From Rhodococcus pseudokoreensis (lineage in GTDB: Bacteria > Actinomycetota > Actinomycetes > Mycobacteriales > Mycobacteriaceae), in assembly GCF_017068395.1 (NCBI RefSeq), contig NZ_CP070615.1, positions 62,001 through 126,000 of the forward strand: DNA of 64,000 bases, given 5' to 3'. Shown here piece after piece: positions 1-64,000 of this stretch. The stretch's first letter is position 1. Each line of letters begins with the position of its first letter. Made by a program: the position numbers and the translations under genes. Under the pieces are notes generated by a model. The model made no database searches, was not told where the DNA came from, and saw nothing but the letters and a program-made list of their open reading frames with translations.

Positions 1-2346
1 CTGATCACGGTCGGCCAGCAATTGATCATGCCCACCGCCGCCTCCGCGGCGGCTGACGCTACGCCGGCGCCGGCCTTGGTGCCGCCGGCTGATGCTGCTC
101 CGGCTCCGGCTCCGGCTCCCGCTCCGGCTCCGGAAGCTGTTCCGGCTCCCGCTCCGGCGCCCGCGCCTGTGGATGTCGCCCCCAACTGGCAACTCGACCC
201 CGTCGAGCCTCAAATGCCTGCCGACCTCGTCACCAATGACGCGCCGGCAGAGACCGATACCGAGGACGGCTCATCCGACGTCGTGTTCATCGGTCTCGGA
301 ATCTCAGCGGTTGCTGCAGCTGGACTCACCGGGCATCTCGCTCTTCGTCGCCGCAAGCAACAACATCGCCGCCGCCGCGGCGAGCGCATCGCCCTTCCCG
401 CCGAAACCGCGATCCAGGCAGAGCAAGCACTCACGGCCGCCGCTGATCCGCTCACCACCACCCACGTCGACATCGCATTGCGACACCTCGCGCACCACTG
501 CAGGTCCACGGGAATCGCTCTGCCGGGCCTGCTGGCGGTCTTCGTCGGTGACAACGACATCGAGCTCGGACTCGTCGAACAGGTCTCACTCCCCGCGCCT
601 TGGACACAGATCGACGACACCACCTGGTCAGTAGATCCGAGAGCGTTTCCGCGCAGCGTTCCCGAGGCCGAGATCAGTCCGTACCCGGCGCTGACGGCAG
701 TCGGAACCAGCGACGACGGTCGCGACCTCTTGCTCAACTTCGAACAGATCGGCCACCTCGCCATCAGCGGCACCCCGACTGCAACAGCCGGGGTACTGCG
801 TGCGCTCGCCGTCGAGCTCGCAGTCTCGCCCGTCGCCGACAGCCTCCACCTCAACCTCGTCGGATACTGCGCCGACCTGCCGGAGGCAATCGACAACGGC
901 CGCATCACCCACTCCGAGGACGCCGACACGGTACTGACGACACTCGCCAATCACGTCGAACTCGACTCCGAAATCCTCGCGGACAACGACTTCGAGTCAA
1001 TCGCGCAGGCACGCACGGCGTACACCACCAGCGAGCTGACCGCACCCGAGATCGTTCTGATCGCCGATCCGGTGACCGAGGCACAGGCCGGGCTACTCGC
1101 CGACATCGCACGGCACGCACCCCGAATCGCGTTCGCCGCAGTGACCACCGAGAGCGCACATACCAACGCCAAATGGACCCTCGAGGTCGACGACAACGGC
1201 TCGGCCGTCCTTGCTCGTCCAGGAATCGCGTCGGCCGGCATCACAGTGACCACCCTCGATGAGGAGAGCTACGCGTCTGTCCTAGACCTACTGACCACCA
1301 CCTCACGCGAACCTCGCGTTGCCCACAAGGGCGATAACCCTGACATTCGATGGGAAGCAGCCCGTCTCGACAACGACATCTCGACCGACGAGTTCATAAC
1401 CAGCTCCGATCCCGCAACCTTCAGCGTGGTCGGGAACGAGGACCTCGACCATGCCGTCGACCGACCAGAGCCGTCCGATTCGGATGAGGTCACCGCAGAA
1501 GGCGAGCTGCCGGAGGCGGATCACATCTGGATCAGGCTGCTCGGCGAACCCGCCGTCACACCCCCGTCACCAGGGCCGGCCGAAGGCCGAGAGAAGAGCC
1601 TGACCGAAATCGCCGCGCTTCTCATCACCACTGATGGCGGAGTCCTCGCCGCGGACATCGACAGCAAAATCTGGCCCCATGACGTCGAAGCCGCCAGAAC
1701 CGGCACAGCCGAGCAGGAGAAAGAAGCGAAGGCCCGGCTCCGCCGGCGCCGCAACGAAGCGCTCTCTCGCCTGCGTAAGTGGCTCGGTGACACCGAGACC
1801 GGTGAACCCGCCCTCATCAAGTCCGGAGATCGAACCGGCCGGACCCCGCAACGGCTCCACGACGCCGTCACGACCGACTGGGACTACTGGCAGGAACTCG
1901 TCAATTCCCATCCCGCTGACGTCGACACCGCCCGGTTATCCGCCGCACTAGCTCTGGTCACCGGTCAACCTTTCAGTAGCGATGACCCCACCGCCTACGG
2001 GTGGGCCGACCACACCAAGCAAGACATGATCTCCGCCGTTGCCGACGTCGCCGAGGAGCTCGCCACCCGCTACATCCGCGGCCAACAAGTTCCCCAGGAC
2101 CTCGCGGCTGCACACGTCGCCGCGGAGACGGGCCTCGAGGTCGACATCGTCCACGAAGGGTGCTGGCGTGCGGTGATCATCGCCACCCACTTCTCGGGTG
2201 ACACCGAGACCACCCAAAGGTTGATCGATCGCATGATCACCGAGCTCGACGCCCTTGAAGAAGAGCCCGAACACGAAACCAAGATGCTTTTGAGTCAGCT
2301 CGACTCCACTTACGGGAGCCACTACCGGATCGGAGCAGCATCATGA
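1..2346 (+). CDS. LysM / transmembrane / BTAD-domain protein, 5' end missing
   Basis: The frame is open to the left edge; the first codons read LITVGQQLIMPT, which looks like the end of a LysM peptidoglycan-binding repeat, so the start lies outside the window. An Ala/Pro-rich linker follows (about residues 10-65), then one membrane segment (VVFIGLGISAVAAAGL, near residue 90) with a very basic stop-transfer RRRKQQHRRRR, then a long soluble domain. The last 250 residues resemble the OmpR-like plus BTAD module of SARP-type proteins: LLGEP, then an ITTDGG...IWP stretch, then an Arg-rich NEALSRLRKWLG helix. Proteins of this LysM-TM-BTAD layout are found in actinobacterial plasmids and conjugation regions, so a membrane-tethered sensor or regulator role is inferred. 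The stop overlaps the next start (ATGA), which suggests translational coupling to the lipoprotein gene. Confidence 0.8.
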   Translation: MITVGQQLIMPTAASAAADATPAPALVPPADAAPAPAPAPAPAPEAVPAPAPAPAPVDVAPNWQLDPVEPQMPADLVTNDAPAETDTEDGSSDVVFIGLGISAVAAAGLTGHLALRRRKQQHRRRRGERIALPAETAIQAEQALTAAADPLTTTHVDIALRHLAHHCRSTGIALPGLLAVFVGDNDIELGLVEQVSLPAPWTQIDDTTWSVDPRAFPRSVPEAEISPYPALTAVGTSDDGRDLLLNFEQIGHLAISGTPTATAGVLRALAVELAVSPVADSLHLNLVGYCADLPEAIDNGRITHSEDADTVLTTLANHVELDSEILADNDFESIAQARTAYTTSELTAPEIVLIADPVTEAQAGLLADIARHAPRIAFAAVTTESAHTNAKWTLEVDDNGSAVLARPGIASAGITVTTLDEESYASVLDLLTTTSREPRVAHKGDNPDIRWEAARLDNDISTDEFITSSDPATFSVVGNEDLDHAVDRPEPSDSDEVTAEGELPEADHIWIRLLGEPAVTPPSPGPAEGREKSLTEIAALLITTDGGVLAADIDSKIWPHDVEAARTGTAEQEKEAKARLRRRRNEALSRLRKWLGDTETGEPALIKSGDRTGRTPQRLHDAVTTDWDYWQELVNSHPADVDTARLSAALALVTGQPFSSDDPTAYGWADHTKQDMISAVADVAEELATRYIRGQQVPQDLAAAHVAAETGLEVDIVHEGCWRAVIIATHFSGDTETTQRLIDRMITELDALEEEPEHETKMLLSQLDSTYGSHYRIGAAS

Positions 2347-2903
2347 CGCGCCGCATCGCCGCACTGGCGACACTCACTGCTGCTATGTGCCTGACAGCCA
2401 GCTGCAGCATACTGACCCCAGAACCGGTCACCCTCGAAACCAACGCCGGACCCACGTTCACCGGGCCGCCCGGCTCCGGAAAGTCCCCCGAGCAACAGGC
2501 CGGTGAAGCCGGACTGGTGAAGGTCAACGAGTACTACACGGTGCTCGCGCGTCTGAGTGCCGATCCCGCCGCCAACCCCGCAGATCTCGACAATGTCGCG
2601 GCCGGCAACTTCCTCCAATCGACGAAGCGGGACATCACCGCGCATCGCATCGAGGCGGACGCAGGCGAGGTCAAGGTTCTCAAGAACACCATCACCCGCC
2701 ACAACATCCCGATCGACGAAAACGGCATCCCTACGCCCGGCACCGCGACCATCGAGATGGACGTCTGCCTCGCCCGCGCTACCGACGTTCTCGAGCTCGG
2801 GAAGCCGATCCTGACGAACACCGCTTGGCCCGACCCAGCAGGATGGAGAGTCACAGCCGACTACACACTGCCCGGTACGCCCTGCAATGCCGGACTCTTC
2901 TAG
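2343..2903 (+). CDS. Putative lipoprotein
   Basis: 186 aa. The N-terminus is a typical lipoprotein signal: RR, a hydrophobic stretch, then the lipobox LTASC with the acylated Cys at residue 21, so the mature protein should be anchored outside the cytoplasmic membrane. The body carries motifs shared with the next gene: a TGPPG...KSPEQQA segment, KVNEYYTVLARL, and a C-terminal WPDPAGWRVTADYTLPGTPC. The start overlaps the stop of the LysM/BTAD gene. No enzymatic motif is visible. It is probably a small soluble-domain lipoprotein of the secretion or conjugation region. Confidence 0.85.
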   Translation: MTRRIAALATLTAAMCLTASCSILTPEPVTLETNAGPTFTGPPGSGKSPEQQAGEAGLVKVNEYYTVLARLSADPAANPADLDNVAAGNFLQSTKRDITAHRIEADAGEVKVLKNTITRHNIPIDENGIPTPGTATIEMDVCLARATDVLELGKPILTNTAWPDPAGWRVTADYTLPGTPCNAGLF

Positions 2904-2914
2904 GAGATACGACT

Positions 2915-3553
2915 ATGGCACACACCACCATCCGCCGAACCGCCGTCGCTGCCTTGGCTGCGACGACCCTATTGGTCGGCGTGACCGCCTGCTCCGACAA
3001 CGACGCGGCGGATCCGGCGGTAGAGCTCACTGTCACCGGTGACCCGGCGTTCGAGGGTCCCGACGGGGCGGACACGTCGAACAAGACTCCTGACGAGTTG
3101 GCACGGGAACAGGCGCTTGCGAAGGTCAATGACTTTTACGCTGTCGTGGGCAAGCTTGATGGCGATGCCGCTGCGCCGATTGAGCAGCTCGACACCGTTG
3201 CCGGTGGTCCCGTGCTGGATAGCTGGCGGGGAGATATCACCCTGCGTCGATCGCAGAACGTGGTCGGAGCGGGCGACGTCAAGGTTGTCGATGCGAAGAT
3301 CACCGACGCCGGCATACCTGTAGGCGACGACGGCAAGGCTATCTCCGGGCCCGCCTGGGTCCACGTGCGCGCCTGCACCGACATCTCCGGTATGACCTGG
3401 ACGAAATCAGACGGTAGTCCCGCCTACGACGTCAACCGGCCGCAGTTTGTGCTCGCCCAGTTGACCGTCCGGAATGCGGAGTGGCCCGATGCAAACGGCT
3501 GGCGAGTCACCAGCGATGCAGCAGCCCGATACGCGCCGTGCGATGCACCATAA
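2915..3553 (+). CDS. Putative lipoprotein, paralogue of the preceding gene
   Basis: 212 aa from ATG 2915, preceded by AGGAGATACGACT; an upstream in-frame extension was rejected because it runs through the previous gene and lacks the signal peptide. The signal peptide ends in a lipobox VGVTAC (Cys 26). It shares blocks with the upstream lipoprotein: TGDPAFEGP, a KTPDELAREQALAKVNDFY stretch, and WPDANGWRVTSDA near the C-terminus, so the two genes look like a tandem duplication that has diverged. No catalytic motif is seen. Confidence 0.85.
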   Translation: MAHTTIRRTAVAALAATTLLVGVTACSDNDAADPAVELTVTGDPAFEGPDGADTSNKTPDELAREQALAKVNDFYAVVGKLDGDAAAPIEQLDTVAGGPVLDSWRGDITLRRSQNVVGAGDVKVVDAKITDAGIPVGDDGKAISGPAWVHVRACTDISGMTWTKSDGSPAYDVNRPQFVLAQLTVRNAEWPDANGWRVTSDAAARYAPCDAP

Positions 3554-3566
3554 CCAAGGAGAACAC

Positions 3567-4514
3567 ATGCCAAATCGTCGTCGTTTTCATGCGGCCGTGA
3601 TCGGCGCGCTCGTTCTGGGGAGCCTGGTTGCGTCGCCACACTCAGCGCTTGGACAACCCGGCTTCGGTTCTGGAGGAATAGACGTCGCTCCAGGTTCCGG
3701 AAATCTGGGTGCGAACATTGTCGTTCAAGGCAGCTACGTCCAGGTACCTTCGGCGTCGCCTGGCTCCGGCGGCTCCTCAGGGGCGAGTGCAGTGGGGACG
3801 GGCGGCGGTGGGTCTGGATACGGTGGTGGTGGTGACGTCGTGGCCGCTCCTAAGGAACCTCCGGTTCGGGAGCAGTTGAAGGCGTGCGGCCGATTCACGG
3901 ACTGCGTTCCGCTGAGTCCGGATGTGGGTATGCCGGCCACTCCGGTGAGCATGACGCAGGTCATGAATGTGGTGGGAACAGCCGTGACCGGTATGCAGCT
4001 TGAGGAGCCGCCGATGTGCTGGACCCCTGAACCTGCCAACTTCCCTGGTGGGAGAACCGGTTTGGTCGGAAAGAACGCGTGGGCGTGGGTTTGCCCGGAT
4101 CAGATCCGGGAGAGCACCGTCGGCCCCGTGACACGTGTCGTCCCTGGTCCGGGAGGCGTCGTGGTGACCGCCACAGCTGTCAACTCGAGTGTCACGATCA
4201 ACTGGGGAGACGGGTCCCTCCCGACAATCTGCCCGGGCGCGCTTCTGCCGTTCACCCCGTACAACGACCTGATCGACGCCAGTCCGCTGACCCCACCGAG
4301 TGGATTGCCATCCCCGACATGCGGTCACCACATCGAGAAGACATCGATTACGCAGCCCGGCGGCGTGAACAACGTATCGGCGTCGTCGGCGTGGATTGTG
4401 AACTGGACAGCAGTATGGCCAGGTGGCGGAGCAGGTGGAGTCGTGCCTGTTCCGTTGACCTCCAACTACCAACAGCGAATCGGTGAGCTGCAGGTGCTGG
4501 TTACGCCCAATTGA
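3567..4514 (+). CDS. Putative secreted protein, Gly/Ser-rich N-terminal region
   Basis: 315 aa from ATG 3567, with an AAGGAGAACAC ribosome site; longer in-frame starts overlap the previous gene. A signal peptide with a likely cleavage after SALG is followed by a flexible Gly/Ser-rich stretch (about residues 30-90), then a compact domain with paired cysteines (ACGRFTDC, MCW, VCPD, ICPG). It is the last gene in the run with the LysM/BTAD protein and the two lipoproteins and is probably exported with them. No known family was recognised. Confidence 0.75.
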   Translation: MPNRRRFHAAVIGALVLGSLVASPHSALGQPGFGSGGIDVAPGSGNLGANIVVQGSYVQVPSASPGSGGSSGASAVGTGGGGSGYGGGGDVVAAPKEPPVREQLKACGRFTDCVPLSPDVGMPATPVSMTQVMNVVGTAVTGMQLEEPPMCWTPEPANFPGGRTGLVGKNAWAWVCPDQIRESTVGPVTRVVPGPGGVVVTATAVNSSVTINWGDGSLPTICPGALLPFTPYNDLIDASPLTPPSGLPSPTCGHHIEKTSITQPGGVNNVSASSAWIVNWTAVWPGGGAGGVVPVPLTSNYQQRIGELQVLVTPN

Positions 4515-4809
4515 TTCGACGTGGACTCCGTTCGATGTTGGTGCGGCGTCGGTCCGGTCAGAAACTCAGTGGCGCTGGACGCGCAGGACTGAGTCCCCGG
4601 ATCGATGCCCTCGCGCCACTGCGGTGTCGACGTCGCGACCTGTGCAATGAGTCCGCGAAGTAGCTCAGATCAGGAAGTGTTGCTGCTGCTGGAGTTTGGT
4701 TGCCAGATCGAGTGAGGGCGTGATGGAGAAGCCCACTGCTACGTTCTGGCTCGCTTACGAGGAGGCGAGTTGTCGTCTCCTGCGGAAATTAACAGAACGG
4801 AGAACAAGC

Positions 4810-5199
4810 ATGACCGTAGAGCAGGCGGTTACGACCACTTCCGCAACCAAGCCGGTGAGCACCCTTGCGCAGAAGGTCACGGCAGGCGCGGCCGTCGCGA
4901 TCGCCTTGTTGATCGTGTTTGGCGGCTTTCTCCTTGGGGTCATGGTCTTCGCCGCGGCGGAGGGCGTTGATCGAACGATCTCGAACCTGACAGATGTAGA
5001 CGACCCACGAGTTGTTCGACAGGCGATCTGCCTGCCGTACTCAGATTTTGTTCTTCGGCAACATCAGGCAGGCCTGTCTACATCGCAGATCCAAGGTGTG
5101 CTGGATTATGCCGGACACGACGGAGAGGGCAGCGCAGTCGACAACTCGGATGTCTGCGGCAGCCCCCAATCCATTCTCGACGCGGCGGGGATCAAGTAG
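4810..5199 (+). CDS. Small single-pass membrane protein, hypothetical
   Basis: 129 aa from ATG 4810 (ACGGAGAACAAGC upstream). A long hydrophobic segment (TAGAAVAIALLIVFGGFLLG, about residues 21-45) anchors the protein. The rest is a soluble tail with two cysteines (ICLPYS, VCGSP) that could form a disulfide if extracytoplasmic. It is followed about 90 bp later by a strong hairpin, so it probably ends a transcript. Function unknown. The 295 bp upstream (4515-4809) contain no credible gene. Confidence 0.65.
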   Translation: MTVEQAVTTTSATKPVSTLAQKVTAGAAVAIALLIVFGGFLLGVMVFAAAEGVDRTISNLTDVDDPRVVRQAICLPYSDFVLRQHQAGLSTSQIQGVLDYAGHDGEGSAVDNSDVCGSPQSILDAAGIK

Positions 5200-5286
5200 G
5201 TAGTCATACGGCAGGCTGCCCCGCGGCACTTCCACAGGCCTTCAACTTGGGGAGTACGTAACCACCCGCGCTGGTGAGTGCCGAAG

Positions 5287-5319
5287 ACGCCCGCCACCAG
5301 TCTTTATGGTGGCGGGCGT
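5287..5319 (+). terminator. Hairpin with a perfect 13-bp stem, probable terminator
   Basis: ACGCCCGCCACCA pairs perfectly with TGGTGGCGGGCGT across a 7-base loop. There is no U-run after it, as is common for actinobacterial intrinsic terminators. It separates the 4810-5199 gene from the downstream repeat-protein gene. Confidence 0.7.
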
Positions 5320-5400
5320 GCGTCGAGCGATCGACGAACCGCTAGAGTTATTGGTGTTCTGGTGACCATCCCCCCAATTTTGTTCCCAGAACACCCCCTT

Positions 5401-5430
5401 GTGCCCCGGCGTCCCCCGATGCCGGGGCAC
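5401..5430 (+). promoter_or_regulatory. Second hairpin in the leader of the downstream gene
   Basis: GTGCCCCGGC (5401-5410) is perfectly complementary to GCCGGGGCAC (5421-5430), with a 10-base loop. It lies 27 bp before the preferred start of the tandem ribbon-helix-helix gene, so it may be a transcript-leader structure or a second termination/attenuation point. Confidence 0.5.
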
Positions 5431-5457
5431 ATTCATTGCAGTGAGGACGGATCGAGG

Positions 5458-6285
5458 GTGACGGAGACGAGGCCAGGGCGGATCCCGGTGGGCGATCCCA
5501 TTGCACTGCGGTTCGATCCAGAGACCAAGCGCAAGCTCGAGGACATGGCCGAGGGGATCGGCCCACGTCGATTCGGGGCGTTGATTCGTGTTGCCTGCCG
5601 ACGACTGGTCACCCAGCCCAAAGCTGTCGGCACTGGCCTCGCCGAACAGCGACGGCTTTCGGAAGCGCTGCGGGCAATCCCGCTGGTCATGCTCAAGATT
5701 AAGCTGGAGCCGGACACAGCCCAGGAGTTCGCGGCGCTGGCCGCCGCGTATGACACCACGGTCAGCGCGCTGATGAGGATCGCGCTGCACCGATTCCTGG
5801 AAGCGCCTGGCCGCTATAAGCATCCGATGCGCCGCGAGGCCGAGCGGACAGGTTTGTCCGACTGGGTCGACGTGATGGTCAACCCGTCCAGCAAGCAGCA
5901 GATCTGGCGACTCGCCGGCCGATACGGGGACAAGCTCAACACGTCCTTGCTCCGGGTCGCACTACGACGACTGCTCGAGGTGCCCGGTGACCTCGCCGGA
6001 GACCTGGAAACCATCGCGCCGCTGCGCGATCTCAGGCCCGAAATCTACGCCAGGGCGAATGTGCACTTCGACGAGCCTCTGCGCGACAAGCTCGACGGGT
6101 TGGCTGCACGGGTCGGGTCCGATCGCGCTGAGCTGATGCGCCTTGCCGCGAGACGGGTGCTCGAGGAACCCGGAAAGATCGAACAAGCAGTGAACAACGA
6201 GGTCTTCCGTAGCGAGAAGAACCGGAAGCACCTCATGGCCAGGCACGCTCGCCGCCAGGCGCGACGCCATACGCAGCCCGACTGA
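5458..6285 (+). CDS. Protein with four tandem ribbon-helix-helix-like repeats
   Basis: About 275 aa from GTG 5458 (GAGG just upstream); ATG 5419 is an alternative but sits inside a hairpin. The protein is made of four copies of an approximately 40-residue unit: a short strand, a first helix, a turn, and a second helix ending RR/HRLLE-P. Examples are IALRFDPETKRKLEDMA, LKIKLEPDTAQEFAAL, VDVMVNPSSKQQIWRL and VHFDEPLRDKLDGLA, each followed by LIR/LMR/LLR-A-RR. This is the pattern of ribbon-helix-helix DNA-binding domains, which normally act as dimers; four in one chain could fold as two internal pseudo-dimers. The C-terminus is very basic (RHARRQARRHTQPD). A plasmid DNA-binding regulator or relaxosome accessory role is inferred. 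Confidence 0.7.
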   Translation: MTETRPGRIPVGDPIALRFDPETKRKLEDMAEGIGPRRFGALIRVACRRLVTQPKAVGTGLAEQRRLSEALRAIPLVMLKIKLEPDTAQEFAALAAAYDTTVSALMRIALHRFLEAPGRYKHPMRREAERTGLSDWVDVMVNPSSKQQIWRLAGRYGDKLNTSLLRVALRRLLEVPGDLAGDLETIAPLRDLRPEIYARANVHFDEPLRDKLDGLAARVGSDRAELMRLAARRVLEEPGKIEQAVNNEVFRSEKNRKHLMARHARRQARRHTQPD

Positions 6286-6404
6286 TCACCGCGGACAACC
6301 TTCTGTTCCCGACGCTAAGTCACCTGCGGTGCTCCCATGATTGGAAACCCTCGCAAGAATGCTGCGTTCGGTGGCCGGCTTTCGTGCCCACACGAGGGTG
6401 GTGG

Positions 6405-7220
6405 TCACCAGTCTGCGAAGAGGTTGTAGAGCGCATGGCTCGCGATTGAGGGGAGCAGCGACTTTGTCCAGATGGCGAGGACTCCCCAGAGAAGGCCGGC
6501 GACCACCATGAGTGCTGCGTTCAAGGCGGAGAAGGTGTCGTGTCCGATGCCGAATTCATAGCCAAGGAAAATCCAAAGAACGGCGATCAGGATGCGAGCT
6601 GCCCATTTGGGCCAGCCGCTGCGAATGCATCTGCGGGCAAAGACGACCGCAGCGACAAGTGGTCCTCGGAACATGAGTTCTTCAAAGACGACCCCGGACA
6701 TCAGCGTCGGACCAGGGATGTGGCCGGCCCAGCCCGACGTTGACCAGGTGGACCTATCAGCGTCCGCGGCACGTTGCGCAGGTGATTGGTCCGTTCCTGC
6801 TGTCGCGACCACGAGGTCGAGAATCGGGCCTCTCAGCAGTGCCGTCACTGCCGGGGTGACGATTGTGACAGCAAGGAGCATCACGATAGTCCGAGGCTGT
6901 GGAAGTGTGCGGCCGATGCTGCGTGCTGCCCAGCGGGCCCGGGCGACCGTGGCACGGGCGCCATGGGAGGAACCCAACAGAGCAAGCATGCAGAGCAGGA
7001 ACACGCCCCAGATGATGGCAAGAACAAGAAGGCCGAGTCCGACCGCGTTCCCTTCTTGAGCGGATATGGTCGGTACGCCCGCAAAAAAGATGAGGAATAC
7101 CCACAGCAAGACTGCCAAGCACAATCTCGGGAAGCCGGTCTTGAGCGTGGCGGGCCGTCGTGGATTTGTACTTGCTACGAGCAGGTCACCCGTTGATGTT
7201 CGGGGCTTGTCGTTGGACAA
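6405..7220 (-). CDS. CPBP-family intramembrane metalloprotease
   Basis: 271 aa, multi-pass membrane protein. The CPBP (CAAX protease/bacteriocin-processing, Abi) signature is present: EELMFRG (EExxxR) in one helix, an FGIGHD segment with a conserved His, and a terminal SHALYN (HxxxN) motif. These residues form the glutamate/histidine metal site of Rce1-type proteases. The annotated start is TTG 7220 with GGAAAGG upstream. It is convergent with the ribbon-helix-helix gene. Members act on membrane or secreted substrates; here a maturation or self-immunity role is possible but not shown. Confidence 0.85.
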   Translation of the reverse strand: MSNDKPRTSTGDLLVASTNPRRPATLKTGFPRLCLAVLLWVFLIFFAGVPTISAQEGNAVGLGLLVLAIIWGVFLLCMLALLGSSHGARATVARARWAARSIGRTLPQPRTIVMLLAVTIVTPAVTALLRGPILDLVVATAGTDQSPAQRAADADRSTWSTSGWAGHIPGPTLMSGVVFEELMFRGPLVAAVVFARRCIRSGWPKWAARILIAVLWIFLGYEFGIGHDTFSALNAALMVVAGLLWGVLAIWTKSLLPSIASHALYNLFADW

Positions 7221-7386
7221 CGAGAGCTACCTTTCCAGCGACTGCGTTTGTGCGGTGATACGTCTGCTGCGAGTTGGACCGCAGGCATGCGATCACCGGC
7301 TGATGAGTGCAGCGTGGGGCGTGGATGAGCTGCCCAGCTCGACAGTTCTGCCCCGCGGCGCATCCGGACAGCGGGGATCGTCTCGC

Positions 7387-7977
7387 TCAGAAATTCAGGT
7401 GGCGTGCGAGACGGCTGATCGGATGGGTTTCGACATTCGCGGGTCGACCGGGCCCGATGATGCGCACGCCACCGCTCACTCGGACGTGGGCCTCGCCATC
7501 GATGCGGACCGTGGTGGTGTCGGTGGCGGCGATCAGAGCTTGACCGTGGGCTTGGACGTGGCAATGACTGTGCGCGAAAACGATGGCGCTGTCTTCTGCG
7601 CGGATCCTGGCGTTGTCGGTGCCGACGATATGGCTCTTACCGCGGGCATCGACGGTGCTGTCGTCGAACGCTTCGATGTGAGCATGTTCGTAGGCAGTGA
7701 CCCTGGCGTGGTTGGACGCTTGGACGAAGCACCGGCCGGCGGCTGCGATGGAGCCGCCGGCGATTCCCGCGCAGGTTTGTCCGATAATTTTGACCTCGAC
7801 TTCGCTGGGGACGTGACCAAGGTCCAGCCAGTTCTCCGGGTCGGCGTCGATGACGACGCTTTTCGCTCCAGCGGCGAGGCGCTTGGTGTATTCCGCATAG
7901 CTGCGGACCGGCGATGCGGAGCGGCCACGCCGCGGCCGACGTGAGTTGCGCGTGGATTTCTTCACTGGTGCCCCCAT
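7387..7977 (-). CDS. Short-repeat beta-solenoid-like protein, hypothetical
   Basis: 196 aa. After a basic N-terminus (KKSTRNSRRPRRGR) and a short globular part, the chain from about residue 85 alternates small and charged residues with a 6-8 residue period: ARVTAYEHAHIEAFDDSTV, then DARGKSHIVGTDNARIRAED, SAIVFAHSHCHVQAHG, QALIAATDTTTVRIDG, EAHVRVSGGVRI. The A-x-V-x-A-x-D/G periodicity is that of a beta-helix or bactofilin-like solenoid. Similar short proteins occur in actinobacterial phages and plasmids with no established function. No signal peptide. Confidence 0.65.
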   Translation of the reverse strand: MGAPVKKSTRNSRRPRRGRSASPVRSYAEYTKRLAAGAKSVVIDADPENWLDLGHVPSEVEVKIIGQTCAGIAGGSIAAAGRCFVQASNHARVTAYEHAHIEAFDDSTVDARGKSHIVGTDNARIRAEDSAIVFAHSHCHVQAHGQALIAATDTTTVRIDGEAHVRVSGGVRIIGPGRPANVETHPISRLARHLNF

Positions 7978-8076
7978 GAGTCAATACTGCCTTCGTCTGG
8001 TGTCGTTCGTGCGAGCGCCGATGTCGGCGCGTCGCGCGTGGGCTACACGAGGTTCGGTGTGCCGCGGTGTTCTGTG

Positions 8077-8604
8077 TCAGTCGCCGATCTTGACGGCATT
8101 CCCGGTCGGGTCGACGCATTGCAGATAGGAGTCGGCGTGTGATCGGTCCGGAAGGTAGGGCCAGCTGCAGTTCCAACCGTCGATGACAGCGAATCGCCCT
8201 TGTCCATGTGCGGCGACCGTGCGGTCGTTGAGGTAGCGATCACTGATGCTCAGTGCTGCTGGGCAGCTCGGAGTTCCGGCGATGATGATCACAGGTGCAG
8301 TCGCACCGTTCAGGTTGTTCGTGACGATTCCGCACTGAGCGCTCGTGGGCGGCAATGCGGCGGCAGCGGTGGCCTGCGTAGCAGTCGTCGCCGGCTGTGT
8401 CTCGGATATCCGGGTCTGAGCGTCGGTCACGCCGGGCTGACCTTGATCAACGGTGGGGTTCGTCGACCACTCGACGTGTGTGGCAGCACCAGCTGGTTCG
8501 GCTGACGGGGATACGGTCTCGGCTTCTGTGCTGCTGCACCCGGTGAGGATGGCGGCCGTGATGAGGGACAGTGCAGCAATTTCCGTGGTGGTTCGTCGAT
8601 TCAC
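8077..8604 (-). CDS. Putative lipoprotein
   Basis: 175 aa with a lipoprotein signal ending in lipobox ILTGC (Cys 23). A Ser/Thr/Ala-rich linker leads to a small domain with four cysteines (AQCGIV, PSCPAAL, NCSWP, QCVDP), probably two disulfides. It is transcribed away from the prepilin-peptidase-like gene across a 249-bp divergent intergenic region. Family not identified. Confidence 0.7.
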   Translation of the reverse strand: MNRRTTTEIAALSLITAAILTGCSSTEAETVSPSAEPAGAATHVEWSTNPTVDQGQPGVTDAQTRISETQPATTATQATAAAALPPTSAQCGIVTNNLNGATAPVIIIAGTPSCPAALSISDRYLNDRTVAAHGQGRFAVIDGWNCSWPYLPDRSHADSYLQCVDPTGNAVKIGD

Positions 8605-8853
8605 GAGTACTCGCTTCTATTCCAGTCCGACAGGGAGGACGCAATGTCGAGCCCAGTGATATGTGATGACCTGGACAAAACGACGCCCGGCGCGACCACC
8701 GCCGCACCAGCGGGTCCAAGCTGCGGTTTCTCGAAGGGCCCTTCCAGTGGGCGGGCTCCCGCATCGGTTCGGTGGTGCTGAGACTGTCCAGGTGGACGGC
8801 TAGTGTCGATCTATCCCTTATGTCTGTCGCACAGTTGCGGAGGAGTGCCTAAG

Positions 8854-9717
8854 ATGACCGAACCGACGTCCGAGCTGGCGGGCAGTGGTCCCAGCGAGGA
8901 GCCACAATCGCCGGCCGTCGGTGCTGAAGATGCGGCAGGGCAACGCAGTGATCATCTGTCGGCGACGGTGTACGCGCCTGCTGGGATTGTCGTCGTCGCG
9001 AGTGTGGTGGTGTGGTTCGCGGTTCGGTGGCTTGATGTCGAATACGGCACAACAGGGCTGTGGTGGGCTGCAAGCGCCTGCGCTGCAGGTGGTGCGGCGT
9101 TGACTGCGGCAATAGCGCCGATGATGGCCCGGTTGTGTAAGGCGGTCGATATTCCATCAGAGGCAACCGGCCGGCGGATCGTTCCTGCGGCTACGACCGC
9201 GGGAACGTGGTTTGGCGCCGCGCTGCTCACCGGCGGCGACGCGATCTTGACGGCCTGGCTTGCACTGAGCCTGCTGTGCGTGTGGGCAGGGTGGATCGAT
9301 CACTTCACGCTGCGGTTTCCGTTGACGTTGATCCGGTTGACCACTGCAGTGGGCCTGATGTTGGGGGCATTCGCTGTGGCGGTGGATCAAGATCCTGCGG
9401 CAGGTGGGCGCGCTCTTCTCGCCGGCATGCTGGTGTTCGCGTTCAACCTTGTCTTCGCGATCGTCACCCGCGGCTACCCCGGGCTCGCCGACGTGCGTTT
9501 GAGTTTCATTCTGGGTGCTGCCCTGGGATGGGTCGGATGGATGAATGTGCTCTCAGGGATGTTGCTACCGAACGTCCTCGCGCTCGTGGTGATGCTGTGG
9601 GTGAAACTTATCGGACGACGGAAGGATTTGGGGGAGTTCGGTTTCGCCCCCTTCCTCGTCTTCGGAACTGCGCTGGCGATCGCGGTCCCCCCGATGTGGT
9701 GGATCGTCTGGATCTAA
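8854..9717 (+). CDS. Prepilin-peptidase-like (A24 family) membrane protein
   Basis: 287 aa from ATG 8854 (GGAGGAGTGCCTAAG upstream); the longer ORF start was rejected. It has about seven or eight membrane segments. The two aspartates of A24 aspartic peptidases are recognisable: WIDHFTLRFP (family WxDxxxxxxP) and GLADVRLSFILGAALGW (family GxGDxKL), followed by an APFLVFG segment like the PFGPxL motif. The N-terminal methylase domain and zinc-binding cysteines of canonical PilD are absent, so this is the short peptidase-only form. Such proteins are found in actinobacterial plasmid transfer and Flp-pilus regions, but no pilin or pilus ATPase is in the window. Confidence 0.7.
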   Translation: MTEPTSELAGSGPSEEPQSPAVGAEDAAGQRSDHLSATVYAPAGIVVVASVVVWFAVRWLDVEYGTTGLWWAASACAAGGAALTAAIAPMMARLCKAVDIPSEATGRRIVPAATTAGTWFGAALLTGGDAILTAWLALSLLCVWAGWIDHFTLRFPLTLIRLTTAVGLMLGAFAVAVDQDPAAGGRALLAGMLVFAFNLVFAIVTRGYPGLADVRLSFILGAALGWVGWMNVLSGMLLPNVLALVVMLWVKLIGRRKDLGEFGFAPFLVFGTALAIAVPPMWWIVWI

Positions 9718-9843
9718 ACGCCGCAAGGAGTCCTAGGTTTTGCCTGGTGGTGGTGGCCAAGTTCAACCGCGCGGAGGTGCGATGCGGATGAACGTCCCGG
9801 GGGTGTTCCCAAACACAAGGGAAGGAAAGGGGAGGGGAGGGGA

Positions 9844-10665
9844 GTGAGTGATATTCGGGTAAGGCCGATTTTCTATCGTGACGAGGTTCTTCGTCTTGTT
9901 GCTGTGGGAAGTGTCTCGTTGGCGTGTGCTGTCGGTGTGGCGTTGTGGGCGCTCATGGTTGTCGACGTTCAGGGTGGGGCAACCGGGTGGTGGGTAGGGG
10001 GCGGTTGTTGGGTCGGCTATCTTGGGTTGACGCTCCCAATCTTCCTAGCTTATTCCCCGAATAACATCGACTGCATCAGGTTCCTCGTTGGGCATTACGC
10101 GACTGTCGTGAGCTTGGGCGTCATCGCGACTTTGCGTCTATCGCACGGGGAGTCGATCGCGCCCTCATCGACGGGGATGTGGGCGGCGGTTGCTGGAGTG
10201 ACCGTCTTCATTTTTTCGGTCGCCTGTGTATTAGCTGTGAGGGAGCTTGATGCGGCTCGGCGTCGTGGACATAGGGCGACGCGGTTGACCGATCCGACAC
10301 TGCCTGCGCAGCTGATCAGCATTCGCGAGTTGGTGCTCGAACTTGCTGCTGCTACCGAGGGTTCGGACTCACAACGAGATTGCGGCGAGCGGCTGTGGGA
10401 GGCCGTCAATGGGTTGCGTCTAGTTTTCGGGGATGTCTATCCGTTGACGATTAACTTGGTGGCGTGGTTCCTTCTGAGGGGAAAACCAGCCCCCGTTCCA
10501 GCGGAGGAGGTGGACGAGTTGCTTGCGACCATCGATCAGGGGTTGTTGATTCTCGCTTCGGTTCCGTACGAGGAGGGAACAAGTTTGGGCGCGTGGATGG
10601 ATGAGTACGAAACGGCGGCGAGCAGGTTTCGGAAAGTGTATCGGCGACCCCCGATCCGAAATTGA
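9844..10665 (+). CDS. Membrane protein, hypothetical
   Basis: 273 aa from GTG 9844, preceded by a purine-rich run (AAGGGGAGGGGAGG). The N-terminal half contains four predicted membrane segments (AVGSVSLACAVGVALWALM, WVGGGCWVGYLGLTLPIFL, GHYATVVSLGVIATL, AAVAGVTVFIFSVACVLAV). The C-terminal half is soluble and helical. No motif was recognised. It follows the prepilin-peptidase-like gene on the same strand with a 126-bp gap and may be co-transcribed. Confidence 0.7.
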   Translation: MSDIRVRPIFYRDEVLRLVAVGSVSLACAVGVALWALMVVDVQGGATGWWVGGGCWVGYLGLTLPIFLAYSPNNIDCIRFLVGHYATVVSLGVIATLRLSHGESIAPSSTGMWAAVAGVTVFIFSVACVLAVRELDAARRRGHRATRLTDPTLPAQLISIRELVLELAAATEGSDSQRDCGERLWEAVNGLRLVFGDVYPLTINLVAWFLLRGKPAPVPAEEVDELLATIDQGLLILASVPYEEGTSLGAWMDEYETAASRFRKVYRRPPIRN

Positions 10666-10774
10666 GTGTCTGAGCGGGGTGGTGATGCCGTGATCGGCGC
10701 GCGATCGAACGTGTTCTTCGGCTGAGGTGTCGAGGGCCGGGTGACGGGTTTCGAGATTGGGAGGTGTTTTCGGT

Positions 10775-11110
10775 ATGGACGATGCGGACCAATCCGCCCC
10801 GATGTCGTCGATCGTTCAGACGGAACTGCCGTGTGAGTTCTGCGCGGAGCATCCTCAGTACTTCCCCGGTGACCCCGTCGGCTTCGTGCGTGCGGCCCGC
10901 TGGGCGGTGGTCGTCAAGGATTGCTGCCACTTCGACGCTCGCGTGGACTACCTCCTGTGTGACGAGCACTGGGCAATGATCCGACACCAACAGCTGCCCG
11001 GGCAGTGCCCTCGGTGCGGGGCGATCGCCTACTCAGTCAAGGACATCGTGTGTACCGAGATCCCTCTGGGAAGGACGGTCGATGGGGAGTGGCCGGTGAT
11101 CCGTCGATAG
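10775..11110 (+). CDS. Small cysteine-rich (zinc-ribbon-like) protein
   Basis: 111 aa from ATG 10775 with TGGGAGG nine bases upstream. Cysteines and histidines are arranged as CEFCAEH, DCCHF, LCDEHW, CPRCG and VCTE, which suggests one or two structural zinc sites. There is no signal peptide, so it is probably cytoplasmic. Function unknown. Confidence 0.65.
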   Translation: MDDADQSAPMSSIVQTELPCEFCAEHPQYFPGDPVGFVRAARWAVVVKDCCHFDARVDYLLCDEHWAMIRHQQLPGQCPRCGAIAYSVKDIVCTEIPLGRTVDGEWPVIRR

Positions 11111-11250
11111 GCGCGGAGCCACCGTGTCGTTGACCGGCAGACTGGCCTTCAAATAGGACGGCCGCCGCCCCAACGGTGTTCCGGGCGCGGACATCATGCT
11201 GAGCGATGTCGGCCTGTGTGGATGGAGACCCATCGGTTCTGTCCAAAGAC

Positions 11251-11412
11251 ATGTCACACAACCCCGGTTGTGTGGATCTTCCTCCAGATGATTGGGAGTG
11301 GTGGCACTTCCTACGACGGAGGTGCGTCTGTTGTGGCGGAGTTGCCGATCGCTCGCGGTCCAGGTGGGGTAGTCAAGGTCCGGACCTATGGTCCTCGCAA
11401 TTGCTGTCGTGA
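11251..11412 (+). CDS. Short ORF starting in the 35-nt leader motif (copy A)
   Basis: 53 codons from ATG 11251, beginning MSHNPGCVDLPPDDWEWW. It matters because the same reading frame begins MSHTTYAADLPP at 39277 and LSHSVRCADLPP at 35612. Identity at the nucleotide level includes wobble positions (TCA CAC; GAT CTT CCT CC), so the conserved object may be RNA or DNA rather than peptide. No clear ribosome site precedes it. It could be a leader peptide for the 11432-12525 gene pair, or non-coding. Confidence 0.35.
   Translation: MSHNPGCVDLPPDDWEWWHFLRRRCVCCGGVADRSRSRWGSQGPDLWSSQLLS
11252..11286 (+). promoter_or_regulatory. 35-nt conserved leader motif, copy A
   Basis: TGTCACACA (11252-11260), ten variable bases, then TGTGGATCTTCCTCCA (11271-11286). 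The same two blocks at the same spacing occur at 35613-35647 and 39278-39312. This copy lies 146 bp before the 47-aa gene at 11432. Role unknown. Confidence 0.6.
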
Positions 11413-11431
11413 GGACTAAGGAGTGGTACCG

Positions 11432-11575
11432 ATGAATGTTGAGGTTCGCCGTATCCACCCGACGGATGCGAAGAAAATCCGCCGCCACCTTCATTCAGAG
11501 TCGCTCACCGGGCGTCACCGCGCGGACCAGTATGGATGCGGATGGTTGGCTCGAGGTCTGGATGGCCAGCGATGA
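11432..11575 (+). CDS. 47-aa basic protein, translationally coupled to the hydrolase
   Basis: ATG 11432 has a good ribosome site (CTAAGGAGTGGTACCG), and the stop overlaps the hydrolase start as ATGA (11572-11575). The peptide begins MNVEVRRIHPTDAKKIRRHL and is strongly basic with one Cys. It is not recognised. The strong initiation site and overlap support real translation, possibly mainly to load ribosomes onto the hydrolase. Confidence 0.5.
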   Translation: MNVEVRRIHPTDAKKIRRHLHSESLTGRHRADQYGCGWLARGLDGQR

Positions 11576-12525
11576 GGGCCCCCGGGGATCGCACACGCCT
11601 CGTCCTCACCGCCGACGGCACCTCTCTTGCGGTGCGTGAGATCGGATCCCGGATGGCGCCGGTCACTGTGATTTTCGCGCACGGATTCTGTCTCCACATG
11701 GACGCCTGGGCACCGCAACGGGACTACCTGGCTAAGGCATGGCGTGGGCGCGCCCGGTTGGTCTTTTTCGATCACCGCGGCCATGGTGGATCCGACGCGG
11801 CTGACACCGACAGTTACACGATCAGCCAGCTTGGACGGGACCTGGATGCGGTGATTCGCACGGTGGCGCCAAAGGGGCCGATTGTCCTCGTCGGGCACTC
11901 GATGGGCGGGATGGCCGTGATGTCCTACGTCGCCCATCACCAAGAGGCCGCGGCCGCGCAAGTCGTGGGAGTCGGGTTGATCTCGACCGCCGTCGACAAT
12001 GTCGCCGGCGCCGGCATCGGGCGCGCTCTGAATACGCCGGCGGTGACGATATTGCGGTCGGCATCAGCTCACGCCCCAGGGCTCGTCGGGCGCAGCTGGA
12101 ATCTCTCACGTCGCATCTTGTCGCCGGTGGTCGGCGCAACTTGCCCGCTTGCTCCGAGTGCAAGTGTCCGTGCCGCCGCCACGTCCTACGGGATGGTCCA
12201 CGCGACGCCGATCGCCACCGTGGCCGCCTTCCTGCGGGATCTGCGGATCTACGACGCTTCCCCGGCGCTCGACGTGCTCGCGAAGATGCCGGCGTCGATC
12301 ATCTGTGGAACCCGGGACAGGGTGACCCCGATTGGGCACTCACAGCGACTCGCGGCGGCTCTTCCCCTCGCCGAACTGATCCCGGTGAGCGGAGCGCGGC
12401 ACATGGTCGGCCTCGAGCGCCCTGACGTGGTGAGCGAGAGTCTCGATCGACTGCTCGGCCGCGCGGTAGGGCGCCGCGAACAGGACACCACCCGCAGGTC
12501 CAAATCCGACCTCGTCGGGGCGTGA
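11572..12525 (+). CDS. Alpha/beta hydrolase
   Basis: 317 aa from ATG 11572. Classic alpha/beta hydrolase motifs are in order: oxyanion-hole HGFCLHMDAW, FFDHRGHGGSD, nucleophile elbow GHSMGG (Ser), acidic residue in CGTRDRVTP, and catalytic His in GARHMVGLE. The catalytic triad therefore looks complete. It is closest in style to actinobacterial esterase/lipase or haloperoxidase-like hydrolases; the substrate cannot be told. It is coupled to the upstream 47-aa ORF. Confidence 0.85.
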   Translation: MRAPGDRTRLVLTADGTSLAVREIGSRMAPVTVIFAHGFCLHMDAWAPQRDYLAKAWRGRARLVFFDHRGHGGSDAADTDSYTISQLGRDLDAVIRTVAPKGPIVLVGHSMGGMAVMSYVAHHQEAAAAQVVGVGLISTAVDNVAGAGIGRALNTPAVTILRSASAHAPGLVGRSWNLSRRILSPVVGATCPLAPSASVRAAATSYGMVHATPIATVAAFLRDLRIYDASPALDVLAKMPASIICGTRDRVTPIGHSQRLAAALPLAELIPVSGARHMVGLERPDVVSESLDRLLGRAVGRREQDTTRRSKSDLVGA

Positions 12526-12573
12526 GATCTGCGCGTGCCTGAGACCTGACGAGACAACCACTGATGGGGAGAA

Positions 12574-12969
12574 GTGTTGAGTATTCACCAGGACGTTGAC
12601 CTGTCATCCGGTCCGGCGCACCACCGGACGGACAAGCTCGTTCACCGCGGCGCGAGGTCGTACACACGCCATGTTCTGAACCGGGTGGCAGCGTATGGTG
12701 TGCAGGTCGGGGCGCGGCACCGGTGCATCGATCTGCATCACGAACCGAAGACCTACAACCCGTGGCAAGACGCCACCTATTGCCGCTGCGGTCACATCCG
12801 GTGGGCCGGCGAGCATGCGCAGTTCGACACCGCCGTCGAAGCATTCGAGGGTTTCCCTCATCACCCCTCGGGCCGGCCGGATCCACGGACCTATCCCGGA
12901 AAGAATGACACCGAATCGCGGCAGGTCAGCGAGCAGCGGCCCATCGGGCGAAGCGAGCTACGGCGGTGA
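12574..12969 (+). CDS. Hypothetical His/Cys-containing protein
   Basis: 131 aa from GTG 12574 (or TTG 12577) just after GGGGAG. It has a basic N-terminal half, then a CIDLHHEPKTYNPWQDATYC-R-CGHIRW segment whose two Cys and several His could bind a metal. The 3' end overlaps the next gene by 4 bp (GTGA), so it belongs to the same transcript. Not recognised. Confidence 0.55.
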   Translation: MLSIHQDVDLSSGPAHHRTDKLVHRGARSYTRHVLNRVAAYGVQVGARHRCIDLHHEPKTYNPWQDATYCRCGHIRWAGEHAQFDTAVEAFEGFPHHPSGRPDPRTYPGKNDTESRQVSEQRPIGRSELRR

Positions 12970-14003
12970 TTCCGGCAGAAGCGGGCGACCCCGCGGCTCG
13001 CGCTGTTCTGGACATGATCGATCGCGTCGGGATCGACCCTGAGAGCGACCAGTTTCTGACGGCGCTCGACCGTATCCATTTACAACTCCTCTCGCCGAGG
13101 GTGGCCATGATCGTCGCAAGGCGAGCGGAGGTGGGTTTTACCGCCTACGACGTGAATACCTATCCCCGACGGACTATGTGGCGTACGCAGGTCCCGTTCG
13201 GGCGGACGAACGGCGGTGTCGTTGTCGAGATTCCCCTCGTCGTGATCGCGCCTGTTCTGATCGGCATGATTCCTGTCCTACTCAACATGAATCCGCTGTT
13301 TCAGTCTCCGATCACGGATCTGGCGGTATTCATCTCCGTGGCTGCAGGTGTGGAGGTCCTCGCGATGTGGTGGTGGATCCGCCGCGATCCCCTCAGGCTG
13401 ACCGCGGCGGACAAGCAGATGATCCGCGGCAGCATTGCCAAGCTCGATGCCTACGTCTGGGCCGGCGGCGACTTCTTCGAACTTCGTCTGGCCATGACTG
13501 CGTTCGCGATCGTCGACGATATTCGTGAAGTGCCGGCATGGAGTCACGAGGGCCTCGACATCCACCGCATCCGGCTCGATATCGTGGACCAACTCCGAGT
13601 GATTCTCTGCCACTGCGGTGAGCTGGCAACTTTCCGGGCCAGCGTCGGCGAACCCGCGTCAGGGGTCAGTGCCGAGGCTGACGCGGCTCGGACTGCCCAC
13701 CACGAGCAGCGACGGTGGTTCGACCAGGTCAAAGAATCACTGATCAGGCGGGTCGCAGCGTTGTGGACATATCACCAAGACCTACTGATGCTTCAGGACT
13801 CCATCGACGGTACTGCGGCTCTCGGTCGCATCGACGCTCACGCACCGGCGCTCGGGGAACTGCTGGTCAACTCGGCGAATGATGACCTCGCAGCGTCGGC
13901 GATCGGTGACCTGGCCACCGACCTGGCCGATCTACATCAGGCGCGGGAAAAGGCGCTGGCCCAGCTGCGCGGCGACGTCACCGGATTCGATCGGTGCAGC
14001 TGA
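12966..14003 (+). CDS. Membrane protein with long helical C-terminal domain, hypothetical
   Basis: 345 aa from GTG 12966, overlapping the previous stop. Two membrane segments are clear (VVVEIPLVVIAPVLIGMIPVL and ITDLAVFISVAAGVEVLAMWW), separated by a short loop. The remaining 200 residues are soluble and helix-rich, ending in a likely coiled coil (DLADLHQAREKALAQLRGD). The arrangement resembles signalling or transport accessory proteins, but no family is assigned. The stop is shared with the next start (TGATG). Confidence 0.7.
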   Translation: MIPAEAGDPAARAVLDMIDRVGIDPESDQFLTALDRIHLQLLSPRVAMIVARRAEVGFTAYDVNTYPRRTMWRTQVPFGRTNGGVVVEIPLVVIAPVLIGMIPVLLNMNPLFQSPITDLAVFISVAAGVEVLAMWWWIRRDPLRLTAADKQMIRGSIAKLDAYVWAGGDFFELRLAMTAFAIVDDIREVPAWSHEGLDIHRIRLDIVDQLRVILCHCGELATFRASVGEPASGVSAEADAARTAHHEQRRWFDQVKESLIRRVAALWTYHQDLLMLQDSIDGTAALGRIDAHAPALGELLVNSANDDLAASAIGDLATDLADLHQAREKALAQLRGDVTGFDRCS

Positions 14004-14890
14004 TGGGCCGCAGCCATGACCGGATCAGCCCAGACCGCGGCAACGGTGTGTTCGATCCCGACCGGGGCGACAGCGACGTCGCCACCCGCAAGGAAGGCGC
14101 CCTGATCTCGCAGCACGCCTACGACACCCGCGCCGATCTCCGCAGCGGAGCACGAGAACTCGACACCGCTACCGAGAACCTACCCGGATTGACCCGGGCG
14201 CAACGGGACCTCAACCGTGCCTATCCACGGCCCACGCCGGCGGCAATCGGAAACTCTCGGCTACGCCCCCAGCTGCCACCGGCGATCGAACTCCGTCGCA
14301 CACTGTCGGCACGACAACGGAACACTCGATCCGCGGCGAAGCGCCGGGTCCTCGACGCCATGCCGAAAGCCCAGTACACGGCGCTGGCGTCGTTGACGTC
14401 GGACCCGAAGACCTGGCGGGAGACGAACAGCGCCCTCTCCGCTGTGGCCGGCGACGCTGTCGAGCTCGACGATGCTCGCCGCAAGCAGGTCCAACGAGTG
14501 GACAGGGCCATCCAACGATACGAACGCGAATCCGGACGAGGTCATCTCGTGTACACCTCGGTGAGCATCCCCAACGCGGTCGTGAACCCGTCAGATCTGC
14601 CCTCGACGCTATCGCCGGGGACGGTCCTGTCCTTCGACCGGTTCACTGCAGCAACCCATTCGCTGCACGAGCTGGACTCGACCGCCCGGCCCACCGATGT
14701 CGTCTTCGAGATCCAGACCGACCGGGGCATGTACTACGGGCAATCTTCCCGCGTAGACAACTCGCACCACTTACTGCCGCGAGGAATGCAGCTACAGGTG
14801 GTGGGGGCTCATTTTGTGCCGTACGAGCGACCCGGACAGCCACCAGGGGAGCGCCTGGTCGTCCAACTCGTCGATCACGAGACGCCATGA
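14003..14890 (+). CDS. ADP-ribosyltransferase-like protein (fold inferred)
   Basis: 295 aa from ATG 14003 (TGATG overlap). The N-terminal 180 residues are helical and charged. The C-terminal 130 residues follow the order of an ADP-ribosyltransferase fold: HLVYTSVSIPN (arginine/tyrosine strand position), PGTVLSFDRFTAATHS (like the G-x-x-x-F-x-S-T-S strand), DVVFEIQTDRGMYYG, and DNSHHLLPRGMQLQVVGAHF (like the E-x-E-LLPRG-x-x-x-V strand). The two glutamates usual before LLPRG are not present here (NSHH), so activity may be lost or altered. The role could be effector, toxin or structural. Confidence in the gene is high; in the fold, moderate. Confidence 0.6.
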   Translation: MGRSHDRISPDRGNGVFDPDRGDSDVATRKEGALISQHAYDTRADLRSGARELDTATENLPGLTRAQRDLNRAYPRPTPAAIGNSRLRPQLPPAIELRRTLSARQRNTRSAAKRRVLDAMPKAQYTALASLTSDPKTWRETNSALSAVAGDAVELDDARRKQVQRVDRAIQRYERESGRGHLVYTSVSIPNAVVNPSDLPSTLSPGTVLSFDRFTAATHSLHELDSTARPTDVVFEIQTDRGMYYGQSSRVDNSHHLLPRGMQLQVVGAHFVPYERPGQPPGERLVVQLVDHETP

Positions 14891-14946
14891 CAAGTCGAGG
14901 CGGGGCGTTCGAGACAGATTCAACCCACCGGAAGGAACACACAGTC

Positions 14947-15135
14947 ATGACTGCGGACAAGCCGCGCCACCGGCGCCCCGACCTGACCTTTCATCCCGAT
15001 ATCTTCGCTGCGCCCGCGCAATTCAGAGTGGTGAAAGCCGCGCCACACGACGATGCGGATCCGACCGCGGACACAACGCAAGGGAAAGAGGGCTCCGGCG
15101 CTCATACCGGACGACGAGATGGCAAGGGGCTGTGA
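14947..15135 (+). CDS. Small hypothetical protein
   Basis: 62 aa from ATG 14947, chosen because CCGGAAGGAACACACAGTC precedes it; an in-frame ATG at 14887 overlaps the previous stop (ATGA) and would add 20 residues. The product is polar with PDLTFHPDIFAAPAQFRVVK and a Gly/Lys-rich tail. Last gene before a hairpin terminator. Not recognised. Confidence 0.5.
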   Translation: MTADKPRHRRPDLTFHPDIFAAPAQFRVVKAAPHDDADPTADTTQGKEGSGAHTGRRDGKGL

Positions 15136-15146
15136 GCAGAAAGAAA

Positions 15147-15183
15147 AGTCGGAGGCCACCTACAAGATGGTGTGCCTCCGACT
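15147..15183 (+). terminator. Hairpin with 10-bp stem, probable terminator
   Basis: AGTCGGAGGC (15147-15156) pairs with GCCTCCGACT (15174-15183), loop 17 bases. It ends the run of overlapping genes from 11432 to 15135. About 220 bp without a gene follow before the NlpC/P60 gene. Confidence 0.6.
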
Positions 15184-15405
15184 CACCCAGTGCATTCTCA
15201 GTACCCACACCCTATTTGATCTTCCGCATCCGGTCCAATTCTCTACGCCCTATTGGCCGATGTGGATGCCCGACTGGGTTGCCCCGGTTGTGAGTTCGGT
15301 CGAGTTGTACAGGTCCATCTCTACTGTCCTGATCGCACGACACCCTCGCGGTCATCGAGACAGTACTTCCGCCCTTGGCCGCCACACCCTCGGCTAGGAG
15401 ACATC

Positions 15406-16353
15406 ATGGATTTCGCATCGATCATCGTCGGCGTCGCAGTGGCCGGCGCATCAGCTGCCCAGGGCGGCGGAGTGGACCCCGCGATCACCGACAGCGTCAC
15501 GGCGGTCGCACAGGAACAGGCACCAGCTCTCGCCCAGTATGTTCCGGACCCGCAGCCCTACCTCGACGATGCGGCCCGGGCAGTGCAGCAGGCGCAGGAG
15601 CAGTTGCCCGCCGAGTGGCAAGCCGAGATCGAAAACGCCATTCCACCGGAAGTCCAGGATGGGGCTGCAGGCGCCAGGGAACAGCTCCCGCCCGAGGCCC
15701 AGGGCCTGATTCCCGAGGTCGTCCTGCCCGCCCCTAGCCCGGAACCCGGACCCGCCGGCGGTGTCACCAACCCCGCAGGACCCGCAGCTCAGGCACCGTT
15801 CTCAACTCCGCCGCAGGAGACGAATCCGTTAGTCCTTCCTCCTGCCGTCAGCGGCGCACCCACCACTGCTGCCGGCATCCCCTCCCTGACAGGACTGCTC
15901 GCCCCGACCGCAGTCAGCGATCTGACCTTCGATCCCCGCTTTCCCCGCAACCTCAAGTTCGCGCGCGCGGTCATCGAAGCGGCGATGCGTGCGATCGGAT
16001 TGCCCTACCAATGGGGCGGAGGCCTTCTCACCGGACCGTCGATGGGCGACGGCACCGGCGGAGCTACCGCCGGCTACGACTGCTCAGGGCTCACTCGCTT
16101 CGCCTACTACATCGGCACCGGAGGCACGAAGGTCTTGCCCCGCACCTCACAGGAACAGTTCCGCGCAGGCCAGCGGATCACCATGTCCCAAGCCCAGCCC
16201 GGTGACCTGCTGTTCGGGAACTGGCAGGCAGACGGAGCCAACCACGTCGCGATCTACCTCGGCGGCGGAAAAATGCTCGAAGCACCGCAGACCGGCCAGC
16301 TCATCCAGATCAGCGCCGTCCGCCCGGACATGATCCCCGCCCGCTTCCTGTGA
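15406..16353 (+). CDS. NlpC/P60-family peptidoglycan hydrolase
   Basis: 315 aa from ATG 15406 (CTAGGAGACATC upstream). An N-terminal hydrophobic segment (FASIIVGVAVAGASAA) is a likely export signal. A Pro/Ala/Gln-rich linker reaches about residue 185. The C-terminal domain is NlpC/P60: LPYQWGGG, GYDCSGLTRFAYY with the catalytic Cys, PGDLLFGNW, and NHVAIYLGGG with the catalytic His. Such enzymes cleave peptide stems and are common accessory hydrolases of actinobacterial conjugation and secretion systems. The Tn7-like transposon is inserted only 26 bp after its stop codon. Confidence 0.85.
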   Translation: MDFASIIVGVAVAGASAAQGGGVDPAITDSVTAVAQEQAPALAQYVPDPQPYLDDAARAVQQAQEQLPAEWQAEIENAIPPEVQDGAAGAREQLPPEAQGLIPEVVLPAPSPEPGPAGGVTNPAGPAAQAPFSTPPQETNPLVLPPAVSGAPTTAAGIPSLTGLLAPTAVSDLTFDPRFPRNLKFARAVIEAAMRAIGLPYQWGGGLLTGPSMGDGTGGATAGYDCSGLTRFAYYIGTGGTKVLPRTSQEQFRAGQRITMSQAQPGDLLFGNWQADGANHVAIYLGGGKMLEAPQTGQLIQISAVRPDMIPARFL

Positions 16354-16374
16354 CCATCGGGGACAGTGCCCTGC

Positions 16375-16379
16375 GCTTG
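16375..16379. repeat. Left copy of the 5-bp target-site duplication (GCTTG)
   Basis: GCTTG directly precedes the transposon end TGTAGGTTCTC; an identical GCTTG follows the other end at 23416-23420. A 5-bp duplication is the length made by Tn7-type and related transposases. Confidence 0.9.
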
Positions 16380-16435
16380 TGTAGGTTCTCATGATTGATG
16401 TCGCTTTTCTCATCGATCTGTCGCCCAGATGTCGC
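16380..16435. repeat. Left end with transposase-site repeats
   Basis: Terminal TGTAGGTTCTC is followed by site L1 (TTCTCAT, 6 bp, TGTCGC; 16386-16404), site L2 (TTCTCAT, 5 bp, TGTCGC; 16407-16424) and a lone TGTCGC at 16430-16435. These are inferred TnsB-binding sites. Confidence 0.8.
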
Positions 16436-16510
16436 TTCCGACATTTTAGTGAGAATCGATCTCGGCGTGTCTGCGGCCTGATCCTGGGCTTGGGCGGTTG
16501 GGTGTCCGCC

Positions 16511-17284
16511 ATGACTAATGAGGGCAGCCTGATGTGGGCTGGTTTGGCGGGAGTTGTGCCGGGGTCGGAAGTGGCCGTGCGGTTCCGGGGAGACGACGGA
16601 GCGTTCGTCGATACGACGTTGCGGCGGTTACCGGTGGAGGAGGTGCTGGCGGGCCGTCCGGTGCGGGAGTTCCGGTCGTGGCAGGGGCGGCGGCACTATT
16701 CGGGTTGGTACTGGTCGGCTACCACGGGTGGTCATGTGGTCTACGAGAGCCGTCTGGAACTGGCGAGAATCCTTCTAGCGGACCAGGACCCGACCGTGGT
16801 GGCGATCGCGGCGCAACCGTTCCTGCTCGAAGGTGTCGATGGCGATCGGAAACGACGGCATGTGCCGGATCTGCTGCTGGCGCACAAGGATGGAACGCTG
16901 ACGGTGGTGGACGTGAAGGCAGCTGCCCGCGTTGCCGATCCGAAGGTTGCGGCTCAGTTCGCGTGGACGAGGGCGGTGTGTGAGCGACACGGTTTCGGGT
17001 TCGAGGTATGGACGGGTGCCGATGCGGTGCTGGTGGAGAACTTGCGCTTTCTGGCCGGGTATCGGCGGCCTGCCACGATCGCGACCGAACTGGTGCCGGC
17101 GGTGATCGATGCGGCGGTCGTGCCGGTGGCGATCTCCGCTTTGGAACGGCGGCTGGGCCTGTCGGTGCCGCAGTGGCTGGTGCGACCGGTGATCCTGCAC
17201 CTGTTGTGGCGATCGTGGCTGGTGGCGGATCTGTCGCGGGTTCTCGGCGGCGACACGCTGGTGTCGGCGGAGGTGGTGGCGTGA
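16511..17284 (+). CDS. tnsA: TnsA-like transposase endonuclease subunit
   Basis: 257 aa from ATG 16511; longer starts would run into the transposon end repeats. It is a restriction-endonuclease-fold protein of the TnsA family, which cuts the 5' ends of the element so that transposition is cut-and-paste. Visible core: VYESRLELARILLA (catalytic Glu), HVPDLLLAHKDG (Asp) and LTVVDVKAA (the V-D-V-K signature). The C-terminal part with RRLGLSVPQWLVRPVIL is probably the interface with TnsB/TnsC. The stop overlaps tnsB by 4 bp (GTGA). Confidence 0.9.
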   Translation: MTNEGSLMWAGLAGVVPGSEVAVRFRGDDGAFVDTTLRRLPVEEVLAGRPVREFRSWQGRRHYSGWYWSATTGGHVVYESRLELARILLADQDPTVVAIAAQPFLLEGVDGDRKRRHVPDLLLAHKDGTLTVVDVKAAARVADPKVAAQFAWTRAVCERHGFGFEVWTGADAVLVENLRFLAGYRRPATIATELVPAVIDAAVVPVAISALERRLGLSVPQWLVRPVILHLLWRSWLVADLSRVLGGDTLVSAEVVA

Positions 17285-19326
17285 ACGCGCGCACGGTGAC
17301 GGTCGCGGTCGGGGCGGGGCTGATGGTCGACGGCGACGCGGCGCGGGTCGTGGAGTTCGACGGCCGTAAGGTGGTCGTTGAGTACGCGGACGGCCGCTAC
17401 GGAAGCTTCGCTTTGGCGGAGTTCGTCTCGCGGGCACGTGGTTTGGAGCCGGTCGAGGAAGGTCTGGATCCGGGGCTGGTGCTGGCGGGGCTGTCACCGG
17501 CCGAGCGGGAGCAGGCCGCAGCGCGAGGCGAGCATGTCCGGGAGGTGTTGACCGGCTACAGGTCCGGTTACGCCGAGGCCGCGCGCACAGATGAGCCCCG
17601 CCCCGGCTATGCGCCGGCGGTGGGGCTGAAGGCACGCTGCGAGGCCAAGGCCGCGGAGTTGGGGGTGGCGTCGCGCACTGTCGAGCGGTGGGTGGCCGCC
17701 TACCGGGATGCCGGTGAGGCGGGGCTGGTCGATGACCGGCGCGGCCGTGGCCGCGGCTCGACGGTGGATCCGCGCTGGGAGGCGGCGGTGGCCGCGGAGC
17801 TGGCGGCGGGGGTGTCGGCGTCGACACCGACCCGCTCGGCGGTGCTGATGCGAGCCGCCGAGCGGCTCGAGCGCGACCACGGGGTGGGAGTGGTGGCGCT
17901 GCCGTCGCAGGCGACCGCCTATCGGCGGCTGGCAGAGCTGGTTAAGGGCACGAACGCGGTGAGTGGGTCGGCGAAGGCGCGGCGTTCGATCGCCCAACGC
18001 CCGAAGGGGGTTTACGGCCGGCTGCGCGCCACGCGTCCGGGTGAGTATCTGATTCTGGATACCCAGGATCTGGATGTGTTCGCGATGGAGCCGGTGACCT
18101 GTCGGTGGGTGCGGGCGCAGCTGACGGTCGCGCAGGATCTCTTCGACCGGCAGATCCTGGGGTTGAAGGTGACCCCGGTGTCCACGAAATCGGTTGATGT
18201 CGCCAGTGTGTTGTTCGAGTCGGTCACAGGCCGCAGCGCGGGGCGCCCAGCGTTGGGGCCGGTGCACGGGTTGCCGAAGCATCTGGTGTTCACCGAGGAG
18301 AACACCGGCGCCGACGCCGAGATCTGGTGCCCGCCCGAGACCCTGGTGATCGATCACGGCAAGGCGTTCCTGTCGGCGCATGTGATCGGGGTCTGCGCCC
18401 GATTGGGGATCTCGATCCAGCCGGCCCAACCGCGCAAGCCCACCGACAAGCCCACGGTCGAGAGGTTCTTTCGTTCGTTGAGAGAGGGTCTGATACAACA
18501 TCTTCCGGCCTACAAGGGCCCGGACCTGCACAGCCGCGGAGAAGGTCTCGAGGAGCAGGCGTTTTTGTTCCTGCACGAGCTCGAGGATGTGATCCGCGAC
18601 TGGATCGTGACGGTCTACCACCCGAGTGACCATGACGGGATCGCGGTCGCCGAGTGGCCGAATCTGGCGATGTCGCCGAATGACATGTTCGCCCTGGGCA
18701 TCGCCAAGGCGGGAGTGTTGCGGATCCCGGCCGCCCCGGAGCTCGCCTTGGAGTTCCTGCGGGTGGTCAAACGCACCATCCAGCATTACGGCGTCGAGAT
18801 CGACGGCCGCCGCTACAACGGTCCTGCACTGGACGGCTACCGCAACGCGACCAGCCCCTACGGCGGCCTCGACGCCGGGAAATGGCCGTTTCGCGTCAAC
18901 GACGACGATGTCCGCCACATCTACTTTCAAGACCCGGGCGATGGGCAGTGGCATCAGCTCGACTGGGAACACGCGCCGATGCTGGGCACTCCCTTCTCCG
19001 ACGAGGCCGCCCGCTACGCCCGCATCCTCGCCCGCCGCACCGACCGTTTCACCGACCCCGCCGAGACGCTGGCCACATTGCTGAGCCGGTGGGATGCGGG
19101 TGAGGTTCTCGACCGGCGCGAACGGCGCATGGCCGCCCGGCTGGCGGCCGAGCGCAGCGGCCTGGCCGCGGCAGCCGAGCTCGAACTGGCCGCCGACCCT
19201 GTTCCGGCGCTGAGCGCCGCCACCACCAGCTCGGGCCCGCCGGTGGTTGGCGACGACGATGACGACAGCGAGATCCTCGACGACGTCGACGACTTCTACG
19301 CCGACGCGCTGGAGGTGCTCGAGTGA
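17281..19326 (+). CDS. tnsB: TnsB-like DDE transposase
   Basis: 681 aa from GTG 17281, overlapping tnsA. An N-terminal helix-turn-helix (ELGVASRTVERWVAAYRD) precedes the catalytic rve/RNase H core: first Asp in LILDTQDLDVF, second in LVIDHGKAFLSA, and Glu in KPTDKPTVERFFRSL, i.e. a complete DDE triad. A Mu-type C-terminal barrel follows, and the last 40 residues are very acidic (GDDDDDSEILDDVDDFYADA), perhaps the TnsC contact. It catalyses 3'-end cleavage and strand transfer. It overlaps tnsC by 4 bp. Confidence 0.95.
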   Translation: MNARTVTVAVGAGLMVDGDAARVVEFDGRKVVVEYADGRYGSFALAEFVSRARGLEPVEEGLDPGLVLAGLSPAEREQAAARGEHVREVLTGYRSGYAEAARTDEPRPGYAPAVGLKARCEAKAAELGVASRTVERWVAAYRDAGEAGLVDDRRGRGRGSTVDPRWEAAVAAELAAGVSASTPTRSAVLMRAAERLERDHGVGVVALPSQATAYRRLAELVKGTNAVSGSAKARRSIAQRPKGVYGRLRATRPGEYLILDTQDLDVFAMEPVTCRWVRAQLTVAQDLFDRQILGLKVTPVSTKSVDVASVLFESVTGRSAGRPALGPVHGLPKHLVFTEENTGADAEIWCPPETLVIDHGKAFLSAHVIGVCARLGISIQPAQPRKPTDKPTVERFFRSLREGLIQHLPAYKGPDLHSRGEGLEEQAFLFLHELEDVIRDWIVTVYHPSDHDGIAVAEWPNLAMSPNDMFALGIAKAGVLRIPAAPELALEFLRVVKRTIQHYGVEIDGRRYNGPALDGYRNATSPYGGLDAGKWPFRVNDDDVRHIYFQDPGDGQWHQLDWEHAPMLGTPFSDEAARYARILARRTDRFTDPAETLATLLSRWDAGEVLDRRERRMAARLAAERSGLAAAAELELAADPVPALSAATTSSGPPVVGDDDDDSEILDDVDDFYADALEVLE

Positions 19327-20384
19327 GCAGCGCCTACAGCCTCTCCCGCAAGGACGGGTGGCGCCGGTTCGTCGACACCGCGCCCCGCACCCGGCCCGAC
19401 ACCCTTACCGCTACGGCGTTGTCCGCCTTGGGGAGTGACGCCCGCGAGGACTATGACGACGCCCGCCACGACTGGCACGCCAACTTCGGCACCATCGCCA
19501 CCCCGCAGCTGAAGGCGGTGCGCGACGAATTGGAGTTGATCGTCGCCTCGAATCGTCAAGATCCCGATCGTGTTCGGGGCGCGGCGGTCATCGACGGGTT
19601 CCCCGGTCTGGGCAAGACGACCATCGTCAACCTGTTCGGCCGCGACTATCACCGCCAGGCCCTGCGTCGCCGCGGCCCGGTCACCGAGTCCGGTGATGAG
19701 CACATTCCGGTGTTCCGGGTCGGTCTGACCTCGAACACCACGCTGCGGACGTTGAACAAGATGATCTGCCAGTTCTACGGGCATCCCGGCGCCGATCGCG
19801 GCAGCGCCGCCCAGTTGGCCACCTACGCCCTGGACTGCGTCCTCTCGTGTGATTCGCGGGTCGGGATCATCGATGATATTCACTTCATCGACCAGAACAG
19901 CCGAGACGGGCTCGCCGTCAGCAATCACCTGAAATGGCTGGCCAATGAGCTGCCGGTGACGTTCATCTACGCCGGAGTCGGTCTCGGAGAACGCCGGTTC
20001 TTCGAGGAGGGCCTGTCCGGGTCCTCGGCCGCGTTGGCGCAAAGCGCCCGGCGCTGGACCCGCCTCGAAGTCGGCACCTTCGCCCACGACCGTCACTGGA
20101 AATCCCTGGTCAAGGCGGTCGACAAACAGTTGGTGCTCACCTGCTGGCAGCCCGGACAGCTCACCGGCCTGGCCGACTACCTGTTCGCCCGCACCGGCGG
20201 GCACATCGGGTCGCTGATGACGCTGATCAACCGCGGCTGCTTCAAAGCGATCCGCACCGGAGCCGAGGCGATGTCACAGGAGCTGCTCGACACCGTCCGC
20301 ATCGACGAAGCCTCCGAAAAGGCACGCCACCGGCTCGAAGCCGCGACCCGCACGAGAGTCGAGCGCAAGCAGGTGAGGCGATGA
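19323..20384 (+). CDS. tnsC: TnsC/TniB-like AAA+ transposition regulator
   Basis: 353 aa from GTG 19323. AAA+ ATPase with Walker A GFPGLGKTTIVN and Walker B VGIIDDIHFID, followed by sensor-type SNHLKWLANELPVTFIYAGVG. TnsC-type proteins bridge the target selector (TniQ/TnsD) and the transposase and confer target immunity. The 4-bp overlaps with both neighbours indicate one operon read from the left end. Confidence 0.92.
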   Translation: MSSAYSLSRKDGWRRFVDTAPRTRPDTLTATALSALGSDAREDYDDARHDWHANFGTIATPQLKAVRDELELIVASNRQDPDRVRGAAVIDGFPGLGKTTIVNLFGRDYHRQALRRRGPVTESGDEHIPVFRVGLTSNTTLRTLNKMICQFYGHPGADRGSAAQLATYALDCVLSCDSRVGIIDDIHFIDQNSRDGLAVSNHLKWLANELPVTFIYAGVGLGERRFFEEGLSGSSAALAQSARRWTRLEVGTFAHDRHWKSLVKAVDKQLVLTCWQPGQLTGLADYLFARTGGHIGSLMTLINRGCFKAIRTGAEAMSQELLDTVRIDEASEKARHRLEAATRTRVERKQVRR

Positions 20385-23353
20385 CCACGATCACCACTCT
20401 GCCGTTGCGAACACCGATCACCGCCGGCGAGAGCCTGGATTCCTGGATCGACGCGCTGGCCCGCCGCAACGACACCTCCCCGCGGGAAGTGCTGCGCGCC
20501 TTGGGCACCGATCACCTCGGTCTATCGATCCGCCAGCTGGTCGATGAACTTGATTCCACGGAGCTGCGCCGCATCGAAGCCGCTACCGGGCTGCCGGCCC
20601 GTCGTCTCGACGCCGCGACCGGTCCCGCCGTCCCCGGGATCGAACGGCTATCGATGCATTGTTCACGGTTCTGCCCGCGCTGTTTGGCCGAGGCCGACGG
20701 GCGTTGGCAACTGTCGTGGCGGTCGAGTTGGGCGATGGTCTGCGGTCGGCACCGGCTGCTGCTGCACGACACCTGCCCGGGACCGGACTGCCGAGCAACG
20801 CCCCGAGTGCAGATCGTCGGCGGCGCCACCGCACCACCGGCGTCGACCTGCAGCCGCCCCATTAGTCGGTCGTGGCTGCGTTGCGGCGGCGAGCTATTCG
20901 CCGCGGCGGACCTACCCGCCCCCGACGAAGTCCTCGATGCCCAGTCCTGGATCGATCAACTGATGGCCGCGGCCCGCGCACCTGGCCCCGATCCGGCCCA
21001 TGCGACACTGACCGATCTGCATCTGGTGGTGGCCTGGTTGCTGCGCCTGGACCGCGCGGCCGCGATCGCTGCGGCCCGCGCGATCAACCCGCGTCGGCAC
21101 GCGACTCCGCCGCAACCGCGCAACGGCAGCCCGCCCGACCTCGATGCGGCACTGACCGCGGCGCTTCTGATTCGCGCCAGGACTGTTCTCGGGGACGACG
21201 AGGCTAGCGCGATCGACGAGCTGCGCACACTGGTGACGAACCATCCTAATCCACAACGGGTCTCGCCACCAGAGTTCACCAAGCGACACTTTGTGGTCAT
21301 GCCGAGCCAATTTCCCAACCGCTATCTGCGCGCCGTCGACGCCGATCTACCCGGAGCCGTCCGGCTGCGCATGCGGACAATCACTGCCTCGGCCGCAATA
21401 CCGCGCGCCGATGGGGCTGCGCGGATCCGGATGCTGCCGCAACTGTTCTGGCCCGACTGGGCCGGCCGTCTGCTGCCCGTCGCGGGCGGCTTCCACACCG
21501 ACCTGTTCCGAGCTGCTCTCAGTGTCCTGCTGACCGTCCCCGGTGATCCCTCGCAGCGGATGGACACCCACGCCGGGTTGTTGAACCCACGCGTCACCGC
21601 CGCCAACCTGAGCATCACCCTGCAAGGATTCGACAAGCTTCCCAGCGGATCGGCGCTGACCGATGTCCTCGTGCTTCTCTGCCGCATCACCGAACACCTC
21701 GACCAACACGGCACACCGATCGACTACCAGCGGAGACGTGAGCAGATCCCCGCCGAAACCATCACCTGGGACCAGTGGCGTGACCTCGCCTGTTCGGTCG
21801 GAGCGCACCCCGGCAAGCACCGTCAAGGACGGCTGCGGCACGCCCAACGTCACCTGCATCAACTGCTGTCCGGTGCCGACCTCGCCGACCACCGCCACCC
21901 ACTGGCGTTCCGCAGCCCCAATGACCGCGGCACCTTCGTCGAGTTCACCACCGCCATGGCAGCGCCGCTGCGCCGAGCCCTGAACGAACACGCCGAATCC
22001 ATACTGGTTAACCTCGCCATCGACGAACCACTGACCTGGTCGCCACCAACCGACCTCGCCGACGGGCTCGCCCTGCCGGGCATCGATACCGGCGACCTCG
22101 ACCCCGACAAGGTCAGTCGCCTGGTCGTCGACGAACACCGCTCCTCGAGGGAGGCCGCCGAGGTTCTCGGCGTCCACCTCGAGCACGTCCGCATCGCGAT
22201 GGAACGTCTCGACCAACCACGACGACAGTGGGCGCCCCATGCGGCACCCGCCGCATGGTTGCGTGAACAACACGCCGCCAGGCTGTTCACCCGCGAGTTC
22301 TTCGATCGCGAATACATCCAGGCCGGACGCAGCCTGAACGACATCGCCGCCGACACCGGCATCGGCCGCCACATCATCACCCGATTCGCCAAACAAGCCG
22401 GGATCTCCCTGCGCAGGGCCCGTGCACCCTTCCGCATCGACCCGGTCTGGCTGCGCGAGCAGTACTGCGCGCAGCTTCGTTCGACCGCCGACATCGCCGT
22501 CGAACTCGGCACCGAGCAGATGCGCGTCAACAATGCCCTGCATCAGCACGGCATCCCGGTTCGGCCGCAAGGCGTCGCGAGCCGCACCGAGATGATCATG
22601 ACCTTCGACCACCTCCCACCGATCATCCGCGCATCTGTCGAGGGCACCCTGCACGGTTGGATTCGGCTGCACCGCTTCCGGATCACGATGGCGTTCCCTT
22701 CCCTGGGCACCGCCGCCGGCTACCTCGGAATCAAGTCGAACAGCCTGCTCCACCAACTCCGACTCCTCGAACATCACGTCGGAGCACCCCTGTTCCACCG
22801 ATCCCGTCGCGGCACCGCGCACAAGCCCACCCCACACGGACAGACGCTGCTGCGCGAACTCGACAACGAGCACGTTCAGCCACTGATGACCGCCGCCCTG
22901 CATGCCTGCAGTGCCCTCGCAATGCCCGACGCGAAGACCCTCGCACACGCGGTGCGCGAAGCAATGACACCGCCACGAAACCCTGGCCTCCTCAAACCTT
23001 TCAGAGATATCCCCGTCGGTCGGCTGCGGATGACCCGCACCACGCTCACCCTGCTACGCCACCTCACCACAACCGATGCCGAGGAGTTCTATGGCCACGG
23101 CCTGCATCAATGCACCAGCATCCAACACGGCACCCTCTACCCACTCCTGAGAAGTCTCGAACAAGCCGGATGGCTCACCAGCCGCGACGAAGACGAGGCC
23201 GACTGGCTCGCGGGCGCCCCACCCGGATGCGGACCAGGACGACGCCGCACCTACTACCGACTCACCCCAGACGGGCGGCGCGCTGCCCTCCGCGAACTCA
23301 ACACGCCAAGAAAGCGACAGAACAGTGAGAACCCAGGAGCGACAAACCCATGA
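20381..23353 (+). CDS. tniQ: TniQ/TnsD-like target selector with C-terminal helix-turn-helix array
   Basis: 990 aa, overlapping tnsC (ATGA). Residues 10-170 are a TniQ domain with zinc ligands in CSRFCPRC (94-101), CGRH (121-124) and CPGPDC (132-137). After a long middle region the C-terminal third holds several DNA-binding units: two repeats built as WLREQ(H/Y)-AARLFTREF / CAQLRSTADIAVELG with HTHs such as SLNDIAADTGIGRHIITRF (about 600-740), a LysR-like HTH (GTAAGYLGIKSNSLLHQLRL...GAPLFHR, about 770-815) and a PadR/MarR-like winged helix (TLYPLLRSLEQAGWL...YYRLTPDGRRA, about 880-970). In Tn7, TnsD reads a fixed attachment site; this array suggests recognition of a long target. Two right-end transposase sites lie inside its 3' end. 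Confidence 0.88.
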   Translation: MTTITTLPLRTPITAGESLDSWIDALARRNDTSPREVLRALGTDHLGLSIRQLVDELDSTELRRIEAATGLPARRLDAATGPAVPGIERLSMHCSRFCPRCLAEADGRWQLSWRSSWAMVCGRHRLLLHDTCPGPDCRATPRVQIVGGATAPPASTCSRPISRSWLRCGGELFAAADLPAPDEVLDAQSWIDQLMAAARAPGPDPAHATLTDLHLVVAWLLRLDRAAAIAAARAINPRRHATPPQPRNGSPPDLDAALTAALLIRARTVLGDDEASAIDELRTLVTNHPNPQRVSPPEFTKRHFVVMPSQFPNRYLRAVDADLPGAVRLRMRTITASAAIPRADGAARIRMLPQLFWPDWAGRLLPVAGGFHTDLFRAALSVLLTVPGDPSQRMDTHAGLLNPRVTAANLSITLQGFDKLPSGSALTDVLVLLCRITEHLDQHGTPIDYQRRREQIPAETITWDQWRDLACSVGAHPGKHRQGRLRHAQRHLHQLLSGADLADHRHPLAFRSPNDRGTFVEFTTAMAAPLRRALNEHAESILVNLAIDEPLTWSPPTDLADGLALPGIDTGDLDPDKVSRLVVDEHRSSREAAEVLGVHLEHVRIAMERLDQPRRQWAPHAAPAAWLREQHAARLFTREFFDREYIQAGRSLNDIAADTGIGRHIITRFAKQAGISLRRARAPFRIDPVWLREQYCAQLRSTADIAVELGTEQMRVNNALHQHGIPVRPQGVASRTEMIMTFDHLPPIIRASVEGTLHGWIRLHRFRITMAFPSLGTAAGYLGIKSNSLLHQLRLLEHHVGAPLFHRSRRGTAHKPTPHGQTLLRELDNEHVQPLMTAALHACSALAMPDAKTLAHAVREAMTPPRNPGLLKPFRDIPVGRLRMTRTTLTLLRHLTTTDAEEFYGHGLHQCTSIQHGTLYPLLRSLEQAGWLTSRDEDEADWLAGAPPGCGPGRRRTYYRLTPDGRRAALRELNTPRKRQNSENPGATNP

Positions 23354-23415
23354 GAAACCACACCATCAGCCCAGGACAGCCACGACCAGGACGACAAGAA
23401 GGACGAGAACCTACA
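23314..23415. repeat. Right end with transposase-site repeats
   Basis: Read on the minus strand from 23415: terminal TGTAGGTTCTC, then site R1 (TTCTCGT, 6 bp, TGTCGT; 23391-23409), R2 (TTCTCAT, 5 bp, TGTCGC; 23339-23356) and R3 (TTCTCAC, 5 bp, TGTCGC; 23314-23331). As at the left end, the terminal site has 6-bp spacing and the inner sites 5-bp. R2 and R3 overlap the coding end of tniQ. Confidence 0.8.
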
Positions 23416-23420
23416 GCTTG
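23416..23420. repeat. Right copy of the 5-bp target-site duplication (GCTTG)
   Basis: Identical to 16375-16379 and directly abuts the transposon's terminal CTACA. Confidence 0.9.
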
Positions 23421-23522
23421 ATCCCGAAGCGGAACAATACGATCGCCACTATAGACCCAGACCAGTCACAAGTCGTGTCGCTACGTGCGGCACGACCGCA
23501 GAGACGAAGGAGACAGTGACAC

Positions 23523-23939
23523 ATGACGATTACGCCAGCAGCCCACAAGAAGGCAATCGAGACCGCACGAAAGAATGCGGAAGCACTGGCGCAGAAGGCA
23601 ATCGAAACACGAGTCGCACTTGTCGGAGCCATCGGTGAAGCAGTGGAAGAGCTCGCCGCGCTCGATTCCGCACGCGAGGCAGCTGTAGACGCAATCAGGA
23701 TGGCCCACGAGAACGCGATCGAAGGCGGATGGACGGCCAAAGAGCTCGCAGCCATGGGATACACCGCCCCGAAGAAGCGGAAGAACGCCTCCAGTAAGGC
23801 CGCGCGCGGTGGCGCCAGCAAGGACGCGACTGAGACGACCGACGTCGCAGATACTGCTGCACCGCAGGAAGGAGATCAGCCGCCGAGCACCGACGGGCAG
23901 GTCTCCAGTGAGCGCGAACCTGAGCATTCCTACAGCTAG
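23523..23939 (+). CDS. Helical/coiled-coil small protein, hypothetical
   Basis: 138 aa from ATG 23523 (CGAAGGAGACAGTGACAC upstream). The first 90 residues are helix-forming with Ala/Glu/Lys heptads (HKKAIETARKNAEALAQKAI, VEELAALDSAREAAVDAIRM), then GGWTAKELAAMGYTAPKKRK, which looks like a small HTH or DNA-contact segment. The tail is disordered (Ser/Thr/Asp/Glu). A DNA-associated plasmid protein is plausible but not shown. A terminator follows. Confidence 0.65.
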   Translation: MTITPAAHKKAIETARKNAEALAQKAIETRVALVGAIGEAVEELAALDSAREAAVDAIRMAHENAIEGGWTAKELAAMGYTAPKKRKNASSKAARGGASKDATETTDVADTAAPQEGDQPPSTDGQVSSEREPEHSYS

Positions 23940-23968
23940 GAAGCAGTCCGGTGGCGTGGCCCCAGCCT

Positions 23969-24013
23969 CTCGGGCGCCGTCCTCCCGATCCTTGTCGGAA
24001 GACGGCGCCCGAG
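23969..24013 (+). terminator. Hairpin with perfect 13-bp stem, terminator
   Basis: CTCGGGCGCCGTC (23969-23981) pairs with GACGGCGCCCGAG (24001-24013). It follows the 23523-23939 gene by 29 bp. Confidence 0.75.
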
Positions 24014-24106
24014 CGCTACCAGGAACTTCTCCGGGCCGGCATATGTGCCGAAGTCACAACCACACGTCAGAGGGTGCCGTCACGATGATCACGAGAAGGA
24101 GGTGGC

Positions 24107-24664
24107 ATGACCAGTACACAGACGTCTCCGCAGCAGTGGGCACGGGGCATGCTCGTCCCCAGCCGGGCAGCAGTGCTGGACATTGAGTCGACCGACCTCG
24201 ACGGGTCGATCATCGAGATCTGCGTTTTGGACGCCGCCACCGGCAATCCACTGCTCGAAACCCTGGTCGATCCCGGCGACGTTCCGATCCACCCGGACGC
24301 CTATGCCGTGCATGGAATTGCCCCGGCCGATCTGATCGGCGCACCCGGCTGGTCTACGGTCCACAAGCAGCTGCTTGCGGTCACCGCTGGCCGAGTGACC
24401 CTCTCCTACAACAGTCAGTTCGATCAGGGCCGCGTTCTCCATGACTGTGCTCGGCACAGTCTCGACCCCGCTCACCTCGCCGACCCAGAGATGTGGGGAT
24501 GCATCATGCGGATGCGATCGCAGGCAGAGGGCACCGAGAAGAGCATTCGGCTCGATGGCGGACACCGCGCCCGCAGCGACGCCGCGGCCGCCCGCACCGT
24601 CCTGCTCAGCATCGCCGAGGGCCCGTCCGTGCCGACAACCCCCACATCCCACTCTCCGCGTTAG
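24107..24664 (+). CDS. DnaQ-like 3'-5' exonuclease (DEDDh)
   Basis: 185 aa from ATG 24107 with AGAAGGAGGTGGC upstream. Exonuclease motifs are in order: Exo I LDIESTDL (Asp, Glu), Exo II YNSQFDQGRVL (Asp) and Exo III GGHRARSDAAAARTVL (His and Asp five residues apart, the DEDDh form). It is a stand-alone single-domain exonuclease of the type encoded by plasmids and phages, possibly a proofreading or nucleic-acid-processing enzyme. The split DUF1524 gene follows 18 bp later, so a two-gene nuclease operon may have existed before the Tn554-like insertion. Confidence 0.85.
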   Translation: MTSTQTSPQQWARGMLVPSRAAVLDIESTDLDGSIIEICVLDAATGNPLLETLVDPGDVPIHPDAYAVHGIAPADLIGAPGWSTVHKQLLAVTAGRVTLSYNSQFDQGRVLHDCARHSLDPAHLADPEMWGCIMRMRSQAEGTEKSIRLDGGHRARSDAAAARTVLLSIAEGPSVPTTPTSHSPR

Positions 24665-24682
24665 CCCACCAAGGGAGCCTCC

Positions 24683-25087
24683 ATGCCATTCAGCCAGACG
24701 ACCACCCGCCGGACGAAAGTGCTATTCGCCGCCGCCGCCGCGGCCGCAGTTCTCACCGGCTGCGGCACCGTCTCCGCTATCGAGGCGCAGACCCGCCCAA
24801 GCACCCCACCAGTAGTCCCGACCACCGACATGGTTGCCAGCCCAAACCCTGACGTCGCGCAGACCCTCGCCACCCTAGAAACACTGCCGGTCAAAGGCCG
24901 CGCACCCAAAACCGGCTACACGCGAGACGAATTCGGCCAGGCATGGTCCGACGACGTCACCGTCGCAGGCGGACACAACGGGTGCGACACCCGCAACGAC
25001 ATCCTTGGCCGCGACCTCATCGACCGAACCTACAAGGACGGCACCAAGAACTGCGTGATCCTCACCGGCACCCTCAACGTTATGTAG
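24683..25087 (+). pseudogene. DUF1524 HNH nuclease gene, 5' half (interrupted)
   Basis: 134 codons from ATG 24683 (AAGGGAGCCTCC). A lipoprotein-type signal ends in LTGC, then PVKGRAPKTGYTRDEFGQAW and GGHNGCDTRNDILGRDL, typical of secreted actinobacterial DUF1524/HNH proteins. The frame leaves the family after TGTLN at 25078 and stops nine bases later. The missing half (starting DPYTGKT) is found at 31249, 6.17 kb away on the same strand; the Tn554-like element lies between them. The product here lacks the whole HNH site and should be inactive. Confidence 0.88.
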
Positions 25088-25146
25088 TCCGCAGAACTGT
25101 GTCAGGCTCGTTTGTGTCCTGAAGATGCACTGCGCGTGTCGCGCCG

Positions 25147-26703
25147 TTGTCTGTCGCGGTTATAGATACCGTCGAGGTTGTGTCATCTGATCGCGAGTAT
25201 GTTGTTTCTCCCCTCGTGCGGAAGGTGAAGCGTGGGCGGGTCCGCAACCTGGAGATGATTCCTGAGCCGCTTCGGGACCGGGTAGAAGCGGCGCTCGCTT
25301 CGACTCCGGTTGATGAATTCACCGGCCGGGCCGTGGCCGCGAGGTTGGATCGAGTACTGCTCGGCGCGCGCGGAATGCCGTTCCATCCCGGCAACGTGTG
25401 GTTACGCAGATTGATGGACAAGGCGGACAGTACCCGGGACCAGTACCCTGGCATTCTCCGCATGTGGCTCGATTCCTGCGCGTCGCAAGGAGCGGACCCC
25501 CTCGCGATGAGTTACGACACTCTGCTGGAATACCGTGACGATGTCCGGTTCGATATCGACGGGGTATCGCACAGAACGTGGAACCGTGACCTGTCCGCGC
25601 TGAAGTGGTTTGCAGAAACTGCCGAGTCGATTGGAGCGATGCATTCGGTACCAGAACGGGATTGGCGCTCCTTACGACTGAGGGACACATCAGTTCGATG
25701 GCCCAGTGTCGTGGAATCGGACGACTACAGGCGATTCCGCTCGGTAGGGCTCCAGGCGATGACGCTACAGGGACGACCGGGCTCCGCAACAGGTAGCGTG
25801 CGGACGCCCCTTCGTGACGCCCTGTTCGCAGACTTCCTGCTGCTCCACGGCGCACGACGAGCAGAAGCCTGTCATCTGACTCTGCTCGACCTGCCCGAGC
25901 GACGGGCCGGCAAACCAGTCAACATCGGCTACCTCCCGCCGAATATCTGTAAATGGGGGTCGGGTCGCGAACTCGAAGAACGAGCGGTATGGACTCAGCG
26001 ACTCACGATGTACCACGACACCGAGTGGTTCGCGCTCGTCGAACAGGCACAACCAAATCTGCATCGATTGCGCCATCGTGGCCAATTGCTCGTGGTCACA
26101 AAGCTTTCCAACAGGTTCGGTCTGAATACAATGCTGACGATCGATGGACGCAATGGTGCCCGCAACCTGCTGAATCTCAGCAAGAGCCAGCGGCGCCGAT
26201 TGGTGTGTACAGCAGAGGTCGCGCGCACGATCGGTAGCGAACGTGGAATGGGCGGCTCGTTGGAATCGACACCGGACGATTGGCTGGTACCCCTTGCTGT
26301 ATTCCCGGGTGTGAGGTCTCCCATGCTGGCGCCCGAGGCGTGGTCGATGACGTTTCGCGAGGCCAACGAGCGCGTAGCGATTGCGTCTTCTGTGGCAGGT
26401 CGTCCTGAGCCTCGGCGTATCACCCCGCACATGCTTCGGCATTCTTTCGCCACAGAGTGGCTCTCTACCGAGCTGAAGCGAATCGCGTGTGATGACGCCG
26501 ATTTTGCGCGCGCGATGCAGAACAGTGACACCATGCGGCTGCGGCGCCGCCACATCAACCCCTTGCTGAGAATCAAGGAGATACTCGGTCACAGGAGCCT
26601 GGACACAACACTGCTCTATATCAACTACATCAGTCGTGAAGAGGAGGTCCAATACATGGCCGGCGATTCGTGGATCGAGTCGTTCATCGCGGACGCGTCG
26701 TGA
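25147..26703 (+). CDS. Tyrosine recombinase (first of the set, TnpA-like)
   Basis: About 518 aa from TTG 25147 (a GTG shortly downstream is possible; no strong ribosome site). C-terminal phage-integrase motifs are clear: RRAEACHLTLLDL (first Arg region), HMLRHSFATEWLS (H-x-x-R), ILGHRSLDTTLLYINYI (second His and nucleophile Tyr). The N-terminal part is a SAM-like core-binding domain. It shares a 4-bp overlap (GTGA) with the second recombinase gene. It should cut and join the element ends together with its partners. Confidence 0.88.
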   Translation: MSVAVIDTVEVVSSDREYVVSPLVRKVKRGRVRNLEMIPEPLRDRVEAALASTPVDEFTGRAVAARLDRVLLGARGMPFHPGNVWLRRLMDKADSTRDQYPGILRMWLDSCASQGADPLAMSYDTLLEYRDDVRFDIDGVSHRTWNRDLSALKWFAETAESIGAMHSVPERDWRSLRLRDTSVRWPSVVESDDYRRFRSVGLQAMTLQGRPGSATGSVRTPLRDALFADFLLLHGARRAEACHLTLLDLPERRAGKPVNIGYLPPNICKWGSGRELEERAVWTQRLTMYHDTEWFALVEQAQPNLHRLRHRGQLLVVTKLSNRFGLNTMLTIDGRNGARNLLNLSKSQRRRLVCTAEVARTIGSERGMGGSLESTPDDWLVPLAVFPGVRSPMLAPEAWSMTFREANERVAIASSVAGRPEPRRITPHMLRHSFATEWLSTELKRIACDDADFARAMQNSDTMRLRRRHINPLLRIKEILGHRSLDTTLLYINYISREEEVQYMAGDSWIESFIADAS

Positions 26704-28442
26704 CGGCACGCCAGCCGGGCAAACTCCGCCGCCGCAGCCCGACCAGGGTTCGGGAGCCGGAACCATCCCGGCAGGAGATAGGGCCGGTGACCGCGATGGT
26801 GAGGCGAACGTCGCGACCGAATCTGATCGCGCTCACGATCGACCCCGCAACGTGGGGGCCAGCGGAACCGCTGGGACGAGAAGTGGCGAACGCATGGAAG
26901 GCGAAACACCATCAGGGAAGCTGGAGTTCGGCGTCGCTCGGGCTTACTGCTTTCAACAAGATGGCGGCGATCGTTCGCCACCGCAGTATCACTTGCTGGG
27001 ATCACGTGACAATCGCCGCGCTGGAGGAGCTTGAAGGTCAGTGCACGAAGCGCGGCCAAGCTCGGTTCATCTGGGATGTCCTGCGGTCCCTTCCCGGCAT
27101 GTCGACCAATGGGCGGTTGGCTGCGGAAGTCGCCATCTTTGTGCAGTCCAATCCGCGTGTCGCCGAGCGGCGCGTGGTACCCACGGAGGCGCTTCCGCAA
27201 GCCTTGCTGCGGGATGTTCTGCGTGCGGCGATGCACGATGTCGCCCAGTGCGAACGCCGGATTGAACAGGCAGCGTGGGACGGTGAGTCCCCGCCGCCCC
27301 TGGGTGCGTTCATCCGTCGACACGAGACTATTGCGTTCTACGTGCTTCTCTGCATGGAGTGGGGGCAGTCTCCTGATGTGATCCGGATGCTGTCCTTCGA
27401 CAGCAGTCAGCCTGTCGCCGTTCTCGATTGGCACGACGGCCATCCACGAGTGGATGTCCGATGGTTCAAGAACAGAGGGGGCCGCCAAGGCGTCCAAACG
27501 TTCCTCGCTGACAAACAATGGCGCGCAGGTTCACTGCTGCGACGCCTGCGCGCTGCCACATCAGCTACACGATCGGTCGCGCCGACCGAGTGGCGTGCCC
27601 ATCCCTGGATATGTACCGACGTGATCGACCCACGTGGCGTGGGAGCAGTGTCTGGGCTGGTCGTCGCGCGAACGGCGAGCAGGAGAGCAGTAAAGGTCAG
27701 CGCTGTATTCGATGAGGGCAAGAATAAGATGACGTTTCTGGCATGGTGCCAGCATCCGCGTAAACCGGGCCTGGACTTCTCGATTCCGACGAAGTTCACT
27801 CGTGGAGAATCGCCGGATCCGTTGCACTACCGGGCGATACGTCCGGCCGCCAAATGGGCGCGGTTCACTGCCACAGGCAAAGGTATGCTCCTGTCGGAGT
27901 TGGTGGACGACAACACGATCGAGACACTGTCTGCTCACTACCTCAACTCCGAAGTCGCCATGCGTGATATCGCGGAAGCCTGGCAAGACATCCCCGGGAT
28001 GGCCGAGGAGGTTGCTCGTGGACTCCGGCCGACGGCAATCAACAATGACGGCGCTGTCGTCAGCGGTCTCGAGCTCGACGACGATGAAGTCGCGGCGGTA
28101 ACACGTGGCGAACGGCGCGTAGGTATGAGCAGCTGTCGGGACCCTTACGACTCACCGTTGCCCGGAGAATCCAGCGGACGACTCTGCAAGTCCGCTAACC
28201 GAGGTTGCTATTTCTGCCCGGCCAGTGTTGTTTCGCCGGATGACATCCCATTCATGAAAGCATTCCTGCTGCTGGCAGAGAGCGCGGCTGCGGCGATGTC
28301 TCCACCCGAGTGGGCTCTGCATTGGGGGCGCACCGTTCGCTGGATCAACCACGTGATGCCGCAGATGGACTCGAACTGGGAGGCCACGGCGATCGCCCCG
28401 CCGGGAGTACTCGACCTGGGCCTTGAGGCGTCACCAGCATGA
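26700..28442 (+). CDS. Second recombinase-set protein (TnpB-like)
   Basis: 580 aa from GTG 26700. It corresponds by position and size to TnpB of Tn554-type elements. Visible features are a helical N-terminal region, YVLLCMEWGQSPDVIRMLSF (integrase-like first-Arg helix region), DFSIPTKFTRGES-PDPLHYRA, and a Cys cluster CKSANRGCYFCPASVV near the C-terminus suggesting a metal site. A full R-H-R-Y set was not confirmed by eye. It overlaps both neighbours by 4 bp. Confidence 0.75.
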   Translation: MTARQPGKLRRRSPTRVREPEPSRQEIGPVTAMVRRTSRPNLIALTIDPATWGPAEPLGREVANAWKAKHHQGSWSSASLGLTAFNKMAAIVRHRSITCWDHVTIAALEELEGQCTKRGQARFIWDVLRSLPGMSTNGRLAAEVAIFVQSNPRVAERRVVPTEALPQALLRDVLRAAMHDVAQCERRIEQAAWDGESPPPLGAFIRRHETIAFYVLLCMEWGQSPDVIRMLSFDSSQPVAVLDWHDGHPRVDVRWFKNRGGRQGVQTFLADKQWRAGSLLRRLRAATSATRSVAPTEWRAHPWICTDVIDPRGVGAVSGLVVARTASRRAVKVSAVFDEGKNKMTFLAWCQHPRKPGLDFSIPTKFTRGESPDPLHYRAIRPAAKWARFTATGKGMLLSELVDDNTIETLSAHYLNSEVAMRDIAEAWQDIPGMAEEVARGLRPTAINNDGAVVSGLELDDDEVAAVTRGERRVGMSSCRDPYDSPLPGESSGRLCKSANRGCYFCPASVVSPDDIPFMKAFLLLAESAAAAMSPPEWALHWGRTVRWINHVMPQMDSNWEATAIAPPGVLDLGLEASPA

Positions 28443-30664
28443 CGACACCTATGCGTCAGGACGCCACCAGACCGCTCATCGCCGCACCTGGCGGATGGCT
28501 CAAGAGCGAATCCATCTCCGACTACGAACCCGTGTTCACCGGGCTGTGGTTCAGCCGAGACCCACAGCCGAGGTTCGGCGACGCCGTCTGGAACCTCACT
28601 GGGCGCGACCCCGTCCAGACTCGATCCACGTGGCGGATTGACTTCACAGATCTAACCCCGGAATGGGGTCTCATCGCCCGTGAAGTGATCTACTGGCGAG
28701 CCAACATCGACAAGGCGCGGCACCGCTTCACCATCCGGTCCCCGCGGTCACAGCAACGCATGTTCAAGGCTGTAACCATCTTCACCTGGCGCATGATGCT
28801 CGGTCGGGTAGCCGAGATGTCGGCGACACTCGGGATCGGGCTGCCGTCACGATGGGGCTCGAACGAGACTGAAATGTTGCGCGACTACATCCGCGGCAAC
28901 GTCCCAAACGCCCACTACGGGAACATCGTCAGCGTGCTGCATCAGATGCGGGACGTCCTCACATTGGGTGGGCTCAGCCATGATCCGACACTGGAGATGG
29001 GAACAGCCCGATGGTCCGGGGATACCGCAATCAACCGGGACCGGACCTCCAAAGCGCTGGAGCCGCAGGTCTTTCAACAAGTCGTCGGCAATGCCCTCAC
29101 CTATATCGACAAATGCTCAGATGACATCCTCAGAGCTGCCGGCTGGAAGGACGCCTACACGCCCACAACCATGGCTCTCGGCGCACTCGCGCTGGATCAC
29201 CCCGTTCGGATGCAGCATCCCGAGGTCAACTCGCAACGAGCCCTCATTCTGCACGACACGCTCGAACGAATCGGCGGAATCCCAACGGCAACAGTCGCAT
29301 CGAGCACAGGGCGCGGCGGGGGCATCGGGGGATACTGCCGACGCACCTTGCATGCTGCCGCCGGGCTCAATCCCAAGTCCCGTGGGGCCAGCCAGGACTT
29401 CACGCGACCGTTGATCGACGCCAGACTCCGCGCTGGCACGCCACTGGTTCCCGGCGGTCTACCACTGCCGGTGGCGGTCATCGACCGCCCGGACGGAACA
29501 TCCGGGCCTTGGCGAGACCCGTTTTGCTGGGACTCAATCGACATCGAGGCGCAGACGCTGAGCTTCGCCTGCAAGATCGTGATCATGGCCTTCACGGCGA
29601 TGCGTGTATCCGAGATGGAGCTGATTCCCCGTTCCGGCTGGCGAACAACATGGATGGGCGCCGACGCGATTACCGCGCCGCTTGTCAAAAACGCGTGGGG
29701 TGAGCCGATGAAATGGTGGGCCACACCGCCCGTCATTCGTGCCTGCGAGATCCTCGAGCAACTCGCCCGAGGTGACTACCTGTTCGACCACCGAGGGGTG
29801 AGGAAAGGCATCGAACCGGGCAAACGCAAGGAAATCGACGGCGCTGTCTGGGACGGTGTCCAACTATTCGTGCGCCGGTTGAACACCGATCCCTCGCTGC
29901 ATGGCTTCAACCCCGTTCGCGCCGGGTGGGGCAAGACTGGGCACAAGGACCAGCAGAAGAACGACCAACTGCCCACAATCAGTCCCCACAGGTTCCGCTT
30001 CACGCTCGCATCCATCAGCAACTTCGTGGCACTCGGTGACGTAGCTTTCCAGCAGCAGGCAAAGCACGCGAAAGTCGCGATGAGCCACTCGTATCAGGCG
30101 AATTCGGGAACACGGAACTGGAACGACATACTCAACACGGTCCTCGACTCCGAGGCCGACAAGCGAAGCGCCAAAGCCTTCGACCTCCATCTGGGGGTCT
30201 GGACCGGTGAAGCTGAACTGGCTGGTCATGCCGGGCGAGAGTTGACCCGCACCGTGCGCGACCTCCTCGACGATCTTCCGCTCGACGAGTACGACCCCCA
30301 CAGCGAAGAATCGCAGGTCGACCAGTTCACCACCCAGGTCGTCCAGATTCCCGAGCTTGCCGCAGCCATTCGATCCACAGCTGTGCTTCTGCATCCAGGC
30401 ACGATCTGCCACTGCCTTCGCTATACCCAGCAGATGGAGTGCACCAACAACACCGAGCCCAATCTCGGGATGTGCCATCCGCAAACGTGCGCGAATGTGC
30501 TCCTCGAACCAGAACACTCAGCGGTCTATCGAGCACGCCGCGAACAGACGAGACAGTGGTTGGCTACTCCGGGCATCTCGTCCACCCAGTCAGCGATTCT
30601 CGAGCGCGCCATCGGGCAGATCGACGCCCAACTACGAACAGAGGACAACGCTGATGGCGCTTGA
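28439..30664 (+). CDS. Third recombinase-set protein (integrase-like)
   Basis: 741 aa from ATG 28439. Integrase-like motifs: MAFTAMRVSEMELIPRS (first Arg), SPHRFRFTLASI (H-x-x-R) and KVAMSHSYQAN (likely nucleophile Tyr). Near the C-terminus there are Cys/His-rich segments (TICHCLRYTQQMEC, MCHPQTC). The three overlapping recombinase genes act as one unit in related trio elements. It overlaps the small HTH gene by 11 bp. Confidence 0.8.
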   Translation: MTTPMRQDATRPLIAAPGGWLKSESISDYEPVFTGLWFSRDPQPRFGDAVWNLTGRDPVQTRSTWRIDFTDLTPEWGLIAREVIYWRANIDKARHRFTIRSPRSQQRMFKAVTIFTWRMMLGRVAEMSATLGIGLPSRWGSNETEMLRDYIRGNVPNAHYGNIVSVLHQMRDVLTLGGLSHDPTLEMGTARWSGDTAINRDRTSKALEPQVFQQVVGNALTYIDKCSDDILRAAGWKDAYTPTTMALGALALDHPVRMQHPEVNSQRALILHDTLERIGGIPTATVASSTGRGGGIGGYCRRTLHAAAGLNPKSRGASQDFTRPLIDARLRAGTPLVPGGLPLPVAVIDRPDGTSGPWRDPFCWDSIDIEAQTLSFACKIVIMAFTAMRVSEMELIPRSGWRTTWMGADAITAPLVKNAWGEPMKWWATPPVIRACEILEQLARGDYLFDHRGVRKGIEPGKRKEIDGAVWDGVQLFVRRLNTDPSLHGFNPVRAGWGKTGHKDQQKNDQLPTISPHRFRFTLASISNFVALGDVAFQQQAKHAKVAMSHSYQANSGTRNWNDILNTVLDSEADKRSAKAFDLHLGVWTGEAELAGHAGRELTRTVRDLLDDLPLDEYDPHSEESQVDQFTTQVVQIPELAAAIRSTAVLLHPGTICHCLRYTQQMECTNNTEPNLGMCHPQTCANVLLEPEHSAVYRARREQTRQWLATPGISSTQSAILERAIGQIDAQLRTEDNADGA

Positions 30665-31037
30665 GGAGAACGTCGAGCGAGTTCTCAACGCGATCGAACT
30701 CGTCTACCGAGAGTGCGAGGGAACGAAGCCTCGGAAGGCCCGGATCATTGCTGCGGCCGGTGTCTCCGCCAAGACCTTCTACCGGATCGTCAACGACTAC
30801 CCGGAGGTCACGCGCGCCCTGCGAATTGCGGAGGCAGCTGCGAAGCCTTCAAACCCCGAGCCGAACACCGACGACACGCCAGATGATCCAATCAAGATCG
30901 ACCCCCTCGGCGCGGTCGAGGAACTACTCGACACGATCGCCGAATTGACGCTTGTCATCGAAGCGCAGAACAAGCACATAGGCGCACTCCGTGAAAGACT
31001 GGCCATGCAGCCAGCCCAGATTCGGACGGCTAGGTGA
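30654..31037 (+). CDS. Small HTH protein of the recombinase element (TnpC-like)
   Basis: 127 aa from ATG 30654, overlapping the upstream gene. The N-terminal half has a TetR-like helix-turn-helix (KARIIAAAGVSAKTFYRIVN); the C-terminal half is a coiled coil (VEELLDTIAELTLVIEAQNK). Size, position and domain order match TnpC of Tn554, an accessory factor for excision and orientation. About 180 bp of non-coding element end follow. Confidence 0.8.
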   Translation: MALEENVERVLNAIELVYRECEGTKPRKARIIAAAGVSAKTFYRIVNDYPEVTRALRIAEAAAKPSNPEPNTDDTPDDPIKIDPLGAVEELLDTIAELTLVIEAQNKHIGALRERLAMQPAQIRTAR

Positions 31038-31248
31038 GGGCACGCTCGAACGACCCGGAATCCGTCAAGTAAGTTCCAGCCCCTGTGAGACCGCACGGCA
31101 CGATCACAATCCTGACACATTCGCGGGTTCCGACCCCCATCGATCTGAGGTAGATCCGCCTCGGCGTAGTCGTGCCCGTCCTTCGTTAAAGTGACACTGA
31201 GGTGACATCGTGGACCCTGACACACGGGGATGCGGCTTCATAGTGCAC

Positions 31249-31596
31249 GACCCATATACCGGCAAGACCATCGCGTTCACCCGCGGCAAGGACACCTCGA
31301 GCTCGGTGCAGATCGATCACGTCGTCGCGCTCTCCGACGCCTGGCAGAAAGGCGCCCAACAGCTCGACGACACCACCCGCCGCAACCTGGCCAACGATCC
31401 CCGGAATCTCCTCGCCGCGGACGGCCAGGCGAACCAGCAAAAAAGCGACGGCGACGCCGCGACCTGGCTGCCTGCCAACAAGAGCTTCCGGTGTGTTTAC
31501 GTTGCAAAGCAGGTCGAGGTCAAGGCTGCATATCAACTCTGGGTCACCCAAGCCGAGAAGGAGGCGATTGCTCGTGTCCTTTCTGCATGCGGCTAG
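31249..31596 (+). pseudogene. DUF1524 HNH nuclease gene, 3' half (interrupted)
   Basis: The frame resumes the family sequence with DPYTGKTIAFTRG and contains the catalytic segment SSSVQIDHVVALSDAWQKG (D-H of the HNH/DUF1524 site) and NLLAADGQANQQKSDGDAATW, ending ARVLSACG. An in-frame GTG at 31210 lies in the element end and could initiate a short cytoplasmic fragment, but the export signal is on the other half. Confidence 0.88.
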
Positions 31597-32045
31597 GGGT
31601 GATCTCGCTACAGGGGTGCGGCCGTCGACGGTCGAGAAGATCGTGCGCGCCCGCTCGGCGGGCTCCGCGGGGGCAGATAGCGTGGCGGGCCCGTCGCCGC
31701 GCCGAAGGGGTGCACGACGATCGTGACGGCGAATCCGGCTGCCGCGGGGAACCGCTCCTCGGCTGCGACCTCGAACGGTGCGATGGAGGTGTGGATCCGC
31801 CTTTCCTCTTGCGGTGCAGCGGGCACAGCACGCCTGCCGTCGATCCTGCGGCGATTCATCCGATCGCGCTGAAAGAGAAGCGACCAGCGGTCGCCGATCA
31901 CCTCGACGGCCGCGTTATCGCGCACCCCGAGCGCGGCTGTCCAGCCTTCGGCCTCACCGTCCCGTGTATAGCACTTGCGACCCCCACCACTTGTTACGGT
32001 GACGCCTACCACCTGCAACCCGCAACTGCTTCCTGGGAGATGCTG
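31597..32045. other. Intergenic region with a decayed gene fragment
   Basis: 449 bp between the DUF1524 fragment and the RibD-like gene. The only structure seen is the minus-strand gene remnant described separately (31611-31805); the rest has no credible gene. Confidence 0.5.
31611..31805 (-). pseudogene. Fragment of a paralogue of the 40902-41408 gene
   Basis: The minus-strand frame reads RIHTSIAPFEVAAEERFPAA then GFAVTIVVHPFGAATGPPRY, aligning with QIHTSIASFVAPAAAWFPAA and GFTVTVIVHTVDAHTGEPRH of the intact gene at 40902-41408, then drifts out of frame (SGRARSSRPSTA versus AEWARTIFSTVDA). No start and no C-terminal half are present. Confidence 0.7.
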
Positions 32046-32657
32046 ATGCCCGACACCACCTGCCACATGTCGATCTCGCTCGACGGCTTCGTCGCCGGAC
32101 CCGAGCAGAGCCGGGACAATCCGCTGGGCAAGCGCGGCGGCGAGCTGCACGGCTGGCATATCGGCGACCCGCGCGCGACCGAAGCCGACAAGACAGCCAA
32201 CGGATGGCTCATGCGCCCTCGCGGCGCCTACGTCATGGGTCGCAACATGTTCGGGCCGATCCGCGGTGAGTGGAACGAGGCGTGGGACGGATGGTGGGGA
32301 TCCGAGCCGCCCTACCACGCACCGGTCTTCGTGCTCACTCACCACGCACGCGAACCGATCGAGATGGAGGGCGGGACCACCTTCCACTTCGTCACCGCGG
32401 GGTTCGACGCCGCCTACGCGCAGGCGCTCGAAACGGCCGACGGCAACGGCGTGGACATCGCCGGCGGCGCTTCGACAGTCCGACAGGCACTCAACGCCGG
32501 CGTGATCGATGAACTCACCCTCGACATCGCACCCGTCCTACTCGGCAGCGGCGAGCGCATGTTCGATGGCGTCGAGACGTTCGGCTTGGAGCCCGTCGAG
32601 GTGCTCCACTCACCGCTAACCACCCATATCCGTTATCGCAGAGGCAGCGCCGGCTGA
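32046..32657 (+). CDS. Dihydrofolate-reductase-fold (RibD C-terminal) protein
   Basis: 203 aa from ATG 32046, six bases after GGGAG. RibD C-terminal/DHFR-like fold: MSISLDGFVAG at the start, RGAYVMGRNMFGPI, VFVLTHHAREPIEMEGGTTF, DIAGGASTVRQALNAGVIDE and LDIAPVLLGSGERMF. These NADPH-dependent reductase-like proteins are common in actinobacteria, and the individual substrates are usually unknown. Stand-alone gene. Confidence 0.88.
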   Translation: MPDTTCHMSISLDGFVAGPEQSRDNPLGKRGGELHGWHIGDPRATEADKTANGWLMRPRGAYVMGRNMFGPIRGEWNEAWDGWWGSEPPYHAPVFVLTHHAREPIEMEGGTTFHFVTAGFDAAYAQALETADGNGVDIAGGASTVRQALNAGVIDELTLDIAPVLLGSGERMFDGVETFGLEPVEVLHSPLTTHIRYRRGSAG

Positions 32658-32803
32658 GCAGCAACTGCCCTTCCTGCGTCTCAATCGAGGATCCCCTTGC
32701 GGTGTCTCATGAGGCCAGCTCCCGCTAACGACCATTTCTGGGGCACCTCCGATCGAGCACCGGCTCTCCCTCTCGCTGCGACCGCGCGGAGTAGAACGGG
32801 AAG

Positions 32804-32971
32804 ATGGGAAGGCAGGCAGCCGTCGTGCTCTACGTGCTCGCGCTGGTGGCCGTCGTGGTTGGCGTGGACATACTGTTCTTCAGGCACCACTTCTGGGAGC
32901 GGCTGCTGGTGAACGTCGGCATCGTCCTGGTGTTCGCGGCGTTCTATCTGAGGTTCCTGAAGGGTTCATGA
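32804..32971 (+). CDS. Very small membrane protein
   Basis: 55 aa from ATG 32804 (GAACGGGAAG upstream). Two hydrophobic segments, VVLYVLALVAVVVGVDILFF and LVNVGIVLVFAAFYLRFL, separated by RHHFWER. Similar two-helix small proteins are widespread in actinobacteria with no known role. Confidence 0.6.
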   Translation: MGRQAAVVLYVLALVAVVVGVDILFFRHHFWERLLVNVGIVLVFAAFYLRFLKGS

Positions 32972-33173
32972 GCGCAGCCGCCGCAATTACAACCCGAAGT
33001 CGCGCACACCTATCCAGGGGAGATAGACCGGTGCACCCAGGCCGAACGAGGCTATAGCCCCGGCTCCCTCATCGTCACGCTCGCCGTCGCGGCGATCTGG
33101 TCGGTCTTCCAATAATGCGTGACGTCCTCGACGAGGGATCGCGAACGCGAGCGGTTCGCCTGACTCCGCCCTA

Positions 33174-33575
33174 CTAGGAGCTCTTGAAGAGGGAGTTCTT
33201 CGTCGAGGAAGCCGGCACGACCTCCAGCCGCTGTAGCTCAGCACCGGCACCGGTGACGTCACCGTCAGCTTGGTCGAGTATTTGCAGGCCTTTCTCAACT
33301 GCGCGCCAGTCCGCTGACAGATCGAAATATCCTAGGAGATCAACGACCTCGGCGACCCACCGTTTCGCGCCGCGTCTGTCACGTCGCAGCTGGGCGTAGT
33401 AGGTCACCATGGCGTCGCTCACCGACTTCTTGCGCTGCCCCCACTTCTCGCCCTTCCGGGCCGCCTCACTGGCCAGTTGCCACAGCTGTGCAACGTCGAC
33501 GTGCCGATCCAGCACCGGTTCCCTCACACCTGGCACAGTAGCGATCCAACAGGAGAGGTGATAGCGACCCTGCAT
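33174..33575 (-). CDS. Hypothetical protein
   Basis: 133 aa from ATG 33575 (upstream in-frame ATG 33644 possible; neither has a clear ribosome site). Helical and charged: DVAQLWQLASEAARKGEKWG, MVTYYAQLRRDRRGAKRWVA, DLSADWRAVEKGLQILDQ. Not recognised. Coding potential is moderate, as an opposing open frame exists. Confidence 0.4.
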   Translation of the reverse strand: MQGRYHLSCWIATVPGVREPVLDRHVDVAQLWQLASEAARKGEKWGQRKKSVSDAMVTYYAQLRRDRRGAKRWVAEVVDLLGYFDLSADWRAVEKGLQILDQADGDVTGAGAELQRLEVVPASSTKNSLFKSS

Positions 33576-33690
33576 GTAGCCGATCGGCAAGCGCTTGGCG
33601 CGCCCGATGCGGCAGTCGGAGCAAGATCGAATCGAACTCGGCAAATATCGGCGGCTTGCACACCGAACCCGTACGGGTTAGTCATGTCTT

Positions 33691-33885
33691 ATGACCGAGA
33701 ATTCGGGAACCCGCGAGGGTTTGCGGGTGGGTGACCGTGTCAAGGTGCACGCCGAAGGCGCATCGGTGTTCGTCATTGTGAGCGTCGAGGGTGAGGACGC
33801 GCTGATCGAGTCCGTCGACGAGGGGGCGCCGGGCCGCTTCCCGTTCCACTGCAAACTGTCGCGGCCCGTGCCCGCTGAGTCGTAG
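33691..33885 (+). CDS. Small beta-rich hypothetical protein
   Basis: 64 aa from ATG 33691. The sequence alternates strands and turns (GLRVGDRVKVHAEGASVFVI, EGEDALIESVDEGAPGRFPF), like a small SH3/KOW-type barrel. No motif is diagnostic. No strong ribosome site. Confidence 0.5.
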   Translation: MTENSGTREGLRVGDRVKVHAEGASVFVIVSVEGEDALIESVDEGAPGRFPFHCKLSRPVPAES

Positions 33886-34096
33886 CCGCGTTCTCTGCTC
33901 GCGGTCCTGGACGGCTCGGCGGCGGATCTGCACGGTGGGGTTGGGGCAGCGCTGCGGATTTCGGGGGTCGGCCAGGTCGGCAACCAGGGCGCGCCCGGGA
34001 TCACTATCCCGGGCGCCCGCTCTGTCCTCGATTCCGCGGCAGGCAGAGGCTCTCTACCGCCCCTCGGCCGGCCCCCGGCACTGCGATCCGATGTCA

Positions 34097-34522
34097 TCAC
34101 CCGTGGTGAAAACCGCACTCCGTAGCGGTTGGAGAGGCGGCCAGGAACGGTCGCACCTCGAGCCACTCGTGGATCGGTTTCCCGTCCGCACCCGGGGCCG
34201 CGGACAGTTCGCCGGCCAGCTCGAGTGCCCGCTCGTAGGTCTCGACGTCGATCACCATCCAGCCGGCGATCAGGTCCTTGGTCTCCGCGAACGGGCCGTC
34301 GGTGACCGACGGTCGCCCCTCGCCGTCGTAGCGGACGAACGTGCCCTCCGGGGAGAGTGCCTGGCTGTCGACGAATTCGCCGGTGCCCTCGAGCCGGGCG
34401 GCGAAGTCGTTCATGTACTGCACGTGGGCCGAGATCTCCTCCGGCGTCCACTGGTCCATCGGTACGTCGTTGACCGATGCCGGCGCGCCGCGGTAGTGCT
34501 TGAGCAGCAGGTACTTGGCCAT
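34097..34522 (-). CDS. YCII-family protein
   Basis: 141 aa from ATG 34522 (the adjacent ATG 34525 is equally possible; GAGGAGAAC upstream). YCII-related fold: MAKYLLLKHYRG, EEISAHVQYMNDFAARLE, a GEFVDSQALSP loop, VTDGPFAETKDLIAGWMVID (the DGPFxE(T)KE motif typical of this group) and EVRPF near the end. Such proteins are often called DGPF-domain or ECF-sigma-associated proteins. No partner sigma gene is next to it. Confidence 0.85.
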   Translation of the reverse strand: MAKYLLLKHYRGAPASVNDVPMDQWTPEEISAHVQYMNDFAARLEGTGEFVDSQALSPEGTFVRYDGEGRPSVTDGPFAETKDLIAGWMVIDVETYERALELAGELSAAPGADGKPIHEWLEVRPFLAASPTATECGFHHG

Positions 34523-34710
34523 CATGTTCTCCTCTGGTGCGGTACGGCCCATTGTGGCTGTTTCACTCGGGGGACGAAGTCGCGCGTGGGTTCTCGACAT
34601 CCCACAGCGACATTTTCCTGGCCATCTTCTCTGTCGGATCTTGTCTCGACGCTTCCCGTCCCGGTCGCCGCTGCAGCGATCGAAGTCTCACCGCATGTAA
34701 AGCGGAGGCG

Positions 34711-35565
34711 TCAGACGAACTCGCGGATTCGGGGGAGGACTTGGGCGAGTTCCTCGAAAAGGTTCGGCCATCCGCGGCGTAGCCGGGTGATGCGTCCGTG
34801 TTCGAGGAAGGCGCCGTCGAGCATGTGGGAGACCCGCAGGTGTTGTTCGGGGGTGCCGAGTTGGCGGAGTTTGTCGTAGACGGGGTTCACCGGTAGTTGG
34901 TGGTGGGCGATGTATGCCCAGATCTCATCGATGCTCCAGTCCCATATGGGCCCGAAGACATGTGTTCCGTCGGCTCGGTCGATGAGGCCGCCGTGGTGTC
35001 GGCGTTGCTCTGTGGTGTTGGTGCAGCAGCCGTCGCAGTCGCGTGTGACGTGGCTGCTGAGTGCGTTGTAGTACAGCGACCAGCGTCCGGTCCCTTTCGG
35101 GGATTCGTCGGCTCGTACGCCCCAGATTTCTCCTGGCCCGTGTGCTGCGTGTGCCGCGCGGGAGGGTGCACCGATGAGGATGTCGCGCAGTTTCTGGCTC
35201 GTGGCCCGGGTGGGCTGTTGGTGGTCCCATTCGCCGGATTGTGCGAGGACTGTCAGCAGTGGTGGGTCGGCTCGGTGGGGTTCGAGGTTGAGGTTCCAGG
35301 TGTCGGCGAGTGCGGTGATGTAGGTGTAGGTCTCGGGGTACTCGAGGCCGGAGTCGAAGAACACGACGGGGATGTTCGGTTCGATCTGCAGGGTGAGGTG
35401 GAGTGCGACGAGTGAGTCCTTGCCGCCGGAGAAGGCGAGGTATCCGTCGTGGTCTTCGAGGTGCCCGGCGATGCGGCCGGTGAGGGTTGCGAGGTCGCGG
35501 CGGGGACGGCGCAGTGCCCGGAGAGTGTTCAGGTCCAGGCCGTCGGGTTCGGGCTTGCCCGCCAC
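34711..35565 (-). CDS. cysH: CysH-like PP-loop ATPase of the type IV-B CRISPR locus
   Basis: 284 aa from GTG 35565 with a strong GAAGGAGGACGT ribosome site. PP-loop: YLAFSGGKDSLVALHL, the ATP-pyrophosphatase motif of PAPS reductase-like proteins. Further: VVFFDSGLEYPETY, a cysteine group RDCDGCC, and FGPIWDWSIDEIWAYI, all typical of the CysH-like family. It is divergent from csf1 across 130 bp. Known: type IV-B CRISPR-Cas loci are characteristically linked to a cysH-like gene, whose role is unknown. Here the link identifies the subtype. It is not next to any sulfate-assimilation gene, so sulfur metabolism is unlikely. Confidence 0.9.
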   Translation of the reverse strand: MAGKPEPDGLDLNTLRALRRPRRDLATLTGRIAGHLEDHDGYLAFSGGKDSLVALHLTLQIEPNIPVVFFDSGLEYPETYTYITALADTWNLNLEPHRADPPLLTVLAQSGEWDHQQPTRATSQKLRDILIGAPSRAAHAAHGPGEIWGVRADESPKGTGRWSLYYNALSSHVTRDCDGCCTNTTEQRRHHGGLIDRADGTHVFGPIWDWSIDEIWAYIAHHQLPVNPVYDKLRQLGTPEQHLRVSHMLDGAFLEHGRITRLRRGWPNLFEELAQVLPRIREFV

Positions 35566-35612
35566 ACGTCCTCCTTCACGGTGTCCGGTCGGTATCGAGA
35601 TCTCGCAGTTTC

Positions 35613-35647
35613 TGTCACACAGTGTCCGGTGTGCGGATCTTCCTCCA
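35613..35647 (+). promoter_or_regulatory. 35-nt conserved leader motif, copy B, in the cysH-csf1 divergent region
   Basis: TGTCACACA (35613-35621), ten variable bases, TGCGGATCTTCCTCCA (35632-35647). It lies 48 bp upstream of the cysH start and 48 bp upstream of the csf1 start, i.e. in the middle of the divergent promoter region. In frame it reads LSHSVRCADLPPVVGAV then stop, parallel to the MSH...DLPP peptides of the other two copies, but with CTG instead of ATG. Confidence 0.6.
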
Positions 35648-35695
35648 GTCGTAGGGGCGGTTTGAAGTCGCGCCTGGGCATGTGAGGAGTGTGGT

Positions 35696-36373
35696 GTGGG
35701 GAAACTGTGCGAGGTGGCCGGCCGGCAGGACGTGGTCGCCGCGGCATTCGCGTCGAGGAAGACGCGCGAGGTAGTCGAGGTGGCGAGGGTGGGCCGGTGT
35801 GCGAGATGCGCAGCGTCCCCGGTTCCGGTGGAGGCAGTGGCCAAGGTGGTCTCCCGAACGTTCACGGGTTTCGATTCGTGGAAAGCGCCCGCGGAGGGTG
35901 GGCTGTGCACGTCCTGCGCCTGGGCCTACCGGCACCCGGATCTGCGCAGAAGCATGCATGTGGTCACCACACGACCAGCAATGAGGGCAGTGACCGCGGC
36001 GGATCTCGAACGGATCTTGTCGCGGCCGCTCGAGCCGGATACCGCCGTGGTGGTGCCCTTGCGGCCCGGCCGAAAGCACATCCTGCCGCACGCACGGTGG
36101 GGCGGGATTGCGGTCGAGGACACGTGCCTGCCCTGGACTACGCGTGACGTCGCGGCGGTGACAGCGATGCGCCGACTGCGGGCGCGGGGGTTCGGTGCCC
36201 GGATGCTCGCCGAACCTGCGGCCCCGTATCCGGTGCTCGCCACGATCGTCTCCAGGCGGTGGCCGGCGGTTTTCGCGGACTGGGATCGACTCGCCCCGTA
36301 CCGCCAGATCGGGCAGTGGTGGGAGCTCGCACTGCGAGCCACCGTGTCGGCGAGTGAGAAGGGAACGAAATGA
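35696..36373 (+). CDS. csf1: Csf1 (type IV CRISPR large-subunit-like protein)
   Basis: 225 aa from GTG 35696 (GAGGAGTGTGGT upstream). A zinc finger made of C35-A-R-C38 and C71-T-S-C74 is the hallmark of Csf1, the reduced Cas8-like subunit of type IV effector complexes. The C-terminal part is basic and helical (VTAMRRLRARGFGARMLAEP, IVSRRWPAVFADWDRL). It is the first gene of an operon in which every junction overlaps. Assignment rests on the finger, size and the following cas7/cas5-like genes. Confidence 0.85.
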   Translation: MGKLCEVAGRQDVVAAAFASRKTREVVEVARVGRCARCAASPVPVEAVAKVVSRTFTGFDSWKAPAEGGLCTSCAWAYRHPDLRRSMHVVTTRPAMRAVTAADLERILSRPLEPDTAVVVPLRPGRKHILPHARWGGIAVEDTCLPWTTRDVAAVTAMRRLRARGFGARMLAEPAAPYPVLATIVSRRWPAVFADWDRLAPYRQIGQWWELALRATVSASEKGTK

Positions 36374-36786
36374 CCAGCCCGACCGATCGATGGCTCGCGG
36401 CCGCACCGGCGGGGCTGCCGCCGCTCGAGGGTCCGGCGTCGACGGCAGAACGCCTGCTGCTGTTGCTGCACTACGGGATCGACTGGGATTCGGGATGGGT
36501 CGGCCGGCGGCGGGAAACGTACTGGACCCAACACCTGCCGAACCGTGTTCGGGTCGCCACCTATATCGGTGGCGGCGATCTCGACCGGTGGTGGTCGGTG
36601 GTCTCACGGTCCCTCGAATCGGAACCGACGAACACCGACCAACGGCTGGAACTGGCGACGTTGCTGCGTGAGGAGTCCGAGCCGGTGCTGACGTTGCTGC
36701 GTGAGCGTCCCACGTCGTACGTGCTGCGCACGCGGATCGTCGCCGAAGCCGTGGCCGCCGCTCGCACTTCGGGAAGGAAGAAATGA
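36370..36786 (+). CDS. cas11: Cas11-like small subunit (type IV-B)
   Basis: 138 aa from ATG 36370, overlapping csf1 by 4 bp. All-helical protein: STAERLLLLLHYGIDW, HLPNRVRVATYIGG, LDRWWSVVSRSLESEP, RLELATLLREESEPVLTLLR. Position between csf1 and csf2, helical content and length fit the small subunit (cas11) of type IV-B complexes. Sequence alone is not diagnostic. Confidence 0.7.
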   Translation: MTSPTDRWLAAAPAGLPPLEGPASTAERLLLLLHYGIDWDSGWVGRRRETYWTQHLPNRVRVATYIGGGDLDRWWSVVSRSLESEPTNTDQRLELATLLREESEPVLTLLRERPTSYVLRTRIVAEAVAAARTSGRKK

Positions 36787-37652
36787 TGAGGTCGACGGTG
36801 CGCTGGGATGTCGAGCTGACCGCGCTGTCCTCGATCTCCCAGAAGGGGGAGGACTCCGGAACGACGACGACACTGTTCCGGCGCGAGCCGGTGATCCAGC
36901 CGGACGGAAAGCCGGTGCTGGTGCCCATCGTGTCCGGGAACTCTCTACGCGGCGGGTTGCGCAGGATCGCCGAGGAGCTGTTCCGCGATGTCATCGGCTA
37001 CGAACAGCAGATCCCACTCTCGGCGGCGCACGCCCTGCGCAACGGTGGCTCTTTGACGAAGGTCACCGGCGACGGTCTGACCGGTCGCCGGCGGCAGCGA
37101 CTGCGGGAGCTGGTTCCCCCGATCGGGGTGTTCGGCGGCAACGGCGGAGGTCAGCCACCGATCGATGGCTGCCTGAAGGTGGGCAAGGTCATCCCACGGG
37201 TGCGTGAGACCGAGACAATCATGACCCGGGCGTATGACGGCCGGTTGATGAGTCAGTTCGAGTTGGTCTCCCTGGAGAGCTACAGCCGATTCGACGACAC
37301 CGACACCCGGACGTTCCCCGAATCCTCCGCGGGTGGCGCCGCCGGCAAAGATGCCGGCTCGTCGATGCTGATGCGATTCGAGGTCGAAACACTCCCTGCG
37401 GGAACCCGTTTCGAAACCTTCTTGCGGCTGGACCGGGCCACCCCGCTCGAAATCTCGTTCTTCACCGATGTGTGGGGCAGATTCGCGCGTGACGGATTCC
37501 TCGGAGGGCGCAGCGCGATAGGTCACGGGCGGGTCCGCGCCGAAACGGATCGGATGGTGTTGGCCGGCCCGGACCCGCAGTCAGTGGACTGGCGCGTCGA
37601 GCTCGCACCACTGCGCGATGAGGTCATTGAAGCATTGTGCTGGCTGACATGA
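36783..37652 (+). CDS. csf2: Csf2 (Cas7-like RAMP backbone protein)
   Basis: 289 aa from ATG 36783 (overlaps cas11). RAMP/Cas7 features: SSISQKGEDSG near the N-terminus, VPIVSGNSLRGGLRRIAEEL (the Cas7/Csm3-like G-N-S-L-R-G motif), LVPPIGVFGGNGG (Gly-rich), and a C-terminal GFLGGRSAIGHGRVRAE Gly-rich loop. Cas7 proteins form the helical filament that binds RNA. In type IV-B this filament assembles without a dedicated crRNA array. The stop overlaps csf3 (ATGA). Confidence 0.9.
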   Translation: MMRSTVRWDVELTALSSISQKGEDSGTTTTLFRREPVIQPDGKPVLVPIVSGNSLRGGLRRIAEELFRDVIGYEQQIPLSAAHALRNGGSLTKVTGDGLTGRRRQRLRELVPPIGVFGGNGGGQPPIDGCLKVGKVIPRVRETETIMTRAYDGRLMSQFELVSLESYSRFDDTDTRTFPESSAGGAAGKDAGSSMLMRFEVETLPAGTRFETFLRLDRATPLEISFFTDVWGRFARDGFLGGRSAIGHGRVRAETDRMVLAGPDPQSVDWRVELAPLRDEVIEALCWLT

Positions 37653-38374
37653 CGGGCACGGAGGAGATGGCACCGTTCCTGGTGCGGGCGCACCTGTCGT
37701 CGGGACTGGCGCACGCGACGCCGTGGGGAATCAGTCTCGACGGGATCCTCGCCGCCGAGCTGTGGGCCGATCACAAGGCCGCGGCACTCGACCGAGGCGA
37801 GTATGTGCCGGCGCTGACACCCGAGTGCGCCCCGCCCGACCTCGAGCTGCCACTGGCTCGGTGCGAGCTCGCAGGCGAGGACTGGCATTGGTGTGCGACG
37901 TGCTCGTTCCCCGAGGACCCGGCCGGTGATCCGGTGGTGCGGCACTGGGCGTCGCGGGCCGATCACCGCGGGCTCGAGCAACTCAGTCACACGCTGCCGG
38001 CGGTGATCTCGGATCGGCAGGGCCGCTACCGGGCCCGCTACATGCCCCTGATGATTACCAGCACTCGCACGGTCACCTGGCGCGGAGTCGGAGATGTCGA
38101 CGCCGTCGCCACGATCCTGGGTGGCCTGGATGTCATCGGCAAGAAGCGGGCCCATGGTGAGGGCCGGGTCCTGCGGTGGGAGTTCGAACACTGCCCCGCC
38201 GCCGACCGGTGGGCGGCGGCGCACCTGCATAGCGACGGCACTCTCGGGCGCACCACACCACCGGCCTGCGTGGCCGATCGACTCGAACCGGAATCGGCCG
38301 GCTTCGGGTTGGCCGGCCTGCGGCCGCCGTACATACACCCGACCCGAATGAGGCAACTCCACCTACCTCGGTGA
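37649..38374 (+). CDS. csf3: Csf3 (Cas5-like protein)
   Basis: 241 aa from ATG 37649, chosen for the ATGA overlap with csf2. Cas5-like RAMP: VRAHLSSGLAHATPWGISLD at the start, RYMPLMITSTRTVTWRGVGD in the middle and LDVIGKKRAHGEGRVLRWEF, the Gly-rich loop of the fold. Cas5 caps the Cas7 filament. It is the last gene of the operon; no cas6/csf5, dinG/csf4, cas1 or cas2 follows, as expected for subtype IV-B. Confidence 0.88.
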   Translation: MTGTEEMAPFLVRAHLSSGLAHATPWGISLDGILAAELWADHKAAALDRGEYVPALTPECAPPDLELPLARCELAGEDWHWCATCSFPEDPAGDPVVRHWASRADHRGLEQLSHTLPAVISDRQGRYRARYMPLMITSTRTVTWRGVGDVDAVATILGGLDVIGKKRAHGEGRVLRWEFEHCPAADRWAAAHLHSDGTLGRTTPPACVADRLEPESAGFGLAGLRPPYIHPTRMRQLHLPR

Positions 38375-38375
38375 G

Positions 38376-38394
38376 CCGCCGCGTGGTGCGGCGG
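38376..38394. terminator. Short GC hairpin between convergent genes
   Basis: CCGCCGC (38376-38382), loop GTGGT, GCGGCGG (38388-38394). It lies just after the csf3 stop and before the end of the opposing lipoprotein gene, so it may serve both transcripts. Confidence 0.55.
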
Positions 38395-38402
38395 TTCGCC
38401 GC

Positions 38403-39026
38403 CTATTCGGAGCGCGCGAGGTCGGGCACAGCGACTGGTTCGGGCAGCATCCAGCGAGCGAGTGGGGTTTTCGACTCGTTCGGAGGATAGAGCGCGACCT
38501 CGGTGATCGACACGTCGTCGGTCAGCTTGTCTCCGATTCCGGGGAACAGGACGAGGCCTTCGGCGTGGCCGTCGAGGGCGTTGTTCCCGATCGCGGTGGG
38601 AATGTTGCCCCAGGAATCACTGCCGGTGATGGTCTGTCCGCTGAGTGTGCGGACCTTCCAGTTGGTCGATGTCGCGTTCAGGGTTCCGGAGTCGACGTCG
38701 AGCACAATCGGGAATAGCAGTATCCGCGGCTCCCCCATGGAGGTCTTTTCGATCAGCTGGGGTTCTTTCACCTCGATGCGGGCGGTGACGTCGGCGGCGG
38801 TAATGGTCTGGGCGGTTCCGCCGATGGTGTCCGAGCCATCCGACGAGATCGTAGTCTGGTTGGTTGCCGCGGTAGTGGTCGTAGATCCGGTGGTGGTCAT
38901 TGCAGCGGAGGTAGCGGTCTGACTAGTGGGAGCGGCCTGTTCGTCGCCGCTGCCACATCCGGACAGGGTCAGTCCTAGTGCGGTGCAGGCAGTCACGGCC
39001 GCAATTGCGGTTCGGCGGATGACCAT
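38403..39026 (-). CDS. Putative lipoprotein
   Basis: 207 aa with lipobox LSGC (Cys 24), followed by a Thr/Ser/Ala-rich linker to about residue 70. The folded part is beta-rich (ARIEVKEPQLIEKTSMGEPR, ILLFPIVLDVDSGTLN, NWKVRTLSGQTITGSDSWG), resembling immunoglobulin-like MPT63/DUF4352-type exported domains. Convergent with csf3; not evidently part of the CRISPR operon. Confidence 0.75.
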   Translation of the reverse strand: MVIRRTAIAAVTACTALGLTLSGCGSGDEQAAPTSQTATSAAMTTTGSTTTTAATNQTTISSDGSDTIGGTAQTITAADVTARIEVKEPQLIEKTSMGEPRILLFPIVLDVDSGTLNATSTNWKVRTLSGQTITGSDSWGNIPTAIGNNALDGHAEGLVLFPGIGDKLTDDVSITEVALYPPNESKTPLARWMLPEPVAVPDLARSE

Positions 39027-39276
39027 CGTTCATTTCCCCTTTTCTCCCCTGGCTGACCGGACGCCCTGCGAACAGGATGGTGGTCAGCCTCCATGTGCGC
39101 GTCCTGGTTGTGGCGCGGACGACGCCCCCTGAGCGTAGCGGTGTGGGACCGGTGTCCTGTCGTGGGCGTCGCGGAATGGGTTGACATGGACTGTGAACCG
39201 GCGGAGATCTAGGCCAGTCCAGGCGTCTCCACCCTGTTGATGAGTGTTGGGTTTGTCGAGCACGTTCAATTACGCG

Positions 39277-39501
39277 ATGTCACACACCACGTATGCCGCG
39301 GATCTTCCTCCCAGTGACAACAACCCGCATTTCGTCGGAGAGGGCACCACGGATATGACAGATGACCCAATCGGACTGGTCTCGGATTCGTCGCTGGAAC
39401 CTTGTGGGTCCCGGTGCGAGTTCGTGTGGAGCTGTCCAGGTCCGGCGCTACCGTTCGCTCCACCAGGCACCAGGCACCAGTTGCGAGAGAGCGAGGAGTG
39501 A
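39277..39501 (+). CDS. Short ORF beginning in the 35-nt leader motif (copy C), upstream of whiB
   Basis: 74 codons from ATG 39277: MSHTTYAADLPPSDNNPHFV then DMTDDPIGLVS and a Cys-containing tail. It ends one base before the whiB start, an arrangement suited to translational coupling or attenuation. The N-terminus parallels the ORF at 11251. No clear ribosome site; leaderless translation is possible. Confidence 0.4.
   Translation: MSHTTYAADLPPSDNNPHFVGEGTTDMTDDPIGLVSDSSLEPCGSRCEFVWSCPGPALPFAPPGTRHQLRESEE
39278..39312 (+). promoter_or_regulatory. 35-nt conserved leader motif, copy C, upstream of whiB
   Basis: TGTCACACA (39278-39286), ten variable bases, CGCGGATCTTCCTCCC (39297-39312). Same spacing as copies A and B. 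It lies 191 bp before whiB and 251 bp upstream of the divergent lipoprotein gene. Confidence 0.6.
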
Positions 39502-39502
39502 G

Positions 39503-39772
39503 ATGACAATCGAGACCGATACACGGCTGCTAACGGCAGCAACGGCCGCCGCGCCGGGGTGGCGCGACTTCGCGCTGTGCCGAGTCACCGATCCGGAAGC
39601 GTTCTTCCCCGAGACAGGCGAAAACGGGCGCCCCGCGAAACGGGTGTGCGCGGGCTGCGAAGTTCGCGAGGCCTGCCTAGCCGAGGCGCTCGCCCACGAT
39701 GAGCGGTTCGGGATCTGGGGTGGACTGACCACGGCCGAGCGCCGCAAGTACCACCCGAAGCGCCGCCGATGA
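39503..39772 (+). CDS. whiB: WhiB-family iron-sulfur transcriptional regulator
   Basis: 89 aa from ATG 39503, with GCGAGGAGTGAG upstream. WhiB signature: single Cys in ALCRVTDPEAFFP, then C-x2-C-x5-C in RVCAGCEVREACLAEAL (four Fe-S ligands), GIWGGLT (the G-[IV]-W-G-G turn) and a basic C-terminus ERRKYHPKRRR. WhiB-like proteins bind a [4Fe-4S] cluster and the primary sigma factor. It is plasmid-type in context and may regulate neighbouring genes. Confidence 0.92.
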   Translation: MTIETDTRLLTAATAAAPGWRDFALCRVTDPEAFFPETGENGRPAKRVCAGCEVREACLAEALAHDERFGIWGGLTTAERRKYHPKRRR

Positions 39773-39964
39773 CCGCCACGGCCGTGTACTTCGCACACAG
39801 AGCGCAATCCGTCCGGCTCCTCAGTCCCGACCGACACGACACGCCATGACACGCCCAATTCGGAATCAGTTCGCTATGATTCAGCGGAGCCAGAGGCGCC
39901 GCTGGCACTGAACAACCCAATTCATCGGTGACACGGCCTATTCCGTTTACGCTACGGTCATCCC

Positions 39965-40225
39965 ATGCGTGATCTCCTCGAACAGACCGTCCGCTACCTC
40001 GAAGCCCTCTCCGACGCCGCCATGGACGCGTCGCCATCCACGGACGCCTCGTTCGTGGCTGAGTTCGTCGAAGCCCTCCGCGAGTGTGCGGAGGCCGTCA
40101 AGACTGCCCGTGAGGACCTGATCGACACCGGTCGCCCGATCAACCCTGTCTACTCGCACCCCGGCGACGAGGACACACGGGAAGAACTCGCCTCGCGACT
40201 GACCGCGCATCTCTTTGCCGAATAG
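39965..40225 (+). CDS. Small acidic helical protein, hypothetical
   Basis: 86 aa from ATG 39965. Helical with Glu/Ala/Leu (RDLLEQTVRYLEALSDAAMD, FVAEFVEALRECAEAVKTAR). No motif recognised. Confidence 0.55.
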   Translation: MRDLLEQTVRYLEALSDAAMDASPSTDASFVAEFVEALRECAEAVKTAREDLIDTGRPINPVYSHPGDEDTREELASRLTAHLFAE

Positions 40226-40261
40226 TCCGCTCCGCTCGCCGTCGAGCCGCCAAATTGGCGT

Positions 40262-40785
40262 CTACTCCGCAGGGCCAATAACGCGGATGGGTGGAGTCAG
40301 GAGGACCTCCCATGTCACGGGTACTTCGTGGTCCGGGCTTTGCTGGGACCAATAGCAATGGGAGTGATACGACGTCATCAGAGCGGTGCCGGGGGCGCGG
40401 AGCAGCTCCATGTTGGCCCGGAATCCGTCGCTATCGGTCTCCACGAGCCAGATCTTGGCTGCTTCAGTCGGATCGAAGGCAGTTCGGAAGGCACGGGCTT
40501 CGTCGAGTGTGTCCACTGCGAATGCGGATTCGAAACGAGAGGGTGCGGTCGGAAAGTGTGCACGACGGACGTTTTCCCAGATCAGCTCGATCAGATGGTC
40601 CGTGACTTGAAACTGAGCGGCCGCGTTGACGAAGTTGATTTCACCGTGCGCAGCAACGCCATTGGGAAATAGGACGTCAAGGTGCTGTTGCAGCGCTGTC
40701 GGTATACGTCGTCGTACCGGGTGAGCTCGAGCGACAGTCCCTCGTGAAGGGTTCCTCTTCGATCGACGGTGTAGAAGCGCGGCAT
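40262..40785 (-). pseudogene. DUF2441-like gene with a frameshift
   Basis: The start is at ATG 40785: MPRFYTVDRRGTLHEGLSLE then LTRYDDVY, the family N-terminus. About base 40703 the family sequence continues in another frame as TALQQHLDVLFPNGVAAHGE and NVRRAHFPTAPSRFESAFAV to the stop at 40262. One missing base explains this. The protein class is often found in mobile-element and plasmid contexts; function unknown. It could be a sequencing error. Confidence 0.7.
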
Positions 40786-40901
40786 TCTGAAACCTTCTCT
40801 GGCTGTGCGTGATAGTCGGGCTCAGCATCCGGACTGCCCGTCGCCCATATTGGAAATATTGTGTCCACCCGGCGCCGCCTGTGTGGGCGGCGCTCAGCTG
40901 G

Positions 40902-41408
40902 TCAGGTGGTGGTATCGATATCGATGGTTCCCTCGGCTCTGCCGTCGAGGGCGGGGAGCGGGTAGTGCGGGCAGGTGACTATTTGAGGGGGCACGAGAAT
41001 CGCCCGCCGGTTGCTGTCGAGGTAGAGGCGATAGGCGAGCTGACCGTCCCGGTGGACACCGGTGGCTGGGTCGACGGCGCCGAGAAAGTACCCTTGCGCG
41101 GCGTCGACGGTTGAGAAGATCGTCCGAGCCCATTCAGCGGGCTCGGTGGCCGGCAGATGCCGGGGCTCGCCCGTGTGCGCGTCGACGGTGTGCACGATGA
41201 CGGTGACAGTGAACCCGGTAGCCGCGGGGAACCACGCCGCGGCCGGGGCTACGAACGATGCGATGGACGTGTGGATCTGCAGCCTGATGTCCGTTCCGGT
41301 GCGGGCCACCGCCGTGATGGTGTGCGAATCTGCCGGGAAGTCATCGGTGGCCAGGTGTGGCAGCGCGCGGTCGGAGTCGGCGTGGACGCTGCCGGGATCA
41401 GCGGGCAT
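40902..41408 (-). CDS. Hypothetical protein (complete copy of the family fragment at 31.7 kb)
   Basis: 168 aa from ATG 41408, overlapping the upstream 109-aa gene by 11 bp. Two-part sequence: a beta-rich N-terminal half (DIRLQIHTSIASFVAPAAAW, GFTVTVIVHTVDAHTGEPRH) and a C-terminal half with ATGVHRDGQLAYRLYLDSNR. No signal peptide. Unknown family, but a decayed copy 9 kb away shows that it moves or duplicates. Confidence 0.7.
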   Translation of the reverse strand: MPADPGSVHADSDRALPHLATDDFPADSHTITAVARTGTDIRLQIHTSIASFVAPAAAWFPAATGFTVTVIVHTVDAHTGEPRHLPATEPAEWARTIFSTVDAAQGYFLGAVDPATGVHRDGQLAYRLYLDSNRRAILVPPQIVTCPHYPLPALDGRAEGTIDIDTTT

Positions 41409-41727
41409 GGGCTTGTTTGTCCCGTTCTCGGATGATCTGGTCGGCCAGGCGGTACACCGCCAACTCGTCAGGGACACCGACCTTCGTGGCGCGCTCGCGG
41501 GCCGCGATGAACACCCGGACCTCCTCGTTCCCCTGCCTGCGATCCCGGTGCAGGAACCGGTGACGCGCCTCGGCGAGGTCCTCGAGGACCAACCACTGGA
41601 AGCGGTCGAGACTGGCGGCGATCTCGGCGACACGCGCCCGCTCCGACTGGACTGTGCGCCACCGATCAGCCAGGTCCGATCCCCCGAGCAGTGCACCGAG
41701 GACCATGGCGCAGACCGCTGTGATCAT
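41398..41727 (-). CDS. Small protein with N-terminal membrane segment, hypothetical
   Basis: 109 aa. A short N-terminal hydrophobic stretch (ITAVCAMVLGALLGG) is followed by a helical coiled-coil-like region (DRWRTVQSERARVAEIAASL, LAEARHRFLHRDRRQGNEEV). It overlaps both neighbours (4 bp upstream, 11 bp downstream), so it is part of the three-gene operon 41990-40902. Confidence 0.65.
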   Translation of the reverse strand: MITAVCAMVLGALLGGSDLADRWRTVQSERARVAEIAASLDRFQWLVLEDLAEARHRFLHRDRRQGNEEVRVFIAARERATKVGVPDELAVYRLADQIIRERDKQAHAR

Positions 41728-41990
41728 TCCGCACCCCTTCTCGACGTCATGGATTTCTTCGGTTCACCGGTGGCCACGGTCAGGGCGACAGTCGCCACGA
41801 TCGCGACAACGACGGTCAGCAGCAGGGGCGGTGAGAACTCGGACGCGATCACCGCCCCGACGACAGCCACCGCGAAGGCGAACACAGCGAGCAGCCAGAG
41901 GGCCCGGGCAGCCGAGGCCCGATGTGTGATCTGGGCGACTGAGCCAGCGACGACCAGCACGGCGCCGAGCCAGAGAATCCAGATTGTCAT
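41724..41990 (-). CDS. Small three-helix membrane protein, hypothetical
   Basis: 88 aa. Three hydrophobic segments: WILWLGAVLVVAGSVAQI, ALWLLAVFAFAVAVVGAVIA and LLLTVVVAIVATVALTVA, then a basic tail EPKKSMTSRRGAE. First gene of the minus-strand operon. Confidence 0.65.
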   Translation of the reverse strand: MTIWILWLGAVLVVAGSVAQITHRASAARALWLLAVFAFAVAVVGAVIASEFSPPLLLTVVVAIVATVALTVATGEPKKSMTSRRGAE

Positions 41991-42191
41991 GGTGTGGCGC
42001 GGATCCTTCCGACGTCGGCGGGCTGAAGTCTCGTGGAACAGGGTGTCATGCCGCCGAGTGGCCGAGCAGATCGGCGACGTCTGATCGAGTCATACCCTCG
42101 GTTGGGCGAACCGGCAAAGGTCGTCGAAGCGGCGGAAATGGGCGCACAACCGGGCCTCTGCGGCTGATCGCGCCGATGCTGTGTAAGGCCG

Positions 42192-42539
42192 TCAATGGGC
42201 GTCGTGGAAGGCCTGTGCGATCTCGGCGGGGATGCGGCCGCGGGAGGACAGTTCGTACCCCTGCTCGATCGCCCAGTCGCGGATCTTCTTCGTTTCTCCC
42301 CGCGGCCGCTTCGCGACAACGGGGTTGACCTGCCGGTCGGCGCGGTGTTTGCGGCCGCCGACTCGTGTGGAGTGGGCGATGTAGTACTCGAAGGTCTCGC
42401 GGAGTTCCTTCGCGTGCTCGTTCTTCAGGTCGATCACGTACTCGACGCCGTCGACTGCGTAGCTGATGCTTTCGCCGTTCTCACCGAAGACGGTGCCGTC
42501 AATGTCGTCGACCAGCTCTACTACGACCTTGCGTGCCAC
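42192..42539 (-). CDS. lsr2: Lsr2-family nucleoid-associated silencer
   Basis: 115 aa from GTG 42539, eight bases after AAGGAG. N-terminal oligomerisation domain: ARKVVVELVDDIDGTVFGEN, GVEYVIDLKNEHAKELRETF. C-terminal AT-hook-like domain: KIRDWAIEQGYELSSRGRIP with the S-R-G-R-I-P DNA-binding signature. Lsr2 binds AT-rich, horizontally acquired DNA and silences it; plasmid copies may limit the cost of carriage. Divergent from the SOS-controlled operon. Confidence 0.95.
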   Translation of the reverse strand: MARKVVVELVDDIDGTVFGENGESISYAVDGVEYVIDLKNEHAKELRETFEYYIAHSTRVGGRKHRADRQVNPVVAKRPRGETKKIRDWAIEQGYELSSRGRIPAEIAQAFHDAH

Positions 42540-42863
42540 GGTTTCCACTCCTTGAGTTCTCCGGTACGGACCAGATGACAGTACTGGGAGTATCAGGAAA
42601 CTCCCTGCGAGGTCCAGTGAGGACTATGGGTCGGAGAGGGTGACCGGTCTGACGCAGCGCCCTGACGGAACACGGTCACACTTCGACGAGTCCTCGGGGC
42701 AGGGTCCTTGCTGTTCGAGCATTCCAGACTTCAGACGCGTTGACCTGCGCAGATGGTCCATTTCTCGCGGAGGTCATGTAGACGGATTTCGTCGGTGATA
42801 GAATCGAACACATGTTCGACTACCCGGGTCGGGGTAGGTGCAACGCGGTAGGAGATCGGTTCT
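42540..42863. other. Divergent intergenic region between lsr2 and the SOS operon
   Basis: 324 bp without a gene. It holds the LexA box at 42804 and, just before the ImuA'-like start, a ribosome site (GGTAGGAGATCGGTTCT). Nothing else recognised. Confidence 0.6.
42804..42819 (+). promoter_or_regulatory. LexA (SOS) box
   Basis: TCGAACACATGTTCGA matches the actinobacterial LexA consensus TCGAAC-N4-GTTCGA at every fixed position. It lies 45 bp upstream of the ImuA'-like gene start, so that operon should be repressed by host LexA and induced by DNA damage. Confidence 0.88.
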
Positions 42864-43658
42864 ATGACGGCACACTCCTCCACCAGTACTGATTTCACAT
42901 TGCGGACGTTGCCGAAGGCCGATCGTGTGGAGGAGCTGCGCCGTCAGATGGCGGCGATCCCGGGTCGGTCTGTTGAGCCGGCCACCCCGATGTCTTTGGC
43001 GGTTCCCGCGTCGAAACCGGCGGCGGCGAGCGCGGAATCGATCCTCCGTCTGCTTCCTGTGGCTCCGGCCTTCGCGAAGCTGTTGCCCAGAGGTGGCCTT
43101 CCGCGCGGCTCGGTTGTCTCGGTGACTGGTGCCCGCTCGGTTTTGGTGAGCTTGGTCGCGGAAGTAACCGGGTCCGGCGGTCACGCCGCGGTTATCGGGC
43201 TACCGCAATTTGGTCTGCTTTCCGCTGTGGAAATGGGTGCTGACCTGACGAAGTGTGCGTTGATTCCGGAGTCCGGTGCCGATTCGGTCGACGTCGCGGC
43301 GGTCCTGCTCGACGGGATGGACCTGGTGGTCCTTGGGCTCGGTGGGATGGCAGTGTCCCCCAGTCGCGCCCGGGCTGTAGTCGCGCGTGCACGCAGTAAG
43401 GGGTCGGTGCTGGTGGTGACCGAAGGACGGTGGGACGGTGCCGACGTCCGGATCGACTCGCGGGTGTGTGGCTATGACGGCCTGGGCGAGGGGCATGGCC
43501 GCGTGAAGGGTGTTCGCCTCGATGTGGAGGTAAGTGGCCGGGGATTCCGCCCTAGGAGCTCCCGATTGGACCTGGGGATCAGCAAGGGGGTGGTGGGGTG
43601 GAGTGAGTACACCGAGGAGCTGGCCGCCTCTCTGCAGCCGTTGCGGGAAGCGCTGTGA
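42864..43658 (+). CDS. ImuA'-like RecA-fold protein, SOS-controlled
   Basis: 264 aa from ATG 42864. RecA/SulA-like core: LPRGGLPRGSVVSVTGARSV, then VLLDGMDLVVLGLGGMAVSP and RARSKGSVLVVTEGRWDGAD. The P-loop position reads VTGARSVLVSL and lacks the Gly-Lys-Thr of an active Walker A, as in mycobacterial ImuA', which is thought to bind RecA and the error-prone polymerase DnaE2/ImuB without hydrolysing ATP. The LexA box upstream supports a damage-tolerance role. No imuB or dnaE2 is in the window; partners would be chromosomal. It overlaps the next gene (GTGA). Confidence 0.75.
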   Translation: MTAHSSTSTDFTLRTLPKADRVEELRRQMAAIPGRSVEPATPMSLAVPASKPAAASAESILRLLPVAPAFAKLLPRGGLPRGSVVSVTGARSVLVSLVAEVTGSGGHAAVIGLPQFGLLSAVEMGADLTKCALIPESGADSVDVAAVLLDGMDLVVLGLGGMAVSPSRARAVVARARSKGSVLVVTEGRWDGADVRIDSRVCGYDGLGEGHGRVKGVRLDVEVSGRGFRPRSSRLDLGISKGVVGWSEYTEELAASLQPLREAL

Positions 43659-44008
43659 GCGGGCTCCCTGATTTCGAAGCTTGGTGCGAGCAGTGGCCGG
43701 CCACCCCGACATTGCGCCGCTGCGTCCCGCCTCGTCCGGTGATTGTCGAGATGAATCGTGCTCTCCCGCTTGCCAAACATGCCCAACGCCCCGATCGACT
43801 GCCACTGCGAGTGCTTGCCGGTGGTCTGCGGGTCGAGGGAACCATGCACGCGGAATTGTTCGCCTGGGTGAAATTGACCGATGGCCAGTGGCTGGCTTGT
43901 GTTTGTGTTCCGGCTCGATCGGGGGATGGACGAACCGGGCTGGATCTGTGGTTATGGGTGACCGCCGACGCGGTGAGTGATTGCGAGCCGCGCGCCGGCG
44001 ACCGCTGA
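43655..44008 (+). CDS. Small protein co-expressed with the ImuA'-like gene, hypothetical
   Basis: 117 aa from GTG 43655, 4-bp overlap. Contains WCEQWPATPTLRRCVPPRPV, LRVLAGGLRVEGTMHAELFA and a C-terminal LDLWLWVTADAVSD. Not recognised. As the second gene of an SOS operon it may be a damage-response accessory, possibly a diverged replacement for ImuB's interaction part; that is speculation. Confidence 0.65.
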   Translation: MSGLPDFEAWCEQWPATPTLRRCVPPRPVIVEMNRALPLAKHAQRPDRLPLRVLAGGLRVEGTMHAELFAWVKLTDGQWLACVCVPARSGDGRTGLDLWLWVTADAVSDCEPRAGDR

Positions 44009-44066
44009 TTCCCCTGGGATATCCGCCGGCCCGCAGACGATCTTTCGGCGGCGCCGGGTGGGTGTC

Positions 44067-44107
44067 GTCCCGCGTCCCCGGCACAGGGTGCGCCGGGGAC
44101 GCGGGAC
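44067..44107 (+). terminator. Very strong hairpin terminator, 16-bp perfect stem
   Basis: GTCCCGCGTCCCCGGC (44067-44082) pairs perfectly with GCCGGGGACGCGGGAC (44092-44107) across a 9-base loop. It separates the SOS operon from the MoxR/VWA operon, so the latter is probably not SOS-driven by read-through. Confidence 0.85.
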
Positions 44108-44205
44108 GAGCACAGTACCCCTATTTGTGCAGGTCAGGCCGTATGCTCGAGGAGTCTAATTCGGTAGCGAGACTGACCAACTCGCTCGACTCTGGAGGAT
44201 TTTCT

Positions 44206-45306
44206 GTGGCTGATTTGGCGACTGCTGTGACGGTGTTGGATGCGAATGGGCGGGCCGGTGTTCCGTCGTTGTTGATCTCGGGTCCGGGTATGGGTAAGTC
44301 GAGTCTGGTGCGGGGGTTGGCGGCGTCGGACGGGGTGCTGTGCGAGACGGTCCTCGGGTCGTTGCGGGAACCGGCCGACTTCGCTGGCCTGCCGGTGGTG
44401 CGTGAGCACGGGGTGACGTTGGAGGCTCCGGACTGGGCGAAGCGCATTCACGCCGACGGTGGTGGCTATCTGTTTCTGGACGAGTTGACGACGAGTCCGC
44501 CTGCGGTGCAGGCGGCGATGCTCGCGGTCGCGTTGGACCTGAAGGTCGGTGATCTGCAATTGCCGAAGGGAACGCGGGTGATTGCGGGTGCGAATCCTCC
44601 CGATTGTGCTGCCGGTGGGTACGAACTGGAAGCGCCATTGGCGAATCGGTTCTGCCATGTGGAGTTCACTCCGTCTGTTGACGAGTGGTTGGACGGTATG
44701 GCGACAGGGTGGGCCACGCCGCCCGCCTCGCGTGCGGTGGCGACGGACGAACAGCGCGTGGCGCTGGTGCGTAGTTCGATCACCGGGTATGTCCAGCGCA
44801 ACCCGGAAGCGTTGGACGCGTTCCCGTCGTCGGCGGCGCAGACCGGGGGAGCGTGGCCGTCGCGACGCACGTGGGCGATGTTGGCGGCGGTGTTGCCGCA
44901 TCTGCGTGACGACGACAACGCGGCGATCAATGCGGCGGTGTTCGGGCTGATCGGTGAGGGGACCGGTGTCGAGTTCCTGGAATGGCGCAGGAATGCCGAT
45001 CTGCCCGACCCGGTGGCGGTGATCGAGAATCCGGAAACGGCGTTCGACTGGCAGTCTCGTCCGGACCTGGTGTGGGCAGTTCTGTCGGGTGTGACGGCGT
45101 GGGCTGCGGGGCGGGGCACTGTCGAGGCGTGGCGCAGCGCGTGGGGGCCGCTGATTGCGGCTGCGGAAGCGGGTGCACCTGATGTGGCGGGCGCTGCGGC
45201 GCGGACGCTGGCGAAGGCGCGGCCCGCCAAGGCTGTGGTTCCGGCTGCGGCGAAACGGTTCTCCCCGATGTTGGTGGCTGCGGGTCTGGTCGGTGAGGCG
45301 GCGTGA
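44206..45306 (+). CDS. MoxR-family AAA+ ATPase
   Basis: 366 aa from GTG 44206, six bases after GGAGGAT; longer starts overlap the terminator region. Walker A GPGMGKSSLVRG, Walker B YLFLDELTTSPP, sensor 1 RVIAGANPPD and arginine-finger region ANRFCHVEFTP. MoxR ATPases act as chaperones for VWA-domain partners and metal-cofactor assembly; here the partner is the next gene, which it overlaps by 4 bp. Confidence 0.88.
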   Translation: MADLATAVTVLDANGRAGVPSLLISGPGMGKSSLVRGLAASDGVLCETVLGSLREPADFAGLPVVREHGVTLEAPDWAKRIHADGGGYLFLDELTTSPPAVQAAMLAVALDLKVGDLQLPKGTRVIAGANPPDCAAGGYELEAPLANRFCHVEFTPSVDEWLDGMATGWATPPASRAVATDEQRVALVRSSITGYVQRNPEALDAFPSSAAQTGGAWPSRRTWAMLAAVLPHLRDDDNAAINAAVFGLIGEGTGVEFLEWRRNADLPDPVAVIENPETAFDWQSRPDLVWAVLSGVTAWAAGRGTVEAWRSAWGPLIAAAEAGAPDVAGAAARTLAKARPAKAVVPAAAKRFSPMLVAAGLVGEAA

Positions 45307-46556
45307 GCGCGGTGCGGGTACTCGAACCGGACGAGTTGCGCGCGTTTCGGTTGGCCCGGTTGGTCTCTGCCGAACAGATGCCGTACTTCATGCGGGCGTT
45401 GTTCGCGGCGCAGCCGGTGGCTGCGCCGGGGTTGGGCACGTTCGCGGTGGATGCGCAGTGGCGGTTGTATCTCGATCCGGCGCTGCTGGTCGGTGCGAAC
45501 GCGTGGCCGGTCCCGGTGGCGGGTGCGGTCCTGTTGCACGAGGTTGGGCACTTGCTGCGGGCACATGCCGCGCGCGCGGAGTTCTTGCCGAAGCCGGTCG
45601 CGCACTTGGCGTGGAACTACGCCGCCGATGCGGAAATCAACGATGACCTTCTCGCGGCCGGTGTCGGACTGCCCGAAGGGGTGATCACCCCGGAGTCGTT
45701 CGGGTGCGCGTCGGGAGGCATTGCGGAGGACTACTACACGAACTTGGTAGATCCGTCTGCCCCTTCATCTCCGAACGCAGACGGCGATGGTGATCCGGGG
45801 TGCGGGTCCGGTGCGGGGTGCCCTGCTGTGCCCGGCGAGTTGGGTGCGGCGGGGAGTGAGGTCACCGAGGGTCTCGACGGCGCGGAGGCTGACCTGGTGC
45901 GGCGGTATGTCGCGCAGGCCGTTCGTGAGTCTGCGGGAAAGGGGCGGGGGAGCGCCCCGGCAGGATTGGCACGGTGGGCCGGTGAGGTACTGGCACCGCC
46001 GACGGTGGCATGGGATCGGTTGTTGCGTGCGGTGATCCGGCGCGTCTTGGCGGATCAGGCGGGGCGGACGAACTACACGTATTCGCGACCCTCGCGGCGC
46101 GGGATCCCGTGCATAGTCGCTCCGGCGATGCGCGGCCCGTCGATCACGGTCTCGATTGTGGTCGACACGTCGGGATCGATGTCGGCAGACGATCTGGATG
46201 CGGCGATGAGTGAGGTTGCCGGGGTGCTGCGGGCTGGCGGTGTGGCACGTGATCGGGTGCGGATTCTGGCCTGTGATGCGTCGAGCACAACGGCGCAGCC
46301 GGTTCGGTCCATCGCGGACGTGAAACTGATCGGCGGCGGCGGCACCGACATGCGGGTGGGTATCGAGGCGGCCAATGCTGCGCGTCTGCAGCCGCATTTG
46401 GTGATCGTCCTGACGGACGGGGATACGCCGTGGCCGGATCGCCCGTCGCGGTCGCATCTGGTGTGCGCGGTGATCGGCAGTGACGCGGCTGCGGGGCGTA
46501 CACCGTCGTGGGCGTCGACGGTGTACGTGCCGGTCGGTGCGGGAGTTCGCGCATGA
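45303..46556 (+). CDS. Metallopeptidase-like / VWA protein (DUF2201-type)
   Basis: 417 aa. The N-terminal half has a zincin motif LLHEVGHLLRAHAA (HExxH with a further His) and LAWNYAADAEINDDLLAAG, typical of the putative metallopeptidase domain linked to MoxR. The C-terminal half is a von Willebrand A domain: VSIVVDTSGSMSADDLD (MIDAS DxSxS), GGGTDMRVGIEAA and LVIVLTDGDTPW. The pair with the upstream ATPase is a conserved MoxR-VWA unit of unknown biological role, often in mobile or conflict contexts. Confidence 0.85.
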   Translation: MSAVRVLEPDELRAFRLARLVSAEQMPYFMRALFAAQPVAAPGLGTFAVDAQWRLYLDPALLVGANAWPVPVAGAVLLHEVGHLLRAHAARAEFLPKPVAHLAWNYAADAEINDDLLAAGVGLPEGVITPESFGCASGGIAEDYYTNLVDPSAPSSPNADGDGDPGCGSGAGCPAVPGELGAAGSEVTEGLDGAEADLVRRYVAQAVRESAGKGRGSAPAGLARWAGEVLAPPTVAWDRLLRAVIRRVLADQAGRTNYTYSRPSRRGIPCIVAPAMRGPSITVSIVVDTSGSMSADDLDAAMSEVAGVLRAGGVARDRVRILACDASSTTAQPVRSIADVKLIGGGGTDMRVGIEAANAARLQPHLVIVLTDGDTPWPDRPSRSHLVCAVIGSDAAAGRTPSWASTVYVPVGAGVRA

Positions 46557-46750
46557 GCGCGGCAGGAAGCGGGGACCTGGTCCGCTACGCCGACCGAGTG
46601 TTGGCCGGTACTGGGATCACCGCCCACCAGGTCGCGGCGGTAGTGGCAGGTACGGCGACCGATGCGGCGGCGGCGGCGCTGCGCGCCGGTTGGCGCTGTG
46701 CCGCGAATCCGGTGCATGTGGGGAGCGACGAGGGACGGGGAGCGGCATGA
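46553..46750 (+). CDS. Small protein in the MoxR/VWA operon, hypothetical
   Basis: 65 aa from ATG 46553, overlapping both neighbours by 4 bp. Ala/Val-rich helices (RYADRVLAGTGITAHQVAAV, DAAAAALRAGWRCAA). No motif. The tight overlaps support translation. Confidence 0.6.
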   Translation: MSAAGSGDLVRYADRVLAGTGITAHQVAAVVAGTATDAAAAALRAGWRCAANPVHVGSDEGRGAA

Positions 46751-47937
46751 GCGTGGAATGGTTCGACCTCGCCCAGCGGCTCTATGCCGCCGAAACCCGG
46801 TCGCCGGTCGCTCGGCTCACGCACACCACGTTCGTGCCGTCCACGGCGGCGCTGGCGGTGCGTGCGGTGGCACGTGGTGGCAGCGTCACTGTGGCAGTGG
46901 CCGGGTTCGAGGGCCGCGAGGAACGCGCCCGCGACGTGGATGCCCTGGGACTGTTAGCCGCACACGGTGGAACCATCGTGGGGCGCTGCGACCCGGCACC
47001 GTTGCTCACCGACGACATCGGCACCCTGCCTGCCCTGGTGACGCTGGCGCGGGCGCACGCACACCACCCGGACCCGCAGGTGGCCGGTGCTGCGGCCATG
47101 GTGGCGTGGTGGGCGGATCGGGCAGACCATCCCGGCACGTCGGCGGTGGTGAATCTGGTGGCCGCGTCGTCGGCGCGGTTCGTCCTCGGCACCACCCCGG
47201 AGGCCGAACGGTCGGCGACCACGTGGCGGCAGTGGTTCGGCATCTGCGATGACAGCGTCATCGGCTTGCATGAGTGGGCCGCGAAGATCAGTGGCGGACC
47301 GCTGCTGCCACTACTGGAGCCGATTCACGAGGATGACCGTTATTCGTGGGACCGCGCGCTATCGGCAGCGACGGCCGGGCATGACTGGTCGCGCCCGGAC
47401 AACACCGCCAGCGCCGCCATGGGACTGCGCAGCCGATGCGATGCCGCCGACTTGAAAGCTGCTGCCCTGCTCGATGATCCGCTCTGGCGGCAACGCGCAG
47501 TCCATACCGGGCATGTGGCGGTCGGGGTGGCATCGGTGACCCCGCCGCCGAAAGGATCGCGTCGGCGCAACGCATCGCTGTCGGTGACCTGTGAGCGGCT
47601 CGATTCACGGTTGCGCGTCGGCTCCGAGGTCACCGGCTGGATGGGCACCCCAGCGGACAGGCCCTTCGAGCGGTTCTGTGTCGAGGTCACCTCGGCGCAG
47701 GTCGTAGAGGGAAAGTTGGTCCTCGGTCTCGGCTCGGTCGGCGCACACGCTCCCGCACCGGGAGCAAGGGTGTGTTTGATGCCGCAGCCGCCGTCCCCGC
47801 AGACGATGCGCGCGGGTCGGGGCCGATACTGGCGGCTCTACCGTGCCCGCCGTTCCTGGCTCTCCACCGGCCAAACACCGGTCGCTGCGCGGCGTGAGGT
47901 TCCCCTCGACGTGCTGATCGCGGGCGCAGAGGACTAG
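46747..47937 (+). CDS. Hypothetical protein in the MoxR/VWA operon
   Basis: 396 aa from ATG 46747. Soluble; regions visible are YAAETRSPVARLTHTTFVPS, GSVTVAVAGFEGREERARDV, TWRQWFGICDDSVIGLHEW and a C-terminal beta-rich part (LRVGSEVTGWMGTP, KLVLGLGSVGAHAPAPGARV) that could be an OB-like nucleic-acid domain. Placed between the MoxR/VWA pair and the helicase; it may be the substrate or adaptor of the system. No family recognised. Confidence 0.65.
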   Translation: MSVEWFDLAQRLYAAETRSPVARLTHTTFVPSTAALAVRAVARGGSVTVAVAGFEGREERARDVDALGLLAAHGGTIVGRCDPAPLLTDDIGTLPALVTLARAHAHHPDPQVAGAAAMVAWWADRADHPGTSAVVNLVAASSARFVLGTTPEAERSATTWRQWFGICDDSVIGLHEWAAKISGGPLLPLLEPIHEDDRYSWDRALSAATAGHDWSRPDNTASAAMGLRSRCDAADLKAAALLDDPLWRQRAVHTGHVAVGVASVTPPPKGSRRRNASLSVTCERLDSRLRVGSEVTGWMGTPADRPFERFCVEVTSAQVVEGKLVLGLGSVGAHAPAPGARVCLMPQPPSPQTMRAGRGRYWRLYRARRSWLSTGQTPVAARREVPLDVLIAGAED

Positions 47938-48005
47938 CCCCGGCAGCCTGCACCCCCACCCAAACATACTGTTTCACAACACCTTTAGTGAAAGGTCGCA
48001 CCGTC

Positions 48006-49307
48006 ATGCGCATCCTCGCCCCCCGACCCGATATCCTCAACCCGGCCCCCTCGAGCGCCCCGGCACCCAGGCCGAGCGCGCCGTCACTCACGCAGTGGCC
48101 GGGATCGCCGATCATGTCCGATCCGATCACCGCACGTGTGCTGTTCTCGGTGTGGTCGGGTGATCCCGCCGTTGTCGTCCCGTCGCCACCCGGCGCGGGC
48201 AAGACCCGACTGGTCGCCCTTCTCGCGGCAGCATTGGCACACCGTGCGGATCTGCGTGTCGGCATCGCGGCCCAGACCCGCGAACAGGCAGTGGAGATTG
48301 CGCGGCGCCTCGGCACCCTCACCGATCGCGCCGCTCTGATGTGGAAAGCGAAACCGCCGAAACCCGACAGCGGGCAGACGCCAGCGGTGTCGGGGCAGAA
48401 GGTGCGGTGGCCCGGTGAGGTGGGCGCGATCCTGATCGGCACGACCGCCCGATGGCTGTTCTCGGACCCCGACCGGGTCGGCGCCGACGTGCTGATCGTC
48501 GACGAATCGTGGCAATGCACCTACGCCGATCTGGGCGCACTCGGCGCCATGGCCAGGCAGGTGGTCTGTGTGGGCGATCCCGGTCAGATCGATCCGGTGG
48601 TGACCGGCGACGTGTCTCGATGGGACGGAAGCGATACCGCCCCGAACCTGCCGGGACCGATCGCGCTGCAAGCCGCTCACGGCGACGCGGTGGGCGTGGT
48701 TCGGCTGCGCCACACCTGGCGACTGGGAGCGGACACCACCGCCCTGATTCAACCGTTGTTCTACCCCGACCTGCCGTTTACCTCCCGCCGACCACCGGAG
48801 CACCTGATCGACGGTGGCGGAGTCGTGCTGCCCGAGCTGGCGCACCGTTCCGTCACGGTCTCCGGTGGCCCGTCCGATCCGGCGCTGGTGACCGCGTGCG
48901 CACAGCGGGCGCGGGAGCTGGCGGGCACGGAGCTGGTCACCGCCGAGGATCAGCGACCCATGAGCGCCGCCGATATCGCGGTGGTGGTTCCCCACGTGAC
49001 GCAGGCGGCGGCGATCCGCGCCCTGCTGTCCGATTACCCGGACGTGCTGGTCGGCACGGCGAACTCTCTGCAAGGGCTCGAGCGTGCCGCTGTGGTGGTG
49101 TTGCATCCGCTGGCCGGATACCGCACCGCCGAGCCATTCAGCCTCGATCCGGGCCGCGCCTGCGTGATGCTCTCCCGCCACCGCGCCCACATGAGCGTCG
49201 TCATCGATGAGGCGAGCGCCGAGGTACTCGCCTACGCCGAGCCCTCGACCGCGCACGCCGCCAATACCGCCCTGTTGGCCGCGCTGCACCGCACTCCCGC
49301 TGTGTAG
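48006..49307 (+). CDS. SF1-type helicase/NTPase
   Basis: 433 aa from ATG 48006 (GAAAGG upstream). Motif I VVPSPPGAGKTRLVALLAAA, motif II VLIVDESWQ, motif III VVCVGDPGQIDPV, motif V VGTANSLQGLERAAVVVL and motif VI CVMLSRHRAHMSVVI. The Q-G-L and S-R-H-R signatures place it near Upf1/DNA2-like SF1 enzymes. Some accessory domains of larger helicases are missing. A TTTCAC-N10-GTGAAA inverted repeat (47972-47993) just upstream may be an operator or a weak terminator, so it may have its own control. Confidence 0.82.
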   Translation: MRILAPRPDILNPAPSSAPAPRPSAPSLTQWPGSPIMSDPITARVLFSVWSGDPAVVVPSPPGAGKTRLVALLAAALAHRADLRVGIAAQTREQAVEIARRLGTLTDRAALMWKAKPPKPDSGQTPAVSGQKVRWPGEVGAILIGTTARWLFSDPDRVGADVLIVDESWQCTYADLGALGAMARQVVCVGDPGQIDPVVTGDVSRWDGSDTAPNLPGPIALQAAHGDAVGVVRLRHTWRLGADTTALIQPLFYPDLPFTSRRPPEHLIDGGGVVLPELAHRSVTVSGGPSDPALVTACAQRARELAGTELVTAEDQRPMSAADIAVVVPHVTQAAAIRALLSDYPDVLVGTANSLQGLERAAVVVLHPLAGYRTAEPFSLDPGRACVMLSRHRAHMSVVIDEASAEVLAYAEPSTAHAANTALLAALHRTPAV

Positions 49308-49337
49308 CAACCCCTCACAACGAAAGGGATTTAGGCA

Positions 49338-49568
49338 ATGTCCGAGGCCACCGTGACCGAATTTCACGGCAGGACCGTCGGATATGGGCTTCGCCCCGCA
49401 CCGTTGGCCCTGGGTGTCCGCGCACGGTGGGCAGCGGACGGGCTGATCACCCACCGCCCACATCGGCGGTACCGAACACCGGCGAGAGCGTCACGGTCGT
49501 CGGTGATCTCCGCCGCGATCCGAGGCCTCCGCGCGATGGGCGTCGACGGGTCGAGCCCGGCCGAGTGA
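49338..49568 (+). CDS. Small basic protein, hypothetical
   Basis: 76 aa from ATG 49338 (AACGAAAGGGATTTAGGCA upstream). Basic with RTVGYGLRPAPLALGVRARW and HRPHRRYRTPARASRSS. It follows the helicase by 30 bp and may be its last operon partner. Not recognised. Confidence 0.5.
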   Translation: MSEATVTEFHGRTVGYGLRPAPLALGVRARWAADGLITHRPHRRYRTPARASRSSVISAAIRGLRAMGVDGSSPAE

Positions 49569-50043
49569 GGGAGGTCTCGCCGCCGAGTTGTCCGGCACGG
49601 GCATAGAGGGAACTGACGGTCGGCTGGACGGTCTACGACCTGTTCGGCCGGCAGTCCCCGGCACCGAGAGGGCCGGAGGCCGACGGCCCGGACACATCGG
49701 GTCCCGCACCCTCCGGGGCGGGTCGCCCGAGATAGTGACGGCGGGAGTCAACGGCATTTTGTCGGCGACGTCCTCCCGGCTGCTGTCGGTTCTCAAGCGA
49801 TCTGGCGGTGGTGCCCTGTCACGAGCTGCGGTTCGCCACATGTCTCGGTCATGTCTTCACCAACTCCTTGCGGATTTCCGAGGGGACAGACGCACCGCGT
49901 CGGCGCGGTGCATCACGTGGACCTGCGGTTCCGCCACTTCGAGTGAAGCGAGCGCCCTGGCTCAGGTACGGACAGGTCATCACCACAGTTCGCACGTTTT
50001 TTGATGCTATTGGTAGCGGGTGGCGCACGAATGGCTGAGTCGT
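49569..50043. other. Intergenic region, no recognised gene
   Basis: 475 bp with overlapping open frames on both strands but none with a ribosome site or a familiar sequence. Possibly decayed DNA. Confidence 0.5.
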
Positions 50044-50604
50044 TCAGGTGTCCCTATGATCGGGTGCTGTCGCATCACCCCACCCATCACAGGAAACGAC
50101 GGCGCCGTCCCCTGCTGACTGTGTGGATGCTTGGACTGCGGTCGGCTCGAACGACAGAATCGCAAGGCCAGGAAGTCGGAGCCGGGGACGGAACTCATGG
50201 TGACAAGGTCCGGCATCGGGGTGAGTCAGATCGCGGACGGGCACGTCGAGCAGACGGGCCAGGGCTACGGTCTGTTCCCAACTTGGATAGTGGCTGCCCG
50301 CCTCCCACCGGTCGACTGCGGGTTCCTCCGCGTGGCAGGCGGCATCGACACCGGGGCCGACGTGACGGCCGGCATCGAGCAGATGGGTGATGTAGAGGGG
50401 CACCAGTTTGCCGGCCTTCCACAGCTCGTGCTCGTCGCTGTCCGGCTCGACAAACGGGCCCGTGACCTTGAAGTCGGCCGCGAACCGCGTGGCGCGCTTG
50501 AGATCGGCCGGTGATGTCGTCTCCATACGCCCGCCGATACGGGGCGGTCGAGTCCCGGTCGGTGTGACGGCGGGTTGGGCTCGGCGACGGAAGAACTTGA
50601 ACAT
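50044..50604 (-). CDS. XRE-like helix-turn-helix protein, hypothetical
   Basis: 186 aa from ATG 50604 (ACAGGAGCGTCC upstream). A basic N-terminus is followed by a region PADLKRATRFAADFKVTGPF and, in the middle, EPAVDRWEAGSHYPSWEQTV then ALARLLDVPVRDLTH, which has the spacing of the second half of an XRE-type helix-turn-helix (W-E-x-G-x-x-x-P ... A-x-x-L-x-V). DNA binding is inferred. Confidence 0.6.
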   Translation of the reverse strand: MFKFFRRRAQPAVTPTGTRPPRIGGRMETTSPADLKRATRFAADFKVTGPFVEPDSDEHELWKAGKLVPLYITHLLDAGRHVGPGVDAACHAEEPAVDRWEAGSHYPSWEQTVALARLLDVPVRDLTHPDAGPCHHEFRPRLRLPGLAILSFEPTAVQASTQSAGDGAVVSCDGWGDATAPDHRDT

Positions 50605-51299
50605 GGACGCTCCTGTGGTGTGGCGGTGGGTTGGGACGGGGTGTGTCCATTGGTCAACGTTTCTTCACTCGAAGTAGTGGGGGATTACTGGGTAGCTCGC
50701 CATCCTCGCCACATTCGATGAGAACTCGCAACCACACGCTCCGCCCTGGACCCGGTGACGAACACCGCCTGGACTCGAGTCATCGGCACGGCTCAACTGC
50801 GCAATCTCTACCAGCACCGAGGCATCATGCGCCACCCAGGCTAGAAACTGCCCCAACGCCGCGCCACCTATGTGAGAAACGCGCCATATCGGGCCGAGAA
50901 CCGACAGCTGCTCGGCGTCGCACCAGGTTCGGTATGGGAGATCTGCGCCAACTGAGTGGGGAGCGTGGGGAGCACAAGGAAAAGGCCAGGTGAATGGGAG
51001 AAAAATACTCCCCACTGGGGTGGGGAGCAGGACGAAATTCGGGGAATTGTTGAAGTGAAAGACACCCGGTCTGCCCGCGTACGCACCGATCACCGGCATT
51101 GTAGGAATTCAGTAGTGATGTCAGTTGTTCATCACCGTGTCAACGGCGTGTCAAAAGTTTCATGTGCATGTCAAAGATGCAGGCTGAGCGTGTGGGCTGG
51201 TTGGCTGACACAGGTTCGTTACCCGCACGAGCTGCAGCGATCTGGTGACAGACGACGAGTCTCGACGACGTTCGCCTCTCGGATGTTCTCCTTGGCGAA
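50605..51299. other. Intergenic region, no recognised gene
   Basis: About 695 bp between the XRE-like gene and the IS5-like element. Short purine-rich GTGGGGAG repeats occur near 50960-51030. No gene, repeat family or attachment site was recognised. Confidence 0.5.
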
Positions 51300-52233
51300 C
51301 TAGGGCATGTCTCCCAATAGTTTGAGCCATTCGACGATGCCGGCGAGGAGGAATCCAGCCCGGTAAGTCAGGGCAAGCTTGTCATACCGGGTTGCCACCG
51401 CTCGCCACTGTTTTGCCTTGTTGAAGGCCCTTTCCACCACGTTGCGGCCCTTGTACGACTCGGCATCGAAGTTCGGTGGCCGACCGCCCGCGCTGCCCTT
51501 GTTCTTGCGGTTGGCCACCTGATCGGACTTCTCGGGAATGACCGCCTTGATGCCCTTGCTGCGTAGCAGTTCTCGATTGGCCTTGGATGTGTACGCCTTG
51601 TCGGCACGGACCTCGTCCGGGCGCGTGCGGGGTGCGCCGCCACCGATGCGCGGCACGCAGATGCCCTCCAGGAGCGGGCCGAACATCGGGCTGTCGCCGG
51701 CCTGGCCAGGACCCACCAGCACCGACAAGGGACGTCCGTCGCCATCGCACGCCAGGTGGACTTTGCAGGTCAGCCCGCCGCGGGACCGGCCGATGCCGTG
51801 ATCGACCGGTTCGTCAAGCAGATTCGTGTAATTCGGTAGATCCCCCTGTGTCACGCGCGGCGTTGGCGCCGTGCTGGTGCACCCGCACCACGGTGGAATC
51901 CACCGACACCGCCCAATCCAGGTCGCCACCGGCATCGGCCATCGCCGCCAGGGCTATGAGTACCCGATCCCACGTTCCATCCCCGGCGTAGCGTCGGTGC
52001 CGTTTCCACACCGTCTTCCAGGGGCCGAAATGCGCAGGTAGATCCCGCCACGGGAGCCCGGTACGCAGCCGGTAGAGCATCCCCTCCACCACGAGCCGGC
52101 TGTTCTGGAACTTCCGCCCCCGCAGCCCATCCGAACTGGGCAACAGCAGCGCAAGCAACTCCCACTGCTTGTCCGTCAACACCTCAAACCTATTAACAAC
52201 GTCTGCCACAGCGAAGAGTCTGCAGCACAACAC
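51300..52233 (-). CDS. IS5-family transposase, two overlapping frames (probable programmed frameshift)
   Basis: Frame 1 (52233-51814) has the N-terminal DUF4096-like domain LTDKQWELLALLLPSSDGLR, GMLYRLRTGLPWRDLPAHFG and the first catalytic Asp in WAVSVDSTVVRVHQHGA. Frame 2 (to 51300) has HGIGRSRGGLTCKVHLACDG, DEVRADKAYTSKANRELL (second Asp) and NVVERAFNKAKQWRAVATRY (Glu). The frames overlap at a GGGGG run (51842-51846, minus strand CAGGGGGATC), a typical slippery site. The stop codon TAG is completed by the CTAG target. Confidence 0.88.
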
Positions 52234-52257
52234 CCCAAATCATTGGGAGACACGCCC
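51303..52257. mobile_element. IS5-family (IS427-like) insertion sequence, 955 bp
   Basis: Inverted ends GGGCATGTCTCCCAAT (left) and ATTGGGAGACACGCCC (right, one mismatch), extending a few bases inward. Both ends are flanked by TA within CTAG, the usual target for this IS group. One transposase in two frames fills it. The element looks complete. Confidence 0.88.
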
Positions 52258-52474
52258 TAGTGCGGGTGCCTCCATCGGTAGTTGGCCAACAACCGGCCGC
52301 CGGAATGGAATCGGATCGTCAACAACACGGAGCAGAGGAAGGCGCGCGGACCACCGACCGACGCCGAGGATTTTGACAGGTAAATGAAATTTCGAGCAAC
52401 ACCGGATTCAGTCAACCCGCAGGTGAAAGCGTCGGACGAGTGACGGATCAAATGAATTCCTACAATCGCCGTGC

Positions 52475-52731
52475 GTGCGGGGGCTGTTGACCGAGGTGCC
52501 GGTGGGGCCGGCCAACGGGTTGGAGCAGGATTCGGTGGTCAGTTGCGACAACATCGTCAGTCACGATTGCGGTGTCGGCGTTGGGGCGTGGTCTCGGGTT
52601 CTTCTTTCCGTCGCAGGAGGTGGCCCTGTCCGAGGCGATCCGGGCCGCGTTTCGACCTGGAATGACCAATCCCATGGTGGGACAGCTGGCGCCCAGGCAG
52701 GCTCCGCGTCACCGCCAGGAGGTGTGGTGGT
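52475..52731 (+). pseudogene. MazF/PemK-type toxin, C-terminal remnant with a 4-bp duplication
   Basis: RGLLTEVPVGPANGLEQDSV and VSCDNI are the C-terminal half of a MazF/PemK endoribonuclease. The frame then breaks at a tandem GTCA duplication; in the next frame VTIAVSALGRGLGFFFPSQE and VALSEAIRAAF complete the family end. The N-terminal half and any antitoxin are absent. It lies between the two insertion sequences. Confidence 0.75.
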
Positions 52732-52915
52732 GACCGAGGGTTGAGGGTGAACGGTTCGCGCTGTTCGCAGCCGGTGGGGGTGATCGGGAGGCGATTCGCC
52801 CGTCGGGATGCGGGCCACATGTCCCCACCGGACAAAAATGGTTCTCATGGTGCTCGACCGCGGCCTTCTGCCGTCGATGATCCTGCCGGCCCCTGCCGTG
52901 GTGGGGCACCCGCTA

Positions 52916-54062
52916 GTGGTGTGTCTCGCAAATATATTTGGATTGATTCGATAGAATCCGTGCATGAGGAATCCGGTACCCGCTTTGCAGATTTCCGATG
53001 GGCAGCGTGTTGTGCTCGAGTCGTTGGCGCGGTCGCAGACGGGTGCGCACCGGGAGGTGGTGCGGGCCAAGGCGCTGTTGATGGCGTCCGAGGGTGTGGC
53101 CAACACGGCTATCGCGCAGGCGTTGTCGGTATCGCCGGGATCGGTGGCGAACTGGCGGACACGGTTCGCTGAGGATGGCATGGCGCGGTTGGGCGAGGTG
53201 CGCAAGGGTCGAGGTCGCAAGCCCTCGATCCCGCAGGAGAAGATCGACGAGATCGTGGACCTGACGCAGAACTACCGCCCGAAAGGCGAGACTCATTGGA
53301 GTTGCCGGACGATGGCCGAGTATGTCGGAGTCTCGAAGGACACGGTCCAGCGCGTGTGGTCCGCTCGTGGACTCAAGCCGCACCGGGTCGAGACGTTCAA
53401 GCTGTCGAATGATCCGCGATTCGAGGACAAGCTCGTCGACGTCGTCGGTCTGTATCTGAACCCGCCCGAGCGGGCGATCATGTTGTGCGCGGACGAGAAG
53501 TCGTCGGTGCAGGCCCTCGACCGGACGCAGGCCTCGCTCCCGATGATCAAGGGCCGCGGCGAGACGATGACCCACGACTACAAGCGTCACGGCACCACCA
53601 CCTTGTTCGCCGCGCTCGACGTCCTCACCGGCACCGTGATCGGCCAGTGCCTGCCGCGCCACCGCCATCAGGAGTTCCTGCGATTTCTGCGCACCATCGA
53701 CCGTGAGGTGCCCAAGGACCTGGAAATCCACCTGATCCTGGACAACTACGCCACCCACAAACACGAGAAGGTCCGGGCCTGGCTCGACAAGCATCCACGG
53801 TTCCACCTGCACTTCACTCCCACCTCCTCCTCATGGCTCAACCTCGTCGAACGTTGGTTCCGAGAGCTGACCGATAAAGCTCTGCGACGCGGGGTCTTTC
53901 ACTCCGTACCGCACCTCATCGCCTCGATCGAGGAATACCTCGACGCCCACAACGAAAACCCCCGACCCTACGAATGGACCGCGACCGCCGAATCCATCCT
54001 CGCCAAGGTCGCCCGCGGCCGCGTCGCACTCGAAAAGATCAGCTAAATCAGAGACACACCAC
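52916..54062. mobile_element. IS630-family insertion sequence, 1,147 bp
   Basis: Ends GTGGTGTGTCTC (52916) and GAGACACACCAC (54051-54062) are perfect inverted repeats, flanked by TA on both sides, the IS630/Tc1-mariner target. It carries one intact transposase gene. Confidence 0.9.
52964..54046 (+). CDS. IS630-family transposase
   Basis: 360 aa from ATG 52964. N-terminal HTH pair: EGVANTAIAQALSVSPGSVA and MAEYVGVSKDTVQRVW. DDE core: AIMLCADEKSSVQALDRTQA (Asp), LEIHLILDNYATHKHEKVRA (Asp) and TPTSSSWLNLVERWFRELTD (Glu). Full length and apparently functional. Confidence 0.95.
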   Translation: MRNPVPALQISDGQRVVLESLARSQTGAHREVVRAKALLMASEGVANTAIAQALSVSPGSVANWRTRFAEDGMARLGEVRKGRGRKPSIPQEKIDEIVDLTQNYRPKGETHWSCRTMAEYVGVSKDTVQRVWSARGLKPHRVETFKLSNDPRFEDKLVDVVGLYLNPPERAIMLCADEKSSVQALDRTQASLPMIKGRGETMTHDYKRHGTTTLFAALDVLTGTVIGQCLPRHRHQEFLRFLRTIDREVPKDLEIHLILDNYATHKHEKVRAWLDKHPRFHLHFTPTSSSWLNLVERWFRELTDKALRRGVFHSVPHLIASIEEYLDAHNENPRPYEWTATAESILAKVARGRVALEKIS

Positions 54063-54301
54063 TAGCATTGATCGCATTGCTAGCAATGAGGCCGTCACAT
54101 CCGGAGCGGCTGAATTTCCCGGGTGGGCAAGGGTGTTGCCCGCGCCCGGTCGCTGCCGGTCTGCTGTCGAGGTCCACGCCGATCCGACTGATTCGGTTCC
54201 GTCGATGAGGGATGTCTGCCCCGGTGATCTCACCGTGGGTGGGGTCCAGGGTGAGCGAATGGTCATCGCCGGATGCGCGTGATCGGCACACTGCGAATCG
54301 T

Positions 54302-55051
54302 TTACCGGGTGGGCGCGAGGCGTTCTCGTGCGGTGGCGGCGGCCTCGGCGACGGAGCCGTGATGGATCGGCCAGTGTCCGGGCAGGAGGATGTCGGCGGC
54401 CAACTCTCCGATGATGCGCAATGACTCGGCGGCCGCGCCGCGGTCGTGGTCGAACCACTGCGGCAGCAATTGGGGTCCGGAGACCGGTGAGGTCGGGTGC
54501 CCGGTGATCAGGGCGTCGCCGGAGATCACCACCCCGCAATCGGGAAGGTGGTAGATGGTGTGACCGGAGGTGTGGCCGGGCGCGAGAACGGGAACAGGCG
54601 CACCCGGGCAGGTCAGTGCACCTGGTACGGGCATCGGGGTGGGGGAGTCGATGCCGTATTTGGCCGTGCCACCAAGCCTGATCAGCTTGATCGCCCACGG
54701 CAGGACCCCGGGTCGCCAGATATTGCTGAGCACATCCCCGGGCGTCGCGACCTCGTGGCATTCACGGCGGGCGTGCGCGACCTCGTTGGGGTGCACCAGT
54801 ACCGGTGCCCCGTAGGTGTCGGCGAGATACTGTGCGCTGCCGATGTGGTCGACATGCGCGTGGGTGATGAGCGCCGCCTCGATGCCCTGAGGGTCGCGTC
54901 CGATCGCTCGGATCGAGTCCTCGACGTCACCGCGCTGCCCCGGGTACCCGGTGTCGATCACCGTCACCGCGTCGCCGTTGGTGAGCAGCACCCAGTTGAC
55001 CATCTCGGAGTGCACGAAGAACACGCCATCGGCGATTTCGACGGGCTTCAT
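54302..55051 (-). CDS. MBL-fold metallo-hydrolase
   Basis: 249 aa from ATG 55051. Metallo-beta-lactamase signature ALITHAHVDHIGSAQYL (HxHxDH), GHTSGHTIYH (third His region), VVISGDALITGHP (bridging Asp) and DILLPGHWPIHHGS (last His). Both metal sites look complete. Generic family; substrate unknown. The start overlaps a 42-aa ORF (ATGA). Confidence 0.9.
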   Translation of the reverse strand: MKPVEIADGVFFVHSEMVNWVLLTNGDAVTVIDTGYPGQRGDVEDSIRAIGRDPQGIEAALITHAHVDHIGSAQYLADTYGAPVLVHPNEVAHARRECHEVATPGDVLSNIWRPGVLPWAIKLIRLGGTAKYGIDSPTPMPVPGALTCPGAPVPVLAPGHTSGHTIYHLPDCGVVISGDALITGHPTSPVSGPQLLPQWFDHDRGAAAESLRIIGELAADILLPGHWPIHHGSVAEAAATARERLAPTR

Positions 55052-55176
55052 CGCGTGACCACTGCCGGCATGCCGAAATCGTGCGGCGCGTCTGTCGTGA
55101 CCTGCGCGCCCAACGCCCATCGGTAGTCCATGCCGTCGTAGTCGACGAGCGTGTCGTGCACCGATCCGACTCCCAT
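55048..55176 (-). CDS. 42-aa ORF coupled to the MBL-fold gene
   Basis: ATG 55176 has a strong ribosome site (CACAGGAGGAGAGACTGC), and its stop overlaps the MBL start. It reads MGVGSVHDTLVDYDGMDYRW then ALGAQVTTDAPHDFGMPAVV. Unrecognised; either a small protein, a translational activator for the hydrolase, or perhaps a peptide substrate. Confidence 0.5.
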   Translation of the reverse strand: MGVGSVHDTLVDYDGMDYRWALGAQVTTDAPHDFGMPAVVTR

Positions 55177-55585
55177 GCAGTCTCTCCTCCTGTGTGCTTA
55201 CTCCAGCGGGCAGGGCTCGTGATCGAGGCGGCGAGGCGGGTTGGCGCGGTGGCGAAGTGGGTCGATCTGTCGCTGTGCCGATGGCCTTGTTGCCGTGTCA
55301 GTGCCGACGGCGGTGCAGGCTCCTCGACAGGGGCATATGTGGAATGCCATTGCGCTCAGCGGTTTCGGCGTGACTGGCTGGGGCGGACATGAGGAGTTCG
55401 TGGCCTCCCTGAGTTCGCGCGATGTGACGGTGGGCACTACACTCCACTTCGGTGGAAAGTTCCTTCTGCGACCTGCTGGCGTGCGGGTGCGTGGCTCCCG
55501 TTGCGATGTGCGGAGCACATGGTCGCCGGACGTGTAGATAGCGAATCTCAGGACGCGCAACGTGGGGCGGCGCGCCAGGGGGCCG
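55177..55585. other. Intergenic region, no recognised gene
   Basis: 409 bp upstream of the 42-aa ORF. Open frames on both strands lack ribosome sites and familiar sequence. Confidence 0.45.
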
Positions 55586-55831
55586 TCACTGCGCGGTGCG
55601 GCGTTTGCGTTTGGGGATATCGGTGCGCGCGCCTTGGCCTGGTCTGTTGTGAGCCCATTCGATGATCTCGGAGCGCTTCCACAGTGGGGTGCGGCCGATT
55701 TTCTCCACCGGAGCGGGGGCGTGGCCGCGGGTGACATAGCCGCGGAAAGTACCGATCGCCATCTCGGTGCCGGTCTCCTCCTTGATCAGATCGATGACCT
55801 GATCGGTGGTGAGGCGGTGCGGGTTAGCCAT
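55586..55831 (-). CDS. Small helix-turn-helix (excisionase/AlpA-like) protein
   Basis: 81 aa from ATG 55831. LTTDQVIDLIKEETG, IGTFRGYVTRGHAPAPVEKI and GRTPLWKRSEIIEWAHNRPG form the MerR-like winged HTH of excisionases and plasmid/phage regulators (the G-R-x-P-x-W-x-x-x-x-I-x-x-W pattern). The C-terminus is basic (KRKRR). No integrase is adjacent. Confidence 0.8.
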   Translation of the reverse strand: MANPHRLTTDQVIDLIKEETGTEMAIGTFRGYVTRGHAPAPVEKIGRTPLWKRSEIIEWAHNRPGQGARTDIPKRKRRTAQ

Positions 55832-56326
55832 CTGCGGTGTTCTCCATTTCGTCGACAGTGAGGGCGAGACAGTGGAGCCACGGCCGGCCGGCCGGCACGT
55901 ATCGTTGGTCGCCGCAGTAGTAATCGGGTTGTGCGCGTTTCTGGTTCACGACTCTACAATGCGGTGCTGTAGTGACCGCAGTCTTGTCGGCATATCGTGC
56001 TAACAAGTGCGCCTCGAACACTGCATCGACACACTGTAAAGTGCATTTACCATTGAGGGCGGCCCTCGCCTGTTGCGCCAATCTATTCAAAGGGGCGCAA
56101 TATATTTCCGCGCAAACGGGCATTGAGGCCTTGGTCGAGACGTTCCCTAGTTGGCTGTGGGATGGTGGGGGCCGTGCACGTTCGTCGCCGCCGACGCGTT
56201 TGGTGTTGAAGTTGCGGGAATCTGGGTGGTCTCATGCTCATCAGCAGGCGACTCCAGCCCGGTATTCGGCGCCTCGGACGGCGGATAGCCCGCCGCGGCG
56301 GGCACCGAAATCGATCCCATCGACGA
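55832..56326. other. Lower-GC region upstream of the HTH gene with inverted repeats
   Basis: 495 bp without a credible gene. Around 55970-56115 the base composition is clearly less GC-rich than the surroundings. It contains the inverted repeat TTGCGCC (56073-56079) / GGCGCAA (56094-56100). It may hold the promoter/operator of the HTH gene, or be an origin-type region. Confidence 0.45.
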
Positions 56327-57160
56327 TCAGGCTGGCTGTTCAGTCAGGAATGTCATGACATCGTGCAGGTAGTCCTCGGGTCGTGAAACCAACAGCGAAT
56401 GGCCTCCCGTCGCGTAGTGCCGCACTTCGGCGTCGGGATGCATCTGTAGCAGTCGCCCGACCTGTCGTTCGGTGATCAGCGGGTCGTCGTCCGACCGGAT
56501 GAGGAGCGTTGGCCCCTTCCATCCCGGTTGTTCGAGCATCGCCGGCAGTCGCCCGATGAGGTCGAGAAATGCGTCATATCCGGCGATCGTGCGCGCGCGC
56601 CCGGCTTCGCCGTCGGTGGCGGCGTCGACTCGCTCCAGCCAAAACTCGAGGTCGTCGCTACCTTTCCAGGTGTCGCGCAGGGCCTGCCGTATCTGCTCAC
56701 GCACCGCATCCCACGGGTTCTTTTCCAGCTGGGTGCGTTTGTCTACCAACCGCGGTCGGTCCTCCTCGCCGTAGAATCCGGTGCCGGTCAGCACCAACGA
56801 GCGCACCATGGTGGGTGATCGCCGGGACAGTACCTCGGCGAGCATTCCGCCCATCGACTGCCCGACCACATGCGCCCGATCGACATTCTCGGCGGCCAGC
56901 AGTTCTGTGACACCGTCGGCCAAATCGGCAAACGAGCAGGCCGGGGGATAGTCGACAGCGATGACCCGATAGCGCCCTTCGAGCGCGAGGCCGAGGTCTA
57001 GCCAGCCGATGCCGATCCCCACTCCGCCGGTCAGGAGTAGGACTACGTCTCCGGAACCGCCTGCGTAATAGCGCCAGTCGAATCCACCGGCCGGTCGACT
57101 GTGCACGGGGAACGCGGCCTCGAAAGCGAGGGCCTTGTCGGCTATCGGTGTCGACGGCAC
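56327..57160 (-). CDS. Alpha/beta hydrolase
   Basis: 277 aa from GTG 57160, with a GGGAGGAG ribosome site. Motifs: LLLTGGVGIGIGWLDLG (oxyanion region), VIAVDYPPACSFADL, nucleophile VGQSMGGMLAEVL (Ser), acid LLIRSDDDPLITERQVG and His GGHSLLVSRPEDYL. Complete triad. It resembles lactonase/haloperoxidase-type hydrolases; substrate unknown. Confidence 0.88.
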   Translation of the reverse strand: MPSTPIADKALAFEAAFPVHSRPAGGFDWRYYAGGSGDVVLLLTGGVGIGIGWLDLGLALEGRYRVIAVDYPPACSFADLADGVTELLAAENVDRAHVVGQSMGGMLAEVLSRRSPTMVRSLVLTGTGFYGEEDRPRLVDKRTQLEKNPWDAVREQIRQALRDTWKGSDDLEFWLERVDAATDGEAGRARTIAGYDAFLDLIGRLPAMLEQPGWKGPTLLIRSDDDPLITERQVGRLLQMHPDAEVRHYATGGHSLLVSRPEDYLHDVMTFLTEQPA

Positions 57161-57600
57161 GGAAATCAACTCCTCCCGGCGAGGCGGCACTCCCGACCGC
57201 GACTCTACGCACTGTCTCACACCGTGGCCACCGCGCATGAACTGCGCAAGTGCGTTTCATGTATGACGATGCCGGGGTGCGCGACACCTCGTCAACACCT
57301 ACCTCGGCATCCGATTCCTCGGCCCCGACATCGCCCGTGATCACCGGCCGCGGCGACGCGAACAGCCGGAGGAACTCTCCAAGGTCTATAGACCTACACC
57401 CTGACCCGCGAGGCGACGGAAAGCGGCGCGTCGCCGCCTTCCAGAACACCCAGCGCCAGCCGATCATGGAGCGCATTTTGCCGTGGGCGGCTCTGCGGGG
57501 CCAGCAATCCGTATCGTTAACTCCGACCTGGGCCGTCGGCCCGGGCGGGAGACAGTGATCGGCAATCAATTTCGCGGGCAGGTGTGCGCCCAGGTTCGAG
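57161..57600. other. Intergenic region with a 14-bp palindrome
   Basis: About 440 bp. The only marked structure is AGGTCTATAGACCT at 57382-57395, a perfect palindrome and possible operator. No gene recognised. Confidence 0.5.
57382..57395. promoter_or_regulatory. Perfect 14-bp palindrome, possible operator
   Basis: AGGTCTATAGACCT is identical on both strands and sits 222 bp upstream of the alpha/beta hydrolase start (minus strand). The binding protein is unknown. Confidence 0.4.
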
Positions 57601-58387
57601 TCAGGCAGCCGACGCTGTTGCGGGTTTCTTGGCCCCCGATGCACGCTCGGTCAGGAACGCGAAGGCCAGTCCGAGCACCAGCCACAGCGTCGCCTGCGTC
57701 GCGAGCGACGACAGGCGGAACTGCCACAGCAACACTGCGGGGAAGTCGTCGCCCACATTGTTGACGGTCGGCATCACGAGATATCCGATCGTCACCACGA
57801 CGAGGAAGGTGACAACGGGTGCCGCGATCCGCACCGACAGGAACTCCTGCGCCGCGACGGCCTTCGACGCGAAGACCGATGCGATGACCGCGAGCAGGCC
57901 CAGCACGACGGCTGCCAGCCACAGCCACGTTCGCTGGGTCATCGTGTCGGGATCGCCGACCGCCGGCGGATTGGCGGGGTACTTGAAGGAACGGCACCGC
58001 CTCGATGGCCAACCAGGCCAAAGTCGCCAGCGTCAGACCGAGCACCGGACCCGACAGGCTGGTCACCCTGCGCGCGTAATGGGCGACGACAGCGAAGATC
58101 GCGCCCAGCGCCAGCCCCGCGAGGGAGGTGGCGAGGAACAGCCCGAAGCGCTGTCCGTTGCGGCTGACCAGTTCGTCTCCCTCGTCATGGGAGCTACTTG
58201 CTTCCACACCGCCCTGAGCGGCGTGGTCCTGGGCTTCCTGCGCGACTGTGGCTTCCTCGATCGCGATGGCCGCCTCGATGTGTGGTTCACCGAGTACGAA
58301 GGCGACCACCCCGGCCAGGATGCCGGCGATCAGACCGGCCAGCAGACCGCGGATGATGAGTTTGGCGAAGGAATCGGTCAGTGGCAT
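57601..58387 (-). pseudogene. cbtA: cbtA, cobalt transporter subunit, frameshifted
   Basis: The first frame, from ATG 58387, is CbtA: LIIRGLLAGLIAGILAGVVA, FVLGEPHIEAAIAIEEA, RRVTSLSGPVLGLTLATLAW. Near 57995 it shifts: the expected PANPPAVGDPDTMTQRTWLW and NNVGDDFPAVLLWQFRLSSL lie in the next frame down to 57601. An extra C in GTTCCTTCAAG explains it. CbtA is a membrane protein with about five helices, co-expressed with CbtB under B12 control. Real mutation or read error cannot be told apart. Confidence 0.82.
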
Positions 58388-58575
58388 GGCAGACCCATCA
58401 GGTGGCGCCCGTCGTGCATCAGTTCGTGCATGTACATCCCGCTGCGCGAAATCGCGCCCTGGTCGAATCCCACGAGGTAGAGAGCGAGCATCGCGAACAG
58501 AACGATATTCGCGAAAGAGATGACGGCGAGTCGGGTCGTGTCGACCGACGAGCCGGGTGCGTAGGCGAGTGCCAT
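58378..58575 (-). CDS. cbtB: CbtB, small cobalt transporter subunit
   Basis: 65 aa from ATG 58575 (GGAGGAACC upstream). One membrane helix (LAVISFANIVLFAMLALYLV) and the histidine-rich CbtB end MYMHELMHDGRHLMGLPCH, which carries the metal-binding H-E-x-x-H-D-x-R-H pattern. It overlaps cbtA. Placed directly after a cobalamin riboswitch, which fits the family's B12-repressed regulation. Confidence 0.92.
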   Translation of the reverse strand: MALAYAPGSSVDTTRLAVISFANIVLFAMLALYLVGFDQGAISRSGMYMHELMHDGRHLMGLPCH

Positions 58576-58619
58576 GGTTCCTCCTAGGATTTCGCGTCCC
58601 CTAGATCCAGGCGATGGCC

Positions 58620-58745
58620 GCCGCAGTGTCTGGCTGTCGAGGTGGCTCCCGTGAAGGACTACTCCGATTTACAGTGGCGCGACCGCTCCGGGATTGCAAC
58701 GGATTCCTGCCGAACCATCGCTTTGTCCTGCGAACTTGTGCACCC
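58620..58745 (-). ncRNA. Cobalamin (B12) riboswitch
   Basis: On the minus strand: GCAGGAATCCGTTGCAATCC, GGAGCGGTCGC, the conserved GCCACTG box (58672-58678), then GGGAGCCACC and AGCCAGACAC (58625-58635). This is the core order of the AdoCbl riboswitch. It ends about 45 bp before the cbtB start and should shut off cbtAB when B12 is plentiful. Confidence 0.85.
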
Positions 58746-59065
58746 GGCGGGCCGTCGTGTCAATCCGTCCGCTCGGCCGGACTCTCGGCTCGAGTTCGCC
58801 GCCGCGACGTCGAGAACGACCTCGAACTCGGGCAGCGGCGCACCGGATGTCACGGGCTGGTTCCGTGCTCCTGCCTGCAACTCCACGGGCCGCGGACCGG
58901 ATTCCTCCTCGCCGCCTCGGGCGCTCGATCGGTCGAAGGGCAGGGTCGCCGTGTTCGTCGCATCGGGCAACTAGCCTTCAGCCGTCGTGTCGACGGCGGC
59001 GCTGACTGCGGCGTCGGAGTCCGCCACAAGGACGGTCGACGCCGTCTATCACGGCGGGGCGTGGA
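58746..59065. other. Intergenic region, no recognised gene
   Basis: About 320 bp upstream of the riboswitch. It should contain the cbtBA promoter; none is obvious by eye. Confidence 0.4.
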
Positions 59066-60670
59066 TCACTGGTCCGGCAACTCGATGGAAAGACTATGGC
59101 GGAAGGTGTTGCGCGGATCCCATTTCGATTTGACCTGCTGCAGCCGCTCGTAGTTGTCGCCGAAATAGACTGTGTGCCAGGGCACGCCCGATGTGTTCCA
59201 TTGTGGGTCGCGCAGATCGTTGTCTGGGTAGTTGATGTAGCTGCCGCCGTTGGCGTGGTTCGGCACCGGGACGCCGCCGGTGTCCACGTAGATGTCGCGG
59301 TACATGTTTCGGGACCACTCGAGATACGCGTTCTCTTCTGCGGGGTTGCGCCAGGATGCGATAAAGAACGCCTTCATGAACGAGTCGCGGGTCGGCATCG
59401 CTGTTGCGTCGGAGGAGCGGGCGTTGATCGCCCCGCCAACCGGGAAGAACTCCACTCCCGATTCGAGGCCTTGGAAGCGGGGGTCTGACAGGTAGCGGTG
59501 CAGCGTTCGCAACTGCTCGGGTGAATACGCCCGGCGCAGGTTCGCGCCCTTGTATTTGCCGCTCGACGGGGCCCGGCCTTTGGGTGCGGAGAGCCGCGAC
59601 GACATGTCCAGAAACGGTCCTTCGGTGGCAGGCACGACAACCGGCGGTGGCCATACGCCGTCGAGGACTGCGGAAACGAACTCATCGTGCAAAGCCCGAG
59701 CATCGGGGAGATCGGCATCGAGCCGGGGGGTCACCTGGCAGACTCCACCGAGCAGCGGGCTGACAAACATCGGTGCATACAGACTCGCAAACCGGGATCC
59801 GGGCTCGCTGTTGTCCTCGAAAAACGCGAGGTAGTTCCCGACGAACCTGACGAAGGAATCCTCGCTAGCAGTCGGCAAGATGATCTGGCTTGTCATCAGG
59901 TTCGCCGGAGGCGTCGGCAGCAATCGAGCAGGGTCGTCCGACCCATCCGAGTCGTGCGACCGCAGCAGAAAGCGGGTCACCACTCCGAAGCTTCCACCCC
60001 CGCCTCCCGTATGCGCCCACCACAGATCGGCATTCTGTCCGTCGCGCGTCGCTAGAACGACCGAGGCTTTACCTGCGGCGTCGACCACGACGACCTCGAC
60101 CCCATAGATGTGGTCCACGACGGAACCGAAGAGCCTCGACAGCGGCCCGAAACCGCCGCCGCTGGCGTGGCCCCCCATGCCGACGCCCAGGCAGCTGCCG
60201 CCGGGAATCGTCACACCCCAACCCCGGTATAGCTGCTCGTACACAGCCCCAAGCCCGGCGCCGGCCCCGACCGAAAAGGATCGCTGCGCTTGGTCGTACC
60301 GCACTTCGGCTTGCAGGCGCAGGTCGATGATCGCCTTCGTCTCAGGATGATCGACCAGGTCTTCGAAGCAGTGACCACCCGAACGAAGCGCAATACGCAG
60401 ACCCTGATCGACCGCCCGCTGCACCGCGACCACCGTCTCGTCGGCGCTGGCCGGCACGAATATCTTCTCAGGACGAGCGAGGAAACGAGGGTTGTATCCC
60501 CGCTGGGTGAGCGCCAGGTAGTCCCGGTCTCCGGGGCCGATCTCCTCGAGATTCGACAGCTCACCGACCGTGGGCACAGCCAAGGCTCTCGACGGTCTAC
60601 CAAAGGTTGCGACACCCCCCGCCAACGCGGCAGCACTGATCAATAGGCGTCGGCGGGACAGTCCGGACAT
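59066..60670 (-). CDS. Secreted FAD-dependent oxidoreductase, berberine-bridge type
   Basis: 534 aa from ATG 60670; an upstream GTG at 60796 would add 42 residues. A twin-arginine signal (SRRRLLISAAALAGGVATF) marks Tat export, typical for proteins folding with FAD. FAD-binding PCMH domain: LRIALRSGGHCFEDL with the His that bonds FAD covalently, GSCLGVGMGGHASGGGFG. C-terminal BBE domain: INYPDNDL, YFGDNYERLQQVKSKWDP-NTF. The second covalent Cys of bicovalent enzymes was not identified. Substrate unknown. Confidence 0.9.
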   Translation of the reverse strand: MSGLSRRRLLISAAALAGGVATFGRPSRALAVPTVGELSNLEEIGPGDRDYLALTQRGYNPRFLARPEKIFVPASADETVVAVQRAVDQGLRIALRSGGHCFEDLVDHPETKAIIDLRLQAEVRYDQAQRSFSVGAGAGLGAVYEQLYRGWGVTIPGGSCLGVGMGGHASGGGFGPLSRLFGSVVDHIYGVEVVVVDAAGKASVVLATRDGQNADLWWAHTGGGGGSFGVVTRFLLRSHDSDGSDDPARLLPTPPANLMTSQIILPTASEDSFVRFVGNYLAFFEDNSEPGSRFASLYAPMFVSPLLGGVCQVTPRLDADLPDARALHDEFVSAVLDGVWPPPVVVPATEGPFLDMSSRLSAPKGRAPSSGKYKGANLRRAYSPEQLRTLHRYLSDPRFQGLESGVEFFPVGGAINARSSDATAMPTRDSFMKAFFIASWRNPAEENAYLEWSRNMYRDIYVDTGGVPVPNHANGGSYINYPDNDLRDPQWNTSGVPWHTVYFGDNYERLQQVKSKWDPRNTFRHSLSIELPDQ

Positions 60671-60929
60671 CGCGTCATCGTAATCGTCTCGGGCCGCACC
60701 CGAAGTCGTATCGGAAGGAGGCGAACGACGTAACTCCTCGGGTATGGCGCTGGTGACACCGAATAGAGTTGGTCGACAAGGCCGACGAGAGTCCACCTGG
60801 ACGGCGCTCGGGATCGACGCCCAGTCACGAGGACTCGTGCGGGTAGCAAGCTCGCCGAGCCGCCAATTCAGTCCTCGACCCCAGCGAATGGCCCACTCCA
60901 GGCCCGCGCTCCCACGGAGTCCGCACCAC

Positions 60930-63023
60930 TCACCGCGGACGCGGGGTGTTTGGGGCTCCGCGGGCGTACTTCGGGTCGATCGGCGGTAGCTGCGTAGGCC
61001 CGAAGTTGTTCACGATCGGCATCATCGCCTTGAACCAGGTGCGCGCCGGCTCGGTGCCGCCGAAGAGGTTGCCGTCCGCGCAGGGGCGCAGGGGGCTGGT
61101 GCAGATCTGCCCGGGGGTCGGCGAGTCCCCGAAGACGTAGACGCTGCCTGCCAGGTTGTTGGTGAACCCGACGAACCCGGAGGACATATTCGATTCGGTG
61201 GTTCCCGTCTTCCCGGACATGGGCAGCGTCCAGCCTGCGCTGCTCGCGGCCGCCGCCGCGGTGCCGCCCGGTTTGTCGTCCTTGCTCAACGCATTGGCAA
61301 GAGTGTCAGCGAGACCGGGCTCAACGACCTGTTCGCACGCCTGCTGCGTGATGGACACCGGCTTGCCGTCACGGTCGACGATCGAGTCGATCGGACTCGG
61401 GGGGCACCATTTGCCGTGCGATGCCAGGGTGGCGGCCACGTTCGACAGTTCCAGCGGATTGATCCAGGTCGGTCCCAGAGTGAAGGAGCCCAGGTTCTGG
61501 TCCTTCTGCAGATCGGCCATGCTCTGCTCGCCGAAACCCGAGGTGTTCGGCTGGGTGTAGGAACGCATCCCGAGACGCACCGCCATGTCGACGGTAGGGG
61601 TGACACCGGTGGCTTCGAGAAGTTTGACGAAGGCGGTGTTCGGCGATTGTGCGAGCGCGTCCGTCACCGACAGGGACGCCGGGTAGGGGGCCGCGTTCTG
61701 CACGCAGTACGTCGCCGGCGGGCAGCCGGGGGCGCCGCCGTCGCCCATTCCTCTGGCGTTGTACCTGCCGGGGACGTCGAGGATGGCGTTGATGCTGAGA
61801 CCCTTTTCCATGGCCGCGGCGGTGGTGAAGATCTTGAAGATCGATCCCGCGCCGTGACCGGCGAGGGAGTAGGGCAGAGGTTGCATGGTCTGGTCAGTAT
61901 TGGTGTCGAGGCCGTAGTTGCGGCTGCTCGCCATCGCGAGAATCCGGTGCTGCTCCTGACCGGGCTGGACGACGTTCATCACACTCGCCACATCCTCCAG
62001 CGCGGGGTCGGCATAGGAGACGACCGACGCTTTCACCGAGTTCTGGACCGCCGGATCCAGCGTGGTCTTGATCAGGTAGCCGCCCTTGTCGATCTGGTCC
62101 CGGGACAGCCCGGCGTTCTCGAGGTATCGCAGCGCGTAGTCGCAGAAGAATCCGCGATCACCGGCCGCGATGCAGCCGCGGGGCAACGGGTTCGGCTCCG
62201 GGAGAACGCCGAGCGGAGCTTCCCTGGTGGTCCGGATCTCGGTGGCCCGGTCCGGGATGTTCGCAATCAACGTGTCCAGCACGACGCTGCGGCGCTCGAG
62301 CACTCCCTCCGGATTGGTGTAGGGATTCAGGGCGGAGCTGGACTGCACCATGCCGGCGAGCATCGCCGACTGCGCCAGATTCAAGTCCTTCGCGTCGACG
62401 TCGAAGTAGGTTCGTGCTGCGTCCTGAATCCCGAACGCGCCGTTTCCGAACGGCACCAGATTCAGGTAGCGGGTGAGGATTTCGTCCTTCGTCAGCTGCT
62501 TATCGAGCGAGAGCGCCATCCGGATCTCGCGGATCTTCCGGGCCGGTGTGGTCTCGATCGCGGCGCGGCGTTCGGCGTCGGTCTTGGCGGTGACGTGCAG
62601 CATGTAGTTCTTCACGTATTGCTGGTTGATGGTCGACGCGCCCTGCTCGACCTGACCGGTGGTGGTGTTGGTGAGGAACGCGCGCATCGTGCCCTGCCAG
62701 TCCACACCCTGATGCTCCGCGAACCGCTTGTCCTCGATCGAGACGATCGCCAACTTCATCTCGTTCGAAATCTGATCGCTGGGAACCTCGAACCGGCGCT
62801 GCTCGTACAACCACGCAATGGGATTGCCCGCCACATCGGTCATCGTCGTGACGCCCGGCACGACGCCCTCGACAAGTTCGGCAGCCGAATTGTCGACGGT
62901 GTCGGACGCACGGTTGGACACGTAGCCGAGGCTGCCCGCCAGTGGAAACATCACGCCGGCGAGCAGAACGCCCCCGATGGCGGAGCATCCGGCCAGCTTC
63001 AACACAGTCTTGGAGATCGACAC
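60930..63023 (-). CDS. Class A penicillin-binding protein (transglycosylase/transpeptidase)
   Basis: 697 aa from GTG 63023. One N-terminal membrane anchor (AGCSAIGGVLLAGVMFPLAG). GT51 transglycosylase: AIVSIEDKRFAEHQGVDWQG (catalytic Glu), GASTINQQYVKNYML, RKIREIRMALSLDKQLTKDE. Transpeptidase: SIFK (active Ser) in HGAGSIFKIFTTAA, SPNTAF, and KTGTTE. All hallmark motifs are present. Builds peptidoglycan; a chromosome-type housekeeping paralogue of PonA. Confidence 0.93.
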   Translation of the reverse strand: MSISKTVLKLAGCSAIGGVLLAGVMFPLAGSLGYVSNRASDTVDNSAAELVEGVVPGVTTMTDVAGNPIAWLYEQRRFEVPSDQISNEMKLAIVSIEDKRFAEHQGVDWQGTMRAFLTNTTTGQVEQGASTINQQYVKNYMLHVTAKTDAERRAAIETTPARKIREIRMALSLDKQLTKDEILTRYLNLVPFGNGAFGIQDAARTYFDVDAKDLNLAQSAMLAGMVQSSSALNPYTNPEGVLERRSVVLDTLIANIPDRATEIRTTREAPLGVLPEPNPLPRGCIAAGDRGFFCDYALRYLENAGLSRDQIDKGGYLIKTTLDPAVQNSVKASVVSYADPALEDVASVMNVVQPGQEQHRILAMASSRNYGLDTNTDQTMQPLPYSLAGHGAGSIFKIFTTAAAMEKGLSINAILDVPGRYNARGMGDGGAPGCPPATYCVQNAAPYPASLSVTDALAQSPNTAFVKLLEATGVTPTVDMAVRLGMRSYTQPNTSGFGEQSMADLQKDQNLGSFTLGPTWINPLELSNVAATLASHGKWCPPSPIDSIVDRDGKPVSITQQACEQVVEPGLADTLANALSKDDKPGGTAAAAASSAGWTLPMSGKTGTTESNMSSGFVGFTNNLAGSVYVFGDSPTPGQICTSPLRPCADGNLFGGTEPARTWFKAMMPIVNNFGPTQLPPIDPKYARGAPNTPRPR

Positions 63024-63404
63024 GTTACAACCTCACTTGAACTTGGCCCCGGCAGAGGTCCAGGGGCAGATGATCGTGGTGGACCACACCGAAGAGATCG
63101 GTGGGCGCGTAGAAGTGACACGAATGAGTGGATCGGCAGTAGCCCTCTCCATATGTGCGGGGCGGAAGGTGTGTTCGAGTGGCGGGAGAGCTGGCCGCCC
63201 AACCAGTACTGCAGTTCTCCGTTGAGTCGCCGCGGTGCGGTCGGGAAACCCATATTCGAATCTTCACTGCACCGGAGCTCTCCGGTGGCACTCACTGGGC
63301 AGAAGGGGGCGAGGAGGTGCCAAGTTCTCCCGATGTCGACCTCGCACCGGGTGGATCGGAATTCAGACCCGAAGGCGACCGTGGGACAGGTCGGGGTGGA
63401 CCTG
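63024..63404. other. Intergenic region, no recognised gene
   Basis: 381 bp between the penicillin-binding protein gene and the small membrane protein gene. Nothing recognised. Confidence 0.4.
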
Positions 63405-63824
63405 TCACACCCTCAGCACACATGTGAGGCTCAGGACGGGCGCCGGCGCCCTCGCCGACGTGGATGCCCGGATCCCGGTACGAGATGGGGGTCCGGTGTC
63501 GCTGTCACCGGGCCACGGTGCCCTTCCCCGGGGCCCGAACTTCAGCAACAGCCCGAGTGCCCCGGCGAGGGCAGCAAGGCACAGCTGGAGATGGACGCCG
63601 CCCGCCGGCATCTGCCGATCCTCCTCGTCGGGAGGTAACGCCGTATCGGCGACACTAGCTGTATCCGCGGAGGCCACCCCGTCGACAACCGGGATCGCGG
63701 CGTGCGTATACGCGGCTGGCGGGTGGCCCACCTGCTGGGTGAGCAGTATTCCTGCGATTGAGGCCAGGGCCGTGATGATCAGCAGCAGATAGCGCAACCG
63801 CAAGGACGGGCGCAGACCACTCAC
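63405..63824 (-). CDS. Small two-segment membrane protein, possibly DUF6153-like
   Basis: 139 aa from GTG 63824 (AAGTGA context; a longer in-frame start at 63944 is less likely). Segments LRYLLLIITALASIAGILLT and LQLCLAALAGALGLLLKFG flank an extracytoplasmic loop containing HAAIPVVDGVASADTASVAD. The hydrophobic-His-loop-Cys-hydrophobic plan resembles DUF6153 proteins. The tail is Pro/Arg/Ala-rich. Last gene in the window. Confidence 0.55.
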   Translation of the reverse strand: MSGLRPSLRLRYLLLIITALASIAGILLTQQVGHPPAAYTHAAIPVVDGVASADTASVADTALPPDEEDRQMPAGGVHLQLCLAALAGALGLLLKFGPRGRAPWPGDSDTGPPSRTGIRASTSARAPAPVLSLTCVLRV

Positions 63825-64000
63825 TTCCCAAAGGTAGCACCGCCCACCGATGACTACTGGGTCTTCCGATGCGTTTCGTGACCACCCGATTTCGTCGTGC
63901 TGTGTTCCATCCGGGCGGTACAAGTCCCAGACCTGAGAGGTCACGGTGCAGTGGTGCGGCTCCTGCCAGGTCTCGAATTGAATGCCTTCTCCGACAGACT

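Follow-up and report, generated by a model that had tools for sequence, protein, structure and literature searches.

The window, a stretch of 64,000 nucleotides of Rhodococcus pseudokoreensis DNA, harbours a compact locus of five genes, in which a cysH-like gene faces away from four csf genes that share the plus strand and overlap their neighbours (Table 1). The cysH gene begins with a GTG codon preceded by AAGGAGG, and a comparison with the Rhodococcus jostii RHA1 annotation suggests that 37649, rather than 37637, is the likelier true start of csf3. About 20 kb from cysH lies a gene for a protein with weak similarity to ADP-ribosyltransferases (ART-like protein); this gene is inside the window but was not listed in the account of the locus given by an earlier, sequence-only reading.

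Table 1. Coordinates of the features discussed, as positions within the window
Feature	Position	Strand	Basis or remark
cysH-like gene (CasCysH)	34711-35565	-	284 aa; PP-loop SGGKDS; PF01507 match
Divergent intergenic region, 130 bp	35566-35695	.	promoter-like by eye; RNA structure signal absent
csf1 (Cas8-like large subunit, two CxxC)	35696-36373	+	PADLOC Cas8 8.5e-87
cas11 (small subunit)	36370-36786	+	PADLOC Cas11 2.5e-62
csf2 (Cas7)	36783-37652	+	PADLOC Cas7 9.7e-105; 7jhy Csf2 E 1.5e-58
csf3 (Cas5)	37637-38374	+	PADLOC Cas5 7.3e-102
ART-like protein, 295 aa, candidate sixth IV-B component	14003-14890	+	co-occurrence, proximity, weak ART similarity
Transposition-type genes: 772-aa HTH protein, 353-aa ORF, 990-aa TniQ protein	17008-23353	+	Pfam TniQ 58.5 bits, HTH domains (HTH and TniQ proteins; 353-aa ORF by ORF call only)
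Phage-integrase-family gene and two large ORFs after it	25147-30664	+	Phage_integrase 34.2 bits, first ORF only

The gene calls of the sequence-only reading were borne out. The predicted PP-loop protein scores 78 bits against PF01507 (cut-off 22.5), and the Csf1-like protein, the small subunit, the Cas7-like protein with its GNSLRG motif and the Cas5-like protein each match the corresponding PADLOC profile; the overlap described for the four csf genes agrees with their coordinates. The search with type IV profiles that the same reading had proposed gave a divided answer: the PADLOC profiles match all four products, but the NCBIfam models for csf1, csf2 and csf3 returned 18.2, 44.2 and 40.3 bits against cut-offs of 140, 130 and 140, all below. 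The two CxxC pairs of Csf1 are C35/C38 and C71/C74, and all four cysteines, as well as a basic stretch PLRP.RKH, are invariant in an alignment of 41 sequences; in a wider set of 48, this holds for C35 alone, each of the other three being kept in at least 90%. Across 30 gene comparisons the locus genes show dN/dS values of 0.05-0.36 and are under purifying selection. Given these values and five genes in order, a chance origin is excluded.

The locus is almost certainly a type IV-B CRISPR-Cas system, as had been proposed, because Csf2 matches its counterpart in the solved complex of Mycobacterium sp. JS623 (7jhy, aligned over 2-289 of 289), Cas11 is present, cysH lies next to the csf genes and the searches of the contig gave no array. 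In itself, the locus is a typical representative of an already known kind. The JS623 system has the same four csf genes (PMC7937560), but is distant from the window's in sequence. Type IV-A systems are described as having an array, Cas6 and DinG and as lacking Cas11 (PMC8175902, PMC7937560); in contrast to the type IV-A Csf complex (7xg1), the window locus includes Cas11 and no array was found with it. The closest relative is the IV-B locus of R. jostii RHA1 plasmid pRHL2 (NC_008270), which shares the gene order and the divergent cysH and is 92.5% identical in DNA across 75% of positions 33000-41000. RHA1, a soil strain in laboratory use, carries another IV-B locus on pRHL3. The locus sits on its own contig of 320,146 bases. 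Plasmid records carry 92-97% identical DNA in a search of a plasmid collection only, and the contig is probably a plasmid.

The earlier statement that no CRISPR repeats were seen in the window also held up, and the searches agree with its general description of IV-B loci as free of adaptation genes (here Cas1) and DinG and as linked to cysH. Repeat and tandem-repeat searches yielded no CRISPR-like array, nor did a periodic-repeat script, which recovered an implanted array as a control, in the whole contig, in contig C3 of the same genome or in 40 kb of contig C1. This script also flagged two other loci, L022 and L026; the L022 repeats, a palindromic GACTCATCGGACAAAATGTCC-type cluster in both orientations, are probably not a CRISPR array. 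Cas1 was not found in the whole genome. The Cas6 family PF10040 had no match genome-wide (the same model fires in 2 of 14 control genomes), and matches to Csf4/DinG stayed below the cut-off and were confined to contig C6; such matches also occur in 12 of 14 control genomes. With these searches, a IV-A identity or a nearby array is unsupported.

The sole non-coding DNA of the window module is the 130 bp between cysH and csf1. In eight aligned loci it contains conserved blocks around TGTCACAC and GGATCTTCC, yet a sigma-70 scan returned no promoter there, and on either strand it folds no better than its shuffles (z -0.04 and -0.50). Since Rfam gave no match in the window either, a dedicated guide RNA in this module was rejected. 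The rejection is confined to the window type of locus, because loci of the C3 type have a csf1-cas11 gap of 135 bp to 1.3 kb; in C3 itself, the profile matches of cysH and csf1 end only about 50 bp apart.

CasCysH carries an SGGxDS-type PP-motif, and S-x-GKDS is found in all 55 rows of the alignment. Among the families listed in the structural comparison, its fold is shared with APS/PAPS reductases, CysD and FAD synthases, and at lower rank with TtuA, LarE and NcsA. Unlike the reductases, CasCysH is without the C-terminal catalytic cysteine, so that a true CysH function as PAPS or APS reductase was rejected; its PP-motif is of the ATP type, and we infer an ATP-using enzyme that is not a reductase. 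The only cysteines among its 284 residues are Cys177, 180 and 181, which are placed past the Arg loop, between two helices, and away from the reductase position. Of 55 homologues, among which near relatives are over-represented, 44 have Cys177 and 45 have Cys181. The loop is free of cysteine in 10 of 31 linked loci, which include C3 and have their csf genes; two of the three CysH proteins of this genome have the cluster and one is entirely cysteine-free.

The genome contains two further complete IV-B loci, whose csf2 genes are 55% and 48% identical to that of the window, and three diverged systems in one genome offer natural comparisons. At least two csf2 genes per genome were found in five of eight genomes with a full-length match. 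An incompatibility of same-clade systems in one cell was considered and dropped, as the sample is small and Rhodococcus sp. WAY2, with two close ones, argues against it. Mantel comparisons were run among the csf, cysH and ART-like genes. The distances of cysH follow those of the csf genes (r 0.88-0.94 over 30 loci, reached by 0 of 999 permutations) about as closely as the csf genes follow each other (0.82-0.95). Genes between cysH and csf1 vary by lineage: a MinD/ParA-like ATPase located there in C1, L009 and L017 was dropped as a specific partner, since it occurs in 299 plasmids at E 1e-10.

The ART-like protein belongs to no Pfam family. Its similarity is to the profile of the C3-type ADP-ribosyltransferase 1ojq (E 3.9e-4 for the whole sequence, 0.0022 for the best stretch), with one short significant stretch and a collinear second one at LLPRG that is not significant alone. 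PF03496 was matched at a sub-threshold E of 0.15 by two of ten members, the window's not among them, and 14 members searched against PHROGs and NCBIfam produced nothing better than E 0.06. Canonical ADP-ribosyltransferases use catalytic residues of the R-S-E type, and the conserved residues of the ART-like family (132 sequences), judged by eye, differ from these. A putative ADP-ribosyltransferase fold is thus weakly indicated, by one profile match and sub-threshold Pfam matches. The gene has a dN/dS of about 0.1 in three comparisons. In pRHL2 it lies 4.1 kb from cysH, whereas in the window mobile genes intervene, namely the transposition-type genes and a stretch headed by the phage-integrase-family gene, which is possibly a second mobile element separating the two; its other two large ORFs have no Pfam match at E 0.001.

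Among 56 PLSDB plasmids with the ART-like gene, 55 carry cysH and 54 carry csf2, the latter counted with the csf2 records among the matches listed (60 of 62). For a VWA gene, a neighbour that served as control, csf2 accompanies 37 of 60 records (among the matches listed, 60 of 70). The ART-like gene was detected in all nine csf2-positive genomes of 28 from the genus and in all five of 397 from the order; in a sample of 396 genomes from the phylum, only the genome under study matched for either family, but in the order and phylum samples few first-look candidates were scored per genome and misses are possible. Proximity points the same way. The gap to cysH is below 1 kb in 26 and below 5 kb in 37 of 55 plasmids, when the copy nearer to cysH is taken for the two-copy records NZ_CP050125 and NC_008271; with their best-scoring copies the counts are 25, 35 and 40 of 55. 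For the control, the figures are 0 and 4 of 35, with 18 within 10 kb; these are 35 of 36 records, NZ_CP088909 (gap 13 kb) being left out. In 14 of 21 loci cysH is at most 5 kb from the ART-like gene, in a set chosen by csf2 that favours a nearby cysH. In L011 and L013, where a long distance separates cysH from csf, the gene still accompanies cysH, and it adjoins cysH in different arrangements, upstream on the same strand in L013, L016, L085 and L011 and convergently in C1, C3 and L009. Its distances correlate with those of csf2 (Mantel 0.90) and cysH (0.83) over 20 loci; these values and the co-occurrence counts are not independent, because the plasmids are related. Linkage and correlated divergence thus extend to all six genes. 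No other non-core family is as recurrent near csf2 or the ART-like gene, antisense shadow frames set aside. The immediate upstream neighbour of the ART-like gene was dropped as a partner, as it occurs on only 31 plasmids, 10 of them Prescottella. An earlier report of the link between the ART-like gene and IV-B was not found in the searchable literature.

The association has exceptions. Among 52 csf-bearing stretches or contigs, some of them overlapping, 29 have the ART-like gene and 23 are without it; eight of the latter are phage or viral stretches, which reach at most about 8-9 kb to each side, and in some others the gene lies further off. Conversely, genome G284 has an intact ART-like copy with csf2 and CasCysH undetected, G392 and G410 have partial copies with both absent, G411 combines a copy with csf2 fragments but no CasCysH, and plasmid NZ_CP092102 has the gene with neither csf2 nor cysH.

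The best explanation, to which we give an even chance, is a six-gene type IV-B system on actinobacterial plasmids that consists of a Csf ribonucleoprotein, CysH and the ART-like protein; the odds that the ART-like protein is a functional part of IV-B appear just as balanced. Somewhat less probable, and still a serious competitor, is a standard five-gene system next to which the ART-like gene is a backbone gene of the IV-B plasmid family with no role of its own. The relatedness of the plasmids, the 20 kb between the gene and cysH in the window, the recurrence of VWA and other neighbours and the short phage or viral stretches without the gene all fit the backbone explanation. It accounts poorly for a co-occurrence far tighter than that of the control, for the several arrangements in which the gene adjoins cysH and for the lack of an equally recurrent non-core family.

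Two other explanations concern the complex and CysH. The Csf filament might be an RNA sponge that absorbs small RNAs, including guides, and so shields the plasmid from RNA-guided defence of the host, with CysH as a side function. This idea was named by the authors of the solved IV-B complex, which had formed around heterogeneous RNAs some 55-60 nt long (PMC7937560), and it suits a contig on which no array was found. We consider it unlikely, since a Csf1 with the full type IV-A fold and an invariant PLRP.RKH stretch exceeds what a sponge needs and the divergence of cysH and of the ART-like gene follows that of the complex; moreover, as Cas1 is absent from the genome, there is no sign of a second CRISPR system with guides to absorb. 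Less probable still is a thiolation of nucleic acid by CasCysH, in which Cys177/180/181 of the window lineage would bind a metal or an Fe-S centre in the manner of thiolation enzymes of the TtuA/NcsA type. These enzymes are among the lower-ranking fold neighbours, their tRNA thiolation is tied to Fe-S clusters (PMC7138817, PMC10067955) and two of the cysteines are frequent in homologues. Yet 10 of the 31 linked loci, with their csf genes present, dispense with the cysteines, the position is not that of the reductases, and thiolation is argued against in a passage of a 2021 review (PMC8175902).

On the six-gene explanation, Csf2 and Cas11 would coat a cellular RNA, not one derived from an array, and Csf1 and Csf3 would cap the particle. 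DNA probing is conceivable as in type IV-A, where the zinc-finger domain of Csf1 contacts the PAM (PMC11519345): in the structural comparison, which ranks among the families listed, Csf1 was matched by IV-A Csf1 along its whole length, and this fold suggests a particle able to engage DNA. CasCysH might use ATP and release pyrophosphate in activating or adenylylating a substrate, which the ART-like protein might then subject to a second round of nucleotide transfer; this substrate could be an RNA end, a target nucleic acid or a protein. A competing element would then be modified or silenced, not cleaved. Such a modification mechanism is itself rather improbable. The broader proposal, that IV-B with CasCysH and a hitherto unreported ART-like sixth component forms a nucleotide-transfer module, dependent on ATP and possibly NAD and steered by the Csf ribonucleoprotein to a nucleic acid or a protein, for RNA-associated modification instead of nuclease or sponge activity, is tentative and a little better placed.

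In the table of a 2024 review, type IV-B is entered with heterogeneous RNA and with target and mechanism unknown, and type IV-C is unknown too (PMC11127173); the role of the IV-B cysH has been put as an open question in print (PMC8175902, PMC7937560). As a second gene follows cysH from genus to genus, the CysH question becomes a two-protein question. The CysH and ART-like pair is testable by co-purification and single deletions, and the ART-like gene provides a fresh handle on the function of the array-less IV-B complex.

The sequence-only reading had placed a type IV-B locus with a divergent cysH and overlapping csf genes in the window, and both the locus and its naming hold (see table). The type IV Cas8, Cas11, Cas7 and Cas5 profiles of PADLOC were all matched (E 2.5e-62 or better), and Csf2 aligns over its full length with the solved type IV-B Csf2 (7jhy); with the NCBIfam csf models, scores stayed below the model cut-offs. 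Comparison with six relatives gave dN/dS values of 0.05-0.36, so that purifying selection acts on each of the five genes. The 9.87-Mb genome comprises six contigs, of which the one bearing the window (C2, the window being its bases 62001-126000) measures 320,146 bases, and the closest DNA to the window in the plasmid collection searched is from Rhodococcus. Two further complete IV-B loci, each with a separate cysH, are located on contigs C1 (csf2 55% identical) and C3 (48%). A csf2 match was found in 9 of 28 genus genomes, being full-length in eight, five of which carry two or more copies, as well as in 5 of 397 order genomes and, among 396 phylum genomes, in the Rhodococcus pseudokoreensis genome alone.

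The absence of an array, previously noted for the window, extends to the whole of C2: repeat and tandem-repeat searches found none, nor did a periodic-repeat script run on all of C2 and C3 and 40 kb of C1, which recovered an implanted control array. Cas1 is absent from the genome, PF10040, the Cas6 family covered, has no match in it, and Csf4/DinG matches are sub-threshold and confined to contig C6. The sole non-coding stretch of the module, the 130-bp cysH-csf1 gap, contains blocks conserved across eight loci and gave no RNA structure signal.

Coordinates of features in the window (no prefix), elsewhere in its genome (contig C5) and at related loci
Feature	Position	Strand	Remarks
ART-like gene, window copy	14003-14890	+	20 kb from cysH, transposition-type genes intervening
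Transposition-type genes	17008-23353		include TniQ; between ART-like gene and cysH
cysH	34711-35565	-	divergent from csf1; part of complete IV-B locus 34711-38374
csf1, cas11, csf2, csf3	35696-38374	+	overlapping reading frames
Gene pair (43981-46556), first gene	43981-45306		no Pfam match; matches ORFs adjoining annotated AAA/ATP-binding proteins of relatives
Gene pair, second gene	45303-46556		VWA/DUF2201
Partial ART-like gene copy	G000:C5:25718-26116		degenerate, four in-frame stops
Interrupted csf1	L008:6208-11585		Rhodococcus sp. WAY2 pRWAY03; 4.7-kb element
Small annotated ORF	L014:8187-8423; L018:8184-8420		apparently membrane-spanning; ~520-bp csf1-cas11 gap
Repeat cluster on viral contig	L022:4497-4660		GACTCATCGGACAAAATGTCC type, ~3 kb from csf2

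The element that splits csf1 on WAY2 pRWAY03 encodes two tyrosine recombinases and a DUF6262 protein, and its flanks have about six bases in common (window 36113-36118); judged from match positions, the WAY2 plasmid NZ_CP046573 has a match start one base off and a similar cysH-csf2 distance. A small ORF encoding about 76 residues with a C...CxxC pattern occupies the csf1-cas11 gap of six non-Rhodococcus loci (L012, L035, L038, L039, L041, L087) and is absent from the window, where these genes overlap; the small ORF of L014 and L018 belongs to C3-type Rhodococcus loci. Two loci (L084 from G400, and L040 from R. jostii NBRC 16295) appear decayed, with a fragmented cysH and csf2 spread over two frames. 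Phage or viral contigs (L019, Skermania phage SPI1, and L020-L026) carry csf2 and csf3; the cysH match is short or interrupted in L019-L024, and csf1 and cas11 were detected only in L019 and L021. The L022 repeats, which are short, palindromic and in both orientations, are probably not a CRISPR array. The gene pair at 43981-46556 recurs near IV-B loci in Rhodococcus and some mycobacterial plasmids, yet also occurs on csf2-free plasmids.

When every open frame within 11 kb of csf2 was clustered over 22 spread loci, one non-core family of about 300 residues, termed ART-like, emerged at 17 of them; all other large clusters represented either antisense shadow frames or one of the five core genes. 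Among the matches listed (60 of 62 csf2 records), csf2 is present on 54 of the 56 PLSDB plasmids carrying this family, and a cysH of the window type (CasCysH) on 55, compared with csf2 on 37 of 60 plasmids (the best 60 of 70) for the VWA-domain neighbour used as a control. Conversely, the family is missing from six of the 60 plasmids listed as carrying csf2. It is found in all nine csf2-positive genomes of the genus (n=28) and all five of the order (n=397); G284 and, as partial matches, G392 and G410 have it without csf2 and with weak CysH matches (20-37 bits), and G411 has csf2 fragments and no CysH match. Across 52 csf-bearing stretches or contigs the gene is present in 29, and eight of the remaining 23 are phage or viral.

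Counting one place per record and related plasmids repeatedly, the ART-like gene lies less than 1, 5 and 10 kb from cysH on 26, 37 and 42 of 55 plasmids, versus 0, 4 and 18 of 35 for the VWA control; some long gaps may be mispairings, since a single place per record was used. Two records with two ART-like copies entered with the nearer one, and the best-scoring copy instead gives 25, 35 and 40. Within 5 kb of the ART-like gene, cysH occurs at 14 and csf1 at 10 of 21 loci selected by csf2, and any other family, shadow frames removed, at eight at most. At L011 and L013 cysH is distant from csf and the ART-like gene remains beside cysH. Over 20 loci, ART-like protein distances correlate with those of csf2 (0.90) and cysH (0.83).

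The family profile has one significant solved-structure match, the ADP-ribosyltransferase 1ojq (E 3.9e-4; best stretch 0.0022); another stretch, collinear with it and located at LLPRG, falls short of significance by itself. Pfam gave no match at 0.01 in five members and none near the cut-off in ten, two of which reached ADPrib_exo_Tox at E 0.15; the sole match of the window copy is DUF6257 (0.088). Two close relatives bear the UniRef name “ADP ribosyltransferase”. This class typically has an R-S-E residue set, from which the residues conserved over 132 ART-like sequences differ (among others R179, H181, Y184, D212, H219, H222, E236, Y244, H256 and LPRG 258-261). The protein is therefore labelled ART-like and not classed as an ADP-ribosyltransferase.

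In the likeliest reading, CasCysH and the ART-like protein would work together, a pairing that their linkage supports. Cellular RNA would serve as the assembly scaffold of the Csf particle, as reported for the Mycobacterium sp. JS623 IV-B complex in E. coli (PMC7937560). CasCysH, ATP-using by motif, would join the ART-like protein in nucleotide transfer, and we infer that the particle would steer the two.

Type IV-B, its cysH, array absence and the RNA filament are already published, and the window locus is one more example. The type IV-B CRISPR/CysH literature covered, outside which fall supplements, preprints and many journals, does not mention this partner, and for type IV-B with ADP-ribosyl it yielded only a Thermus virus paper; as coverage is partial, the link may be recorded elsewhere. 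Recruitment of CasCysH by the RNP for nucleic acid modification had been suggested earlier, in a 2021 review (PMC8175902). The ART-like partner is an addition to that idea and the aspect that merits follow-up.
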